From the NCBI GenBank assembly GCA_905250025.1, contig CAJNOJ010000100.1:148951-212950 (forward strand): a stretch of DNA of 64,000 nt, written 5' to 3'. Shown here piece by piece: positions 1 through 64,000 of this stretch. Below the pieces are notes generated by a model. The model did not search any database, was not told where the DNA came from, and was given only the letters and a program-made list of their open reading frames with translations. The translations under genes and the position numbers were made by a program. Positions within the stretch are counted from its first letter, which is position 1. Each line of letters begins with the position of its first letter. Origin of the DNA: Adineta ricciae (lineage: Eukaryota; Rotifera; Eurotatoria; Adinetida; Adinetidae).

Positions 1-225
1 GTTACTGCTGCTACTGTTCCAATCAACAGTTGGAATAATGATTATCAAACTGTTGGTTATGGAAACTATGGATATGGTATTTATACACAAGATGTCGAAG
101 TTCATCGAAATCCATTCACTGGACGTGTGAATATCGAACGTGAAGTCGACTTTGTTCCTATCGGCAATCATTTTCAACCATATACTGGCTTTCCAGCAGC
201 CATTCGTCAACACTATCACATCTAA
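1..225 (+). CDS. Tyr/Asn-rich small protein, copy 1 (5' end cut by the window)
   Basis: Frame 1 is open from the first base to TAA at 223-225. It encodes the last 74 residues of the protein encoded whole at 1124-1366. The two copies differ only in the last residues (HYHI here, HYHT there). The 3' flank is also shared, down to a polyadenylation signal (AATAAA) near 303. The start codon and promoter lie outside the window. No known domain is recognised; the composition is rich in Tyr, Asn, Gly and Val. Confidence 0.75.
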   Translation, partial: VTAATVPINSWNNDYQTVGYGNYGYGIYTQDVEVHRNPFTGRVNIEREVDFVPIGNHFQPYTGFPAAIRQHYHI

Positions 226-930
226 ACGAGTATAGAATAGCGGTGATATAATCTGTACCATAGACTTTTTTTATTTGTATTCTTTTTTTTTGTACGAAGC
301 ACAATAAAAGATACTCACACTGAACAAAAGCCACTATTCCTTTTCCACAAAAGTAGAAATATACTATGTGAACATTTACTACGATGTGATAAAAATATAA
401 TATGAAAGATATTACTCACGTTTACGCATTGGTCTGTTATGTTAGAGATCATATTTCTGTCAACATATGAATTGAACAAAAATCTGAAATGAACACATTC
501 ATATACCGAAGAATAAATTGAACAGTATTGGATATTTCTGCCGATATTGATATGTCTGACTCGTCGTATTGGCGAGGTGAAACGTTCACACAAAACCAGA
601 ATGAAACGAGCATCTTTTATTGCTTTTTTTTCGATAGAATTGATCTGACCATACGATTTTTGATTTCCAGAATATAAAAGAATGCCAAATGATCTCTATA
701 TTGCAACTCTATTTGTCTACAATGTTCTGCATGAAATTCACAGTTATTGATTAATGAATAAAGAAATTTTTCATTATATTTGCGTTTCTTGTCTTTGAAA
801 TCATTATTTTAACAAAACTTCATTCATTGGTCAATCATTAGGATGGAAATATATGAAGTACACAAATATTATATAACAATCTACAAAAGTACTTTCGTTC
901 TTGTTCCTGTCAAATACCAATTTTTACTTC
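226..930. other. Spacer between the duplicated small genes
   Basis: Shared 3' UTR and an AATAAA signal occupy the first 80 bases. The remainder is AT-rich and I see no convincing coding exon. A TATA-like TATAAAAG lies near 674 with no recognisable gene after it. Confidence 0.5.
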
Positions 931-1040
931 TGACGTATTCATCCATAACACCAACAAATATACATCATACAATGACGTCAATACCTATTCTAAACTGGCT
1001 TACCTCATTGACGTAGTCCTACCCATCATACTATATATAC
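931..1040 (+). promoter_or_regulatory. Promoter with three TGACGT motifs and a TATA box
   Basis: A TATA-like stretch (CTATATATAC, 1031-1040) lies about 85 bp before the ATG at 1124. Upstream are three CRE/ATF-like cores: TGACGTA at 931, the full palindrome TGACGTCA at 973, and TGACGTA at 1009. Clustering of three sites within 85 bp suggests bZIP (ATF/CREB/CREB3-like) control; this is inference from motif content only. Confidence 0.45.
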
Positions 1041-1123
1041 TCATCGTGTTCTCCCTAATCTCCATTCATTCATACTACTGCTTTCTCATCAATTCACAAA
1101 TCTTCCTCAATTCAAACTACAAA

Positions 1124-1366
1124 ATGTTCGCACCATCAGTTGTTACTGCTGCTACTGTTCCAATCAACAGTTGGAATAATGATTATCAAACTGTTGGTTA
1201 TGGAAACTATGGATATGGTATTTATACACAAGATGTCGAAGTTCATCGAAATCCATTCACTGGACGTGTGAATATCGAACGTGAAGTCGACTTTGTTCCT
1301 ATCGGCAATCATTTTCAACCATATACTGGCTTTCCAGCAGCCATTCGTCAACACTACCACACCTAA
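1124..1366 (+). CDS. Tyr/Asn-rich 80-residue protein, copy 2
   Basis: A single exon encodes 80 residues. I chose the ATG at 1124 rather than the in-frame upstream start at 1046 because 1046 falls within 10 bp of the TATA box, where no transcript leader would fit. There is no signal peptide or membrane segment. The N-terminal half is rich in Tyr, Asn and Gly; the C-terminal half is more polar (motifs HRNPFTGRVN, DFVPIGNHF). AATAAA follows near 1440. The copy at 1-225 is nearly identical, implying recent tandem duplication or gene conversion. Function unknown. Confidence 0.7.
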   Translation: MFAPSVVTAATVPINSWNNDYQTVGYGNYGYGIYTQDVEVHRNPFTGRVNIEREVDFVPIGNHFQPYTGFPAAIRQHYHT

Positions 1367-1450
1367 ACGAGTATAGGATAGCGGTGATATAATCTGTATC
1401 ATAGTCTTTTTAATCTTTATTCTTTTTTTGTACGAAGCACAATAAAAGAT

Positions 1451-2266
1451 AATAGTATCTTGCATAACATAAAACTTTTGTGAGCGAAGATATGAGTTTC
1501 AATGCATTCTAATAGTTGCCCTAAGAGTTAGGAGAATGAGTGTGCTACCTTGAATTGTAAATATAATCAATATTTTCGTACAGTTACTAGATGCTATTCA
1601 AATTATTGTCATATAGTCATATAATACGATTGTCTTGTTGTTGTTGATCAAGTATGTTATTAGAGATAATAGAAAGACATTCTGCATCTAAATAAGACCT
1701 ATATTCTTTCGTCTTCCATATATTTATACGTATTATGCATAGATAGAAGATCTTCCGAGATGTATAATTGCTTTTTCATGCTTTTCTTTCTGAATAGGAC
1801 TATGATGACCTCCATAAATCTATGATATGATTATGTATGCGAGAAGAACTTCAAAACTTATTTTTTTCCATGGTATGCTACCAACCTTTGTATAGATTAC
1901 ACAGAACTTTGTTCGAGGTAAATGTTTTTGGACACTCTCAATTGAGTTTCTAATAACGTAGAATACATTAGAAATATAGAACCAGCTGATCAAAATCAGG
2001 TTAAAAGTGCATCCATATAGATTTAATTTGGCGAAGAAAATGTCATGTAGATAACGAGTCATCACGTTTTGATCTTTATGATACTTAGATAACTGACATG
2101 AATTATTAATTACGGTGGCTGAATATATGATGAGAAGAAAATAACGTTGCATATCTCAATATAATATAATATCTCATCCTATTCCTACGCTCCCAATGTT
2201 ACTAGACGAGTTTCAAATTCTCGACTTATATGATTTCATTTTCAAAAAGAACACAAATGAAAAGAG
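1451..2266. other. Non-coding stretch
   Basis: AT-rich spacer between the small duplicated gene and the convergent pentapeptide-repeat gene. No coding exon, RNA gene or repeat is recognised. Confidence 0.4.
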
Positions 2267-3526
2267 TCAATTGACAAGAGTTCCATTTGGAAGTATCGAA
2301 CCTTTCAAAGATGCTGTTTGCCTTAATTGTTCTTTCGTGATAAAAACATCTTGAAAGTCGCTATCAATAAATATGGCATTTAATAGATTTGCATCAGTAA
2401 AATTTGCTCGATAAAATATACATTTCTCACACCGAACATTTCTCCAATCAGATGCGAATAAATTCGCTTGCGTAAAGTTCGCTCGTGTAAACACACCATA
2501 TTGAATCGATGCTTCAATAAAATTTGCGTTGAAAAAAGTACTGTCTTCCATTTTAGTATAGTCAAATATTGCTGAACCAAATGCAGTTAATGTAAATTGA
2601 CAGTGTGTGAAAGACGTGTATGTTCCATTGACACGAAACAGTATGGTACTATGAAAATCAATATTCTCACCAAATCTCGACCGATAGAGGTTACTATCAG
2701 ATAAATCAACGAAGTCCATGAGTGAATCTTCAATAACTGCATTGATCAAATTCGTTCGTCCCATGAAAGAAAAACTAAAATTACATGAAACGCACGCGAA
2801 TGATTTCATGTCGGCATTTCTCAACAGTGCATGTTCGAATGACACACGTTCATATTTGACATGGAGGAATTTTGCAGATGTTATATCGCTGTTTCGAAAA
2901 AACAATGTAATATCATTTGAACCATCGAAGCCCAATACATCATAAAACTTCACATTATTAGAGAAAGAAAAATCAGCATAATGAAGAATAGCTTTGTTGA
3001 ATTTTGCTCCATGTAAAGTAACATTTCGAAAATCCGCTCGTATCATGATTGCACCTTCGACGTTCAGATGAATATACACTGGATTGATAAATTTGATAAA
3101 TAAACATATATCAGTGAAGTTTGCATAATCCAATGATATTACGGATGGATCAGTAGGTAAATCATATGTTATCAATTTGGCATCGTATAATAACGATAGA
3201 AGAAATTTTCGACGCGCAGGATCGATTTGATTTAGTGCGACAGTTGTAGAAGAACGAGCAATTAAGGAGGCTGATGAAGAATAATTGAAAAATAGACCAT
3301 GTTTTTCCACTAGACGACTTAGAGTTTTTTTATATTCTCGAAGAACTGTATCTTGTTGTTGGCCATCTGCAATAGAAAGATCCTGATTACGATGTTGAGT
3401 AGAAATCGCTAAATCTCGATTATTTTCTAAGATTGTATAGACAACGATAGCAACTGGAACACAAAATGTAAGAAGTAATTGAATCCAATCAAAACACGTG
3501 GGTTTGTTTTTTCGATCGGCCTGCAT
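2267..3526 (-). CDS. Pentapeptide-repeat membrane protein
   Basis: An intronless 419-residue reading frame. Residues about 14-35 form one hydrophobic membrane segment (WIQLLLTFCVPVAIVVYTIL) after a short basic N-terminus, so a signal-anchor topology is likely. From about residue 160 to 400 the sequence is built of degenerate five-residue repeats of the A(D/N)(L/F)xx type (ADFRN, ANFTQ, ANLFA, ANFTD, ANLLN), expected to form a right-handed quadrilateral beta-helix. Several repeats carry N-glycosylation sequons (NFT, NVT), consistent with a lumenal or extracellular repeat domain. Pentapeptide proteins are mainly bacterial, and bdelloids are known to hold many horizontally acquired genes; foreign origin is plausible but untested here. 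Substrate or partner unknown. Confidence 0.85.
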   Translation of the reverse strand: MQADRKNKPTCFDWIQLLLTFCVPVAIVVYTILENNRDLAISTQHRNQDLSIADGQQQDTVLREYKKTLSRLVEKHGLFFNYSSSASLIARSSTTVALNQIDPARRKFLLSLLYDAKLITYDLPTDPSVISLDYANFTDICLFIKFINPVYIHLNVEGAIMIRADFRNVTLHGAKFNKAILHYADFSFSNNVKFYDVLGFDGSNDITLFFRNSDITSAKFLHVKYERVSFEHALLRNADMKSFACVSCNFSFSFMGRTNLINAVIEDSLMDFVDLSDSNLYRSRFGENIDFHSTILFRVNGTYTSFTHCQFTLTAFGSAIFDYTKMEDSTFFNANFIEASIQYGVFTRANFTQANLFASDWRNVRCEKCIFYRANFTDANLLNAIFIDSDFQDVFITKEQLRQTASLKGSILPNGTLVN

Positions 3527-3556
3527 TTTGTTTTGATATGTGAATGTCTCTTGACA

Positions 3557-3566
3557 TATTTATATA
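3557..3566 (-). promoter_or_regulatory. TATA box of the pentapeptide-repeat gene
   Basis: On the minus strand TATATAAATA ends about 30 bp before the ATG at 3526, so the 5' leader must be very short. A TGACGTA motif lies about 80 bp upstream of the start (3607-3613, plus orientation), echoing the sites before the 80-residue gene. Confidence 0.4.
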
Positions 3567-3823
3567 TTGTACTAGTTGAATATTCAATTCGAGATCAAAT
3601 TTATACTGACGTATTTTGTTTTTTCGTCAAATATTGATCGATCAATGACGAAGCTGTTCTCTTCTAATCCACATCATATTTCTTCCTACATTCAAATAAA
3701 CATCTGAACAATCGATTCACAGACGAAAGAATTATCAAGACAACCATAGATAAATTTTTTTTTATTACTTTGGAAAATATGCTGGAATATTAAAAGTAAC
3801 ATTTAGAAAAAATAAAAAGCGTT

Positions 3824-4039
3824 TTATTCATGAGGTTTTCCACTATGTTCAGCTGTACATCCTGGTTTATCACAACTTCCTCGTCGAGCAATGTTTGGTA
3901 ATGGCGGAGTTAATCCTTCTCCTGAACTCGGATGCATTCCAACGGTATTAGTAATCGAATTCATACCCGGCGGTGCTGCTTCAGTAGCGATTTTTGCATC
4001 GGAGATCGCAGCTTTGACGTCACCTTCTGCTGAGGACAT
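3824..4039 (-). CDS. Small hypothetical protein, 71 residues
   Basis: A single-exon frame of 71 residues, Ala/Pro/Gly/Ser-rich with a short Cys-containing tail (CDKPGC, then HSGKPHE). The stop codon overlaps a polyadenylation signal (GAATAAAA on the minus strand), which supports a real 3' end. No signal peptide, membrane segment or known domain. It may be an intrinsically disordered protein; function unknown. Confidence 0.5.
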   Translation of the reverse strand: MSSAEGDVKAAISDAKIATEAAPPGMNSITNTVGMHPSSGEGLTPPLPNIARRGSCDKPGCTAEHSGKPHE

Positions 4040-4751
4040 TTTTACTTAAATGAATGTTTGTAGTGCATAGTGTGCGATTATTTAGAGAGAAAGAAAAGAA
4101 GAAGAACAAAAAAAAAGGTGCAAATATCACTAACGTTAGACAGTACAACGCAAAAGAGTATCCAATAATAACTTAATGAATCATTCAGTTTGCTTATAGA
4201 TATAAATGTAACTTCGTCCATAGCAAAACACGAGATGTCATCTTCGTCCAGACGGTCTCATCAAGAAGAAAAATCACTGATCTCGAAAGCTATCAATCAA
4301 TGTTTACAGTTCATGGTTAAATTTCTTGAAACAAATATTTGCACTACAATCCAGATATACTAACAGATAAATCACTGTCGATTGTACCTTTTCTTCCGGA
4401 GAAGACAAATTAAATGATAGAAGAATGTATTTATTTATTTATTTATTTCTCATTAATCGACTAGAGTGTTGTGAAGCACAATAAAAAAAAGAGACGAATA
4501 GAAAAGAGAAAACAAAAAGAGAATGAAAAGAACCAACGAAACAACGCGGAACAAAGAGAATACAAAGAATGATGTAAGTCTAAGGAAGTGTTCACTTATT
4601 CGAGATCACAAATGGTTTTGATATTTTTCTTTCCTAGAAATTCTTGTGACCTGAGATAAATATGACACTTGAAAACAGTTTTGGCGGTGACACGTACATA
4701 CCAATGAGTATATCAGACACAAGCCAAACATTCGAAAGTAAAACAAACAAT
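4040..4751. other. Intergenic, purine-rich
   Basis: Contains a (TTTA)n run near 4427-4448 and an A/G-rich tract around 4490-4570. It is the 3' flank of the metalloproteinase gene. No coding sequence recognised. Confidence 0.4.
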
Positions 4752-7700
4752 TCAAAGAATGTATGAGATGCTTAGAGCGAAGAGGAGAGAAAAGAAGCAA
4801 GTCCAAGTCGTTTGAATAGACCGATTTGATGATGAGCGTGGCTTATCACAATAAAGCCATTCAGTATTGATCGAACGTGGATAATCAATCGCTGATTCCA
4901 TACTTGTATCATTTAAACGCCAAAATTCCAATCCTTTGAAAAAATATGTCGAACCTAAAAACGAATCCAAATGAAAGCGCTTGTCTAAATGAGATTTTCA
5001 ATATCTATACCAGATATATCAACAAAAGCGTCATCTAATGGTACATCAATTCCTTGCCACATTGTCATATCTCTTGGATAATCATACGTATTAACACGAT
5101 TCCATCTTTCATCTAATGCCCAATAAAGATTAGCTGAAACAAGATAGGCTTGACGATTGAATGACCAGAGAAAAGCGGCATCGATATGATCAACATGGGT
5201 TGGAAGGCCCAGTGAAGTTAAATTACGTGGATAGCTGAAACCATTACTTTCAATCGATATTTTATTATCTTCGAAGATCCAATATTGACGGCCTGAGAAA
5301 AGCATTAAACGTCCATCGGCACGTTCGTAGGCTGCATCGATTTTGCTCAAATTCTCAGGTAATCCCAACCAAAATGCATTATTAATCATCGGTGATAATG
5401 GATCTAAACCACGTCGATCATATTGCCAAAAGTACTAAATTGAATACAAAAGATAATTTATATTGATACAGAGAAGAGAAAAATGTTTACTTGTCCTTTG
5501 AAAATAAATAGAACTCCTTTGTACATTGTTAACGCATCATAATAGCCATCACATAAATCTAATTTTGAACGGTCTATTGAATTGATTTGACTTTGTTGTT
5601 TTGAGGCTTCCGCTTCTGAAGGTGTTACGGGAGTAGTTGGATATTGAACGATTGTCGTCGTCGTTGTCGTTGTCGTTGGTATGAATGAAACATGAAGAGA
5701 AGTTAACGTTGTAACTGGACTCATGGATATTGTCGTTTTGAGTGTTGTCGTAGTTGGTATTGTTGCTGTCGTTGTTGTTGTTGGCGGCAGTGTTGTTACT
5801 GTCATTTCGATTTCACTGATAGTCGATGTTTCTGCAGTAACTGTGTAATCATGAGATTCTTTTGAAATTTGATCAGGTTCAGGTGTTACAATTCCTGATG
5901 GAGGATCTAAAAGCAAGAAACATTCATTTTCTCTGTTCAATTAATACATTCCACTTTTACCTCCATAGAGTCTACGGATAGCAGCAATATCATCATTATG
6001 CAATTTAATATTATTTGAATAACCACGATAGTAAGGAAACATAATTGCATCGGGAATATTCGAATGCATTAAACCCAGTGAATGTCCCAATTCATGAACA
6101 GTTACTGAGAACAAATCCACTAGAACACGATTACCTAAATGAATGATACGCTCTTTCCTTTTCTGTACTTACTCAAACCATATTCAAGTTCACGATAGGC
6201 TGACCAGTCTTCGTCTTCATCGTAATGTACATCTCCACCGAGATGTTCTTCTGGATAAAATGCGTGTGCTAAAACAGAACCTGGCAAACAATCACTTCAA
6301 TTCAAATGTCTTTCCTAAATGAGATATTGACCTTTGCCATCGAATTGATAGCCATCTTCATGATAACCTTGAGCAAATAAGAATTCGATATCGGGATGTT
6401 CTTCATCGTTAGCTTGTCGAAATCTTAATTGACTTGGATAAGACCAAATCAATAGTGCATCGTAAATCGCTCGTTCGACTAATTCGCGCGACATATCAGT
6501 TGTATAATTCATAATTCTAAAACAAAAAAGCGGGTTAAATTATTCATTATTTTTTCTTCAAATTCATTTGTATGAATTGGCCAAGCGAAAAGACGCGTAG
6601 TATCTATGATCTTTCTCATCGGGAGAATTCCGGCGATGCATCAGTACATTATCAAAAGTCGCCGGTACATTCGGAGGATATTTTTGAAAACTTGAATGAA
6701 AATCTCATTGAACTACGAAGTAAACCTTCGAAAATTCTTCATTTTTCTTCGAAATTAAACTCCGTTTGTTTAAAACTATACAACGATAATTCGTATCCCT
6801 TACTATTTAAACTGAAAACAACTCAACCGGATATAATCGCTTCGCAACCAGCTCGTGGTTTTATCCCACCCAATTCATCCGTTCAATGTTTTCTCACTCC
6901 GATTGAATTGACGTCAGAAATTCTCCTCGTTGTTCAATACGCACAAATCCTAAATCAATACGATGATTATTCCACTCAATGGAAAAATTTGAAATCTAAT
7001 CACATCCACATAAAGAAATTTCAATGTAGTTTCTCAAAAGAAAACACTCTCGCCAAAAGACAAACATTATTCAAACCGATCTTATTTACAATAGCAACAA
7101 TAACTCTTCTGACAAGTTTTATTTATTTTAGAAATAAATAATTAGTTGTTTATTCTGACCTAAACAAACTTACTTATAGGTTAAATAAGTTTTTGCCCAT
7201 TTTTGTCCTTGTAAAACATAACGTCGATGACGACGATTACCATAGGTATGAGGGCGTGGGAGACGATTAGAGTCTTGATCTGCCAGACCACATCGAGGAC
7301 GTCGAATTAAATCAAGCGTGGCTTTGTCTAATTTACCCTAAAGAAAACAATCGCAGGAAATTTTAATGAAACAATAATAATCTTGAATATACAGTAACAG
7401 GAATGGTGGCAAATGTTTGCAAACGTTTAATAGCCGAACGAAATTCTTCATCGGTTCGCATTGCTCGTGTTTCCAAATCCGAACGCGGTAAATAGCCATA
7501 ATTACTTAGATATGTATGCTTGATATGAAAAAGAAACACATAAAGTGAAGACAAGTTGTGTTAACAAGAGAAAATCGACTTACTAATTCACCTAAAACAG
7601 CTCTGTTCTTGTCGTCAAATATCGAATGTCTTCGATCTTTTTTCATTAATTTTTCTCTTGATGTCGTGAATTCTCGTTGATCACTATCGAAATAAACAGA

Positions 7701-7784
7701 TCTAGAACTGACTAATCCGACGAGAAAAACAACGACAACAAATAATTGACAATCCAAGACGATCAAGCCACAGGGCATAGTCAC
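4752..7784 (-). CDS. Matrix metalloproteinase, furin-activated, probably GPI-anchored
   Basis: Nine exons: 7584-7784, 7393-7518, 7174-7337, 6332-6516, 6173-6280, 5961-6134, 5491-5906, 5011-5435, 4752-4954; about 666 residues. Order: signal peptide (about 10-28); peptidoglycan-binding-like prodomain; cysteine switch PRCGLAD (Cys about 125); furin site RRHRR followed by YVLQGQKW; M10 catalytic domain with zinc motif [11 protein letters not shown] (His about 275, 279, 285) and a Met-turn; a Thr-rich linker; four-bladed hemopexin domain; hydrophobic C-terminus ([14 protein letters not shown]) like a GPI signal. The family degrades extracellular matrix at the cell surface. All intron phases agree except exon 8, where one extra base at 5400-5402 (GGG) shifts frame inside hemopexin blade 1. 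That is either a sequencing error or a disabling mutation. Intron 3 contains a gene on the other strand. Confidence 0.88.
6572..7141 (+). CDS. Tail-anchored MSP-domain (VAP-like) protein nested in an intron
   Basis: A single exon encodes 189 residues. Residues about 50-140 match the major sperm protein (MSP) fold: [19 protein letters not shown], then PLLFKLKTT, then [11 protein letters not shown]. The KLKTT strand corresponds to the KxKTT segment that contributes to FFAT-peptide binding in VAP proteins. The C-terminus is one membrane helix ([17 protein letters not shown]) followed by a short basic tail, typical of tail-anchored ER proteins. No coiled coil is obvious before the anchor, unlike VAPA/B, so it may be closer to MOSPD1/3-type proteins. 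The whole gene lies in intron 3 (6517-7173) of the metalloproteinase gene, on the opposite strand. Likely role, by family: ER membrane contact tethering. Confidence 0.72.
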   Translation: MNWPSEKTRSIYDLSHRENSGDASVHYQKSPVHSEDIFENLNENLIELRSKPSKILHFSSKLNSVCLKLYNDNSYPLLFKLKTTQPDIIASQPARGFIPPNSSVQCFLTPIELTSEILLVVQYAQILNQYDDYSTQWKNLKSNHIHIKKFQCSFSKENTLAKRQTLFKPILFTIATITLLTSFIYFRNK

Positions 7785-10700
7785 TACTGAAATTGAAGTA
7801 GTGCATCACCACTATTGACCAAACATGTCCACTTGTCTCTTTCTATAAATACAAATAAATATCTTTTAATTAGGTCATGAGAAAGAAAGAAGGAAATAAT
7901 CGGAAGGGATTCTACTTTGATTTGACCTTAATCTCAGAATTTCTCTGCTTTCTGTTTCCCATTGCAATCTGTTTTTACTTTGCTTTTCATTAACCTTGAC
8001 ACACACAACGAACAGATCTGATCATTTGGGAAATATTTTTATCATTTAGATTCATTCTAAAGGATCATTTCTTCATTTGTTCTCCCTCTCGCTCTGTCGT
8101 ATGTTGGAATTCTAATCATATGATTTGATTTCCAAGACCGGATATTCATTTGAACAAATCCGAACAATTACTTACTTTTTTCTCTTAATAATTTTCAACG
8201 AACAACTCAATCACAAAGAAAAAAAAAGACTCATTCCTATAGTTCATTTTCTCAAGTGACTCAAATGCAGAAACAGAAAAAGAACGTTGCTAAACATCAA
8301 GGTGAAAATCAAATTCTATACGATTATTAATTCTTCAGTCTAATCTTTACTTTTCTGTTCGATTGAAAAAGGCAATAATTTTTCCGTTTACCTGAGAATA
8401 TCTCTGAACAAATGTCAATAGAAAATCGATACGTATTATACTTGTTCTCTTAATAGCTCTTAGTTTCTATCTAAACGAGTGCATTTGCTTTATATAATGT
8501 ATCACCATTTTGCGTCAAGTCACGTCTCACAGCAAGTATTTTCCTGTTTTTTTTTTCATCTTATATCGCCCTTTCTCTCATTTACTCACTCGTACTGCAT
8601 CTCTTTTCTATTACTAATCGACAAGCGACTCCTTCGAGACAGATAGCCGAAAAAACCGACCCGTACGCATAACACGTCGCTTACTAAATTATGATCACAT
8701 GCGGAACATTGAGCATACTATTTGATCTAACAAAACAACTAATAATTGTTAGTTTTGCTAGTGGAATACAAAAAGTCAGTGTAGTAATACCCCGCCCTTC
8801 TTTCCTTCTTCGAATCGTTAATTTGATGAGAGAAAAAGGGAAAAAAGAACTGACGCCGCAAGTCGACTATCATTCAAGGTCATTCAAACGTTTTCTCTCT
8901 TCTGATTATGCATATTATTATATGTTCATTGAAAGCAAAGAAAAGAAAAGGCGAAGTTCATAACTATTTATGCAATAGTGACGACAAGTCTTATCTACTT
9001 TCTTTGTATGCTTTGATTTCCACGGAATTTTCACGCACTCATCAATCTCTGGACGAAAGAGTAATTTAATGAGTCATTTTCATTTTCCTATTTACCAATC
9101 AACCAAACAGAACAAGAAGACTGAATCACTTGCAACTTCTCTCCTGGTAATATCTTCGGTATATGAACGATAATGTGCTGTAGGCTAAAATCTAATTGAA
9201 CTTATCGACGAGAAAAGTGACGGTTTCGATAAAAATTTTCACGAGATGATTATTTCATAAGATCAATCTCTTACCTAATCTTGCTCATGTTTCTCTTTTC
9301 TATTCATTGTGTAAAATAAATAACTTCAAAAGAGAAATCTAACTATTAACTAGACTCATTAATATCCCAATAGTTGACCTTTCTCCGTAGCGATAGCTGA
9401 ATAACAATGATCAGTATGGTAGAACAATCGTTACATTTACCTTTTCATATGACGACGCAAAAAAAGAAATAAAGACATAAACAGTTCTATGTGCGACAGT
9501 TAGAAGGTCACTAACGAAAAGAGAAGAAAAAGAAATCGAGGTTGATTATTTGAACTGTATGATTTTTGAAATGAAAAGAAAAAAGAGAAGAAAAGAATGA
9601 AGCGATTTGATGATCAAGTTTTTTTCTTTTTTCAAGTAATCAAATGAGAAAATATTTCTAAATCCGCTTAGATCTGCTTTTTTCTTGCTGTATGTCATGT
9701 GAAAATACATATTGTTTCAATGCATATGTATATATTTTTATGATAACGACTATTTTGCTTGGAGATGATATTTGCATAATCTACAAATACACGATTGTAT
9801 GCCTACTGTTTTCATAATGATTAGGATGACTGTATAAATTTATCAACTATTATGTTATGATGCTAACTACATCAACGCTCTTGACCTTCATTCATATTCA
9901 ATTCTTGTAATATTTTCAATGCTGTCAAATGATTAATATTTTATAAAAGAAAAAGAAGAGAGAATTATCTTTTCAGTTAAATTATTCACAGATTTCACCT
10001 GAAGCAAAAAAGCTGATCAGCGTCACTACACAGCTATCTAATTGGTAAAAGGTTATTCTATATACATCGATCTATTGACTAGTATGATACTCGATTCTAC
10101 AATTACACTATTTATTAAACAACGAATGAGAAAGTCAAATGTCAACAGATGTTACATGATGAATATGCCTACCGGAGAACGATTGAGACAAACGGGCGAT
10201 TATTAATCGATTTAATTGTTTCGTTTGTTATCTTCTTTGAAACAGAATAAAGAGAGACGTCTTCAAGGTTATTGAATTGTTAAATAGTCTCTTCTACGGT
10301 TACTCGTCGCACAAATACATTCATTCACACACTCATACGAGCAATCATTACGAAAGAATCGAATAAGAAGAGAGAGAGAGAGAGTATGTGCAGAATCGCG
10401 TAGCTATGAAGTTTTTCTCCCTCTCTCTTATCTTTCTCTCATTTCTATATCCACTTTCTTTCTCTCGTTTTTTCTCTTCTTACTTAGCCAAACCGCAAAA
10501 TGTGTAGCTGTCTATGTTATAGTTGTTGTTGTTATTCTTACTACTACATCACGACTGGTGATGATGAAAAGAAGAAAAAGAATGATTAGCAGACTGTCTT
10601 ACGACAGCAAGCGAGAAGAACAGGAAGACAAGGCTTTTTTTGTTACATTAAAACTTCTACTTCATGTTGAAGGTTTTCATGCCTGTCTCAACCGATTTGT

Positions 10701-11573
10701 TTTTTCTTCATTTTCTTTTCTTTTCAAATGATCTAATTTCTTACGAAATGAAAGTAAATCTCAAGTTCGCACGCCTGAATGTCTATCAATCGGTTGTCAT
10801 CAATTAAAGAACTGAATAAAAAGAATGAAAAGAATGGCGCTCGAAGATTTTCATGATTGATACGTGATTTGTGCTTTTTGAAAGAATGAAGTTGAAACTT
10901 ACTACAGAAGAGCTCACTTTGAATTTTCCGCTTTGAGTTTCTCCAGGAAAGGTAAGTGTGAATGTCAATCAAAAGAATAACAAGTGATGAAAAAAAAGAA
11001 CAAGAAAAGACCTTATAGTTTGAAGTATTTGCAGAATGAAATGAAGAAAACTTTCTTTTCTTCTTCTTCTTCTTCTTTTCTCTCTTCTTCGTCTTCTCGT
11101 CTTGTCAATCCTTGATAAAGAATAGATGAAACCACTCAGACGGCGTCAGGCGAAAGTGTAATCATAACAAAATATTAATGGGATATTTTATTCGAATAAG
11201 AAGAAAATCTTCTTAGAAACCTGTCAATGATCTTTTTGATGAACATAAATCATTCTTTCTCCGTTCTGTTTTCTAGAGAATTTTACTCTTATCTATGTCA
11301 TTTGAAAAATCACTCAACTAATTTCTCTTCCAAATAAGAAATTGAAGGTTAGACTTGTAATTGGCAGTCAAATATGTTTATTTAATGGAAATGATTTTTG
11401 ACGTAATCCAACCAATTAAAATAATTTCATTATACGACCGTTGCTGTCTGTGATTTAGTTTCGGAGACTAAGAAGATTAATCATAGAATCTTTTTTTTTT
11501 GTTGGCAATCTCGGAGTAAAGAATAGCTTTGTACAAATAATATTTATTAATCTCTTCGCTTTATTTGGGAATA
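7785..11573. other. 3.8 kb gene-poor block with purine/pyrimidine tracts
   Basis: No exon chain is supported on either strand. It holds many A/G-rich runs, a (GA)n run at about 10366-10384, a CT-rich block 10415-10475 and a (TTC)n tract near 11050-11080. The frame at 8691-8963 (90 codons) has no recognisable domain and a composition like its surroundings. This could be extended regulatory DNA of the metalloproteinase or unrecognised UTRs. Confidence 0.35.
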
Positions 11574-11778
11574 TCAATCATGTTCTATGAGAAGAATTGT
11601 TGATTAAAATCGAAAAGAAGACTGCGATGTTACCTTGATCATCGATATCCGGTGTGCTACGATAATCTTCTTGTTGATATTGATATTCAATGATGTTTGA
11701 TGCTTGATGTGGATGAGGAGTTATTATCCAACAAGTAAGTAAAGAGAAGACAGTAAAAAGAGGCAACAGAATCGACAT
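11574..11778 (-). CDS. Small secreted acidic peptide, two exons
   Basis: Exon 1 (11634-11778) begins with a clear signal peptide (MSILLPLFTVFSLLTCWII), then a short acidic, Tyr/Gln-rich stretch (YQYQQEDYRSTPDIDDQ). A 49-bp intron (GTAACA...TTCTCATAG) joins in frame to exon 2 (11574-11584), which adds EHD and a TGA stop. AATAAA follows about 10 bp later on the minus strand (11560-11565), and TATAAA lies about 75 bp before the ATG (11851-11856). Intron size, phase, TATA and poly(A) signal all agree, giving a 51-residue product. It has no cysteines, so it is not a disulfide-rich peptide; it could be a neuropeptide-like or cuticular peptide. Function unknown. Confidence 0.5.
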
Positions 11779-12589
11779 AATGATAATCAATTGTTCCCCA
11801 CAATCAATTTGTACAGGAAATGTTTCTGAATAAATAATATTGACATGTACTTTATAATAGGAAAAGATTTTATAGATAACAAACCCATTCAATTCAAGCA
11901 CATATTTTACAGCAAAATAAAACGAGGGAAATTAAGATTTCTCAAACAAAATATTTTCTTTCAAATATTTTCGATACAAGCTACTCAGCATGCAACGAAT
12001 TTGTCTGTCGCTCACATAGAGTAAGCATCTAACCAGTAGTGAGACCAGGGAGGGGAGACTGAGACCTTGTCTCTAACTCAAAATCCTGATTTCGCCACTG
12101 CATCTAACAATATGTGAAATATATTATTTTCATGAACGTGCTGAAATGATTTCCATATGACTTTGACGTCGATGTGACGAGAAAACGTTATAGAAAATAT
12201 GTTAACATTTATCATAATCGTTTCTAATAGATCAGTAGGTATAACATATCCTAGAGTTCCTTCAATCAAGATTGCTAAATATTACTGATATGTCGATTAG
12301 GATTGTCAAATTCTCTTTCTTCATTTTTCAAAGAACAATTATCATTTCCATTAAGATGAGATATTCATTTTGTCAATCGTGTCAAAAAAAACTATCCGTG
12401 ATCACAATGTAAACAAACTGATAATTCAATAAATTTATTGAACATCTCTTATTTCATCAAAATTTTGCTTAGAGACAAACTACGTGATAAAGATGTTCTA
12501 TTAATCTACTTAGCTCCTTTATTTACGAAAAAAAAACAAGAAATCTAATGCAAAAAATGGAACAAAAAAATCTCCAATAAAAAGTGCTT
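11779..12589. other. Non-coding stretch
   Basis: AT-rich spacer. The first 80 bases are the putative promoter of the secreted peptide. A short GC-rich patch near 12030-12085 (GGGAGGGGAGACTGAG) stands out from the background and may be a repeat remnant. No coding exon recognised. Confidence 0.35.
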
Positions 12590-13721
12590 TTAATTTTCAA
12601 TAGTTGATTCACTAGTGATATCAATATCATCTGACATCAACGGCATGTCCGTGGAAATTTCATCTAAGTGCAGTTCCTCATCGTAAACGAACCTATACAT
12701 GTTGATCCACATTTCTCTCTTTGATCCATGACTTCTGAGTATTGATTCAGCAATTGAAACTTTTGGTGCTTCATGAACAAATTGTTCGCTTATAATTTGA
12801 TAATAGGAACCGATGAAACCGAGTGATTATTCTAAGTATTGTTTTTCTTCTTTTGAGGTGATTAATGAGGACGATTGACCAGTATGTAAATCATTTAAAA
12901 ATTCCGGTAAATATTTGCAAATATCATAATACTTTGTATAATGTGAAACTGGAACTGCAGTCAGGTTTTCGAACAGATTTGAATATTTTTTGACTGAATA
13001 GAGACGAAATTGCTTCGGAATCCAACGCAATTCCGTCACCAGGACCCCTATCGGATTTCGTCGGATGGTCGGATCCAACATCGGCTTTGTTGACCTGGGA
13101 CGCGTCGATGAAGATACACCAATGACTTTGTTAATGTACTAAGTGAGTGAGTTGATGTTTGTAGAGATTGAATTTTCAAATCTTGAGTTTCAGTCTGTTA
13201 ATACGATCTGCTTGATTTTTAATTTCATTTCTCAAATCAAAGTAATGAACATCTTCATTGTTAACCATTGGTTCTACGGTAACCTTTGTATTGTTGTCTT
13301 GGTTCAGTTCCTTGTTTCGTTGTTATATTTCGGTTTGATATGTGAAAAGAATAGAAGAAAAATTTTCTTCATTTGTTCTTATCCATTCTTCAACTGTTCG
13401 TGAACCATTGATCCTTGGGATAATTGACGGAGGACCAAATAAAGTCGAATCAATATCAACTTTGATGCATTCATTTTTAGTCCGATTTTTTAAAGATTCA
13501 CTATTTAATAATTCATTGATGGTTATTGACGGCCGAGCAAAGTATATATTGTCGTGTTCAACAATGATGAATCGAATCGGGATAAAATTTGGTTCGAAAT
13601 CTTCTTGAATTTGTTTTAATTCTTCATGGCGAATATCAACATCTTGAACCGCTTTAGTGATCTTTTTATTCACCAGTTTCTTATTTAAATGTTCTCGCAT
13701 ACATTCATCACGACTACTCAT
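12590..13721 (-). pseudogene. Decayed gene of unknown family, interrupted by a MITE fragment
   Basis: An intact N-terminal frame of 132 codons (13323-13721, start MSSRDECMREHLNKK) ends in TAA at 13323-13325. The same frame continues past it as coding-like sequence (VTVEPMVNNEDVHYFDLRNE) to a TGA near 13177. A palindromic-repeat fragment (13016-13099) follows. Beyond it a coding-like frame (FRLYSVKKYSNLFENLTAVP) runs to TAA at 12827-12829 and then on in the same frame for another 78 codons, ending in a Ser/Asp/Glu-rich tail (TSESTIEN) at a TAA (12590-12592). Three in-frame stops plus an insertion indicate loss of function. The family is not recognised; the N-terminal half is charged and probably helical. 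Confidence 0.6.
13016..13099 (-). repeat. Solo half of a GGATCC-rich foldback MITE
   Basis: Read on the minus strand this starts CCCAGGTCAACAAAGCCGAT and continues with the GGATCCGACCATCCGAC and ACGGAATTGCGTTGGATTCC motifs. The same order is found in the left half of the element at 36850-37169. Only one terminal repeat is present, so it is a half-element lying inside the decayed gene 12590-13721. Confidence 0.65.
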
Positions 13722-14558
13722 TGGTGAGATAATTCAATTGGAATTTTTGGCAATTTTAGCAATAACTATATGAGAGTAAGACAGAGAATAAATATTCGTT
13801 TATAAATGAGAAATGAATGAAAATGTGTCCTTACTTATGGTTTCCGATTATTGAATGAGACTTTGAAAATATTTCTGCAAGATTTCTTTATTAGAAAAAC
13901 ATCGACAAATGCATACTAATGTAAAGTGACGTGATGAATTAAGGGGTCAAACACAAAGACTAATTCAAGGTGAATTAAAAAACATCATTGGTTATTTTAC
14001 ATATCAACGTGAATTGTATCGGTTAGTTCAGTTTTATTTCGTTCTATCTGTTTGTTTGACTTCTAACAACAATAATTCAATTTTGATTTCGAAAGGAATA
14101 AATAGATAACCGACAGTGAGCGTTATCAATATCTGTGAAGCATTGGTTTTACTGCATCGTGATTAATAATAAACATTATCAAAATGACATGTTGCTTTTC
14201 ATTAAGTCTTCAATATTCCATCGAATATATGTTTATTGTTTTAATTGAATTATTCAACTTTATTTGGTTAACATTCGTTTTTCTGCGATGAATTCTTTAT
14301 GACTATAAACGAGGTAATGAGATCGGTTTAGCTAGAATGTTACTGATTACTCTCAGATGAAGTTTTCTACAGTTGATTGACTAGGTTCTAAAGTTCTTTG
14401 TGTAGGTATATATCCTTCTCTCTACAATTACACGTGGTTTCAGCGGTGAACTTTACTCGAGTTGATGATGGAACTCCATTCGATCACAAAGAGATAGAAG
14501 TATATATTCTGTTATATTCATTTAGTATTTCTACAAGAGAGGTCGGAGAAGAAATCTC
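13722..14558. other. Non-coding stretch
   Basis: AT-rich spacer between the decayed gene and the convergent 3' end of the GPCR gene. No exon or repeat recognised. Confidence 0.4.
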
Positions 14559-15539
14559 CTAAAAGAAATTTCTCCAGTGTCTTGTGATATTGTCAACTAT
14601 TTTTACAAATTCTCTTCTAAATGTTTTGGATATGCAAAGTTGAATATAAAATGAGCTTCCGTAATTCACATAAAGCAAAACCCGAACAATATGTAAAATA
14701 AATTTTTCCCATGCGCGTACTGATACAGATTTCGCAGAACTTTGAGTAGACGTAAAAGCTATGTACATCCAATAACATGAGTGTGGAATTGTTAGAATAC
14801 TAAGAACGAGTATTTGAACTGAAAGACTTTTAATTAATTGTTGTTTATCTCGTCTAACTGGAATGGGAGTCATCGTGGATGGATTGACCAGAATTCGAGA
14901 TTGTCGTATATTTTTGAGCGTTAAAATCCCCAAGATTGACATTAACAACGGAGGTAATAGACTGTAAAAGTTTAACATAAATATAGCAAAAAACATATTA
15001 TAGGTAGTATCATTCGTTGTGCAAGTCCATGATAGCTGGTTATGCACATCCAGTTTATAAAAATACTGATAATAAACAAGAACGTGTATATGTACTAATA
15101 AACATGATACTATTGTTAGCCCAATACATTGAATGGCCATTCGGGTTGAGCAAATTTTTTGACGTTTCAATGCTGATTGATTTGTAGAATAGAGTCTGTC
15201 GATCGATGCACAAACAAAATACCAACTCGATATCGCAAATAGGGTATATACAAGGTATGTTCGAATTTTACAATAGACATTCGAAGCTCCATCGAATATG
15301 TCAAGTTGAAAACCGTCATCTAACATTCGAGTTAAGAGACCAATGAAAAACATCACTAAATTATTTACTGATGCAGCAAGAAAATATAAAGAACACGATT
15401 GTTTGACAAATATACCACGAGAGAAGATGATTATATTAATGGAATTTCCTATGATTCCTGTTATGAATATCGCCAATACTATCCAACGATTCAAAATAAT
15501 AGCTGCCAAATCCAACGTGTCAATTAATGATGACGTCAT
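14559..15539 (-). CDS. Rhodopsin-like GPCR (class A), 326 residues
   Basis: An intronless frame with seven hydrophobic segments. TM1 carries GN (IIGNSINII). A Cys precedes TM3 (YCKIR) and pairs plausibly with a Cys in loop 2 (WTCTT). The DRY position reads DRL (IDRLYST). TM6 has a Pro (LTIPHSCYW), and TM7 ends FYIQLCISKTFRREF in place of a canonical NPxxY. The length, short tails and this TM7 ending are typical of the large peptide/FMRFamide-receptor-like GPCR families of bdelloid rotifers. The ligand cannot be inferred. It is unrelated in sequence to the tandem GPCRs at 53.9-60.2 kb beyond the fold. Confidence 0.85.
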   Translation of the reverse strand: MTSSLIDTLDLAAIILNRWIVLAIFITGIIGNSINIIIFSRGIFVKQSCSLYFLAASVNNLVMFFIGLLTRMLDDGFQLDIFDGASNVYCKIRTYLVYTLFAISSWYFVCASIDRLYSTNQSALKRQKICSTRMAIQCIGLTIVSCLLVHIHVLVYYQYFYKLDVHNQLSWTCTTNDTTYNMFFAIFMLNFYSLLPPLLMSILGILTLKNIRQSRILVNPSTMTPIPVRRDKQQLIKSLSVQILVLSILTIPHSCYWMYIAFTSTQSSAKSVSVRAWEKFILHIVRVLLYVNYGSSFYIQLCISKTFRREFVKIVDNITRHWRNFF

Positions 15540-17774
15540 TTTGTATATGCCTATAAATGAACTTATTGAGGAGCGTGAGCAGTACAGCCACTAAATACTT
15601 TAACAAAAATGTGTTAAAAATTCATATAGTCTGCTGTACTTTTACATAAAATAATATTCATTATTAATATATTTTCTTAAAGACCAAACTATACTAAACA
15701 AAGATCTCTGTTGTTGCAGACTACGAGATATTCTAGCGCTGAAGAACATTTCATATGTGGAATTAATGTGGAGAATTGTCGCCTTGTAAAAAACCTAAAA
15801 GTTGCTTAACGAGTGAAAGCACATGGATTTCTTTTTAATAGAGTAAATCAGTAACAGCGTTTTAAAGAAACAACAAAAAATATGTAATTATGACTTGGTC
15901 TTTTCAAAAGCCTTTTGTATTGTCAGAGAAAATGAGCTCACAACAGCCAAAAAAACCAAGCGTATCATTCTTTTGTTCAACATTTCAAGTTTACCACTCA
16001 GAAAAATTGCGCATATATATCCTGTTACGGAGATTAGGTTTTTCAAAGTAAGCATTATGATAAGCTCTAATTTGATATGGTGACATTTCTATAAATACTT
16101 TCATATTTTCGTTATTGTTTTTAAAAAATCGTTCAATCTGAAAGTCGTATGTTGTGTCAAGTATGTTGTATTCTGAATAACTCCTTTAAGAAAATGTTTG
16201 GTTCCCTAAGATACATGTGATGAATACAAACTTCAATTTAAACAGTTTACTGTTCTTTGCCAAGTTTTCAGATTTGAAGACGAAGAAAACGTAGAGATAT
16301 GGCAGTGCTATCCCTTTCAACATTAAATTATTATTAAAGTTTTTAATGACAACTAGCTATGAATATTGCATGTCAATAAATTTAGTAGACGAATAAGAAC
16401 TAAAACTATAACATTCACTGTTGATTATTGATGTAGGAGGATTTTTTACACGTTTACTAATTAGATTGTAAAGAAACTCATTTAAGAAAGAAAATTGTAT
16501 AATCGACTAAAGAATAACAATCAAAACAAATTGTTAGAACATTATGGAAAACTTTCACGCTAGATTATCTCAGCGTAAAACATATGATTTTTAACAAAGA
16601 CGGCTGAAACCTATATTAATATCTGTAAAAGTGTTTTTTATAATTTTCTTTATTTTTGTAATTTATGCGTGAATAACGGTGTATCTGATATGCATCCTAC
16701 TAATGCACATCTGTAACCATAGAACAGTAGTTTATACTAAGATCAAAGAATACGAAACCGACTGCACTGAAACCATTTAATTCTCAGAGTATACAAAAAA
16801 TTTACGCATGAAATAAAATTTCTTACTTGATATATTACAGTAAAATTATGTGTGAAACGATGGTTTCCAGTACATGAGAGTCTTCATAAGATTTCATAAT
16901 ATAAACTGGAGAGATTCTGCTATCAATTCTCGAGACATTTCATTAAAAAGATGCAAGCTTTTTCTTGGTTTTCTAGCCGACAATCCATTTAATTACTGCA
17001 TAACTCATTTGATCAATACGTCAAAATTACTATTTTTGCTCATCATAGGATATGAGGGTGTGCCACATCAAGAAAAGTCCCTTCCGGACACCAGCTGTTG
17101 GAGTCACTCTGGGAGCTCAAAGTGCATTCGACAGTCATTAGTTGCGATCACCCTGGATAGAGAAGATCAACAATTGTGAACTAATTCTTAGATTTCATTG
17201 CGATAGTAATTAGGGCCGTATTTATTTTTACATAAAATATCTGTCGATTCATTTTCTAAAATACGCAATTCGTCGCGTTTCTTCTCCTTGGTATATTTAA
17301 CAGAGCTAGCTTGTATTCGTTCATAGTATGCCTAGATTGCTAGTAACAGCATGATGACACGCGACTTTAAAAATAACCTTTGCATACAAACGTGCGTAAA
17401 TTGATTCCTTTTTCACGAGGTTTCTGTGAATATAAAGTGAGGAGAAACGAAAAGATCTGCCAGTATTTACAATTAATTCCTTGACACCCAAGAACTATTA
17501 CATTGCTTTTATAATTGTTTGACACTAAAACGCCATACGTGATATTTGCCTTTTTGAAAAGAGTGGTGTCTGACGAATTATGAGAGTGACTGTCTATGTC
17601 TTTCGGCATGATGGTGTCTTGTGTCATCTGCGCACCCACAGTCGTATCTTTACCTTTACTGTATACAGCTTATATCGGAATGGTCACACACAATTAAATA
17701 AAGAGGAAAAAATCAGTGCTTGATGAAGGAGTTACACAAAAATCATCGTCCCGCAGGTCTTTGCTTATGTAAGC
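15540..17774. other. AT-rich region without recognisable genes
   Basis: Several open frames of 60-101 codons occur on both strands (for example 16874-17179), but none shows a domain, signal peptide or splice-consistent extension. A GC-richer patch at 17050-17160 differs from the surroundings and may be a transposon remnant. Confidence 0.35.
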
Positions 17775-18290
17775 TGCTTTTTATTTTATTTATATGCAAA
17801 AGAGGTACAGTACTGCACCTTATTTGTGCTATAATCATTTCAATAGCTCTTATGCTTCAGCTTTATTTTCTCTAAAAAGATTCAACTGAATTGAATAACT
17901 TTTATTTCTCGTCGCATGCTTCTTTTATACAGATGAACCAAAAATACACAATGCAACCAACTTAAGATGTAAGTGGACGACATATTGAACAAAAAATAAC
18001 ACAGAAACGAACAAATGTAGTATGGATTCAACAGAAAAGAATGAAATTAATAAAACATTCGGATGAACAGTAAATGTATTAATATCTGGACGAAAAAAAT
18101 GTTGATCTATACCAATTTATTGAGCTTTTATACGAATATTGATCAGACGAAACTGTATTTATGTATTGTGATCAGGAGAAGAATTTGAATCATCGGCCAG
18201 CTTTGATCGCAAGTGCTGTTGATTTTCTAATTATCTCAAGTCGTGAACTAACTAACCAATGCTCTAAGGTTAGAAACTTACTTGTCAAGA
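17775..18290 (-). pseudogene. Decayed coiled-coil gene end with conserved 3' UTR, copy 1
   Basis: Read on the minus strand, 18290 to about 18130 aligns with the coiled-coil exon at 35800-36000: a VNDLDK-(stop)-VSNLRALV stretch parallels INDRDKQIASLQALV, and the CAACA-CTTGC...AATTC-TTC DNA is shared. It is followed by about 280 bp (18060-17775) that matches 36310-36585 closely, including GCATAAGAGCTATTGAAATG. Several in-frame stops show that the coding part is dead. Confidence 0.55.
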
Positions 18291-19079
18291 TCATTGACAT
18301 CACTTTTAAGTTTACATATTTGATACGTCAATCAGCTTTTGTTCGCATTCTTATCGAATGAGTTATCTTAAAATAAAGGGATGAGATATTGCGAGTGCCC
18401 TCTACATGTTCAATTCCTCCCATGTGCTCTAATGCAATCAAATTGTCACACAATTGCGCCTACCTGCGACGCAGCCTTGGTAGTTTGTCGTAAGTGTGCC
18501 ACAGTCGTTAAAAATAGGTAACACGGGCTTCTTCATGCCTAACATTTCACACTTTTGTGCGTGTCGCCATTGTAAAACACCCTCGATCTTAATGTATCTT
18601 ACAATAGCTGGAAAATCGATACCATTTCTTTCGAAGACACATTTTTATAACGGGGTGGACAATGTGTTCTTTTTCTTTGTTAGTCATGATATCTTTTGAA
18701 AAGCCTTCATAATAAGATACGCAAAATATTTTATACAGAAGGTGCTAGTACATAATATGCTTTTCCAGGACAGTCGCTATTTTGAATCTACGGCATGAGC
18801 ATAAATTATAGCTTATAGATCATAAATATATAACTGACTTACAGCATCGTTCCAAGTACTCATCCTTTACAATGCTCAAGAGTAAACAATAAATCCATAA
18901 TTTTGGGAGGGGGATGAGAACAAATAAAACGACATAAATTGCAGGCGGGTAATGGTGGCAATACCTAGGTGATTTACAATCTGACTTGTATTTTACAGCA
19001 CATCTCAAATACAACATAATATTCATAAATTGTTGCTTTCCTATTTATCTTCTACGTATATATATATGTAAAGATGAAA

Positions 19080-19108
19080 GTTTGTCTGTCTGTCTGTCTG
19101 TCTGTCTG
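19080..19108. repeat. TCTG/GTCT microsatellite
   Basis: Seven consecutive GTCT units follow an (AT)n run and AAAGATGAAAGTTT. This arrangement, AT-run then TCTG-run, is the kind found at the 5' side of some non-autonomous elements. Confidence 0.6.
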
Positions 19109-19225
19109 TTTGCTATGCATTTAGTTCCTGTAGTAGCTATCGTCATGAAACTATCCACAGTGCTTCCTTGAGTTCACAGGAAAGTCGACATCTACTTTGT
19201 CCCAAAAATAAAATCAATTACGCGT

Positions 19226-19440
19226 TTGCTACAAGCAATCTATGGGCCTAACCAATAGGATTGTAGAATTTCAAAAAATGGAGTAAATCGATTGCAAAGG
19301 CAGCCGAAGGCCGTTTGCGCGTTCAAAGACAACAATCCACATGGTCTGCCTGTGCATGGGCGTCCTATACACGCTACAAGCAACCTACGAAACTCACATA
19401 TAGCATTGTAAGATTTCAAAAGATTAAGATAAACGTTGAG
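19226..19440. repeat. Imperfect direct repeat, period about 147 bp
   Basis: The segment starting GCTACAAGCAATCTA at 19228 recurs as GCTACAAGCAACCTA at about 19375, each followed by CATTGTAAGATTTC-like or GATTGTAGAATTTC and an AAATGGAGTAAA/GATTAAGATAAA tail. Probably a degraded dispersed element with internal duplication. Confidence 0.4.
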
Positions 19441-20204
19441 AGGTGGGTGAATGCGAAGGATATAAGGTGTGAAATGACATGGGAGTGAGATTGAGGTCGA
19501 TAAGTGAACTGCTAAAGTGGAGAATCAATATCAGAGAAAGAGGTAATATTAATCTTTGTTCCAGAAATTAATTTCGGCAACTTTTTTGCATAAAGAAATA
19601 TAACCGAAACTGCTGTTTCATGCAATGCACGGCGGAAAAGGTAAGGACCACAAGTGTAGAAATTTAAAGTGTACTGATTTTCTATCTGCTGCAGCTTTTC
19701 GACAGGTGAGATGTTCGACATAGGCATTTCTTATTTGCCACCGGATACTCTCTCTCTCTCTAGCACGCTATATTTGGAGATGTAGATAGCATGCAAGCAG
19801 AACGGTTACTGATTAGCAGTATTGGATCCCTAATGGATCGTCAACGACAAGCGTACGTGATAGATATATCAAGTCACAACCATTCTAAAACGTTAGGCAG
19901 TAATAACAAAAAAAGAGAAATTCCGGCGATTAATATTTTAAAAGAAATCGATATCGATAATAATGAATTGATAAGATGAAGTTGGTTTGTCTTCGATAAC
20001 ACTTATATTATTCTGCGCATAGTGATTAATGATAACGATTATAAAACTATCTTCATATTCATATCGCTATAAGGAATCAGCGTTAGCTCAAAATCTTTTA
20101 TTTTCTTGTAATATATGTGTAAAAGCAAATATCACGATTTATATACTGATTAGTGTGTCAATCAACTGGGTGAACGATGGCCTGCAATCCATTCCGATAG
20201 AGCT

Positions 20205-20984
20205 TCAGGATTTCGTGTCTAGAACAGTATGGAAATGTTCGATACAAATATTTACTTCAATATAATTTCTTACTTGAATAAATACCGTCCCTGGGCCGGT
20301 AAATCGGCAAACTAGCCCTTCGCCTGCATGCATTCCGCTGATAATTCCGCCACCTGATCTTTCAATAGAATATGGACAATTCCATGCCACTAAATGGCCA
20401 TTATCAACAATCCACTGTTCTCCGTCCCTTAGATTTCGTTGAATAATTGCACCAAGTGATGTAACAAAAAGAATTCCAACACCAGACACACGGTTCACAA
20501 AAAGTCCTTCGCCTGAAAACATTCCTTTGCCTAATCCTTGAGATTTGGTTTCTTTAATAACACCATCGGTCATTGCTAGAAAACCACCTCGACCAACACT
20601 CCATTGAATAGTTCCGTCCAAATGAATCGGAATGATATCGCCCCTGGAAAAATAAGTAATATTATTAAAGAACAAAACGAAACCATTGTCTATTTACCAA
20701 ATAGGCGGCGCAAATAAAATTTCACCGGGACCGGTATAAGTTGATTGACACATTTCACCACCAGTGAGCATCTTTTTGAATGAAAACTTCAATTTTCCCT
20801 TCAATGTTATTTGTGAACTCATAGCAACCATTGCTCCTGGTTGAGCATAGAACGATATATTCGGAGACAGTGTGACTGATAAAATCGTATTTGTATCCCG
20901 ATGGTCAATTTTGAAAGAGCCTCCATTAAATCGACCCGTCATGTCATTCAAACTAATTTGCGATGCGTCTTGACTTGTTGCCAT
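20205..20984 (-). CDS. AIM24-family protein
   Basis: Two exons, 20698-20984 and 20205-20643, joined through a 54-bp intron in frame (ATT TG / G GGC); 241 residues. The sequence is a Gly-rich run of beta-strands: YAQPGAMVAMSS, then MLTGGEMCQSTYTGPGEILFAP, GMFSGEGLFVNRVSGVGILF, IERSGGGIISGMHAGEGLVC and RFTGPGTVFIQ. This is the signature of the AIM24/TIGR00266 family (TRAP-like beta fold). Yeast Aim24 is mitochondrial and helps inner-membrane organisation; bacterial relatives are of unknown role. No clear mitochondrial presequence is visible here. A GTAAG after VFIQ (near 20276) could be a donor to a further exon, so the last 24 residues are uncertain. Confidence 0.85.
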
Positions 20985-21539
20985 TATTCGATCTGCTTCC
21001 GTTTATTAATGTAGCGTGCAATTTAATGTATGTGTTACGTACATATATATATATACAGAAATGAGTCAACTGAATACGTCATAAACCACTAAATTCACTC
21101 TGTTGATGACTCCTGTCAAACAAATTTACATACGCAAATCCTTTTCTTTCTAGAAGTAGGCGGATTGACTTAATATGAAGAGAAAGAATTGACATCATCG
21201 GTATTCGAGCCTGTGTAAATAAATATACAGAAAAATAGTAAAGCAGCACTTTTCTTTCGGTCAACAACGGTTGCTACTTAGTGTTCAGCAGGTCATTGCA
21301 CAAATATCTAATCGCTGCCTGGTATAGTATTGAGCAATGTTATAATTCAATTCAGCAACATAGTATACACGAAGAAAATCGGTTACGTAATAAATAAAAA
21401 GATATTTAACAGATTAGAAGACACAGTATAATAAAAACGTTAGGTTCCGAGCGGTTATGTTATGAGACGATAAATCTAACACACATCCTGATAGGTGACT
21501 CCAATAGGATCCGCTTAAAGGACTTTGCTGTGCCATTAA
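20985..21539. other. 5' flank of the AIM24-family gene
   Basis: An (AT)n run at 21042-21057 lies about 60-75 bp upstream of the minus-strand start and may act as the TATA region. Nothing else recognised. Confidence 0.35.
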
Positions 21540-22080
21540 CTTTTTCTTCCTCCTTGAATATATCATAGTGGTACTAATACATCATATGCTTCGGCTTCTC
21601 TAACAAAGTAAAGATAAATTGATGGTTCTTGTTGCGTGTATTTTACGCTACTGATAAAAAAAGATACACAATGCAAAAAGTCCAAGAAACATGAGGAAGG
21701 ACAGATCATACAAGATATACAATTAATTGAACAGAGTACAACAAGTTTGTCAATACATAATAGATGTGTACAGTAATGTTCAATAAGACATGAGTTTCAT
21801 AATAAAAATCTTTGAGTACGATCCGGCGATTTAGATTCGTCGTTAGAACTAGATGTTACTTGTTGTTGCTCTTCCAATTGGCGACTCAATTCTTTTTTAT
21901 CTTTTGTTTCAGGTCGTGTTCGACTTCTGAATGTTTTTGACGTCACACATCAATTTCTCTACCAATTGTTGCACGGTTTCAATGTGTTTTTGTTGTTCTC
22001 TTATTATCTTCTTAAGCTCACGAGTTTGTTCATCCGCTGATTCTGTTCGTTCACCACCATTGATGGGTTGTTTATTCTAA
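21540..22080 (-). pseudogene. Decayed coiled-coil gene end with conserved 3' UTR, copy 2
   Basis: From 22078 downward on the minus strand, after an acceptor-like TTTAG, an exon reads as a charged coiled coil (RELKKIIREQQKHIETVQQL, then VEKLMCDVKNI). It then hits a frameshift near 21925, after which the other frame continues (PETKDKKELSRQLEEQQQV) to TAA just before 21795. The following flank (21735-21560) resembles the 3' UTR segment of the copies at 17775 and 36310 more distantly. Related to, but more diverged than, the other two copies. Confidence 0.5.
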
Positions 22081-23195
22081 AGTAAAGTGAGAAATGAATG
22101 AACTATACATGTTAGATATAAACTTAAATTGGTTTAGGAAGAACCCATGGGTTACGAGGCCACGTTTTTCTTATTCCATCGAGAATACAACTCAGGACAA
22201 TCGTTCCTTGAAGCAGGATTTCGTAACCGGAATACTGCTTCCATGAAATCTCCGGAAGGTCCTGGAACTGACCGGTTTTGGACCGGATCGTTTGACATGG
22301 GAATTCACTATTAGGAATACGTTAATTTCATGTTCACACAATATCAAAATCCACTCATACTTCATTTTTATTTATAAATTGAACATTAACATTCGTTGTA
22401 AAATAGTTTCAGAGCGTTTCTATCTGAAAGCGAATGAAGTAATAGAAATCCGCTGTATCTTTTTAAAACACATTTTATTCTGATAGAGTAGTTCAATATT
22501 CATGTTCTTTATACATAAATCGACTCCTTTTGTCCTTCGTTGTTCGTCATATTATTTTATCTACGGTGTCTTTGTCACATACAGACATCTCTTCCTATGA
22601 ACGGCGCTAAAAATAGAGTGTATGTTTCGAATCATTTTCGTCAGTGATTAATACGATAAGCACCTGAACTAGAGGTATGACCGATACTTCTTTTCATGTT
22701 GTATAAAGAATATACGAGATCTGCTTCTACTTTCATTACTATGGTTGTTGTTAGAATGCAGACATTGACTAATCTACTATGGAAAAGATCCACAAGTATA
22801 TATTAGAAAATTGTTCAAGTTATTTTCTTCCATGAAATCTGTGCAACAAGAGATTTGTTTATTTATGAATATTCTTCATAAAATATTATAAAGAAATACT
22901 GTCATGAGCTGAGATGTTGATAGCACAGCTACTCCGTCTATTGTACTGCTACTACAACCTGTCAGACGCTGTTTCGTTTTACTATTGCCAAGGAGAACGT
23001 AGATGATTCATCACATATCATAAACCACCCATGATCATTGAATATACTAGTCATTTAACAAAGGGCGCTCAATTTTGTTCAATTTATTAAAAATAGATCA
23101 ATCTAGTTTATCAAAGAATAATAAAAAAGAAAAGAAGAGAAATAGCACATAAAATCACAGTCTTGCAAGAAAAACAGAATATTCAGCGTAATTGA
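22081..23195. other. Non-coding stretch
   Basis: AT-rich apart from 22145-22301, which is GC-richer and bounded by CCCATG and CATGGG, possibly a small inverted-repeat element. No exon recognised. The 3' UTR of the ART-TPR gene probably lies just before 23196. Confidence 0.35.
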
Positions 23196-26100
23196 CTACA
23201 ATTCAGTTGAATTTGTATCAAAAAGCCCTTTGAGCATTTGTTTCCGCTTTATTGTTACGATATAAGCACGGTTTTCTACCACTTCTGGATGATTCGGAGG
23301 TAAAGTTTTTAATAGCTGTTCAACTGATCTTTCTGTAGATGCAATAGCCTCTTCAAATCTTCCTAAACCTGTATATGTTGTTGCAATGTTGAAATGTGTT
23401 ACTGCAATGGTTGGATGATTTTCTGGTAGTGCCATTAATTCAATTTCTAAACTTTTTAAGTAGCATGGTAACGCATCAGCATATTGTTCTTGCCGATAAT
23501 ACATAGAACCTATGTTATTATAGAGTGATGCAAATGACGGATGAGTGGCAGGTAAATATTCTAATTGACAGTCTAGAGCGCGTCTAAAATGGACAAGTGC
23601 ATCACCGTATCGATGCATTTTATTGTAAATATTCCCGATACTATTGTTGAACGAAGCTAGTGCTTGAGGATTTCGAGGTTGAACAAGACGTTGAATTTCG
23701 AGAGCTTTGCTATAATATGTCAAAGCCAAGTCTAACTTTTCTTGTAAAAGATATGCGTCAGCCAAATTATCGTAAGTTGATGCAAGATCTGGATCATTTG
23801 GTTGATTAATTTGTTGAAGGATTTTTAATGCACGTTCAAATGACTTAGCTGCTTCTTGATAATTTCCCTGCTTCAATTGTACAACTCCAATATTATTTGA
23901 ATACGATGCAATTGCGTTCAAATTCGGATTTTGAGAATTAATCTGTACATCGAGCGCTTTTTGATGGTATTCGTTTGCTTTATCATATTCTTCCTGACGA
24001 AAATACATTGAACCGATATTATTATATGTTGGAGACAATTGTACTGAATCAGCTGGAACAAAGCGAAGAAAGGTCGCTAATGACAAATGGAATAACTCGA
24101 CAGCACGTTTATGGTCACCACGTGCATGACACGTTGCACCAAGTATGTGACACGATGCTGCCACTGAACCTTGAAGATTTGGGTCGGTTTTCAATGTTTC
24201 ATCATCAAATATCATTTGAACTAGTTGTTCTGCTCGTGCTTGTTGTCCCATCAGCATCATTAATTTAATCAAAGTAACAAATGGTGCAGCGCCCTTCACT
24301 TCGTTGCGTTTGGCTTGCAGGAGTTGTTGTAAAATTCGTTCATTTTTAATTTCCACTAACGTTAAATAAATGGATGCAATATTATTCTCATTTTGATGAA
24401 CCTTCTCGATTTGTATGATTCGTCCCATCAGACCGATATTTAATAGAACATCATTGTCATCATTAACTCCGTAACGAAGTGAACTTGTATTCGCATACTT
24501 TGTATTAGATGTTAGATTGAAATGAAGAATAACAGGAATATATTCTTCGGATAAAGTCGGGAGGCTTCGTGCAATTTGAATTGCTTTCGAAAGATCAGTT
24601 GTTCCAGATAGAAATTGACTAAAGACAAGTAAATCGTTAGTTGAAGAATTTTTTTGTAAATCTTCAAGGTCATTTTGATGAATTGTTTGACCAAGATAAA
24701 CAAGAAAATCTTCTCCTGTTGGAATCGATATTGATTCATTGGATATTTGGTGATATAGATGCTGAATAAATAAACGAAGGTTGAATAGAACATCAGCTTC
24801 CGGTACACGAAGTGCTTTGTTCAACATCTAAAGATAAAATAATAACACCGTTTAGTGGTTAATTTCATCTAAGTTTACTTTGGAAAGAAAACATTGTCTT
24901 GTAAACCACCAAATAGCTCGACTTTTTTCATAATCATTTTCGAACTCATCAATAATCACTAATTCAGCATCATTTCCTTCATATTCTTGGCGAGAAAAGC
25001 TAATCAATTCTTTCAAAGCAAATTCTGTTTCTTCATCATCAAGAATAACTTCACTAATTAGTTGACAATAAATAAACATTGGATCTGCCATAGAAGAGCT
25101 CGATGGTATATTCATATAAGCGATTAAATCACGTGTAATATCATTGATGTCGCGAGCAACTTGTTTGTAAACTTCTTCGATGTCTTGACAATATCCTTTG
25201 ACTTTCGATTGTTTATCAGAATTGATTTGTTCATGATTATCATCAACTAAGATGTAAACTGTAAAAACTTGTTGTAGATCTTTAATGCGTGACAGAATCG
25301 AAGTGCTAAATGCATCCGAGAGAATGAAAATAACTTTTTCATTAGATACTCCATTGATAAAAGCCGTGCAATCATCGACATCATCGAAGACTTTTATGAA
25401 ATTTACTAGACTACGAAGATGTTTTATAGTTGATTCATCGGGAGGAGTAGAATGTAAATACACAAGAATAAAATATTCCACATTGCCTCTTTCTCGAGGA
25501 CCACTGCCAATGATCGATTCTGGACGTTCAACTTGTTGTTCTAAAGGATATTCCACATCTATTTGTAAAATGCGAAACGATTTCAAGTTATCACTTACGT
25601 CGCATAATTCCGAGTCGTGTCAATAATGCTTGCGTTGCATCATCTACGATCGATGTGTGAGGAGCAGAATTATTACTGAGTGCAGACATTGGTTGCATTA
25701 ATTGATCGCTTTGATTAGTATCGACGTGTGACGATAATGTTCGAAGGAATTGAACAGTGACATTAGATTGATTCGATTCGTGTTGATGATGATCATCATT
25801 ATCTGAATCAGAGTGAGAATCTAAAATAAGGAAAAAAAATAGTCTTTGTTTGTATATTCATTGTTGTGAAGAGAAACCTTTCTTCTTTTGGATATTTAAT
25901 GATTCTGATTTTGTGTTTCGTGGACTTTCCATGGTTTCTTCATGTGTGTCCAACGGTGTTTCGTATGCAGAATCGAGTAATTCGGAAACAGATAACATTG
26001 CTGATAGTTGTGGAGGACCTAAAAGACACAAAATAATTTTGCTTTTTATTTTAGAATTGATAATCGATTGAATCAAACCGTATATTCGTTTCGGCGGCAA

Positions 26101-27710
26101 CGGCGGCGCTGTTGACTGTGGTGTTGGCGATTCAAGATCTGTTGACGGTAAAGTCGGTAGAAAACTTGCTGAAAATTCTTCGGCGGAGTGTGATTTTATC
26201 GGTTGTGTTTCCGATAGCTCAGAAATGTCTGCCGAAAACCCTTCGCTTACTAAACAGAAAAAAATCAATCGGATTTCACTAAGCGATAAAATCAAACTGA
26301 CAGGCTTTGTCGTTATCACGTGAAGGAATTGTGAGTGTTGTTGGTTTCTTTCTCTGAAATAAAATAAGAGACAATTATCTTGAATTGATTCAAATTGATT
26401 TCAATCAACAAACTTCAGTTTTTCGATCATTGGAGATCGAATGTGAATCTGAGTGGATACTCTCGGCTTTTCGTTGTCGATTATTTAATGAAATAGGCGG
26501 CTTCGATTTACGAGTTACCTGGATGGAATTTAAACCTTTTCTTTTCGTATTTAAACAGAATATCCTACTTGAACAGTTTGTTTTTCACACTGCTCTAGGC
26601 TCGTTAATGATGATGATGATCGTTTTATCGTTGCATATGAATGATTTCGTCGTGGTGCAGGAGATGGACTTGATGAACTCTAAAACAATATATCGATAGA
26701 CTACATTTCCTTCGAAATTATGAACACAGACTGATGAGCTATTCAATTCACATCTAAATAGAAAACAGATTTTCAAGAGAAGCTTTTCGTTGTCAAACTG
26801 CGTACTCATGGCAAGGTTGTGAGCCGACAACACGTTCAATGCAGAAAAGATGATTTTTATCTTTACTTATCAATGAATGTTCACAACAAGCAATCATTCG
26901 ATCTTCAAGTGAATCATTGATGAAAAATTCGAAATGAATTCTTCCATCATTATGATAACGTTTCGATTTCAGTGTTAATCGATCTTGAAAGAAAGAAATT
27001 TATAATGAGAAAGATTCACTTGAAAATCAAGTCACTTACCTCCATATTTCAAACAGCCTTTGAAAACTGTTTTCCCACGTTGAACAATCATGATTTCATC
27101 GCCATGCTTATTCGCTTTGGCATTGCGATATGTGATTGTCACTAAAGAACATTCTCTTGATTCACTATGCTAAAAATTGCCAAATCGAACATGTTAATTT
27201 CAAAGATCTCAACAACGAACTCGATTCGTCCGATGGCGATGACTGTAACATTGAGAACTGCTGCCCGATCTATGTCTTGACTACAGTTAAAAATAATGAA
27301 AGTTTTGAATACAATAAAAAGAGAGAGTTCAGTTTACTTGTTCTTCACGAAATCTTGACGGATCGTACCGATATTGGCTGTCTCGACTGTATGACTGTGA
27401 CCGACTATTTCGTCGTTCGGAATACTAAATCGAAATTTGAAACATACCATACGGAATAAAAGTGAATGTTTAACGAACATCACGCATTATCGATTGAAAA
27501 TGTCGTCGAAGTTCATTTTCACGTTGTCTTTCAATATCAATTGCTCTAAAGGGTTTTATGAATAGAGATCCTTTACTTCAAATTCTCCAACATACTGTTC
27601 GAGTAAATCATTCGTCAACCGACGCCGTAGATAATAATCCATTCCTTGAGACAAATCTAGATGTATAGATGCGATGGATTCATTAGTAAAGTCTTCGAAA
27701 CGGTCTAAAT
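23196..27710 (-). CDS. ERICH3-like (DUF4590) / ART-like / TPR fusion protein, paralog A
   Basis: At least 14 exons: 27596-27710, 27479-27545, 27338-27424, about 27227-27280, 27040-27141, 26799-26983, 26569-26679, 26414-26518, 26302-26353, 26079-26249, 25878-26018, 25599-25820, 24879-25558, 23196-24827; about 1,240 residues. Phases agree except at the fourth, whose 3' end is unsure. N-part: charged helix (AIDIERQRENELRRHF), an Arg/Ser region, then an ERICH3-like DUF4590 module (VTITYRN, HGDEIMIVQ, VFKG, RIHFEFFIN, CCEH, VVGSQPCHEY). A disordered Ser/Pro linker follows. Then come a conserved alpha/beta domain (VFDDVDDCTAFING), an ADP-ribosyltransferase-like fold and seven or so TPRs (NNIGSMYFRQEEYDKA). 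The ART core reads VYLGQ, SGTTD and DND where active enzymes have R, STS and ExE, so it is probably inactive. The first exon (start codon) is unresolved; an ATG at 27642 is one candidate. Confidence 0.8.
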
Positions 27711-28831
27711 CTATAATAAAATCGAAACAGAATTTTTTGTTCTCTATAAAGAGAGCAACTATCAAAACTATTTTCTTTCCTTCTCTTTGTATAGGAATAT
27801 TGCACGTTGTTCTACAGTCGACCACATACTTCTATTCACTATACAACATTGAAAAAATACTTCGAACAGAACGCAAGAAAAAGGAAAATGAAGGTTCCTC
27901 CAGTTTTTTTTTCTCTTCCAAAGCAAATAGTTTTAAAGTTACACAGCTATGCTTGTCTCTTTTTTTGATGATGATGATGATGAGTGTTGTTTTCTAGAAA
28001 AATAACAGAATAATAAGGAGAAACATGTACAGTTATGATGACCTTCGGATATCAGAAGAAATAAAAACACTGAGAAAAAACTCATGAAAATATGTTTTGC
28101 GAAATAGACTGATTTTTCACGTTATTCGAAACAAAGATGTTGACTTTCCAAAAAATCGACTGAGACTTGCTACTAGAAAATCATGCATAAGATTTAATAT
28201 GTTACCAAAGTGATTTTCAGTCTTTATTTCAGGCAGATTAATATTTGAGCAACAATTTTGCTTTTGATAAGAGGCACGTTTTGGACTGTCAGACTGTATA
28301 TTAATATTGAAATGTGATTTTTATCTAAGAGACTTGTCAGATTTCACTTCCTAGCGAGAAAATTCCAACGTGAGATCTTTTCATTAAAATTTACTTGTCA
28401 TCTTTTTATGATTGGTTACCTTTTCACCGTGATAGATAAAAGAATCATCCTATAAACATGTAAATTATATAGACTCAAGAACTGTTAATATTGTATGTGA
28501 AAATGTTGTTTCTTTTCGAAATTATGCGTATTAAAACGAGGAGCCAATTTATTAGAAATACTCGGCGATATAGTATCTTCGTCGAAGACTTTCATATCTC
28601 AAAAGATGCCACTCATATTCATAGACGTGTGTGTAACGAAGGTCAGTACTGCATACCGTGAGGGTTTTTATCGTTCTTACATTATTTACTGTCTTATTTC
28701 GTGTTGTTATTTTTCGCCAGAAGCGTAGCTACTAAGTCACACGTTATTAAAACTACAAGAAACGACAGAACGTGGAAAAGAGAAAAAAACAAAAATATAT
28801 CGTCACAATTTAGATTGAATATGTGCTAATC
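27711..28831. other. Divergent intergenic region between paralog A and the RFFL-like gene
   Basis: The missing first exon of paralog A may lie between 27711 and about 28050. A polypyrimidine stretch and (GAT)n run occur at 27900-27990. The rest is AT-rich with no exon recognised; the promoter of the plus-strand gene should be within 28500-28830. Confidence 0.35.
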
Positions 28832-29861
28832 ATGTCAACCAATACTCCTGAAGAATTGCCCAATTGTGAACAATGTTCTCAGCAATATAATCTTTTTCGG
28901 CGAAGAGTGAGTTTTTCTTTATCAGAATATTCAAAAGAAAAGAAAACACAGATAAAAATGGTATTTAGAAACAATGCCAACTATGTGGACAAACATTTTG
29001 TTCCAAATGTACATCGAAATCTATACCTTCAACTAAAAAACGTGCTTGTCCAATTTGTTTATTGATTATTAATGATCGTACTACTCATGAGCAGTTAGGA
29101 TCTATTCGTATCAAACATCTTCGCGCATATTTAATCTATTCGAAAATAATCACCTCGAATCGTTTATTAGAATCATGCTTTGAAAAACAAGATTTAATCA
29201 ATTTAATTCAATCGAGAAAACAACAAACACCCGATGAAACATATGTTTTTGTCCAAAGACCGAATGAAGATGTAAGAAAATCTTCGTTTAGGTCACGGAA
29301 TATATATTTCTTTGAGGTTTTTAGATACCAGCACCTACCCCTACGATAGAAATTCCAAATAATGTTCAACCACAGCCTGAGTCAGTTCCTGAACCATTGC
29401 CTTCGCCACCACCTTCTATGCCAATTCCTTCATCATCAAAGATTGCGTCAACTCGGAAAACATTAGCTGACTTGTCATCATTAGAATCGATTCAAGAATT
29501 AACTGTTGGTCAATTAAAAGATGTTCTAAATCAAAATTTTGTTTCATATAAAGGATGTGTTGAAAAGCATGAACTCATTGCTAAACTTCAATTGTTATAC
29601 CGAGACAAACAACAACAGAGTGAATCCAATACATCTAGTAAATCTATTTTTCATATCAAATTTCGATTCATTTTACTTGTTATAGTATCAAATGGACAAT
29701 CCGATGAAAATCTTTGTAAAATATGTATGGACGAATCTATTGATTGTGTTTTTCTTGATTGTGGTCATTTATGTACATGCATTCGATGTGGAAAGCAATT
29801 ATCGGAGTGTCCACTTTGTCGTTCATATATCGTTCGAGTTGTCCGTGTTTTTAAGAGCTAA
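28832..29861 (+). CDS. RFFL/RNF34-like E3 ubiquitin ligase (FYVE-like + RING)
   Basis: Four exons in frame: 28832-28906, 28969-29271, 29325-29637, 29686-29861; 288 residues. An N-terminal FYVE-like zinc finger has CEQC, then RRRKQCQLCGQTFCSKC and CPIC. Next is a SAP-like helical segment (IRIKHLRAYLIY...QDLINLIQSR), a Pro-rich linker, a second SAP-like segment (LTVGQLKDVLNQNF) and a C-terminal C3HC4 RING (CKICMDESIDCVFLDCGH, CTRC-type pair CIRC, CPLC). This order is that of rififylin/RNF34 (CARP) ligases, which sit on endosomal or plasma membranes and ubiquitinate apoptosis and trafficking factors. It is shorter than vertebrate homologues (about 360-370). I chose the ATG at 28832 because nothing upstream in frame begins with ATG. 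It lies between the two head-to-head fusion paralogs. Confidence 0.88.
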
Positions 29862-30482
29862 CAAACTTTTCTTCGTCTTTCATTTCAACGAACAAAAATA
29901 TAAATAAATTTTTCAAGTCTGAATCCTTCTCGTTCAAGACGATGTGGTATCATATACTGTTTATTTTTAAGTTGTCATTAACAACAATACAATTCGAAGG
30001 CCGTTTATTTCTTTTTTTCTCTCTCTCTTTCTCTATTGATTACATCAAAACTTGTTTTCTTTCTGGCTATGTAATAGAAGAAAAATAAAGAAAAAGAACA
30101 GAAACCACTAGCCGTCATTCATTTTTCTTTCTTTTGCTCCATTAACATTACAGAAAAAAAAACACAGAAGAAGAGAAAGGAAGAGAATGTGAGCAATACC
30201 TTTTTCTTACATATGCTTCGTTATTTAAAATGAGTAAAAAGGATTTATGTGTGCAATCTAGCTGCGTTTATTCTACGAAATTTCTTTAAGTACGGAAAAA
30301 TATTTACGATATTAGTCATCCGACATCTTTCTTATCACTAATATTCATAAACACGTGCACAACATTCGTTTGTTGTAAGTTGGAAAAAGGAAATGAGAGA
30401 GGACAGAAGGGGAACGCTTAACATTTTTATTTTGATTTAACTCGAATAAATGGAATATTTCAGATTTTCTTTGTAAATTTGA
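29862..30482. other. 3' flank of the ligase gene and 5' flank of paralog B
   Basis: AAATAAATTTT near 29900-29907 is a likely poly(A) signal for the ligase gene. CT-rich and GA-rich tracts occur at 30010-30190. No coding exon recognised. Confidence 0.4.
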
Positions 30483-33246
30483 ATGGCTTATTCGCATGAA
30501 CATCGACGTCAACGACGATATCGCCATTCGCCATCATCTTCACAAAGTGTCATGTCATCGCGAGATGATGAAGAGCTCGAACAAGATATTATCGAACGGT
30601 ATGAACGAAAAGATGCCCTTCTGCGAAATCAAATAGGTTTTATGTCGTTTAGAGCTTTAGAAATTGAAAGAAAACGAGAAAAAAGTTTACGCCGACAATT
30701 TGAATATATTGTTCATAACGTTAAAGTTTGTATTTCTTTGTCAGGCAAATGAACACATGTGTTGTCTTTCTCTCTCTCTCTCTTAGAAATTAGAAAGACG
30801 CCGATATCAACGTCATCGTACACGATCGCCAACATATTATGATAGTTCAAGTGGCCCGTCTTATCGAAAAAGTTCACATTCTGTATGGAAATAATCGAGA
30901 AAATATCTTTTTTTGTAAACAGTACTGTTCGTTTAGTATCGAAATTCGTCATCCGAACGTTATTACGAATCGAGTTATTCGCGATCAGCATCAACATCCA
31001 GACAGACGATTCCATGTCAAGTGACAATGGTTTATCGGGGCATAGGAAGTGAAAGACATGGTGATGAAATTATGGTCTTACAGGAAAATATCATTGTTTT
31101 CAAAGGATTCCTCCGTTCCGAGGGTTCGTTGTTCGAAAGATCTTTTGAGAAACTGTAATCTTTTGGTTTTCAGAACCATTTAAGTTTAAATTTCAGCGGC
31201 GTCATCGACAATTGTTTGTTAGGCTGGAATTTTTTATTAATGAACTGTTTGAATGTCGACTATCAATCGACTGTGAAAGAAAACAAGTCGATGAAGAAAA
31301 CGAACTCTTTCAATTACAACATCTTGAACCGTTAAAACGTCATCAAAGGTATGGATTGCATTGTAACATTTCTTCCTTTCTTAATATGAATTTCCGTTCC
31401 AGACGTGACGAAGATGATGATCGAGAACGAGATGTCAAAAAACCAGTAAGAAAAGAAATACCTTCAAGCACTCGACAACCATGTAAGTTCGAGATTGAAA
31501 TGTTTTCTTGAATGAAAAGGATTTTGACTTTTATAATCCAGTAGTGAATGGCGATAGAAGTCCAACCGTTGATAATGAACGAGATCGCCATAAACCTTCA
31601 TCGAATCAAGTAAAATTTCTTTTTGTCAAAAGTATTCTTTCACGGAATGAAACTTGGCATTTTATAGACACCAGGAGAACAAAAGAGAACAACACGGGAA
31701 AATTCGTATACAAAACAACAGTCTCGACGTAGCCCCAGTCCACCAAAATCATCCTGTAAGACGTCCCGCTTTTCAAATGTAAAAATTTTAAAATAAATTT
31801 ACGTTTCTTCAGCAAAAAGATCCAATGGATCAGCAACTCAGGTAAGTTTTGTTTTCAAAAATCACAAGTACAACTAAATTTGTTACATCAGTCCAATGCA
31901 TCCAACTCAAAACCATTAACCAGTCCTGCAAAAAGTTTGTATTAAACTCTTTCTTTCTTGCGGAAGAAATCCCTTCTTTCTCTAGAACCCATACTTCCCA
32001 AAGCAACTAGTTCAGATGACGATAATGTCAAAACACCAGTAAGACAACTAGACAAATATTGTTGTTTTTCACCATTCAAACTTTTGTTTTTCAGGTGAGA
32101 ACCACTCCAACCAAACCAAGTTATGGTAGATGAGTTTTGCCTTGGTAGAAATATTTGCTTCGATGTGTTTTCTGTAACTAAAGGCCCTCCACAATTATCA
32201 ACATTTGCTCGTTCTGGTTCGGAATCAAATTCCGAAGAATTGCCTAATTCTACTCTACAAAACAACGAGAAAAAACCTCCGACAACAGAATCACCCAAAC
32301 CATCGGAATCTTCCCCAGAAAAGAAAGATGAAAAAGTAGATGACGACGACGACGAAGAAGAAGAAGAAGAAGGCAGCAGCGGTGGTCGTGGTGGTGCAGG
32401 TTTTGGCAGTTTTCTCCAGTTATTACAAGCTGTGTCCGGCGGTGCTATTCGTGTTCCATCAACCAATGATGATGGAGACGGTGTGCAGGGATTACTCGCT
32501 CGATTAGGAATTATAAACCGTAAGTTGGATGTGTGCCCTTTGAATTGACTGTTGTTGCGTGATGAATATAATTTAGAAACAAGTTCTCGAAATAAACTAG
32601 CGAATTTGACTCCTCGACAAGAAGGAAATGTTGAAAATTACCTTCTTGTTTACTTGGATTCGTCGCCACCGGATGATCCCATTGCTCAGCGACTTCGTGG
32701 TCTGATAAATTATTTCAAAGTGTTCGATGATCCAGATGATTGCGTCGCATTCATTAATACAATCATCAATGAGAAGGTGATATTCATCGTCACGGATGCG
32801 CTCGGAGATCCTGTTGTATCACGCATTCAAGACCTCCAGCAACTATTTGCTATCTATGTTTTGTGTCAAACAGAAGAACAAGCAGACAATTGGTCAACGA
32901 ATCAACCGAAAATTCGTGGAATTTACACGGATATCAATGAAATTCTTGTCAAAGTGAGAGACGATATCGAAGCTGATGAAAATAGTTCGTTAGCATTTAC
33001 ACACGCATTACCAACAACTAATGTAAAACAAGAACCATATTTTGTCATCAATCAAATCATTAAAGAAATCATTCTCGATTCCGACGAAATGACTGAAGCC
33101 AAAAATGAGCTTCTTCATTTCTGCCGGACAGAATATAAAGATAATCCTGAACAATTAGCTTTCATCGAACAATTCGAAACGAATTATCAAAAAGAAGATG
33201 TTCTGCAATTCTTTCAACAACAACAACATTTTCTATACAAAGTTAG
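30483..33246 (+). CDS. ERICH3-like (DUF4590) / ART-TPR family fusion protein, paralog B, 5' part
   Basis: Thirteen exons with fully consistent phases: 30483-30725, 30787-30882, 30937-31123, 31174-31348, 31403-31482, 31542-31609, 31668-31755, 31813-31841, 31892-31934, 31986-32038, 32095-32125, 32184-32519, 32577-33241; 698 codons. Domains match paralog A in order: charged helix (RALEIERKREKSLRRQFEY), Arg/Ser region, DUF4590-like module (TMVYRG, HGDEIMVLQ, VFKGF, RRHRQLFVRLEFFINELFE), a long disordered linker broken into microexons of 29-90 bp, an acidic patch, and the conserved alpha/beta domain (NYLLVYLDSSPPDD, FKVFDDPDDCVAFIN). The donor GTTAG after FLYK meets an N at 33247, and the expected ART-TPR exon is absent from the adjacent sequence. 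That exon exists in the second copy at 37639-38818. So this is an intact 5' half truncated by an assembly join or real break. Confidence 0.82.
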
Positions 33247-33247
33247 N
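33247..33247. other. Single ambiguous base at a homology break
   Basis: The only N before 45618. The 221 bases before it (33026-33246) are identical by eye to 37371-37591, and homology stops exactly here. That is typical of a contig join. Confidence 0.9.
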
Positions 33248-33349
33248 TAAATCGAGTGGACTGAAAGTATGCAAAGTATCATCATCTAAGTACAAATAAT
33301 TTTACTTTCAATCAAGATATTTGTGCACATTTAGTCTCCATTTGTTTAT

Positions 33350-34580
33350 CAATACAGCATCCTCAACGGATACAACTGTGTAGTAATAGTCTGTACGTGA
33401 TGTTCGAAAAAAATATATAACCATAGGATACCGGCTATAGTCAAGCGTATTAGTATGATAAATAAAACATTATGTTCGATGTCTAGAGGCGTAATAATTA
33501 ATAACTGATCTTCATCAACGAACTTTGAACTAATCTCCATGCACCTGACAACAGGACTGAACTTCTTTCTGGTCTTTTAGCTTTGGTAAGAAACATGCCT
33601 GTGAAATAGGGCTTTCCAATGGTACTCAAGGAATTTTTTGAGAGCTCATATACGATGATCAGAAGGATCCGAGCGATTTAAAGATAAAAAGCGAAATATT
33701 TCCCTCAAGTGCAATCTACATACGAAAACCATTATCTGCACTCGTAGAATTGAATGTATCACAAGTAGAAACAAATCTCGATGGCCTTCGTCGCAAACTC
33801 ATTCCTATTCCATTAATCAAGAAGCAGTTCACTGTTCCTATAAGGTAACTTTTCGGACATCTACTCGATCGAGTACAAAATGGGAGAAGAATTCCACAAG
33901 TCATTCAAGTCACACGAACACAGCTACCAATCGTACCTGCCTTCGCAATAACTACATATAAAGCACATGGACTCACGATGAACAAAATTGTAGTCGATCT
34001 TCAAATTCCATTTCAGACATTGCAAGTAGTGTCAGTATATGTACCACTCAGCAGAGTGAAGAGAGCGGAACATATAGTCATTCTTCGACCTTTTGATATG
34101 AAGGTTCTACCAGTACGACCTTCTCTTGCTCAAGACGCTAGACTGAAACGTCTAGATGAACTTGACAAAAAGACAAAACGAGAGTGTACCTTTTTCATTT
34201 CGTAACTATGTGTAAATCGATACTTTGCTAATAGTCTAGTTTCATGGTAGGCATATAAAATGTAATATAATTTGAAATGATCTTAAAATAATTATTTATA
34301 AATGTTCATTTCCTTTATCTCTATTTACACTTATGTTAATTATTATATAATTGTCTGTTTTTCGGCCATTGTACCAAATATTGCCTATCGTGCTTTTTCT
34401 GCTTCGTTTTTTGATGTAATCATCCATAATCCTTCTAATTGTATTGGTATTTCTTGAAAATATCTAATCTATATGGAAAATAAACTTATATACACAATAA
34501 TGCATTAAAAATATAACATCCGCAAGCGACATTTCTACGAGAAAGAGCTAAACGAATCTGCCTCGACAAGCGTTACTTGT
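33350..34580 (+). mobile_element. PIF1/Helitron-type helicase element remnant, copy 1
   Basis: The coding part (about 33700-34205) is the C-terminus of an SF1B helicase: IYIRKPLSALVELN, then LPIVPAFAITTYKAHGLTMN (motif V-like) and VYVPLSRVKRAEHIVILRPFD-type motif VI. It is broken by a stop and frameshift around 33846-33905. The last 100 residues form one frame (33978-34205). It ends about 370 bp later in a hairpin, GACAAG-CGTTA-CTTGTC (34565-34581). The left flank resembles 39690-39840 and 41430-41530. Copies at 39430-40554 and near 41430-41638 share the 3' end. Confidence 0.6.
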
Positions 34581-34677
34581 CTTCTTATCAAAGAAATACT
34601 ATCAGTTGTTAACAAAATTCTAACTTTGATAGGACGCGTCAAAACTCTTCTCACATTAATTCAGATCATGAAATACA

Positions 34678-34869
34678 CTCTAAAAAAATAGGAGCTTCAC
34701 CGAACCTGTATCGAGGGGAAGATCCTTTGAGGTTCCATACCGATTTACTGAACCGAAAAAAGTTTGATACATTGTGCGCCAATCATGTTTTAGTTCGACA
34801 AATCGATATGGAACTCCAGAAGATCTTCCCTTCGATAAAGGTTCGGTAGAGCTCCTATTTTTTCTAGAG
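34678..34869. mobile_element. MITE with about 65-bp terminal inverted repeats
   Basis: The left arm CTCTAAAAAAATAGGAGCTT...GAACCTGTATCGA is mirrored by the right arm TCGATAAAGGTTCGGTAGAG...CTCCTATTTTTTCTAGAG. The arms pair along nearly their whole length (roughly 34678-34745 with 34800-34869), leaving a loop of about 60 bp. No coding capacity, consistent with a foldback MITE. Confidence 0.75.
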
Positions 34870-34929
34870 CTTAAGAAAAGGTGTATGCAATTTCATGAGT
34901 TAAATTGAACACTGCTGAACTAAGTCCAA

Positions 34930-36010
34930 TAAATAATAATGATCTTCGATTTTAAACTAGTAAACACTATTTCAGGAAGCGATGTACAGGAAATATCCGT
35001 ATCTTCACCGCAGTCTAGAAAGCCCAAAGGCGCAATCAATATGACTCATCTTCTTCCTGATGGTAGACGCCAATGTAGAGTTGTAGGCAATGACGATGAC
35101 GGGCCAATTGAAAGCTTTACTTTATGATCTTATGTATGAGAGTCTTCTTCAGCCTAGGATACACGCCACTGCTGCAATTCGTTTTATTCTCCGATGTTCC
35201 CGTAAGAAATACAAGTACTCATTTATACACATATACTTTATGGAAGAAATCATCGGTTTTCAGCAACTTGTGCCTGATTCGTTGATTATTACGGCGTTAA
35301 TAAATCCTTTCTATTCCATTTAATTAAAACACGAAATATTGTTGAAGTAGACATTTAAATATCTACAGAATTTAGTTGATTGAAAATGAACGTTCAATAG
35401 AAATAGCAACAAAGGACAGATTTCTATTCTTAATACGCCTGACTTACTGGAAAAACATATCATACACTAGCGTTCTCTGTCCTTTTTTCGTGTTTTCCGC
35501 AAAAGTTATTCAGAGGACATCATGGCTTAACAAAGAACTCATTGTCACTGTCAGTTTGACTATAAAAATTATCATAAATTTGAATTTGCCATCGGAATTT
35601 GAAAACATGTGTCGTGAAAAGGTATCATTTCTGTTTTTTTAGTTATTGTATAGATACAAATTCTCAGCGAATCTGATAATGACTACGAGCGCAAAGGTGC
35701 TAACTGTTAATAACGATGAGGTACAAAACGTGTAGATATTGATCACAATCCTTTCATTTTGCTTATTATAAAACAAGCCAGTGGACGAAAATGGGAGCAA
35801 AAGTGCATTGTTTGAGTACGTACGGAAACTGCAAGATGAAATCAATGATCGAGACAAGCAAATTGCCAGCCTTCAAGCACTGGTCGATAAGTTAGCTAAT
35901 GACTTAAGACAATCCAAAGAAAATTGAAAGAAATGGAAGAAGAATTAGCAAACCGACAACACTTGCAAACAAAGCCAAGCGATAATTCGAATTCTTCAAT
36001 CGATCGTAAT
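34930..36010 (+). pseudogene. Decayed coiled-coil gene, copy 3 (longest)
   Basis: Exon-like pieces: 34960-35127 (SVSSPQSRKPKGAINMTHLL to a TGA) and 35780-36000. In the latter the coiled coil runs (YVRKLQDEINDRDKQIASLQ, then ALVDKLANDLRQSKEN) into a TGA; after a one-base shift another frame continues (KEMEEELANRQHLQTKPSDN). This is the best preserved of three related fragments (also 17775-18290 and 21540-22080, both minus). The element-like 3' UTR at 36310-36585 is shared. Family not recognised. Confidence 0.5.
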
Positions 36011-36015
36011 GCATA

Positions 36016-36204
36016 CCCAGGTCAACGAATCCGATGAAATCCGATAGGATTCCTGGTGACGGAATTGCATCGGATTCTGACTGGAAAATCCAGTCATTTG
36101 TTGCAAATTTTATGAGCGTTATTTTTAGCTAAGTTCGATGATGACCCTTAGAAAATTCATAAAATCCGCGTTTCGGATCCGAGTATGGGATTTGTTGACC
36201 TGAG
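36016..36204. mobile_element. GGATCC-rich foldback MITE, short form
   Basis: Starts CCCAGGTCAACGAATCCGAT and ends GGGATTTGTTGACCTGAG, imperfect inverted termini. The interior (TTGTTGCAAATTTTATGAGC) is shared with 36850-37169. About 190 bp, non-coding. Confidence 0.7.
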
Positions 36205-36309
36205 TAGGTACAATTTCACTGGATCGATATCTACATAAAGGCTAGTGTGTTGGTTCAGATCAATAATTCCTTCGTTGATGCAAACTTTGATTCTCAATCA
36301 TGCGCTTGA

Positions 36310-36585
36310 TTCATATTCATTCTTTTGTGTTGAATTCATCTTATTACTTGATTTCTGTGTTTTTTTTTTGTGGAATATGTTTCTATTCACGTATTCAGTT
36401 GATTGCATTGTATATTATTGATTCATCTGTACAAAAAACATGCGACGAGGAATAAAGTTTTTCAATTCAGTCGATTTGTTCTAGAGAAAATAAAGCTGAA
36501 GCATAAGAGCTATTGAAATGATTACAGCACAAATAAGGTGCAGTATTGTACAACATTCCTATATAAATAAAATAAAAAGTCGGCC
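36310..36585 (+). repeat. Conserved 3' UTR-like repeat shared with 17775-18060
   Basis: About 275 bp aligning end to end with the reverse complement of 17775-18060, including CAATTCAGT, GAGAAAATAAAGCTGAAGCA and ATAAATAAAATAAAAAG. It lies downstream of a coiled-coil relic in both places, separated here by a MITE. Confidence 0.65.
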
Positions 36586-36849
36586 TCTGGTCCCTAGAGT
36601 TCGACGGGATCTCTTTTTTTCATCCCGGTCCCGATCCCATTGAAATATTTTTCCGGCATTTTGATAATGACATCATTGTTTACTGATAACATGTGCCCAA
36701 ATTGTGACCTTTACAAAATAATCTCTCGGTATTAGAATAGGGAGGGTCCCGATCCCGACAGACTTTACTAGTCCCAACACAGTTGTCATAATGAGCACTA
36801 CTCTTTTCAAAAAAGCGAATTTCACGTATTATTTATAGCGTTTTACAAT

Positions 36850-37169
36850 CCCAGGTCAACAAATCCGATGCTGGATCCGATCGGATCTTACCGGATCCGA
36901 CCATCCGACAAAATCCGATCGGATATCTGGAAATGGAATTGCATTGGAATCCGACTAGAAAAATCCCGTCGGTTGTTGCAAATTTTATGAGCAATCTTTC
37001 TAGCTATATTCTATGATGATCCTTAGAAAGTCCAGGAAATCCATGTTTCGGGTCCGACGAGAGCCGATCGGATCCGAGACCGTCGGAATCCAATGCGATT
37101 CCGTCACCAGGATTTCATCGGATCCGTCGAATTCCTGTAGGATCCGAGTATGGGATTGTTCGACTTGGG
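36850..37169. mobile_element. GGATCC-rich foldback MITE, long form
   Basis: Starts CCCAGGTCAACAAATCCGAT and ends GGGATTGTTCGACTTGGG. The arms are rich in GGATCCGA and carry ATTGCATTGGAATCCGAC / GGAATCCAATGCGATTCC inverted copies. Its right end abuts, within about 30 bp, the point where the duplicated fusion-gene copy begins (about 37190). Confidence 0.7.
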
Positions 37170-37189
37170 ATCTTGAGGGTGCCTTGAGA

Positions 37190-38818
37190 AAAATATTTGC
37201 TTCGATGTATACGCTTTCACTAAAGGTCCTCCACAATTATCAGCATTTGTTCATTCCGGTTCGGAATCGAAGTTCGAAGACTTGCCTACTTCTACTCCGC
37301 AAAACAACGAGAAAAAACCTCCGACAACAGAATCGCCCACACCCTCATCCTGCTATCTATGTTTTGTGTCAAACAAGAACCATATTTTGTCATCAATCAA
37401 ATCATTAAAGAAATCATTCTCGATTCCGACGAAATGACTGAAGCCAAAAATGAGCTTCTTCATTTCTGCCGGACAGAATATAAAGATAATCCTGAACAAT
37501 TAGCTTTCATCGAACAATTCGAAACGAATTATCAAAAAGAAGATGTTCTGCAATTCTTTCAACAACAACAACATTTTCTATACAAAGTTAGTCGAGGAAC
37601 TTCACTCACTGTTCAACAACTTCTTCTCTTCAATTTAGATGTTAAACAAAGGCTTTCGCATACCCGAAGTTGATATTCTATTCAAACTGCGTTTGTTCAT
37701 TCAAAATCTTCATCAATTCATTATTGCATCATCGAACAAGTCAACCTCCTTCTCAGAACCAATTCACTTCGTCCGAAGATCATGGAGAGATTCTTTTTGA
37801 AATCGATGTTTCCAATAGCAATAGTTATATGCTCGTCGACGAACAAGTCTTAGTTACATTTGGTTTAGTCACACGAGTCATAAGTATTGACAAAGATAAG
37901 AACGGAAAGACAATTGTACACTTGACAACCATTACTGGAGATGATCGACAGTATGACAAGATTATTGAGCCAATGAGAAAAGAAACACGTGCGCCGCATC
38001 CATCACTTCGAATTGTGAAATTGTTTGTTGAACTAGAACAGTATTCCTATGCAGTTCACCTCGGTCAAATTTTGTTAGCGGACTCTCCGACGGCGAAAAA
38101 AGATCCTCTCTTGGCATTGGCACGTACTTATCATTCATTGGGAACAGCGTTGTATGAAAAAGAAGAATTCGATGAGGCACTCTTTATAATCAAGAAATCT
38201 CATGAGATTTACTTACGATTTCTTCCTGAAGATGCGCCGCAGTTATCACCAACATGGAATAATATGGGTTCGATCTATTTACGACAGGGAAATACTGAAC
38301 TAGCATTGGAATATCATCAACGTGCCTTGAATATTCAGTTGAAATCACCTAGCCCAGATCTTCCATCGATCATCTCCTATTCAAATAATATTGGCGGAGT
38401 TTACTTAAAACTAGAACGGTATGATGAAGCACTTGTTCACTTTAAACGTGCCTTACAAATTGAAGTACAAACTCTACCGAAAAATCATCCAGAACTAGCA
38501 GGAACTTATCATCGCATTGGTGGTGTTTACTTTCGACAGAATAATTACGAAAAGGCACTGGAATATTACGACAAAACCCTCGAAATTGAACTGGCTGCTT
38601 TACCCGATCGTCATCCCACAGTTGCTGTCACGTATCATAATCGTGGCACAGCTTTAGAAGGTCTAGGCAGACTCGAAGAGGCTGTTGAAAGTGCCGAGAA
38701 AGCTGTAGAGCGTTTATTGAAGACTCTCCCGAAAGACCACACGCAAGTACGAATGAATCAAGCGTATGTCGATCGATTAAAACAAAAACTATGGGTTAAA
38801 CAATTGTTTACTACTTAA
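37190..38818 (+). pseudogene. Second copy of the ERICH3-like/ART-TPR locus, internally deleted
   Basis: 37198-37350 aligns with 32153-32305 of paralog B. Then about 545 bp and about 155 bp are missing, and 37371-37591 is identical to 33026-33246. After an intron (acceptor TTCAATTTAG) the big exon begins at ATG 37639 (MLNKGFRIPEVDILFKLRLF), parallel to paralog A. Most of the ART N-terminal half is deleted with a frame change. From about 37775 the other frame is open to TAA at 38818: the ART end (DEQVLVTFG), then five to six TPRs (NNMGSIYLRQGNTELALEYH). The TPR part is intact; the gene as a whole is not. Confidence 0.75.
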
Positions 38819-38989
38819 AATCACTTTCACTCGTTTTATTCGCAACTATTTCTAGAAATAAACCAGATTTGTTTTGTTTTTTAATCGATTATCGAATGGA
38901 TTTTTCTTGTGATAATAAACTCTTTTTTATAATAGACATCAATCCTAAATCAACAAGTCATGTCGATTGAATTTTCCTTTCTTACTCGG

Positions 38990-39235
38990 CAGATATTTCT
39001 AGAGAGTTCGATTGCAGGTTGATCTATATTGGAAATGAATCGACGATTATCGAGTGTGTTGAAAAAGTCATCTTGTCCAAGATCTTCAAGTATTCACTGT
39101 TCAGTTTGTTCGTGTTATTGTTCGTCAGAGTTATTTTGAACGGATTATTGTTGTTCACCGCTGACGAAACATTAGGAAGGAGAAGTATGTGATTCTTGTG
39201 TTAGTCTTAACTGTTGCTATTTTCTTTAAATAATA
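38990..39235 (+). pseudogene. RBR-type zinc-finger gene relic
   Basis: 39040-39165 matches the start of the intact gene at 46139 (MNRRLSSVLKK), but with a stop after LLFVRVI-equivalent sequence. Then most of the gene is deleted, and 39205-39240 rejoins the intact gene's last codons (LTVAIFFK) and 3' UTR. A short internally deleted duplicate. Confidence 0.75.
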
Positions 39236-39429
39236 AACTCATTGAATGTAATACGAGGAAATGTAGGTCTGATTCTGTGGCTCTCGTTGTGCTTTGAGGT
39301 GAATGAGTATGGTGACATTGGAAATAAGGACTGTAACATGATGTAGAGCATATTGGTTGGAAGCGTAAATGAAATTTGAAAGAAGGACTAATACAATACG
39401 ATGAATTTAATGAAAGTATTGTGATAGAA

Positions 39430-40554
39430 ACTAATAATCTAAATCTCTTCCTTAAACGTATGGCATAGGGTTTTTTTGGACCGAGGAATTCGAATCTAAG
39501 GTTAGCTTTTTATATTCTTTTAGAAAAAAATTGTTTTAACAAAGGGCCAATTTTTTAGAAAAAAAACTTTTTGTACAAGAGCTCACTCGAGGGTTTTAGA
39601 GGTCGCGAAATCGGAAGCTGATATTATTCTTTTAAAATTTTTTATGAAATTTTCTTTCAAAGAAAGGGCTTTTCAGAAAAAAAATTTTCGGCTACAGCCA
39701 AGTGTATCAGTAAGATGTATATTTTTTTTTCAATCTTTCGTGACGTAATACTTAGTAATTAGTTGCCACAAGCGAATTTTGAAGTAACGTCCATGTACCT
39801 GAAAATAAAACTGAACTTCTTCCTGGTCTTTTACCTTTGGTACCGAATAGGGGTGGCACTTTAACTTTATTTTACTTTTTCAAAGTAAAATAAAGTAAAG
39901 TAAAAAGGTAACTGACTTTACTTTACTCAGTAAAGTAAAGATAAAGTGGCATCAGTGTATGTATCACTCAGCAGAGTAAAGAGAGCAGAAGATGTAGTTA
40001 TTCTTCGATCTTTTGATATGAAGGTTTTACAATTCCGACCGTCTCGTTCTCAAGATACTGAACTGAACCGTCTAGATGAACTTGACAAAAAGACAAAGCG
40101 AGAATGCACTTCTTCCACTATGTGAACTGTTATAAATCGATACTTGGTAAGGTTTTATGGTTATTTCCAGTATATAAAACGTATTATCATGTTTCAAATT
40201 ATTTTAAAATAATTATTCGTAAATGTCCATTTTCCTTGCCGTTCTTTACATTTATCTTACTTAGTGTAGTAATTGCTCTTTTTCTCTTATTTTAGCAGAT
40301 ACTTTCTATCATGTTTTTTTACTGTTCTTTCTCATGTAATAGCTCATAATCTTCTCCATTGTGTTGACACTGATTTAGAATATCTAATTGTCTATTTAAC
40401 GTTTAGTATAAATCTCTATTGCTACTTTTGTAAAAATATCTAATCTACACGGAAAACAAATTCATATACAGAATAATATCTTAAAAATGTGACATCTGAA
40501 AGCAATATTCCTACGAGAAAGAACCGAGCGAGTCGCTAGACGAGCGCTACTTGT
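39430..40554 (+). mobile_element. Helitron/Helentron-like helicase element, copy 2, with an empty paralogous site
   Basis: Flanks 39240-39430 and 40555-40610 align with uninterrupted DNA at 46780-46930 and 46956-47010, so about 1.1 kb was inserted here. It carries the last 55 or so codons of the helicase (39955-40125; VYVSLSRVKRAEDVVILRSFD-like, broken upstream) and ends at a hairpin-like CGAGCGCTACTTGT directly followed by host TTAACC. The junction falls between T and T. A small foldback element (39846-39953) sits inside it. Confidence 0.6.
39846..39953. repeat. TTTAC-rich foldback element
   Basis: GTGGCACTTTAACTTTATTTTAC... is mirrored by ...AGTAAAGATAAAGTGGCA. About 108 bp, inserted in the helicase remnant. 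A similar GTGGCAATTTAACTTAAC...GTTAACGCCACCC element lies at about 42335-42400. Confidence 0.5.
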
Positions 40555-43043
40555 TAACCAATTGTTTGTTTAGTATTTTAGTCTCATAATTCGTCCATAC
40601 TGCCGTAATGACGACCATAATCTCACTACAGGTCGATCAGTGTGAAGCATAGTACGAACAAACGATGGGTTAGCTAAAAACTTTTTAACTAAATATGTCC
40701 CGTCCATGAAAACTACACCATTCGGCTCGAAATTGAATTCTGCATCGAACGATGCTACTTTTATCTACGGAAAAAACTTTGGGAAAATTCTATTTAGAAT
40801 TTCGTTTCCTATATAGAAAAACAATTAAGATATAGGTAAAATTTTTTCAAAGTTTGTCCCGTAGATAAAACTAACTCCTTCTTGGTAGCTTCACACCGAT
40901 CTACAGTCAGATTTCTCCTCTAGTAGGCGTTTGCACATCATCATCAACTGTAACTGAGAACTCAACTCGACAACTTCAACTATAGGTCGCACTCTATCAA
41001 GTACGAGTCTTTAGATAGCCGAATTTTTCAACTTATGAAATCAATGCACCTCAAGATTTTGAGGAGTATCACTAGTTTTGTTGTATTTTCTTTCGTAGCG
41101 AAGAGTCTTAGAAACATAAATTTTTTGCTTGCTTGCTTCCTTGTATGTCCGCAGGGTCAAAAAAACATCGAAAATCGATTTTTCGGAAAAGATATTTTCA
41201 GAGGTACTTCATTGCGAAGACTTCGAATCTGATGTTCGTTCTTCGAATTTGTTTATAAAAAAAATTTTTTTTTAGACACGGGACCACTTTTTTATGAAAA
41301 GAGTTTCTTTTCCTAAAAACTGACCAAAGGGATTTTTGGGTCGAGAAACACGATTCTAATGTTAGTTTTTTGAGAATTACGAAAAAAATTTTTGAAACAA
41401 AGGGTACCCATTCTCGGAAAAAAAACATGTATAACCATATGATATCGGATATAGTCAAGTGTATAAATATTCTCGTCAATCTCTGGTGACTTAATAGTTA
41501 ATTATTGATCTTCATAAACGAACTCTGAAGTAACGTAGCTGTTGTTCATATATACAATAATGCATGAAAACTATGACATCTGAAATCAATATTTCTACGA
41601 CAAAGAGCTGACCGGGTCTAACGACAAGCGTTACTTGTTGTTATCAGCGGAATCAAATCGTGGAAAATAATTCTAGTAAGAGAGAATATGAATGCGCATC
41701 AATTAAGTAGTAAAATAGATTTTCAGGCAAATTATATGAGCAAAATGTATTTCAGCAAAAGAAAAACGATGTTGAAGAACTAGAACAATGTAGTTCCATT
41801 CGTTTCATAATTTATTGCAGAAAGCACAGAATAAAATCCTATGGAACGATATAACATACCACGCACTACATAAAATACTATCCTCCACAGCCAAATAATA
41901 AATCGGGTACTATTTCTGCTCTTCGTTGGAAGTGCTCGCATATATATATATGTCATGGTTATTGTATTGTAAGAAACTAATCGGCAGTTATCTGTTAACA
42001 GAGCTACCAGTGTTCTAAAGTAAGATATTACGGTGTTCTCGTAGATTTGATAATTGTCTTCAAAGCCATCTGTTTGGGCATATCGAAAAGCGGCTTAGTT
42101 TTTCCAATAAGCTAAATGTCTTGCTTCCGAAGAGAATCGATAACGCTTGTTTTTTCGAAGGTTTTCCACGTTTTCTTATTTACTAAAATGTCATGGAGCA
42201 ATTAATTCATCAAAATGAATTCACAACAAATTGTTAGGGCACCTCGGTGGGGGAGTTGGCATTCTATTTATGTAAAAGATGCTGAGTGTTCTAACTCATT
42301 CTTCAGCACAAAAAACAGATAGATATTTTAGGAGTGGCAATTTAACTTAACTTTAAGTGTTCAAGTTAACGCCACCCACCCGGTAAACCGTAGCTCAATT
42401 TTATATTTTGTGACTTCAAAACGAAATAAAAGATCATGGGACTGGTTTTTCAGGTTGAAAAACGATCATTTTTTCTTGTTTATTTTATCTATCATCGAAT
42501 AAGACTTGGGAAGAATGAATCGAACACTGAGAGATGCTGCATGAAGCTCTCAGCAATCTAACGTGAAACTTTTTACAGTCGTGTGTTTTTTTACCGAAAA
42601 ACGTCAAATGGTGCAAATCAATCAGTGAAAACTGATTGGTTAGCATTTAGCCTTCTTGAAAAACAAATTTAAACTGTAGAGCTTTTTATCTTCCACTGTA
42701 CTTTTTAGCTAAAAAAATTAATTTAGAGGTGTCAATTTCTTTTGAAGAAAATCGAATTGGCTTGCAAAGAAGTCAAAGGCATAAAAGATTTCCAACTTTT
42801 AATTCTTAAAATTTCTATTTTAAATGTCAAAACAGAATTCAATGAGCATGCGTATTCCAACGCCATCTTTCTGCGCACACCAACAATTCGTAACGGTTGA
42901 AATGATTACACGTCATTTGTTTTCGTCGAAAACATATATAAATGCATCACCACCATGAGTTACTACTCATAACGAACAAAGTCAAACGTTTTCCATCGCT
43001 TCCAGTCTCTACGGTACGGTTTGCTGCACGATTGAAATACAAC
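40555..43043. other. Transposon debris
   Basis: Host-like flank to about 40620, then AT-rich sequence with repeated GAAAAAAATTTTT/AACAAAGGG blocks (41150-41430) similar to 39470-39690. A third helicase-element 3' end follows (about 41430-41638, hairpin TAAC-GACAAG-CGTTA-CTTGTT-GTTA). A foldback element lies near 42335-42400. TATATAAA at 42935-42942 is the probable TATA box of the F-box gene. No intact frame. Confidence 0.45.
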
Positions 43044-44655
43044 ATGCACACATTTTCCACATTACCCGTCGAAATTGTTTATCGAATTATGGATCATCAA
43101 AATGAGCTGACGCTATTTTGTTCAATGCAAAATATTTCCCGGCGGCTCAATCAGATCCTGAGCACCTATGAGCGATATCGAGTAAGTTTACTAGGCACCT
43201 TCACACTCTTGTCGGCTGTGCTCCGCATAAGCCTGGTGTAACGACAAACTGGTTGAGTAGCTGACCGCTTCTCACGGTATCGATGTTTATTGACTACTCT
43301 ACATGACCAGAATGTCTCTCTTTCACAATAAGACACGCACTTATATAGAGAAGAGGAAAGAGAGATATGACTCGGAGATAGTATGATATAGAGGTGAGAG
43401 AATCAAGAACAGAAAGAGATGAACGATATCATTATCGTTACACCTGGTGATATTTGTCGGCGTAAATTTCCTCATAGGCTGAGGTAAATTAATCTCATAG
43501 TCCCCAAATAGTTTGATCGAATAAGACAATCACAGTGTGAAGTCATCAAATCAAGCATTCCTCCATTCTCTCGTCTTCCTCCTATGTATGTTGAACTATT
43601 CGATGCATAAGTGCATCAACTATTACTTTTGATGAAACTTCCCAAATGAAGCAAACTGATCTCCACATTTTCAGGGTCTATGCTTATATTCATTCTCACC
43701 ACCACCCACACCAAATGCAACTCCCACATATCACAAGAGTGGGAAGTCAATTTCATTGGAGGGCACCCTCAAAAGAGATATCCCGCTACAATCAATAGCT
43801 ATTCATAGTTATATCCTACTCTTTCCCCACAATCAGCTCACAGTGATCGCGTGTCCATATTGCCAACACAGCACCTCTTCTCTGAACACAATCTCTCCTG
43901 CGCCACACCTACCATCATCATCATCCACACCAAAAAACAGACATCTAGATCCATCTGCTCCGTAAAAATCGTCCCCAACAATGACAATTTCTATCCAACA
44001 TATACAATCAGAAGTGTCATCAAAGATTCTCTTTGCTACTTGTCCTTTTCATAATATATTGCTTTCATGTAGACACTCACCACACTAGATCTCGGCGATA
44101 ACCGACTCGATGCTGAAGGAGCACAGCACATTGCGGATGCGTTGCGTACGAACACGGTAATATTGATCTAATTTCACGGAAGGTGAAGTATTTAGTCTCT
44201 CTCACACCTACAGACACTCACCACACTAAACCTCAGTTGGAACGGCATCGGTGCTGAAGGAGCAAAACACATTGCGGATGCGTTGGGAACGAACGCGGTG
44301 ATAGTGATCTCATTTCACGGAAGGTGAAGTATTTAGTCTCTCTCACACCTACAGACACTCACCACACTAAAGCTCTGCCGTAACGGAATCGGTGCTGAAG
44401 GAGCACAACACATTGCGGATGCGTTGCGAGCGAACACAGTAATATTGATCGCATTTCACGGAAGGTGTGGTATTCAGTCTCTCTCACACCTATAGACACT
44501 CACCACACTAGATATCGGCTACAACGAAATCGGTGATGAAGTGGCACAACGGATTGCCGATGCGTTGCGTCGGAATGCAGTAAGACTGATGCTTTGCTGG
44601 AACAGAATGGGGAATATTTGATTTATCTAATTCTTAGAGCATCAATATGGCGTAG
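43044..44655 (+). CDS. F-box / leucine-rich-repeat protein with one repeat per exon
   Basis: Exon 1 (43044-43181) encodes an F-box: TFSTLPVEIVYRIMDHQNEL, then LFCSMQNISRRLNQILSTYE. The ATG at 43044 was preferred to 42942 because the TATA box (42935-42942) overlaps the latter. After an 891-bp intron come four exons of exactly 84 bp (44073-44156, 44214-44297, 44355-44438, 44496-44579). Each is one 28-residue RI/NOD-type LRR (TLTTLDLGDNRLDAEGAQHI, then ADALRTNT). The last exon (44638-44655) adds SINMA and a stop; a relic in another frame follows to 44786 (SLNEMGEQVIVDLV). The 163-residue product is short for the family, so the array looks truncated. F-box proteins recruit substrates to SCF ubiquitin ligases. 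Confidence 0.72.
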
Positions 44656-45617
44656 GTCTTTCACTGAATGAAATGGGAGAACAAGTGATAGTGGATCTGG
44701 TGACTCTTTTCGTAGAAACGATGTTTTTCGATCGAGAATTTAGTCGAGGTCATTTGGTGCGTGATTTTGCTGACAGTGAGAAGTAGTGAAGGAGTAGAAA
44801 ATGTATTTGGCTGTGGGAAGTGGATGTGACCTGAATGAGAATGCTTTTTTTGTGGGAAAATATATGTGGAATAGTGGAAGGGAGTGCTTTATTTACGGAG
44901 GTTCAACAGAGCAGTGTTTGATGGAAGAGGTGCCATGGTACGATGCGTTTATGAGAGGTTTTCTAGGATTGGAATTTGTTTCTGAAAGTGTGTGATTGAC
45001 AAGGCAACATCACTGCAGACTGCTCGACTATATTGGAGATATGGTAGAATTCTATTGACAAGAGTACAGCTCGTATGCATTTTAGATGGCAGGTCTCGTA
45101 AAGGTAAAGTGATCAGACCAAGGCACATTAAATGGGAGCGATGTTTCATGTTTGATTCCAAATCGTAAATGTATTGAGAGCTTGATAATGAAGTGTTATG
45201 TTTGTTTGTAATTTATTTTTGAAGAGGATAGTATGTATCCGTTATCTATGAATTCTGTGGTGCATTAGAAAGAAACAATGTACTATAAAGTGAGTGAAAT
45301 GGCACAGTGAAGAGAGAATGGTCAAAAAGTAGCGGACCAGATCGCGCTGTTAGACTAATCGCTTCCCACGATTAGCGTAGTAAGAAAAGCGGAGACTACC
45401 AGTTTGACAAATTTTCTCAGTCAGATTCGGACTGGTACATTCAATATCTAATGATAGGCCCCTATCGTACGCTTGCTCTAAGGTCTATCTTTCGAATGAT
45501 GACAAAACGGAAACCAGTTAGTGGTGCATCATTCAACTCCATAGCCTGTGCGCTGAAATATTATATATTCGTAGCGTTCCTCAGCATTACACTGTAAGAG
45601 AAGGTACATTTCGTTTG
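44656..45617. other. Flank of the F-box gene up to the second N
   Basis: Contains the frame-shifted LRR relic to 44786. The frame at 44801-44995 has no recognisable domain. 45340-45617 is GC-richer and unlike its neighbours, origin unknown. Confidence 0.35.
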
Positions 45618-45618
45618 N
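45618..45618. other. Second single ambiguous base at a homology break
   Basis: Homology to the TPR exon (38427 onward) begins at the very next base; the sequence before it is unrelated. Mirrors the situation at 33247. Confidence 0.9.
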
Positions 45619-45850
45619 AAGCACTTGTTCACTTTAAACGTGCCTTACAAATTGAAGTACAAACTCTACCGAAAAATCATCCAGAACTAGCAGGAACTTA
45701 TCATCGCATTGGTGGTGTTTACTTTCGACAGAATAATTATGAAAAGGCGCTGTGGAACGTCTATTGAAGACTCTTCCGAAAGACCACACGCAAGTACGAA
45801 TGAATCAAGCTTATGTCGATCGACTAGAACAAAAATTTACTGGCAAATAA
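45619..45850 (+). pseudogene. 3' fragment of an ART-TPR exon
   Basis: Starts in mid-exon at the N and matches 38427-38560 almost base for base (one TPR, HRIGGVYFRQNNYEKAL). About 145 bp is then lost between short GCxCTG/GCTG repeats and the exon's last 30 codons follow (TLPKDHTQVRMNQAYVDRL-like). The deletion is not a multiple of three, so the frame breaks. It may be the 3' end of paralog B beyond the join. Confidence 0.7.
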
Positions 45851-46138
45851 TTTTAAAAATAAATCAGATTTTGTTTTTCAAATTCGATTATCGAATGGAT
45901 TTTTCTTCCGATAATAACTTTCTTTTGTAATAGACATCAATTCTAAATCAACATTTTACGTCGATTGAATGTGTTCTCTTCTCTGTCGGCAGATATGTCA
46001 AAGACGACGAATGTTTATCATTCATTCTTATTTCATAAAGGACGATGTTATCGTCGTTCATTGTTTGTCTCTCACTTCAAGTCGACGTGTTCGACTGATA
46101 TTTATAGCGAGTGGATCCCAAGTCAATTATATATTAAA

Positions 46139-46735
46139 ATGAATCGACGATTATCGAGTGTGTTGAAGAAGCCATCTGGTCCACGATCTTCAAGTATTCT
46201 CTGTTCGGTTTGTTCATGTTATCGTTCGTCACAATTATTTGTTACTGACTATTGTTGCTCACCATTGACAAAACATCACAAACGGCAAGTGTGCGACTCT
46301 TGTCTTCATCAGCATGTACTTTCACAACTTTACTCTTGTTTGACAAATTCAATTGTGTGTCCAGAATTAAGGTGCCTTGCAAAATTGTCGCAGTCGGCCA
46401 TTTGCGATATTCTATTGAAGTACAAAAGTCATGATTTACTGAACGATTATCTACGCGAACAACAATGGGAAGGCAAAAGCGACGAATGGGTTAAAAGATT
46501 TGCAGCACGTTGTCCTGGTTGTGATATTCCAATAGAAAAGAACGGAGGATGTGACGAAATGATTTGTATTCGTTGTCAAACGCACTTCTACTGGTCGAAA
46601 GCAAAGCGCTATGTACATGAGACGAAACTATTCGAATGTCAATCGTTTCTCATCGTTCATCCATTTGCAGGTGGAATGATTTTTGTGTTAATATTTCTTG
46701 TTTTAATCTTAACTGTTGCTATTTTCTTTAAATAA
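46139..46735 (+). CDS. RBR-type zinc-finger membrane protein
   Basis: One exon, 198 residues from the ATG at 46139; an in-frame extension to 45965 exists but its unique part is missing from the paralogous copy at 39 kb. The N-half has a RING1-like Cys/His set (CSVC, YCCS, HHKRQVCDSCLHQH, CPELRC). The C-half has an IBR/Rcat-like set (CPGCDIPIEKNGGCDEMICIRCQTHFYW). The catalytic-type Cys of an Rcat domain falls at GGC. The usual FCW reads FYW, so one zinc ligand is lacking. A C-terminal hydrophobic helix (MIFVLIFLVLILTVAIFF) suggests membrane anchoring, as in RNF144-like RBR ligases. Predicted, not proven, ubiquitin ligase. AATAAATTC follows the stop. Confidence 0.68.
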   Translation: MNRRLSSVLKKPSGPRSSSILCSVCSCYRSSQLFVTDYCCSPLTKHHKRQVCDSCLHQHVLSQLYSCLTNSIVCPELRCLAKLSQSAICDILLKYKSHDLLNDYLREQQWEGKSDEWVKRFAARCPGCDIPIEKNGGCDEMICIRCQTHFYWSKAKRYVHETKLFECQSFLIVHPFAGGMIFVLIFLVLILTVAIFFK

Positions 46736-48486
46736 TAAATTCATTGAATGTGATCAGAGGAAATATAGGTCTCATTCTATTGCCCTCATTATGACATTGG
46801 AAACAAGGAGTGTAAGGGTGATATATAGAGCATATTGGTTAGAAGCGTAAATGGAATTCGAAAGACGAAAGAATAAAATAGGGTGATTGTTAATGAAGGC
46901 ATTATGATAGAAGCGACCTCATAGATGTTCATTTATCGACATATATCGAGAATATTAACCCATTGTTTGTCTAGCATTTTAGTCTGATAATTCGTCGATA
47001 CCTTTGTGATGACTACTCTTGATGAAGATACTTTTTTGCAATACAGACACTTTTGTAAATAAATGCATTATTCTCGAATGTTTCCGTAAGAAATACAAGT
47101 AGATGCAAGTACTCATATATGCACATATAATTCAAACTAGAGTGTAGGCGAAAATTGTTAAAATGTTATGTATGGAACCGATGTCGGAATCACACTAGAA
47201 ACTACAAGAGCGAGTCTGTTCGAATCGTTTTGCAGATTTGAATGGCTATGAGAGTAACTTGGTGAAGATGTTTGTTTGAAATCAACAGAACTCGCCATAA
47301 CCTAAGTTGAAGTTATGTCGAACCACAATTCAAAACATATACCTAAGCAATTTTGTTCTGAAAATTGGAATCTGTGTCCAAGATATCGTATGTTCGTTTT
47401 ACCTATTCGTCCTGAGTTTCTATGCGAAATGATGGTGCTTTTTATTATAGGTTTTACAAGCCTCAGCTGAAATGCATATGACTATTTACGTAATGTTAAT
47501 CTTCGATGACAGTTTATGATGAACTATTTCACGAAAGAAAAGATCTTGAAATCTGCTGTTCGAAAGACAAAACATCTTTCTACGCTCATATTAAATGTTC
47601 ATCATATTGATTCATAAAGTGAGGATCATCGGCGAGCATTTCTTGGATTCATTTTACAAGAACAATAGAGATGATAGATTTTATTATTGCTACATTAACT
47701 ATTCTATTATGATCGCAGTTACAATTCGGAGGAGGATAATTTCACTATCATCTACGATCCGATACTAACTATACAGTACTTTGCGTCGCCTGCGTCCCTT
47801 TCATACATCGGTCATAGCGTTTGAGATAGTAGAGATATGAACGACGTACGGATACAATATGCAGCTACTATCGCTTATGGGCTTGAACTATCTACCTTCA
47901 TCGGTACCCACACTTCAACTAAGTGAGGTAGTACACACGCTGCAATTCTAATATCATGGCGTATCTTGAGATATCACACTTGGAATTTTCCAACTTCTCT
48001 TTACTATATTTTTCACACACCCACCATTGATCCACATGCTAAACTTAATCACACCTAACCCCACTATCACTACTCATGACCTCTTTTTGTTTCTCATTCA
48101 AATTAAACTATATTTTCTTCATCAAACAACCAGAAAAAGGCGATCTTCTATGGATGATAGAAATTTAATCTTTTTCTTGCTCACTTTTCCAGGGATCAGA
48201 TTCGATCTAAGGTTTGTTTGGCATGTTTAGTCTTTTCAATAACTTTGTATTATTCCCACTCTTCGCAATAAATGATTGTTTTTTTAAATATTTTCCGATG
48301 AAATTATCTTTGTCTGATGATTATACCCTTTATCGTTAACATTGAGGTGCAGGAATTTTATCATATACAGAAAGAGTCTAGTGATATCTATGTGAGCATG
48401 CCAAAGGTAGCTACATCATAAATGGGTAATTTCTTTCTTTATTCCCTGTGAACAGTGAGATTTTCATGATTTAAATCGATTTTTAG
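46736..48486. other. Non-coding stretch containing the empty site of the helicase element
   Basis: 46740-47010 is the 3' flank shared with 39240-39430 plus 40555-40610. Beyond that no exon is recognised. 48130-48190 could hold a short exon of the following broken gene, but I cannot anchor it. Confidence 0.4.
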
Positions 48487-49728
48487 GATTAGAAACGATC
48501 TATATTGAAATTCTCCGTCAAATGTGCGAAGACATTGCGTTGTCATTATCGTCTGTCGTTAAATCTGGTTCCCCATCGAATATGAACGAGTGTGTTAATT
48601 ATTGAAGTTAAGAATTAAATGTTCACTATCTGTATATGTTTAGAGTTTTGCAGACGGAGGAAGAGCACAGATGACGAATGCACGTCGTCCGACATAATAG
48701 ATCCCATCGATGAATTTGCGAAAGGTATGTTTACTTGTGTAGAATCAACAGTACGAAATGATGTTGATGAGAGCATATTCGAGGAATCGTTAGACGAGTA
48801 CCGACATGTTATATATTCTAGCCATGGAAACGTTCCAAGTGACAACAGCAGCTGTTGATGGATGTAGTGTTCATAATTCCAAGTACCGATCGAAGTTTAA
48901 TCATGCTGTTAATATAATTCGACGTTCAACGAAGTTTAACAAACACGTTTTTCATGAATTACCTAAACGATGTTGTTCGTGTGATCGATCTCAATGTATT
49001 GGTTAGCAAATGTGATGAAATTGTGTCGGATAAAACGCCTCAGTCAGTGCACGACGTTCTCCGCGTTTTTGAACTTTCGTTCGAAACGGAAGCATCTTCC
49101 CAAGAACGTCGCGCAAGAGTTACTCATTTTATTGGAAAAAGGCTGAAATTTAGATACTCTACGGAATAAATACGATGTTCACATTCACATCATCGATAGA
49201 TCGTCCAGCAAAGTACTTATCAAAAAGAGCATCAATGTCAGAAACAAAGACGGTATAGAAGAAACAGTTTCTGCTGACAAATTTCGCGTGTTAATTCGAA
49301 GAAAATCCAAATTGACGACAGATATAATTCCATTCGATGAAATCGAACAAGAGATCAGTGAAAAATTGGAGGAAGCAAGTAAATTTCGATTTATTCAAAA
49401 AGAATTTACCTTTGATGAGAAAGGTCAATTTCAACTCGTGTGTCTTCCATTCGAATTAACACTCTCATCGGAAGAAATTTGTCGAACCGTGAGGCGTTCT
49501 ATTATGAAGAAAGGCGAAAACCTACGTAGTTTAGAAGATCAATACAATATTCGCTTACATATCATCAAAAATGAAAAATTGAATTCCAAATATTTTGAAA
49601 AGATCGTCAAGCAGCAAAATGGAAACGCTTCGGGGAATTTCTATTTATTCATCACTCAAACCAGCAGATTTTTCGAAGCACAATTTATTGGAGAAGTGAT
49701 CGTATTAATAGCGCTATCTACAGTATAA
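48487..49728 (+). pseudogene. Broken KH-domain gene
   Basis: Consecutive coding-like pieces lie in changing frames: 48488-48590 after an acceptor (LETIYIEILRQMCEDIALSL), 48640-48850 (STDDECTSSDIIDPIDEFAK), 48840-48960 (YRSKFNHAVNIIRRSTKFNK), 48955-49145 and 49150-49728. The fourth piece ends HFIGK and, after a one-base shift and a TGA, continues NLDTLRNKYDVHIHII. Together these form a KH motif with its GxxG loop broken. A second KH-like motif is intact: IMKKGENLRSLEDQYNIRLH. At least three frame changes and one stop indicate a pseudogene of a two-KH RNA-binding protein. Confidence 0.5.
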
Positions 49729-50017
49729 AAAGGAAAATAAAAGTGAGCAGACGATGTCAATCCTTCGTCTTCCAAATATCAGGTCTGCTTCTACAAAATG
49801 TTCCTCTATTGATCATTCGTTTATTGAACCGGGAGCCATTGGGACGATCAGACGGAAATCTCATTGGTTGTTCTGATGTACTCATTAGCAGACAGACGGT
49901 TGAAGAACAAATTTGACAAATATTAGTTGGACTGTTGAAGGAAAATAAACGATTTCGATCTTCTCATTTTGGCTAATTAAAAAAAAGGAACATAACATGA
50001 TAACCATTGATATTTAG

Positions 50018-52450
50018 ATGTTATTACTTCGATTCACTCGCTTATATTCTACAGTTGTTGATCTCGGTCTACAAATGAAGCAATTAAATGACAAAAAGCA
50101 GTTTAGGAAAGCACTTTCTTCATTTGAGAAGCATTATCCAAAACAAATGAGTTCTTTAATTGTCAATCAAGCCTTTCGTGCATGTGTTCATCTGAACGAG
50201 TTTCAACGTGGAAAAACTATTCATCAAGAATTACCTGCAAGTTTACTGAATAATCAATACATTCGCACCAATCTCATTCGATTATATAGTAAAAAAAGTC
50301 CATTGAAACGATTCATTACAGTTCAATTCCTCTTTTTGGTTCATAGTGAACTGTAACGATGTTGATAAAGCACGAGAAATTTTCTCTACGGCACCAAAGA
50401 AATCAATTGTCATGTACAATACAATGATCGAGGGTGATATCAACTGTATGTGTGATCAAATCAAGTGATTGTATTTGATTTTCAGGCCTTGGAGAAAATA
50501 ATCGAGAAAAAGAAGCTTTGAAACTATTTGAAAAGATGTCTGTGACACCAAATGCTTACACTTATAGTATTTTATTCAAGCTTTGCACTCAATTACCAGA
50601 TCGTGACGTGTTTGAGTTTTGTAAAACGGTCTGGAAGGAAATCTCGCTCGACAATCAAAAGAATCCAGTGGTATCAACTTCGTTCTTAGCATTACTTCTC
50701 AAGCATCAACAAATATCAATTTGTGAAAAGTTTTTTTCTCAAATTGAAAAGAATAACGTTACTCGTATAACTATGATGAAGGGTTTGCATATCTCCACTC
50801 GCAACCTTAACATAATCTCTATTTCTTTGTTTTCTTCAAGGGTATCTTTCACATGGAATGCCGCAAAAAGCAATTGATCTCTTTCTCCAACTTGACAAAC
50901 CCGATGAAATAGCGGCAGGAGCGTTTTTCAATGCATGTGCTCAAATAAAAGACAAAAAGACACTGGATCTAGCAGACAAGGTCTTTTCCCGACTTCGTTC
51001 TCCATCTGATCGTCTCCTTCAATCAGTTTTCAATATGCACTTCCAACATGCTGATATTTCCAAAGTGAAAATTCTTTTTGAAAAAGTTCAACGAAATGTT
51101 ATCAATTATGCTTCATTAATGAAACTATACAATGATCAAAGTCAACCAGAGAAGACCTTAAAATTATTTCAAAGAATGAAAGCTGAACATGTTGAAGGAG
51201 ATTCAGTTGTTTTCGTCTTATTAATCAATGCTTGTGCAGATATTCGGTTTTTGTCTTTGTCTCGATCGATTGTTAAACAAATTCCAAAGAATTTACTTGC
51301 TGACCACTGGCTGGCAAAGATCACTTGTACATATGTGGGTAAGCTCGAACCAAAAGGATACGAAATGAATGACACGAAATAGAATTAAACGGCATATTTA
51401 GGGTAAATCAGGTTCAGTGGATGAAGCACAACGAGTTTTCAATCGAATTGCTCAACCGAGTAATGTGGCTTTTTCAACAATGAGTAGTATTTCAATTGGT
51501 AGATAAAATAATGTTTTATTTGAAACAATTTTCTAATTATTCAGTGCGTATGATTGGAATCAAAGAGTCAAGTTTCAATGAAAACGATAAATGATCAGAT
51601 TTATATTTGTGTATTAAACGCATGTTCACACTTGGGTTTGATCAACGAAGGTAAAGAAATTTTCTATGGAATTCCTTATGAGAAACGAACGGAAAAGATC
51701 TATGCTGCTGTGGTTAGTATGAGAAGCACAGTTTTCAGAAATCTGAACTCATTTGGAAATAGGTTGATGGTTTTGCTCGTTGATTTGAATTTGTTCGTCC
51801 ACAACAGTTAATTGATGAATTTGAAAAGGATTATTCTCCTTGTCCACATATTTACAGTAAGAATTTCCAATTAATTAAGTGAGATGATTCAGCTTCATTC
51901 ATTTAGCGACAATTTTATCGAGCGTCAGAAATAAAAAAGACGCTATGTTAGCTCAAAACCTATTCGATCGTATTCCCCTAGTATTCTCTGATCAAAATGT
52001 ATGTTTTGTTCAAGCTTTTTTAGGCAAATGATCGATCACATTCTCTTTTAAACCGGATTTATGATCAACTAGATCAGTTAAAAACCGAACTAAGTCAACA
52101 TGACTATCAAGTTGACGAATCTTAGGTATCAAGATCACTGGCTGATGGTGAGACAAACGAATCTGTTCGATGGGAACATTCGGAGATACTTACTATTGCT
52201 TTTCGATCGATTCAAAAACCAAAACCGTCTTTCATTGAAATAGTAAAAAATCTTTGTATATGTCAAGATTGTCGTGAGTCGTTGCCATTGAATTTATTCA
52301 TATATTCTATTCATATTTATATTTATATTTAGATGGAGCAATTAAACTAATAACTAAAATTCATTAATGTTCCATTGTTGTTCATGATATCAATCGTATT
52401 CATCATTTTGATACGACAGAAAAATGTTCTTGTAATGATCTTTTTTTGAA
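50018..52450 (+). pseudogene. DYW-type pentatricopeptide repeat (PPR) RNA-editing factor, decaying
   Basis: Exons 50018-50288, 50347-50433, 50486-50782, 50841-51334 and 51402-about 51500 keep frame. A basic presequence (MLLLRFTRLYSTVV) is mitochondrial-like. PPR motifs follow (KSIVMYNTMIEGLGENNREK, ALKLFEKM, SVDEAQRVFNRI, VLNACSHLGLINEGKEIF). The C-terminus has the plant-type E/DYW deaminase signature: NDRSHSLLNRIYDQLDQLKT, WEHSEILTIAF (HSE active site, 52177-52185), CICQDCHGAIKLI across a GTGAGT intron, and HHFDTTEKCSCNDLF. Damage: a one-base deletion near 51577 and in-frame stops at 51781-51783 (TGA), 52123-52125 (TAG) and 52365-52367 (TAA). DYW proteins deaminate C to U in organelle RNA and are rare outside plants; they have been reported in bdelloids. 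Confidence 0.8.
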
Positions 52451-53006
52451 TATGAAAATGAAAAAAAGAATACTTTGCATTCATACTACTTTTCTTATTG
52501 GTTATGGATCGCGGATAAATACAGACTGATTGAATCAATAGTAATTATTTTCTCAAGCTGTTATCAGTCATTGAATCGACTCCGTAGTCACCTTAGTCCT
52601 TTCCAGTCGACCGCTAGAAGTCAGAAAGAAAGAAACGTTAATACATGTTCTTTGTCCTTTCTATTTGGAGGTTCTTTTGAACGTTTCGGGAAAATTTATT
52701 CCAGTTGCTAGCACTGGAGTGCATGTTTCTTTCTTACAAAAACATATTTGTGCTAAAATATGTGTAGTCATTTATCGAATGACTTAGGTAACTATATTTC
52801 ATCGTTCTGAGAAAAACGTGTATTGGAACTGGCAAAACATTGCCAAATGGTAACATCCGGCCAGAAAAGTTTTTAGAGATTCACACGTGGCATGTTTGCT
52901 CTTTCCATATTGCGTAGAGCATTTCCTGGGTGATTTATAGCTCAAGGATATTTTATCGAAATGAAGCACTTTTTCAAGCAGAACAACTTGAAAAGAAAAT
53001 AGAACT
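52451..53006. other. Intergenic
   Basis: No coding exon recognised; holds the 5' flank of the MAPEG gene. Confidence 0.4.
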
Positions 53007-53016
53007 ATAAATATAT
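53007..53016 (+). promoter_or_regulatory. TATA box of the MAPEG gene
   Basis: TATAAATATA lies 40-50 bp before the ATG at 53056, placing the transcript start about 20 bp ahead of the start codon. Confidence 0.5.
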
Positions 53017-53055
53017 GTTCTTCATTGAAGACTGCTAACAGATTCTCACATCATC

Positions 53056-53544
53056 ATGGTGAGTGTGAAGACAATTGAAGCAAGCGCTGTATTTGCATGG
53101 TTTATGTTGATGATGCTCTTACGCCGTATCGTTCTATTGATTGTTGCTGGTGTCTCAGGAAGAAATCGACCGTTTCCCCCTGGTCGAGTTCCAGAAGATA
53201 AAATATTGAAAAGAACTCAAGTTCACTCTACAAACAACACAGCAGATGCCACGACGTTCACCAAAGATGTTCGTGTCAATAAAACAATTGTTAATGATGC
53301 AGAAAATGATACATATTTCCTCATTCTTCTCTTGGCCACAGCTATATTTTCTGACACAACCAGCTATGATTGCACACGAACGATCGTCTACAGTGTTCTT
53401 TATTTATTCTTTCGAATAGTTTATGCCGTTGCTTATATTTTCGCGTTGCAACCATGGAGAACGATTGCATACGTGTTCGGTTTAGCTTGTACATTGGCTT
53501 GCAATTTAGACCTGGTCATTACATTATCGCGTCGAACATATTGA
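53056..53544 (+). CDS. MAPEG-family membrane protein (microsomal glutathione transferase / PGE synthase type)
   Basis: One exon, 162 residues, four hydrophobic segments (about 8-32, 85-102, 110-130, 135-158). Between TM1 and TM2 lies RVNKTIVNDAENDTYF, equivalent to the RxxxxxxNDxEN glutathione-binding signature of MGST1 and mPGES-1 in the MAPEG family. TM3 and the loop (RIVYAVAYIF...QPWRTIAYVFG) match the family's RxxYxxxY and QPxR pattern. Such trimeric ER membrane enzymes conjugate glutathione or isomerise prostaglandin H2; which reaction applies cannot be told from sequence alone. AATAAA follows the stop near 53602. Confidence 0.82.
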   Translation: MVSVKTIEASAVFAWFMLMMLLRRIVLLIVAGVSGRNRPFPPGRVPEDKILKRTQVHSTNNTADATTFTKDVRVNKTIVNDAENDTYFLILLLATAIFSDTTSYDCTRTIVYSVLYLFFRIVYAVAYIFALQPWRTIAYVFGLACTLACNLDLVITLSRRTY

Positions 53545-53871
53545 TCAATGGCTTGAAACCCATTAATTTCGTGACCAATGTATAGTGAACTATTTTTATT
53601 GAAATAAAAAGAAAAAAGAAAAATAAATTCTTCCCAACATACTTCTTGTCTAACAACTTCAATTGTGTCCCGAAGCGGCGTTGTCTCGGGAACTTATATC
53701 AACCGTCTACATGTGAACAACAATGAGAAGACAAAAACAATGTACAAACTAAATATTGGTTTTCCGCTATTCATCTATTTAATTTCTTCTCTAATACTTT
53801 TCCTTTTAGTCTTTGTTGTTTTTATTTACTTCCAATGATAAATTTATTTACGTAATCAAAAGAGATGGAGA
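53545..53871. other. Convergent intergenic
   Basis: Separates the MAPEG gene and the minus-strand GPCR array. Poly(A) signals for the MAPEG gene near 53600-53627. 53690-53750 holds a short piece (GTGAACAACAATGAGAAGAC) that recurs before the second GPCR copy, at about 56530. Confidence 0.4.
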
Positions 53872-54834
53872 TCACATCTTAGTTCCAATCTGAGTAATTG
53901 TTCCGATGATATTTCGACGTGGTCCACAACCAAACAATACTCTCATCCACTTCTGCAGTTCAGGTAACAAACCCACACAAATCCATGGCAGAAAAAGACA
54001 AACGATGTAGATCATGTCCAGAAAGTAGTCTGTTTGGACTTCAGCAAGAAATGTTGGATTACCCAGTATTTGCACAACACCAACGATCAGACACGGCGAC
54101 CACGCCATCAAATAGAGACTTGAGATACAGAACAACTGGATAGTCATGCGTCGTTGTTGTTTCCATGTCACAGGTCGATGCTGTCGACGTTTCTGATGTA
54201 CTACACGAACGACTAACAACAAGTTGGCGAATGCATTCACCAACATTGGCAAACCATTGTTGATGCACCAGTCAAGTGTGCCGAGAACTTTGTTCGACAC
54301 CAAATAACAATCAGCAAAGCCACAGAGATTATTTGTGTAGTCCCATTGTGATCCATCACATGGATAGAGAATGATGACGAAGAAATAGAAAAGCATTGGA
54401 TAAGTGAGACAGAACAGAAGAGGAACGTGGTGAAAAGTAATGCGCATCCATCGAATGTTGAGAACATGGCTGTTGAAGACTAGCATGTGTCGTTGAACCG
54501 AGATGGTTGCCATTAAGTATTCGCTGGTGACATAGAAAGTGAATTCGATGAAAGTCCACCATGTACAGTAGGTTGGTGTTGCAGGACTGACATAGCCTTG
54601 ACTGTAGAAATGGAGATTGAGTGGTAGAGTTAATGATAGCTGCATGAAGTTAACGATGAGTAGTATGATGAGAGCTCGATTATGAGGAGCTTGTCGAATA
54701 GTGGGATTCTTTGCGAAAAAGATGAAGATGAGGAGCGAGAGAATAATTGCTGGAACTTGCAATAAGAGTAGAATGGAGAACTTAGTTCGATGTAAAACAT
54801 ATTTGGTATAAACAAATGTTTCCGTACCGTTCAT
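53872..54834 (-). CDS. Rhodopsin-like GPCR, tandem copy 1
   Basis: An intronless frame of 320 residues with seven hydrophobic segments and an N-glycosylation site at the N-terminus (MNGTET). TM1 is ILLLLQVPAIILSLLIFIFF. The usual DRY reads QRH (VQRHMLVF). Loop 2 Cys residues (PCDG, LCGFADC) can bridge to the Cys in YCTWW before TM3. TM6 carries LMAWSPC, and TM7 reads LPWICVGLLPELQ instead of NPxxY. A basic loop 3 (HQKRRQHRPVTWKQQRRM) suits G-protein coupling. This belongs to the small-GPCR families expanded in bdelloids; ligand unknown. Near-identical to the two copies downstream. Confidence 0.85.
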   Translation of the reverse strand: MNGTETFVYTKYVLHRTKFSILLLLQVPAIILSLLIFIFFAKNPTIRQAPHNRALIILLIVNFMQLSLTLPLNLHFYSQGYVSPATPTYCTWWTFIEFTFYVTSEYLMATISVQRHMLVFNSHVLNIRWMRITFHHVPLLFCLTYPMLFYFFVIILYPCDGSQWDYTNNLCGFADCYLVSNKVLGTLDWCINNGLPMLVNAFANLLLVVRVVHQKRRQHRPVTWKQQRRMTIQLFCISSLYLMAWSPCLIVGVVQILGNPTFLAEVQTDYFLDMIYIVCLFLPWICVGLLPELQKWMRVLFGCGPRRNIIGTITQIGTKM

Positions 54835-56585
54835 GTTTGCTCTACAAAACGAATGAATGATGTACTTTCTCTAAAGTAAGTACTCTGTGAAAAGATACTT
54901 TTAAGAAGGGGTATTAATGAACTTTGGATATTGAGATATAATGAGGGCATATTGTAGTGAAGACATTAATCCTGTAGGATTACGGATGTTTTCAAGAAAA
55001 AAATGCTTTTATGCATTCTGTTAGTCTGAATGAAGTTTGATAATTATATGATATTGGACATCATAGATGCTAGGAAGTGGACGTGCATGATATCTGTTTG
55101 GGAAGTTAAGTTTCTGAATAGAGAAGCATTTGTTTGCGCAGTTTTTTTTCGAGATTTTCGGTTCACCATAGAATTACAGGGCTTGACTAAAGCTATTAGA
55201 GTAGATTTGAAGAATATATCTAAACACATCTTTAAAAGGCTGCCAGCGCTTGGAATCAGCGCTCTCTGATGAATCGTAAGCAAAGCCGATTATTGTTAGT
55301 TTTATTTGTCATTATTAATTGAAGTAAGGTATCATTTAATAAACAAATATTCTTTGAAATGCTGTTAGTAATGAGATTTGACTGCGTCGGAGATTTATCG
55401 ATATATCCTTCTTCATTGACAGCAAGAAAGAATGCACTTAATTATTCTTAATAACTTAGTATGTTAATTTCAAGTTTTTTCTAGTCTAATTTCAGAAGCG
55501 TTTGAATGATAAAACTTGCAACGAATTGCGTTCTTTTAATAGTGAACTAATTTAATAAATTATAAACATAAACACTGTGGTTAAATCCGAAGCAACAGTA
55601 CATAAATCTTGTGCTCACGCAGGGGTTTCTCTTTTTTTACTGTTCCTCAACCCACGCAAAGATAGTTGCGATTATGTGATAGGATAGTGCGAGAAAGTGA
55701 ATTGAAAACAACCGTTTTCAAAAGTGACGTACGCAATAACATTGGTCGGTGTCTCTAGTCAACAGGCGTTTTGCAGCTGCAAGCATACATGATCGAAAGA
55801 TAAAGGCTGAAAAGAATTAGTCACCAGACAACACATGTTTGTTTTCTCCATTCAAGAGGAACTCTATTTCATGGTTCATATTGCACTTTGCGCGAACACA
55901 TTTTAGTTCGTGTGCCATATAGTTTTGTTGTGAAATGCAGAACGAGTGTTTCTTCATGCTCTGTTTTGTGTCGCAATGAATAACTATCCTGTCGACGTAG
56001 CCCCATGTCGTATAATTATTCAGAGATTAAAATGAAAATAATTTTCCTCTTCACGAAAGGAAACCGATCAGGGGATGAAGACCATCTTTAGAGAGAGAAA
56101 ATTCAAAACTTAGATTCTAAAACAGTATAAGACAACAAATTTCTGAGCGCTATAGTCTTCAGTGAAGTTCATGCATTTTTCCGGAGGTAATATTTGTTCA
56201 GAAAACCGTTCGCTGTGATGAGTTAGTGGTGATTTGCATAAAAACAACTATTTATGAAGTTATACATTGCACATGTTTGAGCGTTGCACTCACAGTGTGT
56301 TTCAATAATTCTCTCCGTGGTATATATGATTGAGAATCTTTCAATTTTTTGTTTCCTGTTCAATGTATGAGAAAACCTAGAACGGCTTTTAAAACGATCG
56401 TTTTATTTTGTTGGTGTGAGTGATATTTTAATTGACAAATTCTGTTACATATTCAGAATTCACTTTCTTAGCTACTTTATTTCAATTTCAAAGTATAAAA
56501 GTGATAATGTACTCAATAATTATTTACATGAACAACAATGAAAAGACGAAAACGATGAATAGAACCAAGGATTTATGTCACATTG
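54835..56585. repeat. Duplicated spacer of the GPCR array, unit 1
   Basis: Aligns along its length with 57549-59230 at a spacing of about 2.6-2.7 kb (for example AAAAGAATTAGTCA and ACACATGTTTGTTTT blocks at about 55810 and 58440). It diverges visibly more than the genes it separates. The first 70 bp upstream of each gene's start are almost unchanged and probably hold the promoter. No other gene recognised. Confidence 0.6.
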
Positions 56586-57548
56586 TCAAATCTTAGTTCC
56601 AATCTGAGTAATTGTTCCGATGATATTCCGACGTGGTCCACAACCAAACAATACTCTCATCCACTTCTGCAGTTCAGGTAACAAACCCACACAGATCCAT
56701 GGCAGAAAAAGACAAACGATGTAGATCATGTCAAGAAAGTAGTCTGTTTGGACTTCAGCAAGAAATGTTGGATTACCCAGTATTTGCACAACACCAACGA
56801 TCAGACACGGCGACCACGCTATCAAATAGAGACTTGAGATACAGAACAACTGGATAGTCATGCGTCGTTGTTGTTTCCATGTCACAGGTCGATGCTGTCG
56901 ACGTTTCTGATGTACTACACGAACGACTAACAACAAGTTAGCAAATGCATTCACCAACATTGGCAAACCATTGTTGATGGACCAGTCGAGTGTGCCGAGA
57001 ACTTTGTTCGACACCAAATAACAATCAGCAAAACCACAGAGATTATTTGTGTAGTCCCATTGTGATCCATCACATGAGTAGAGAATGATGACGAAGAAAT
57101 AGAAAAGCATTGGATAAGTGAGACAGAACAGAAGAGGAACGTGGTGGAGAGTGATGCGCATCCATCGAATGTTGAGAACATGGCTGTTGAAGACTAGCAT
57201 GTGTCGTTGAACAGAGATGGTTGCCATCAAGTATTCGCTGGTGACATAGAAAGTGAATTCGATGAAAGTCCACCATGTGCAGTAAGTGGGTGTTGCAGGA
57301 CTGACATAGCCTTGACTGTAGAAATGAAGATTGAGTGGTAGAGTTAATGATAGCTGCATGAAGTTAACGATGAGTAGTATGATGAGAGCTCGATTATGAG
57401 GAGCTTGTCGAATAGTGGGATTCTTTGCGAAAAAGATGAAGATGAGTAGCGAGAGAATAATTGCTGGAACTTGCAATAAGAGTAGAATGGAGAACTTGGT
57501 TCGATGTAAAACATACTTGGTATAAACAAATGTTTCCGTACCGTTCAT
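56586..57548 (-). CDS. Rhodopsin-like GPCR, tandem copy 2
   Basis: 320 residues, differing from copy 1 at only about five positions, among them Ser for Pro in YSCDG, Ser for Cys in DWSINN, Ile for Met in LIAWSPC and a C-terminal Ile. Same predicted topology and motifs. The 5' flank (CTCTACAAAACGAATGAATG) is shared with copy 1. The close match suggests recent duplication or continuing gene conversion across the coding region. Confidence 0.85.
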   Translation of the reverse strand: MNGTETFVYTKYVLHRTKFSILLLLQVPAIILSLLIFIFFAKNPTIRQAPHNRALIILLIVNFMQLSLTLPLNLHFYSQGYVSPATPTYCTWWTFIEFTFYVTSEYLMATISVQRHMLVFNSHVLNIRWMRITLHHVPLLFCLTYPMLFYFFVIILYSCDGSQWDYTNNLCGFADCYLVSNKVLGTLDWSINNGLPMLVNAFANLLLVVRVVHQKRRQHRPVTWKQQRRMTIQLFCISSLYLIAWSPCLIVGVVQILGNPTFLAEVQTDYFLDMIYIVCLFLPWICVGLLPELQKWMRVLFGCGPRRNIIGTITQIGTKI

Positions 57549-59230
57549 GTTTGCTCTACAAAACGAATGAATGATGTAGTTTCTCTAAAGTAAGTACTCT
57601 GTGAAAAGATGTTTCTAAAAATGGGTGTAAATGAACTTTCGACATAGACATGTACTTAGGGTATACACCTTATTCGGGACATCAATCATGTAAGATTATG
57701 GATGTTTTCAGGAAAGCTTTGTCTATATATTGTGATAATCTACATGAAGCTTGATAATTATATGGAATTGAAATGCATAGATGCATAAAAAGTAGACGTA
57801 GTTTGTACCTATTTGTGACGTAAAATTTCTGAATAGAGAAACTTTTATTTGTACGGTAAGATTTCGAGATTTTTAATATATCATACAATTACAGGTTTTG
57901 ACGAAAGATATTACACTATGTGGAAAGAAAATATCTGAAGACATCTTTAAAAGACCACGACGTGTAAGGTTACTGTTTTGCGATGGACCATCTGTAAAAG
58001 TGATCATCAGTTTTTTCACTTGTTATTATTAATTTAAACAAGGTATGATATAACAGACAAGAGTTCTTTTAATTATTGTTAATAATGAAATTTCACTGCG
58101 TCATAGATTTATATATACACTTTTCTTCATTTACAACGAGAGATAATGTGCACAATTAGCATTAATCATTTAGTATGCATATTTCGAGTCCATGTCTGAT
58201 TTAGGATTGCTTGAAAATAGAAACTTGTTGTGAGTTGTGCTCTGTTCATCCGGAATAAGTTCCAACTATAAACGTAAACAACTCTAGCTTAATGCGAAGC
58301 AATAGTACGTACATCTTATGTTCACACACAAGTTTTCATTTTTTGCTCCTGCTCAGCTCACGCTAAGACGTTATCCGTTGCCTCGAGTCAGCAGGTGTTT
58401 TACAGCTGTAAGTACACATGGCAAGAAGAGAAAGACTGAAAAGAATTAGTCATCAAGCAACACATGTTTGTTTTGATCGCTTCCGTGGGACTCTATTTCA
58501 TAGTTCGCATTCTATTTTGCGTACACATCTTTGTTCATGTGCTATATTGTTCTGTTGTGAAACACAGAATGCATGTTTCTCCTTGTTCTGTTTTATGTCA
58601 CGCGATGAATTACTGTATTGTCGTCGTAGTCACAAATCGTATAATTATTGATAAAGTAAAATAAAGCTAATTTACTTCTTCACAATCGGAAACGAGTAAC
58701 ATGATGAATGTTATCTTTATAGGCAGAAAATTCCAGAGTTAGATTCCAAAACAAAATAGAACTACAAATTTCTGAATGTCACGATGTTCAGTGAAATACA
58801 TGGGCTTTTCCGGATGTGATATGCGTTTATAGAATCATTCGTAATAATAATGAAAATCTAAGTTATTTTCCAGTACATCTCGTAGTTGTGATTTGTACAC
58901 AAACAACTGTTTCTGCAATTATACATCGTGCGTGTTTTGAGCGTTGCCTCAGAGTGCGTTTCTACGATTCTTTCCGTAGTATGGTTGAGAATCTCTTAAT
59001 TTTTTGTTTATCATTCAATACGTGAGAAAACCGAGTGCTGCTTTTAATGATCATTTTATTTCCAAGAAGTAAGTGGTATTTTTTGATAAATTGTGTTTGA
59101 TGCTCAGAATTGATTTTCTCAGGTACTTTATTTCAAAGTATAAAAGTGATAATCTACTGAACGATCATATACTTAAATGACAATAGAAAAGTAAAAGTGA
59201 CGAATAGAATAGAAGATTTGTGCCACGTTG
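57549..59230. repeat. Duplicated spacer of the GPCR array, unit 2
   Basis: Counterpart of 54835-56585. Many small indels and substitutions separate the two spacers, while blocks near 58385-58480 stay alignable. No independent gene recognised. Confidence 0.6.
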
Positions 59231-60193
59231 TCACATCTTGGTTTCAATTTGGGTTGTTGTTCCTATGATGTTTCGACGTAGCCCACAACCAAACAATACT
59301 CTCATCCACTTCTGCAATTCTGGGATCAAACCCACACAAATCCATGGCAGAAAAAGACAAACGATGTAGATCATGTCAAGAAAGTAGTCTGTTTGGATTT
59401 CAGCAAGAAATGTTGGATTACCCAGTATTTGCACAACACCAACGATCAAACACGGCGACCATGCTGCCAAATAGAGACTTGAGATACAGAACAACTGGAT
59501 AGTCATGCGTCGTTGTTGTTTCCATGTCACAGGTCGATGCTGTCGACGTTTCTGATGAACTACGCGAACGACTAACAACAAGTTGGCAAATGCATTCACC
59601 AACATTGGCAATCCATTGTTGATGGACCAATCGAGTGTGCCGAGAACTTTGTTCGACACCAAATAACAATCAGCAAAACCACAAAGATTACTTGTGTAGT
59701 CCCATTGTGATCCATCACATGGATAGAGAATGATGACGAAGAAATAGAAAAGCATTGGATAAGTGAGAGAGAACAGAAGTGGAATATGGTGAAGAGTGAT
59801 GCGCATCCATCGAATGTTGAGAACATGGCTGTTGAAGACTAGCATGTGTCGTTGAACAGAGATGGTTGCCATCAAGTATTCGCTGGTGACATAGAAAGTG
59901 AATTCGATGAAAGTCCACCATGTACAGTAGGTTGGTGTTGCAGGATTGACATAACCTTGACTGTAGAAATGAAGATTGAGTGGTAGAGTTAATGATAGTT
60001 GCATGAAGTTAACGATGAGTAGTATGATGAGAGCTCGATTGTGAGGAGCTTGTCGAATAGTGGGATTCTTTGCGAAAAAGATGAAGATGAGAAGAGAGAG
60101 AATAATTGCTGGAACTTGTAATAAGAGTAGAATGGAGAACTTAGTTCGATGTAAAACATATTTGGTATAAACAAATGTTTCGATGTCGGTCAT
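59231..60193 (-). CDS. Rhodopsin-like GPCR, tandem copy 3
   Basis: 320 residues. It is the most diverged copy but still differs at only about 15 positions, concentrated at the two ends (MTDIET start, which loses the NGT sequon; IETKM end). Others include Asn for Ser in GYVNP, Ala in LAAWSPC, Ile in LIPE and Leu in GLRRN. The sequence upstream of its start is unrelated to the flank shared by copies 1 and 2, so the duplication boundary lies at the ATG, and this copy may have a different promoter or be the array's edge. Confidence 0.82.
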   Translation of the reverse strand: MTDIETFVYTKYVLHRTKFSILLLLQVPAIILSLLIFIFFAKNPTIRQAPHNRALIILLIVNFMQLSLTLPLNLHFYSQGYVNPATPTYCTWWTFIEFTFYVTSEYLMATISVQRHMLVFNSHVLNIRWMRITLHHIPLLFSLTYPMLFYFFVIILYPCDGSQWDYTSNLCGFADCYLVSNKVLGTLDWSINNGLPMLVNAFANLLLVVRVVHQKRRQHRPVTWKQQRRMTIQLFCISSLYLAAWSPCLIVGVVQILGNPTFLAEIQTDYFLDMIYIVCLFLPWICVGLIPELQKWMRVLFGCGLRRNIIGTTTQIETKM

Positions 60194-61922
60194 GCTCCCA
60201 GAAGAAAGAAATGATCTGTTTGAATGTATTTATCTAGATGCTTTCTCACATAGAAGTGTTAATTTTTCAAAAAGAATCTATGATGAGGAACAACCAGTCT
60301 ACATACTCGTCGGCTATATTAGTCTTATTTGTTATTATTCATTCAACCGAGGTGATGCTCTGAAGTTATGAGAGTTAAACAGGAAACATCACGTTTCTAA
60401 TGAGGAAGAACATCGTTTCTGTTCTATTTGTTCTTAACGCTCTGTTTCAAGTTCGAACGCATCAATGCGAGCGTGTGGTGATCTGGCGAATCAAACAACA
60501 GTATATTTTGAATCATACGGAATTCAGAAATTTTGATTATGAAAATCAATTCTTTTTCCTACCAATTTTGCGTACTTGAATTGAACTTGACAAGTAAAGG
60601 CGAGTCTCCAGTGGGGAGCACGCCGAGAAGATTTCGCTCTCATTATGAATAGAGACATAATTCAGGTAATATTCTTTGATAATACTAACCAGGTGAAGTT
60701 TCTATATTTTTAGAATATATTTATGAAATGAAATATTAATAATGTTTACATGTATTATATAATAGATGTAGATCATACATGAAAATAAATATTTTCTTTG
60801 TTTTTCTTTTCTAGACTCTACAGATATATCAAAGAGCATATACTTAATTATCGTTTTTCTTTTCATTTTTTCTTTATGATTAAGAACAAATGTTTTATTC
60901 TGCCGCAAGTTAATTTCGACAATATATAGTAGTTATCGTATAAAACGTGTTCGTATTATCCGTTATATTGTCACATTTCACGTAAAAGGTAATCAAGGCT
61001 ATATGTTTTATCAATTCATTCATTCATGATGAAGGGCCGTCTCACAAAAATCTGTGTGAAAATAGAAGAGATATTGGTATTCATACGAACGTACTATACG
61101 AAGGATAAGATTCATCGACAAGTCGTCAAGCTCGCTTAGTCGAGTATTTCGGAAAGATCTGTCATATCCTCTCAATATATTGAAAACGTTGAAGACAAGA
61201 CAAGTTAAAGCTATCTTATATCAAGATCTTGGAAAAACAAAAATGACATCGTTAAGTTATAAAAAAATAGTCAAAAAACTTCTAGTTAATCGATCTAACT
61301 GATTTCCAACCAATTTAAATCGATTTTCCATCAGGTTTCTCCGATAAAATCTAATATTTACAACTTTTCTTACATGAATACAGTACCAATTGGAAAAACA
61401 TGACTCTTCTACGGTATAACTTAGCAGTTCCTGTGAGTTCAATATCATCCATTATTTTAATTAGTCCGGCGTGGATTTATAGTGACTAAATATACTCAAA
61501 TTCCTTGAGTTTCTTATGAATCATACTTTGATTACAATTAGAATTGCTACTATTCCGAATACTATGTTGAATCAATTTAATAAAAACAGGAAAAAACGTA
61601 CGAAATACTTTTAAAAACACCTCGAACTCTGAATCATGCTGCAGTATTCTTGAAATAAGCATATACGTTTGGTTTGACTTGTAGTTGAGACTCATAGTCG
61701 TTACGCTATAAAACGTCAAATATAATGAATGGAGAATATTTTCTTTCCACGTGTCTAATTAAAAAACAAACATTTTCAGTCATCAAATGATTAGATATGC
61801 AAAACATTCTTTCTTTCATATACATTTGAGAATAAGTATCATACTTATTCAGTGAAGCATATCACAAAAAATGAGAATGTAAATATTTGCTTTATTTCTT
61901 GATCAAAATTGACACAGACGAC
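60194..61922. other. Intergenic
   Basis: AT-rich. No exon, RNA gene or repeat recognised. The promoter of the following ART-TPR gene should lie in the last 200 bp; no canonical TATA box is obvious there. Confidence 0.4.
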
Positions 61923-63927
61923 ATGTTATCTAAGATGAAAACAGTATGGAGATTAAAATTGACGAAACATTCACTAAATAAACAAAAGCGATTGAATAAT
62001 GCATTGTTTGATGAATCGATTGATGACAATCAACAACAACGAAGAGATGACAATGAAGAAGATATTACATTGATTTGGTTGAATAAAACTGAAAATAGTC
62101 CATCAACTGTCACATCACTCCGCAATGTTATTGATTATCTTCAAGTAAATATCATAAGTAGACGAAATAACAGACAAGAATCTTATTTTTGTCTTGCAGA
62201 TCTTCGACAATGAAAACGATGCTTTGTCCTATATCGAATCGATTGTAGATGAAAAAATTATCCTTATAACTGACGATGTATCTGATTATCTTCTCGCAAG
62301 ACTGGAATCATTCAAACAAATTCATTCGATTTTTCTTTATACTCCGAATTTACCGGTGGATTTACCCTCTAAAGTAACAGCTTGTTGTCTAACCGAAGAA
62401 CAATTAATCGATAAAATAGCTCGTAGTTGTAAACAGTTGAGCGATCAACTAGTGGTGTTCTCGATTTACAATCATCAAAAGAAAGAAAAAAGTGATTTAA
62501 CTCGTGAAGCTGGTTCGTTCTTATTTTTTCAATTATTCAAAGCAGCATTTACAATACTTCCGAAAACATCCGAATCGAAAAGATTACTCACGAAAAAATG
62601 TCGTCAATATTATGCTGGAAACGCGAAAGTTCTTGAAGAGATAAGAGATTTTGAAATAAATTATAAACCACGCGAAGCATTAGAATGGTTTATGAAGAAA
62701 TCGTTTATCTATCGTTTAGTCAACAAAGCACTCCGAACGGAAAATATCAATTCATTGTGTTTGTTACATTTTTATATCGCTGATTTATCAAAACAATTGG
62801 AAAACGAATTTTCTAAGTTTAAGAAACAAAACTCCGATTCTTTTCTAAAATGTTATCGAACTTTTCAATTTTCATCTTGCGATATTCAATATTTTCAATA
62901 TAATATTGGAAATTTGATTTTAACAAACGGTTATCTTTCAGCAACACGTAATCGACAACTGGCTGGTGAAGAGAAAGTCTTATTCGAATATACAATTGAT
63001 TTAAACGAAGTGAAGTCGATTGTATTCGCTAATATAACAGAAAATGAAATACTTTTCGATATTGGTACTGTTTTCAAGATGAACTCGTGTACATACATTG
63101 AGAAAGATCAAATCTGGATTGTAAACGTAAGTGCGACGGATGAAGGTGTTAATTTTGCATCAGAATATATTGAATATCAAAGATTGAAAATGACCAATTC
63201 GAATTTGATATTAATGCTTGGTCATTTAATGATCGAAACTGGTGATTACAACAAAGCGGAAAAGTATTTTCAAGCAATCTTACATTCATCGATTCCAAAT
63301 GACGAAGAAATTTCGTGTATCTATTTTCATCTAGGACGAATCTATCGATTGCAAAGTGATTATACACATGCATTGGAATATCTCAATCACGCATATGAAA
63401 CACATTCTCGAGCGAAACCATTACGTTTAGCCAGTGCTGCGAAAGCACTGAATGCGATCGGAATTCTTCATCAAGAACAAAATAATTCTCAAGAAGCAAT
63501 TGAATCATTTGAAAATGCTTTAAAAATCTATGGGAAAACCATTCAAGGATCTCATCCTGACGTGGCTGGAACATTGATCAATCTTGGTAATACTTACTGT
63601 CAACAGGAACGATTCTCTGATGCACTTTCATGTTTTAATCGTGCACAAACTATCTATGATTCTAATTTACCAACGAATCATCCAAATGTTGCAATGTTAT
63701 GGAATAATTTGGGAAATTTCTACTATCAGCAATCGCAATTACATCCAGCTTTAGATGCCTATCAGCGAGCATTAGCGATCTATGAGAAACTTCTTCCTCC
63801 GAATCATCCCGATATTTTACGAAATCAAAATAACGTATCGAAAGTGAAATCAATGTTTGGTGATCAATATCAATCGACTTTGGAATGGAAATACGGAGTG
63901 AAGAATACTCTGTTCGTTGAAGATTAA
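61923..63927 (+). CDS. ADP-ribosyltransferase / TPR protein (intact, potentially active)
   Basis: Two exons (61923-62144, 62200-63927) joined in frame; 649 residues. I used ATG 61923 (MLSKMKTVWRLK). Domain order: conserved alpha/beta domain (ITLIWLNKTE, LQIFDNENDALSYIESIVDE), helical linker, ART-like fold about residues 250-400, then six TPRs to the end (NLGNTYCQQERFSDALSCFN). The ART core keeps a plausible R-S-E set: CYRTF (Arg codon 62857-62859), GYLSATRN, and TENEILFDIGTVF with ExE (near 63037-63051). Arg-directed transferases use this set to move ADP-ribose from NAD+. No signal peptide, so presumably cytosolic. Unlike paralogs A and B it lacks the ERICH3-like N-terminus. AATAAAACG follows the stop. 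Confidence 0.82.
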
Positions 63928-64000
63928 AACGCATTCAAGTTTGAATCAAATGTTAACACGAATAATTGACTTTAATAAAACGTATACTAATAAATATTTA

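What the first reader, a model, noticed from the sequence alone, without database searches (positions are those of the whole stretch)
23196..33246. ERICH3-like (DUF4590) module fused to an ART-TPR protein in two inverted paralogs
Paralogs A (minus) and B (plus) share one order: charged helix, Arg/Ser stretch, a DUF4590-like module (HGDEIM, VFKG, FEFFIN, and in A CCEH plus GSQPCHEY), a microexon-encoded disordered linker, then the N-terminal domain of bdelloid ART-TPR proteins. In B I checked all 13 exon phases and they close without conflict, so one mRNA can span the whole. A continues into ART and TPR exons. ERICH3 is linked to primary cilia in vertebrates and ART-TPR proteins are a rotifer expansion. 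I know of no described protein that combines them.
Basis: partly seen in the sequence, partly recalled or inferred. Interest (0 to 1): 0.75.

Follow-up and report, generated by a model that had tools for sequence, protein, structure and literature searches.

The report
ERICH3-like domain fused to ART-TPR protein
Two related animal genes appear to join a rare domain, known from the vertebrate cilium protein ERICH3, to a protein with a degenerate ADP-ribosyltransferase-like part and a repeat scaffold; it looks like a new protein design, but no RNA evidence was available to prove that one message is made.

Summary
Paralog A (minus, 14 exons, up to 1250 aa) and B (plus, 13 exons, 697 aa up to a contig end) parse as GT-AG genes with closed frames. 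DUF4590 (PF15257) scores 31.5 bits in B and 26.1 in A against a cut-off of 27; 0 of 8 shuffles matched. A and B align at 31% over 672 columns and share three introns exactly. A runs on into an ART-like region and TPRs. Corrections: no Pfam ART model matches; only a low-confidence fold model points to ADP-ribosyltransferases, and A lacks the Arg and Glu of the usual catalytic set. B ends at an assembly N; a rearranged B-like copy with TPRs lies at 37180-38815. A third ART-TPR gene, C, has its own ATG and no DUF4590 found, so DUF4590 looks added. RNA and other rotifers could not be tested. Best reading: a scaffold protein with a DUF4590 front and a probably inactive ART. New variant of a known kind; moderate interest.

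The parts
23202..27710 (-). Paralog A, 14 exons: 27710-27596, 27545-27479, 27424-27338, 27280-27221, 27169-27040, 26983-26799, 26679-26569, 26518-26414, 26353-26302, 26249-26079, 26018-25878, 25820-25599, 25558-24879, 24827-23202; 1250 aa as modelled, start codon uncertain
   Evidence: all GT-AG, frame closed; aligned with B
26799..27169 (-). DUF4590 module of A (exons 5-6)
   Evidence: PF15257 26.1 bits, E 8.8e-6 (cut-off 27, narrowly below)
25599..26679 (-). Disordered linker of A (exons 7-12) with anchors YGPPQLS and ALLTRLGIM
   Evidence: disorder judged from composition only
24879..25499 (-). Alpha/beta domain of A, receiver (CheY)-like by fold, plus helical part
   Evidence: mean pLDDT 65.6, residues 11-120 about 60-86 in blocks of 10; best PDB matches are lysine decarboxylases, then KaiA and receiver proteins, TM to model about 0.4
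24285..24827 (-). ART-like region of A: Y-L-G-Q, F-L-S-G-T-T and D-N-D where C has C-Y-R-T, Y-L-S-A-T and E-N-E
   Evidence: alignment; model pLDDT 46, the 3 PDB matches with E up to 0.001 are one ADP-ribosyltransferase; no Pfam hit
23340..24158 (-). TPR array of A (approximate limits)
   Evidence: TPR_12 E 5.6e-51; limits from the union of TPR stretches listed
30483..33246 (+). Paralog B, 13 exons: 30483-30719, 30787-30882, 30937-31123, 31174-31348, 31403-31482, 31542-31609, 31668-31755, 31813-31841, 31892-31934, 31986-32038, 32095-32125, 32184-32519, 32577-33246
31006..31348 (+). DUF4590 module of B (exons 3-4, approximate limits)
   Evidence: PF15257 31.5 bits, E 1.8e-7 (cut-off 27)
32612..33244 (+). 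Alpha/beta domain of B, 43% identical to A
33247..33247 (.). Single N where B is cut off, probably a contig join; the 225 bases before it recur at 37367-37591 with 1 mismatch
37180..38815 (+). B-like 3' copy: 37180-37346 like 32138-32304 (85.6%), 37367-37591 like 33022-33246 (99.6%), then an intron-like stretch, an ATG-starting ART remnant (37639 on, frame change, shorter than A) and an open TPR frame 37778-38815
45619..45849 (+). After the second N (45618): broken TPR copy, first 134 bases 98.5% like 38427-38560
61923..63927 (+). Paralog C: ART-TPR gene with own ATG, exons 61923-62144 and 62200-63927, 649 aa, no DUF4590 or linker seen

Best explanation
A and B are members of an ART-TPR gene family that gained, in front of an older alpha/beta - ART-like - TPR core (as still seen in C), an ERICH3/DUF4590-type N-terminal half (charged helix, Arg/Ser stretch, DUF4590 domain) and a disordered linker. 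I think one mRNA and one protein are made (about 0.8). The protein most likely works as a scaffold: the TPR superhelix binds a partner peptide, the ART-like domain of A is probably a non-catalytic binding fold (about 0.6), and the DUF4590 half directs the whole to a site where DUF4590 proteins act, perhaps the cilium (about 0.25). Shown: open frames, homology of the parts, shared introns. Inferred: single transcript, direction of the change (gain rather than loss in C), loss of activity, location.
For: DUF4590 matches in both copies, none in 8 shuffles. A and B align through DUF4590, linker and alpha/beta. Non-synonymous change is lower than synonymous in the helix (pN 0.325, pS 0.553), DUF4590 (0.475, 0.759), alpha/beta (0.371, 0.639) and the short anchors YGPPQ (12 codons) and LLxRLGI (14 codons). 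Three of 12 introns shared in position and phase, one just before PPQLS; 0 of 20000 random placements gave 3. Between DUF4590 and alpha/beta the longest intron is 119 bp (A) or 59 bp (B), and the one AATAAA in each linker lies in an intron. In B no Met occurs in the spliced frame between residues 157 (DUF4590) and 646. C carries the A exon 13/14 junction region in one uninterrupted exon, pairwise E 2e-15, so alpha/beta and ART-like parts belong together. C keeps R, S and E-x-E, A does not.
Against: No RNA data. The Arg/Ser stretch and first linker part show no constraint (pN 0.644, pS 0.649; 0.633, 0.623) and linker identity is 22-27%; synonymous sites are near saturation and no test of significance was made. 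Exon borders were chosen by eye with both copies in view, so the intron count is not blind, and the intron after LLxRLGI is 8 columns apart in the alignment. My models use more intron bases than the best parse. ATTAAA also occurs in the linkers: A 26489 and 25900 (exons by coordinate), B 31941. An in-frame ATG at 32123 in B (intron 11 retained) and several Met in A exons 11-12 could start a shorter protein. A's DUF4590 score is just under the cut-off. ART model confidence is low.
Confidence: 0.6

Rival explanations
1. Two adjacent genes, or two cistrons of an operon resolved by spliced-leader trans-splicing: a DUF4590 gene followed by an ART-TPR gene that starts in the linker.
For: Internal ATGs exist (A exons 11-12; B 32123 with intron 11 retained). 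The linker is weakly conserved. C shows that the ART-TPR core can stand alone. Trans-splicing in bdelloids is recalled; one search gave a search listing only.
Against: No stop codon in the spliced frame between the halves in either model and no intron above 119 bp; shared intron before PPQLS and an intron right after LLxRLGI in both; order kept in two copies that are only 31% identical.
Confidence: 0.17
2. The two-copy picture is partly an assembly product: B's exons belong to a truncated or rearranged pseudogene and only A is a real gene.
For: Both Ns of the window abut copies of this gene (33247, 45618); B-like 3' copies at 37180-38815 and 45619-45849 are rearranged or frameshifted.
Against: B's 13 exons read through without a stop and its helix, DUF4590 and alpha/beta frames show constraint against A; A contains no N.
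Confidence: 0.15
3. The DUF4590 similarity is a chance or compositional match and the N-terminal half is an unrelated charged region.
For: A is below the Pfam cut-off and the matches cover 51 and 72 of 114 profile positions.
Against: B is above the cut-off, both copies hit overlapping profile positions (22-72 and 26-97), 0 of 8 shuffles hit; scores rise when the Arg/Ser stretch is left out.
Confidence: 0.06

Closest known systems
ERICH3 / C1orf173 (DUF4590, PF15257), human and mouse
   Same: A DUF4590 domain
   Different: Described as a 1530-aa protein with a 113-aa DUF4590 domain; the word domain occurs twice in that paper's main text, both times for DUF4590 (PMC6848114, passages). Here the domain sits in front of alpha/beta, ART-like and TPR parts
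Paralog C in this window (ART-TPR core)
   Same: Alpha/beta, ART-like and TPR in the same order; similarity across the A exon 13/14 junction
   Different: Own ATG, no DUF4590, no linker; keeps R, S and E-x-E; TPR part 30% identical to A over 262 aa, against 39% between A and the B-like copy
ADP-ribosyltransferase fold (Vis of Vibrio splendidus, PDB 4y1w, 4xzk, 4xzj)
   Same: Predicted topology of the A region, TM 0.51-0.55 to the model
   Different: Model pLDDT 46; identity 14-18%; catalytic set not kept in A; no claim of toxin activity
Receiver (CheY-like) and lysine decarboxylase wing domains
   Same: Alternating beta-alpha order of the alpha/beta domain
   Different: No family match above cut-off (OKR_DC_1_N E 0.0059, 17.3 bits, cut-off 29.3); TM about 0.4 to the model

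Membership tests
DUF4590 (PF15257) | Pfam gathering score 27 bits, paralog B | tested here: met
   B 31.5 bits, 29.0 in longer piece
DUF4590 (PF15257) | Pfam gathering score 27 bits, paralog A | tested here: not met
   A 26.1 bits alone, 22.5 in longer piece; its relation is argued through B
ERICH3 orthologue | ERICH3 layout (DUF4590 as the only named domain) | tested here: not met
   A continues into TPR; so not filed as ERICH3
ERICH3 orthologue | Ciliary location and role | not testable with these tools
   reported for ERICH3 in PMC6848114 (abstract and passages)
Arginine ADP-ribosyltransferase | Match to an ART family model in Pfam | tested here: not met
   no Pfam hit at E up to 10 for the A region or the C region
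Arginine ADP-ribosyltransferase | ART fold | tested here: inconclusive
   Foldseek E 3.1e-4 to an ADP-ribosyltransferase, but mean pLDDT 46.2
Arginine ADP-ribosyltransferase | R, S, E-x-E residues (motif recalled, from no call) | tested here: not met
   A has L, S, D-x-D; C has R, S, E-x-E; alignment of 3 sequences at 21-26% identity
TPR protein | TPR repeats above Pfam cut-off | tested here: met
   TPR_12 171.1 bits in A, 137.5 in the B-like copy, cut-off 30.1
Receiver (CheY-like) domain | Receiver fold | tested here: inconclusive
   3 matches with E up to 0.001, all lysine decarboxylases; single receiver domains from E 0.012; one Asp in the third strand region invariant in A, B, C, phospho-acceptor role not established

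The most novel reading that the evidence does not exclude
A lineage-specific protein class in which an ERICH3-type ciliary module was fused to a catalytically dead ART-TPR core, so that a core of possible immune or signalling origin was recruited to cilia or another microtubule structure of the animal.
Probability: 0.2. Interest if true: 0.6.

Novelty: new variant of a known kind. Interest (0 to 1): 0.4.

Why it matters
DUF4590 has almost no literature: 1 paper of the 5.39 million held names it. A fusion to a TPR scaffold would give a handle on what the domain does, and would show how expanded repeat-protein families acquire new front modules. The finding is modest unless the fusion is transcribed and shared across species.

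Tried and rejected
Whole-genome search: no genome is held for this window. Relatives of the alpha/beta domain in viral contigs (253 pattern matches) and prokaryote genomes (554), and of the ART-like region in viral contigs (600): none confirmed by tblastn. PDB by sequence, E up to 10: DUF4590 of B 0 matches, A/B profile 2 at E 5.1 and 7.2, ART-like profile 1 at E 1.4, alpha/beta profile 2 at E 0.093 and 0.18, C 0. NCBIfam on 4 pieces (C core, A and B alpha/beta, A ART-like): 3 weak hits at E 0.04-0.13, far below their cut-offs. PADLOC on 3 proteins: TPR models only, in 2 of 3.

Papers: bdelloid + ADP-ribosyltransferase + TPR 0; bdelloid rotifer + ADP-ribosyl + tetratricopeptide 0; bdelloid + ERICH3 0; Adineta vaga + ADP-ribosyltransferase 2 and rotifer + ADP-ribosyltransferase + expansion 6, of which only PMC3482391 was opened (one passage, on Het-C); C1orf173 17 papers, 12 listed, none opened for it; ERICH3 + cilia 24, 20 listed, only PMC6848114 opened. 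'Not described' therefore holds only for these searches.

Considered and rejected: that B is a naturally shorter gene ending at the TAA at 33248-33250, because the stop follows an N whose left flank recurs at 37367-37591. That closed exon phases alone prove the gene (one search shows they do not). For the B-like copy an extra intron instead of a frameshift in the ART part is not excluded.
Full report
What is there. The window (64,000 bases, 34.8% GC, two single Ns at 33247 and 45618) holds two paralogs in head-to-head orientation with an RNF34/RFFL-like gene between them. I rebuilt both by hand and checked splice sites and phase by script. B has 13 exons and A has 14, every intron is GT-AG, and the frames close. 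A is 1250 aa as modelled; its true start is not fixed, since the first Met is residue 23. A and B align over 672 columns at 31% identity, E 8e-68 in a pairwise comparison.

DUF4590. The domain alone scores 31.5 bits in B and 26.1 in A against Pfam's cut-off of 27; none of 8 shuffled controls matched any family. Longer pieces scored 29.0 and 22.5; single ORFs scored 17.1 (B) and 19.9 (A), and one B ORF gave nothing. So the module is real in B by Pfam's own rule and in A by its likeness to B.

One gene or two. Closed phases are not proof: 127 of 200 shuffles of the A linker and 170 of 200 of the B linker could be parsed too. The real linkers have a best parse with 339 (A) and 299 (B) intron bases, matched by 2 and 0 of 200 shuffles; but that best parse is not my model, which removes 438 and 500 bases, near the shuffle means. 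The linkers are thus unusually open, while the exact borders rest on splice sites and on comparison of A with B. Stronger points: three introns shared in position and phase, 0 of 20000 random placements reaching three (borders were chosen with both copies in view). A fourth, right after LLxRLGI in both, stands 8 columns apart in the alignment because of a gap beside it. Helix, DUF4590 and alpha/beta codons show more synonymous than non-synonymous change; the Arg/Ser stretch and the first linker part do not. No linker intron exceeds 119 bp; the one AATAAA in each linker is intronic, and ATTAAA occurs at 26489, 25900 and 31941. Against: internal ATGs that could start a shorter protein exist in A exons 11-12 and, with a retained intron, in B at 32123.

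The core. The alpha/beta domain gave a model of mean pLDDT 65.6 (blocks of residues 11-120 at 60-86) whose 3 PDB matches with E up to 0.001 are lysine decarboxylases, with KaiA and receiver proteins below. The ART-like region has no Pfam match. Its model is poor (mean pLDDT 46.2), yet the 3 matches with E up to 0.001 are all the ADP-ribosyltransferase Vis; below come many chains of anthrax lethal factor (a protein with an ART-like domain, recalled) and other ADP-ribosyltransferases such as HopU1. Where ARTs carry R, S and E-x-E (motif recalled), the alignment gives L, S, D-N-D in A and R, S, E-N-E in C (3 sequences, 21-26% identity to A). I therefore call A's domain ART-like and probably inactive. 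The TPR array is beyond doubt.

B stops at an N. The 225 bases before it recur with 1 mismatch at 37367-37591, followed by an intron-like stretch and an ART-remnant plus TPR exon ending at 38815, 38.8% identical to A over 268 aa. Like A, and unlike C, that copy has an intron just before the MLNK start of the exon. Upstream it lacks most of the linker and alpha/beta part, and its ART part changes frame. The second N at 45618 opens another broken TPR copy. So B's 3' end is unknown. A third ART-TPR gene, C, at 61923-63927 has its own ATG, an in-frame stop upstream at 61872 and no DUF4590 in its protein; tblastn of A and B found no DUF4590 stretch near it. Its second exon covers the A exon 13/14 junction region (pairwise E 2e-15). 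This comparison suggests that DUF4590 and linker were added in front of an older core, though loss in C is not excluded.

Function. ERICH3 loss shortens primary cilia and disturbs retrograde transport (PMC6848114, abstract and passages). Nothing here tests a ciliary role for A or B. I take a scaffold with a targeting front as most likely.

Limits. No RNA, no other rotifer genome, and no check of the species were possible. PMC3846280 (passages) reports Adineta vaga expansions of TPR, PPR and 7-transmembrane families, which the window's content resembles.

Noticed in passing
53875-60229 (-): Three tandem ORFs, DNA 84-95% alike; the one tested (59234-60229) is a 7-transmembrane receptor by Pfam.
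   Followed up: partly
about 28832-29861 (+): RNF34/RFFL-like RING E3 ligase gene between A and B.
   Followed up: partly
33247 and 45618: Both single Ns of the window abut copies of the same gene, which suggests repeat-driven contig joins.
   Followed up: yes
33849-34202 and 39944-40388: Helicase-like fragment (Pfam 22.3 bits, below cut-off 27); 34024-34468 has a 75% DNA copy at 39944-40388, perhaps a transposon remnant.
   Followed up: no
1-313 and 1142-1451: Direct DNA repeat, 96.5% identical.
   Followed up: no
44071-44590: Repeat with a spacing of about 141 bases.
   Followed up: no
2270-3559 (-), 4988-5434 (-), 6539-7138 (+), 20697-21002 (-), 45947-46732 (+), 50816-51379 (+): Pentapeptide-repeat, hemopexin, MSP, AIM24, IBR and PPR ORFs.
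   Followed up: no
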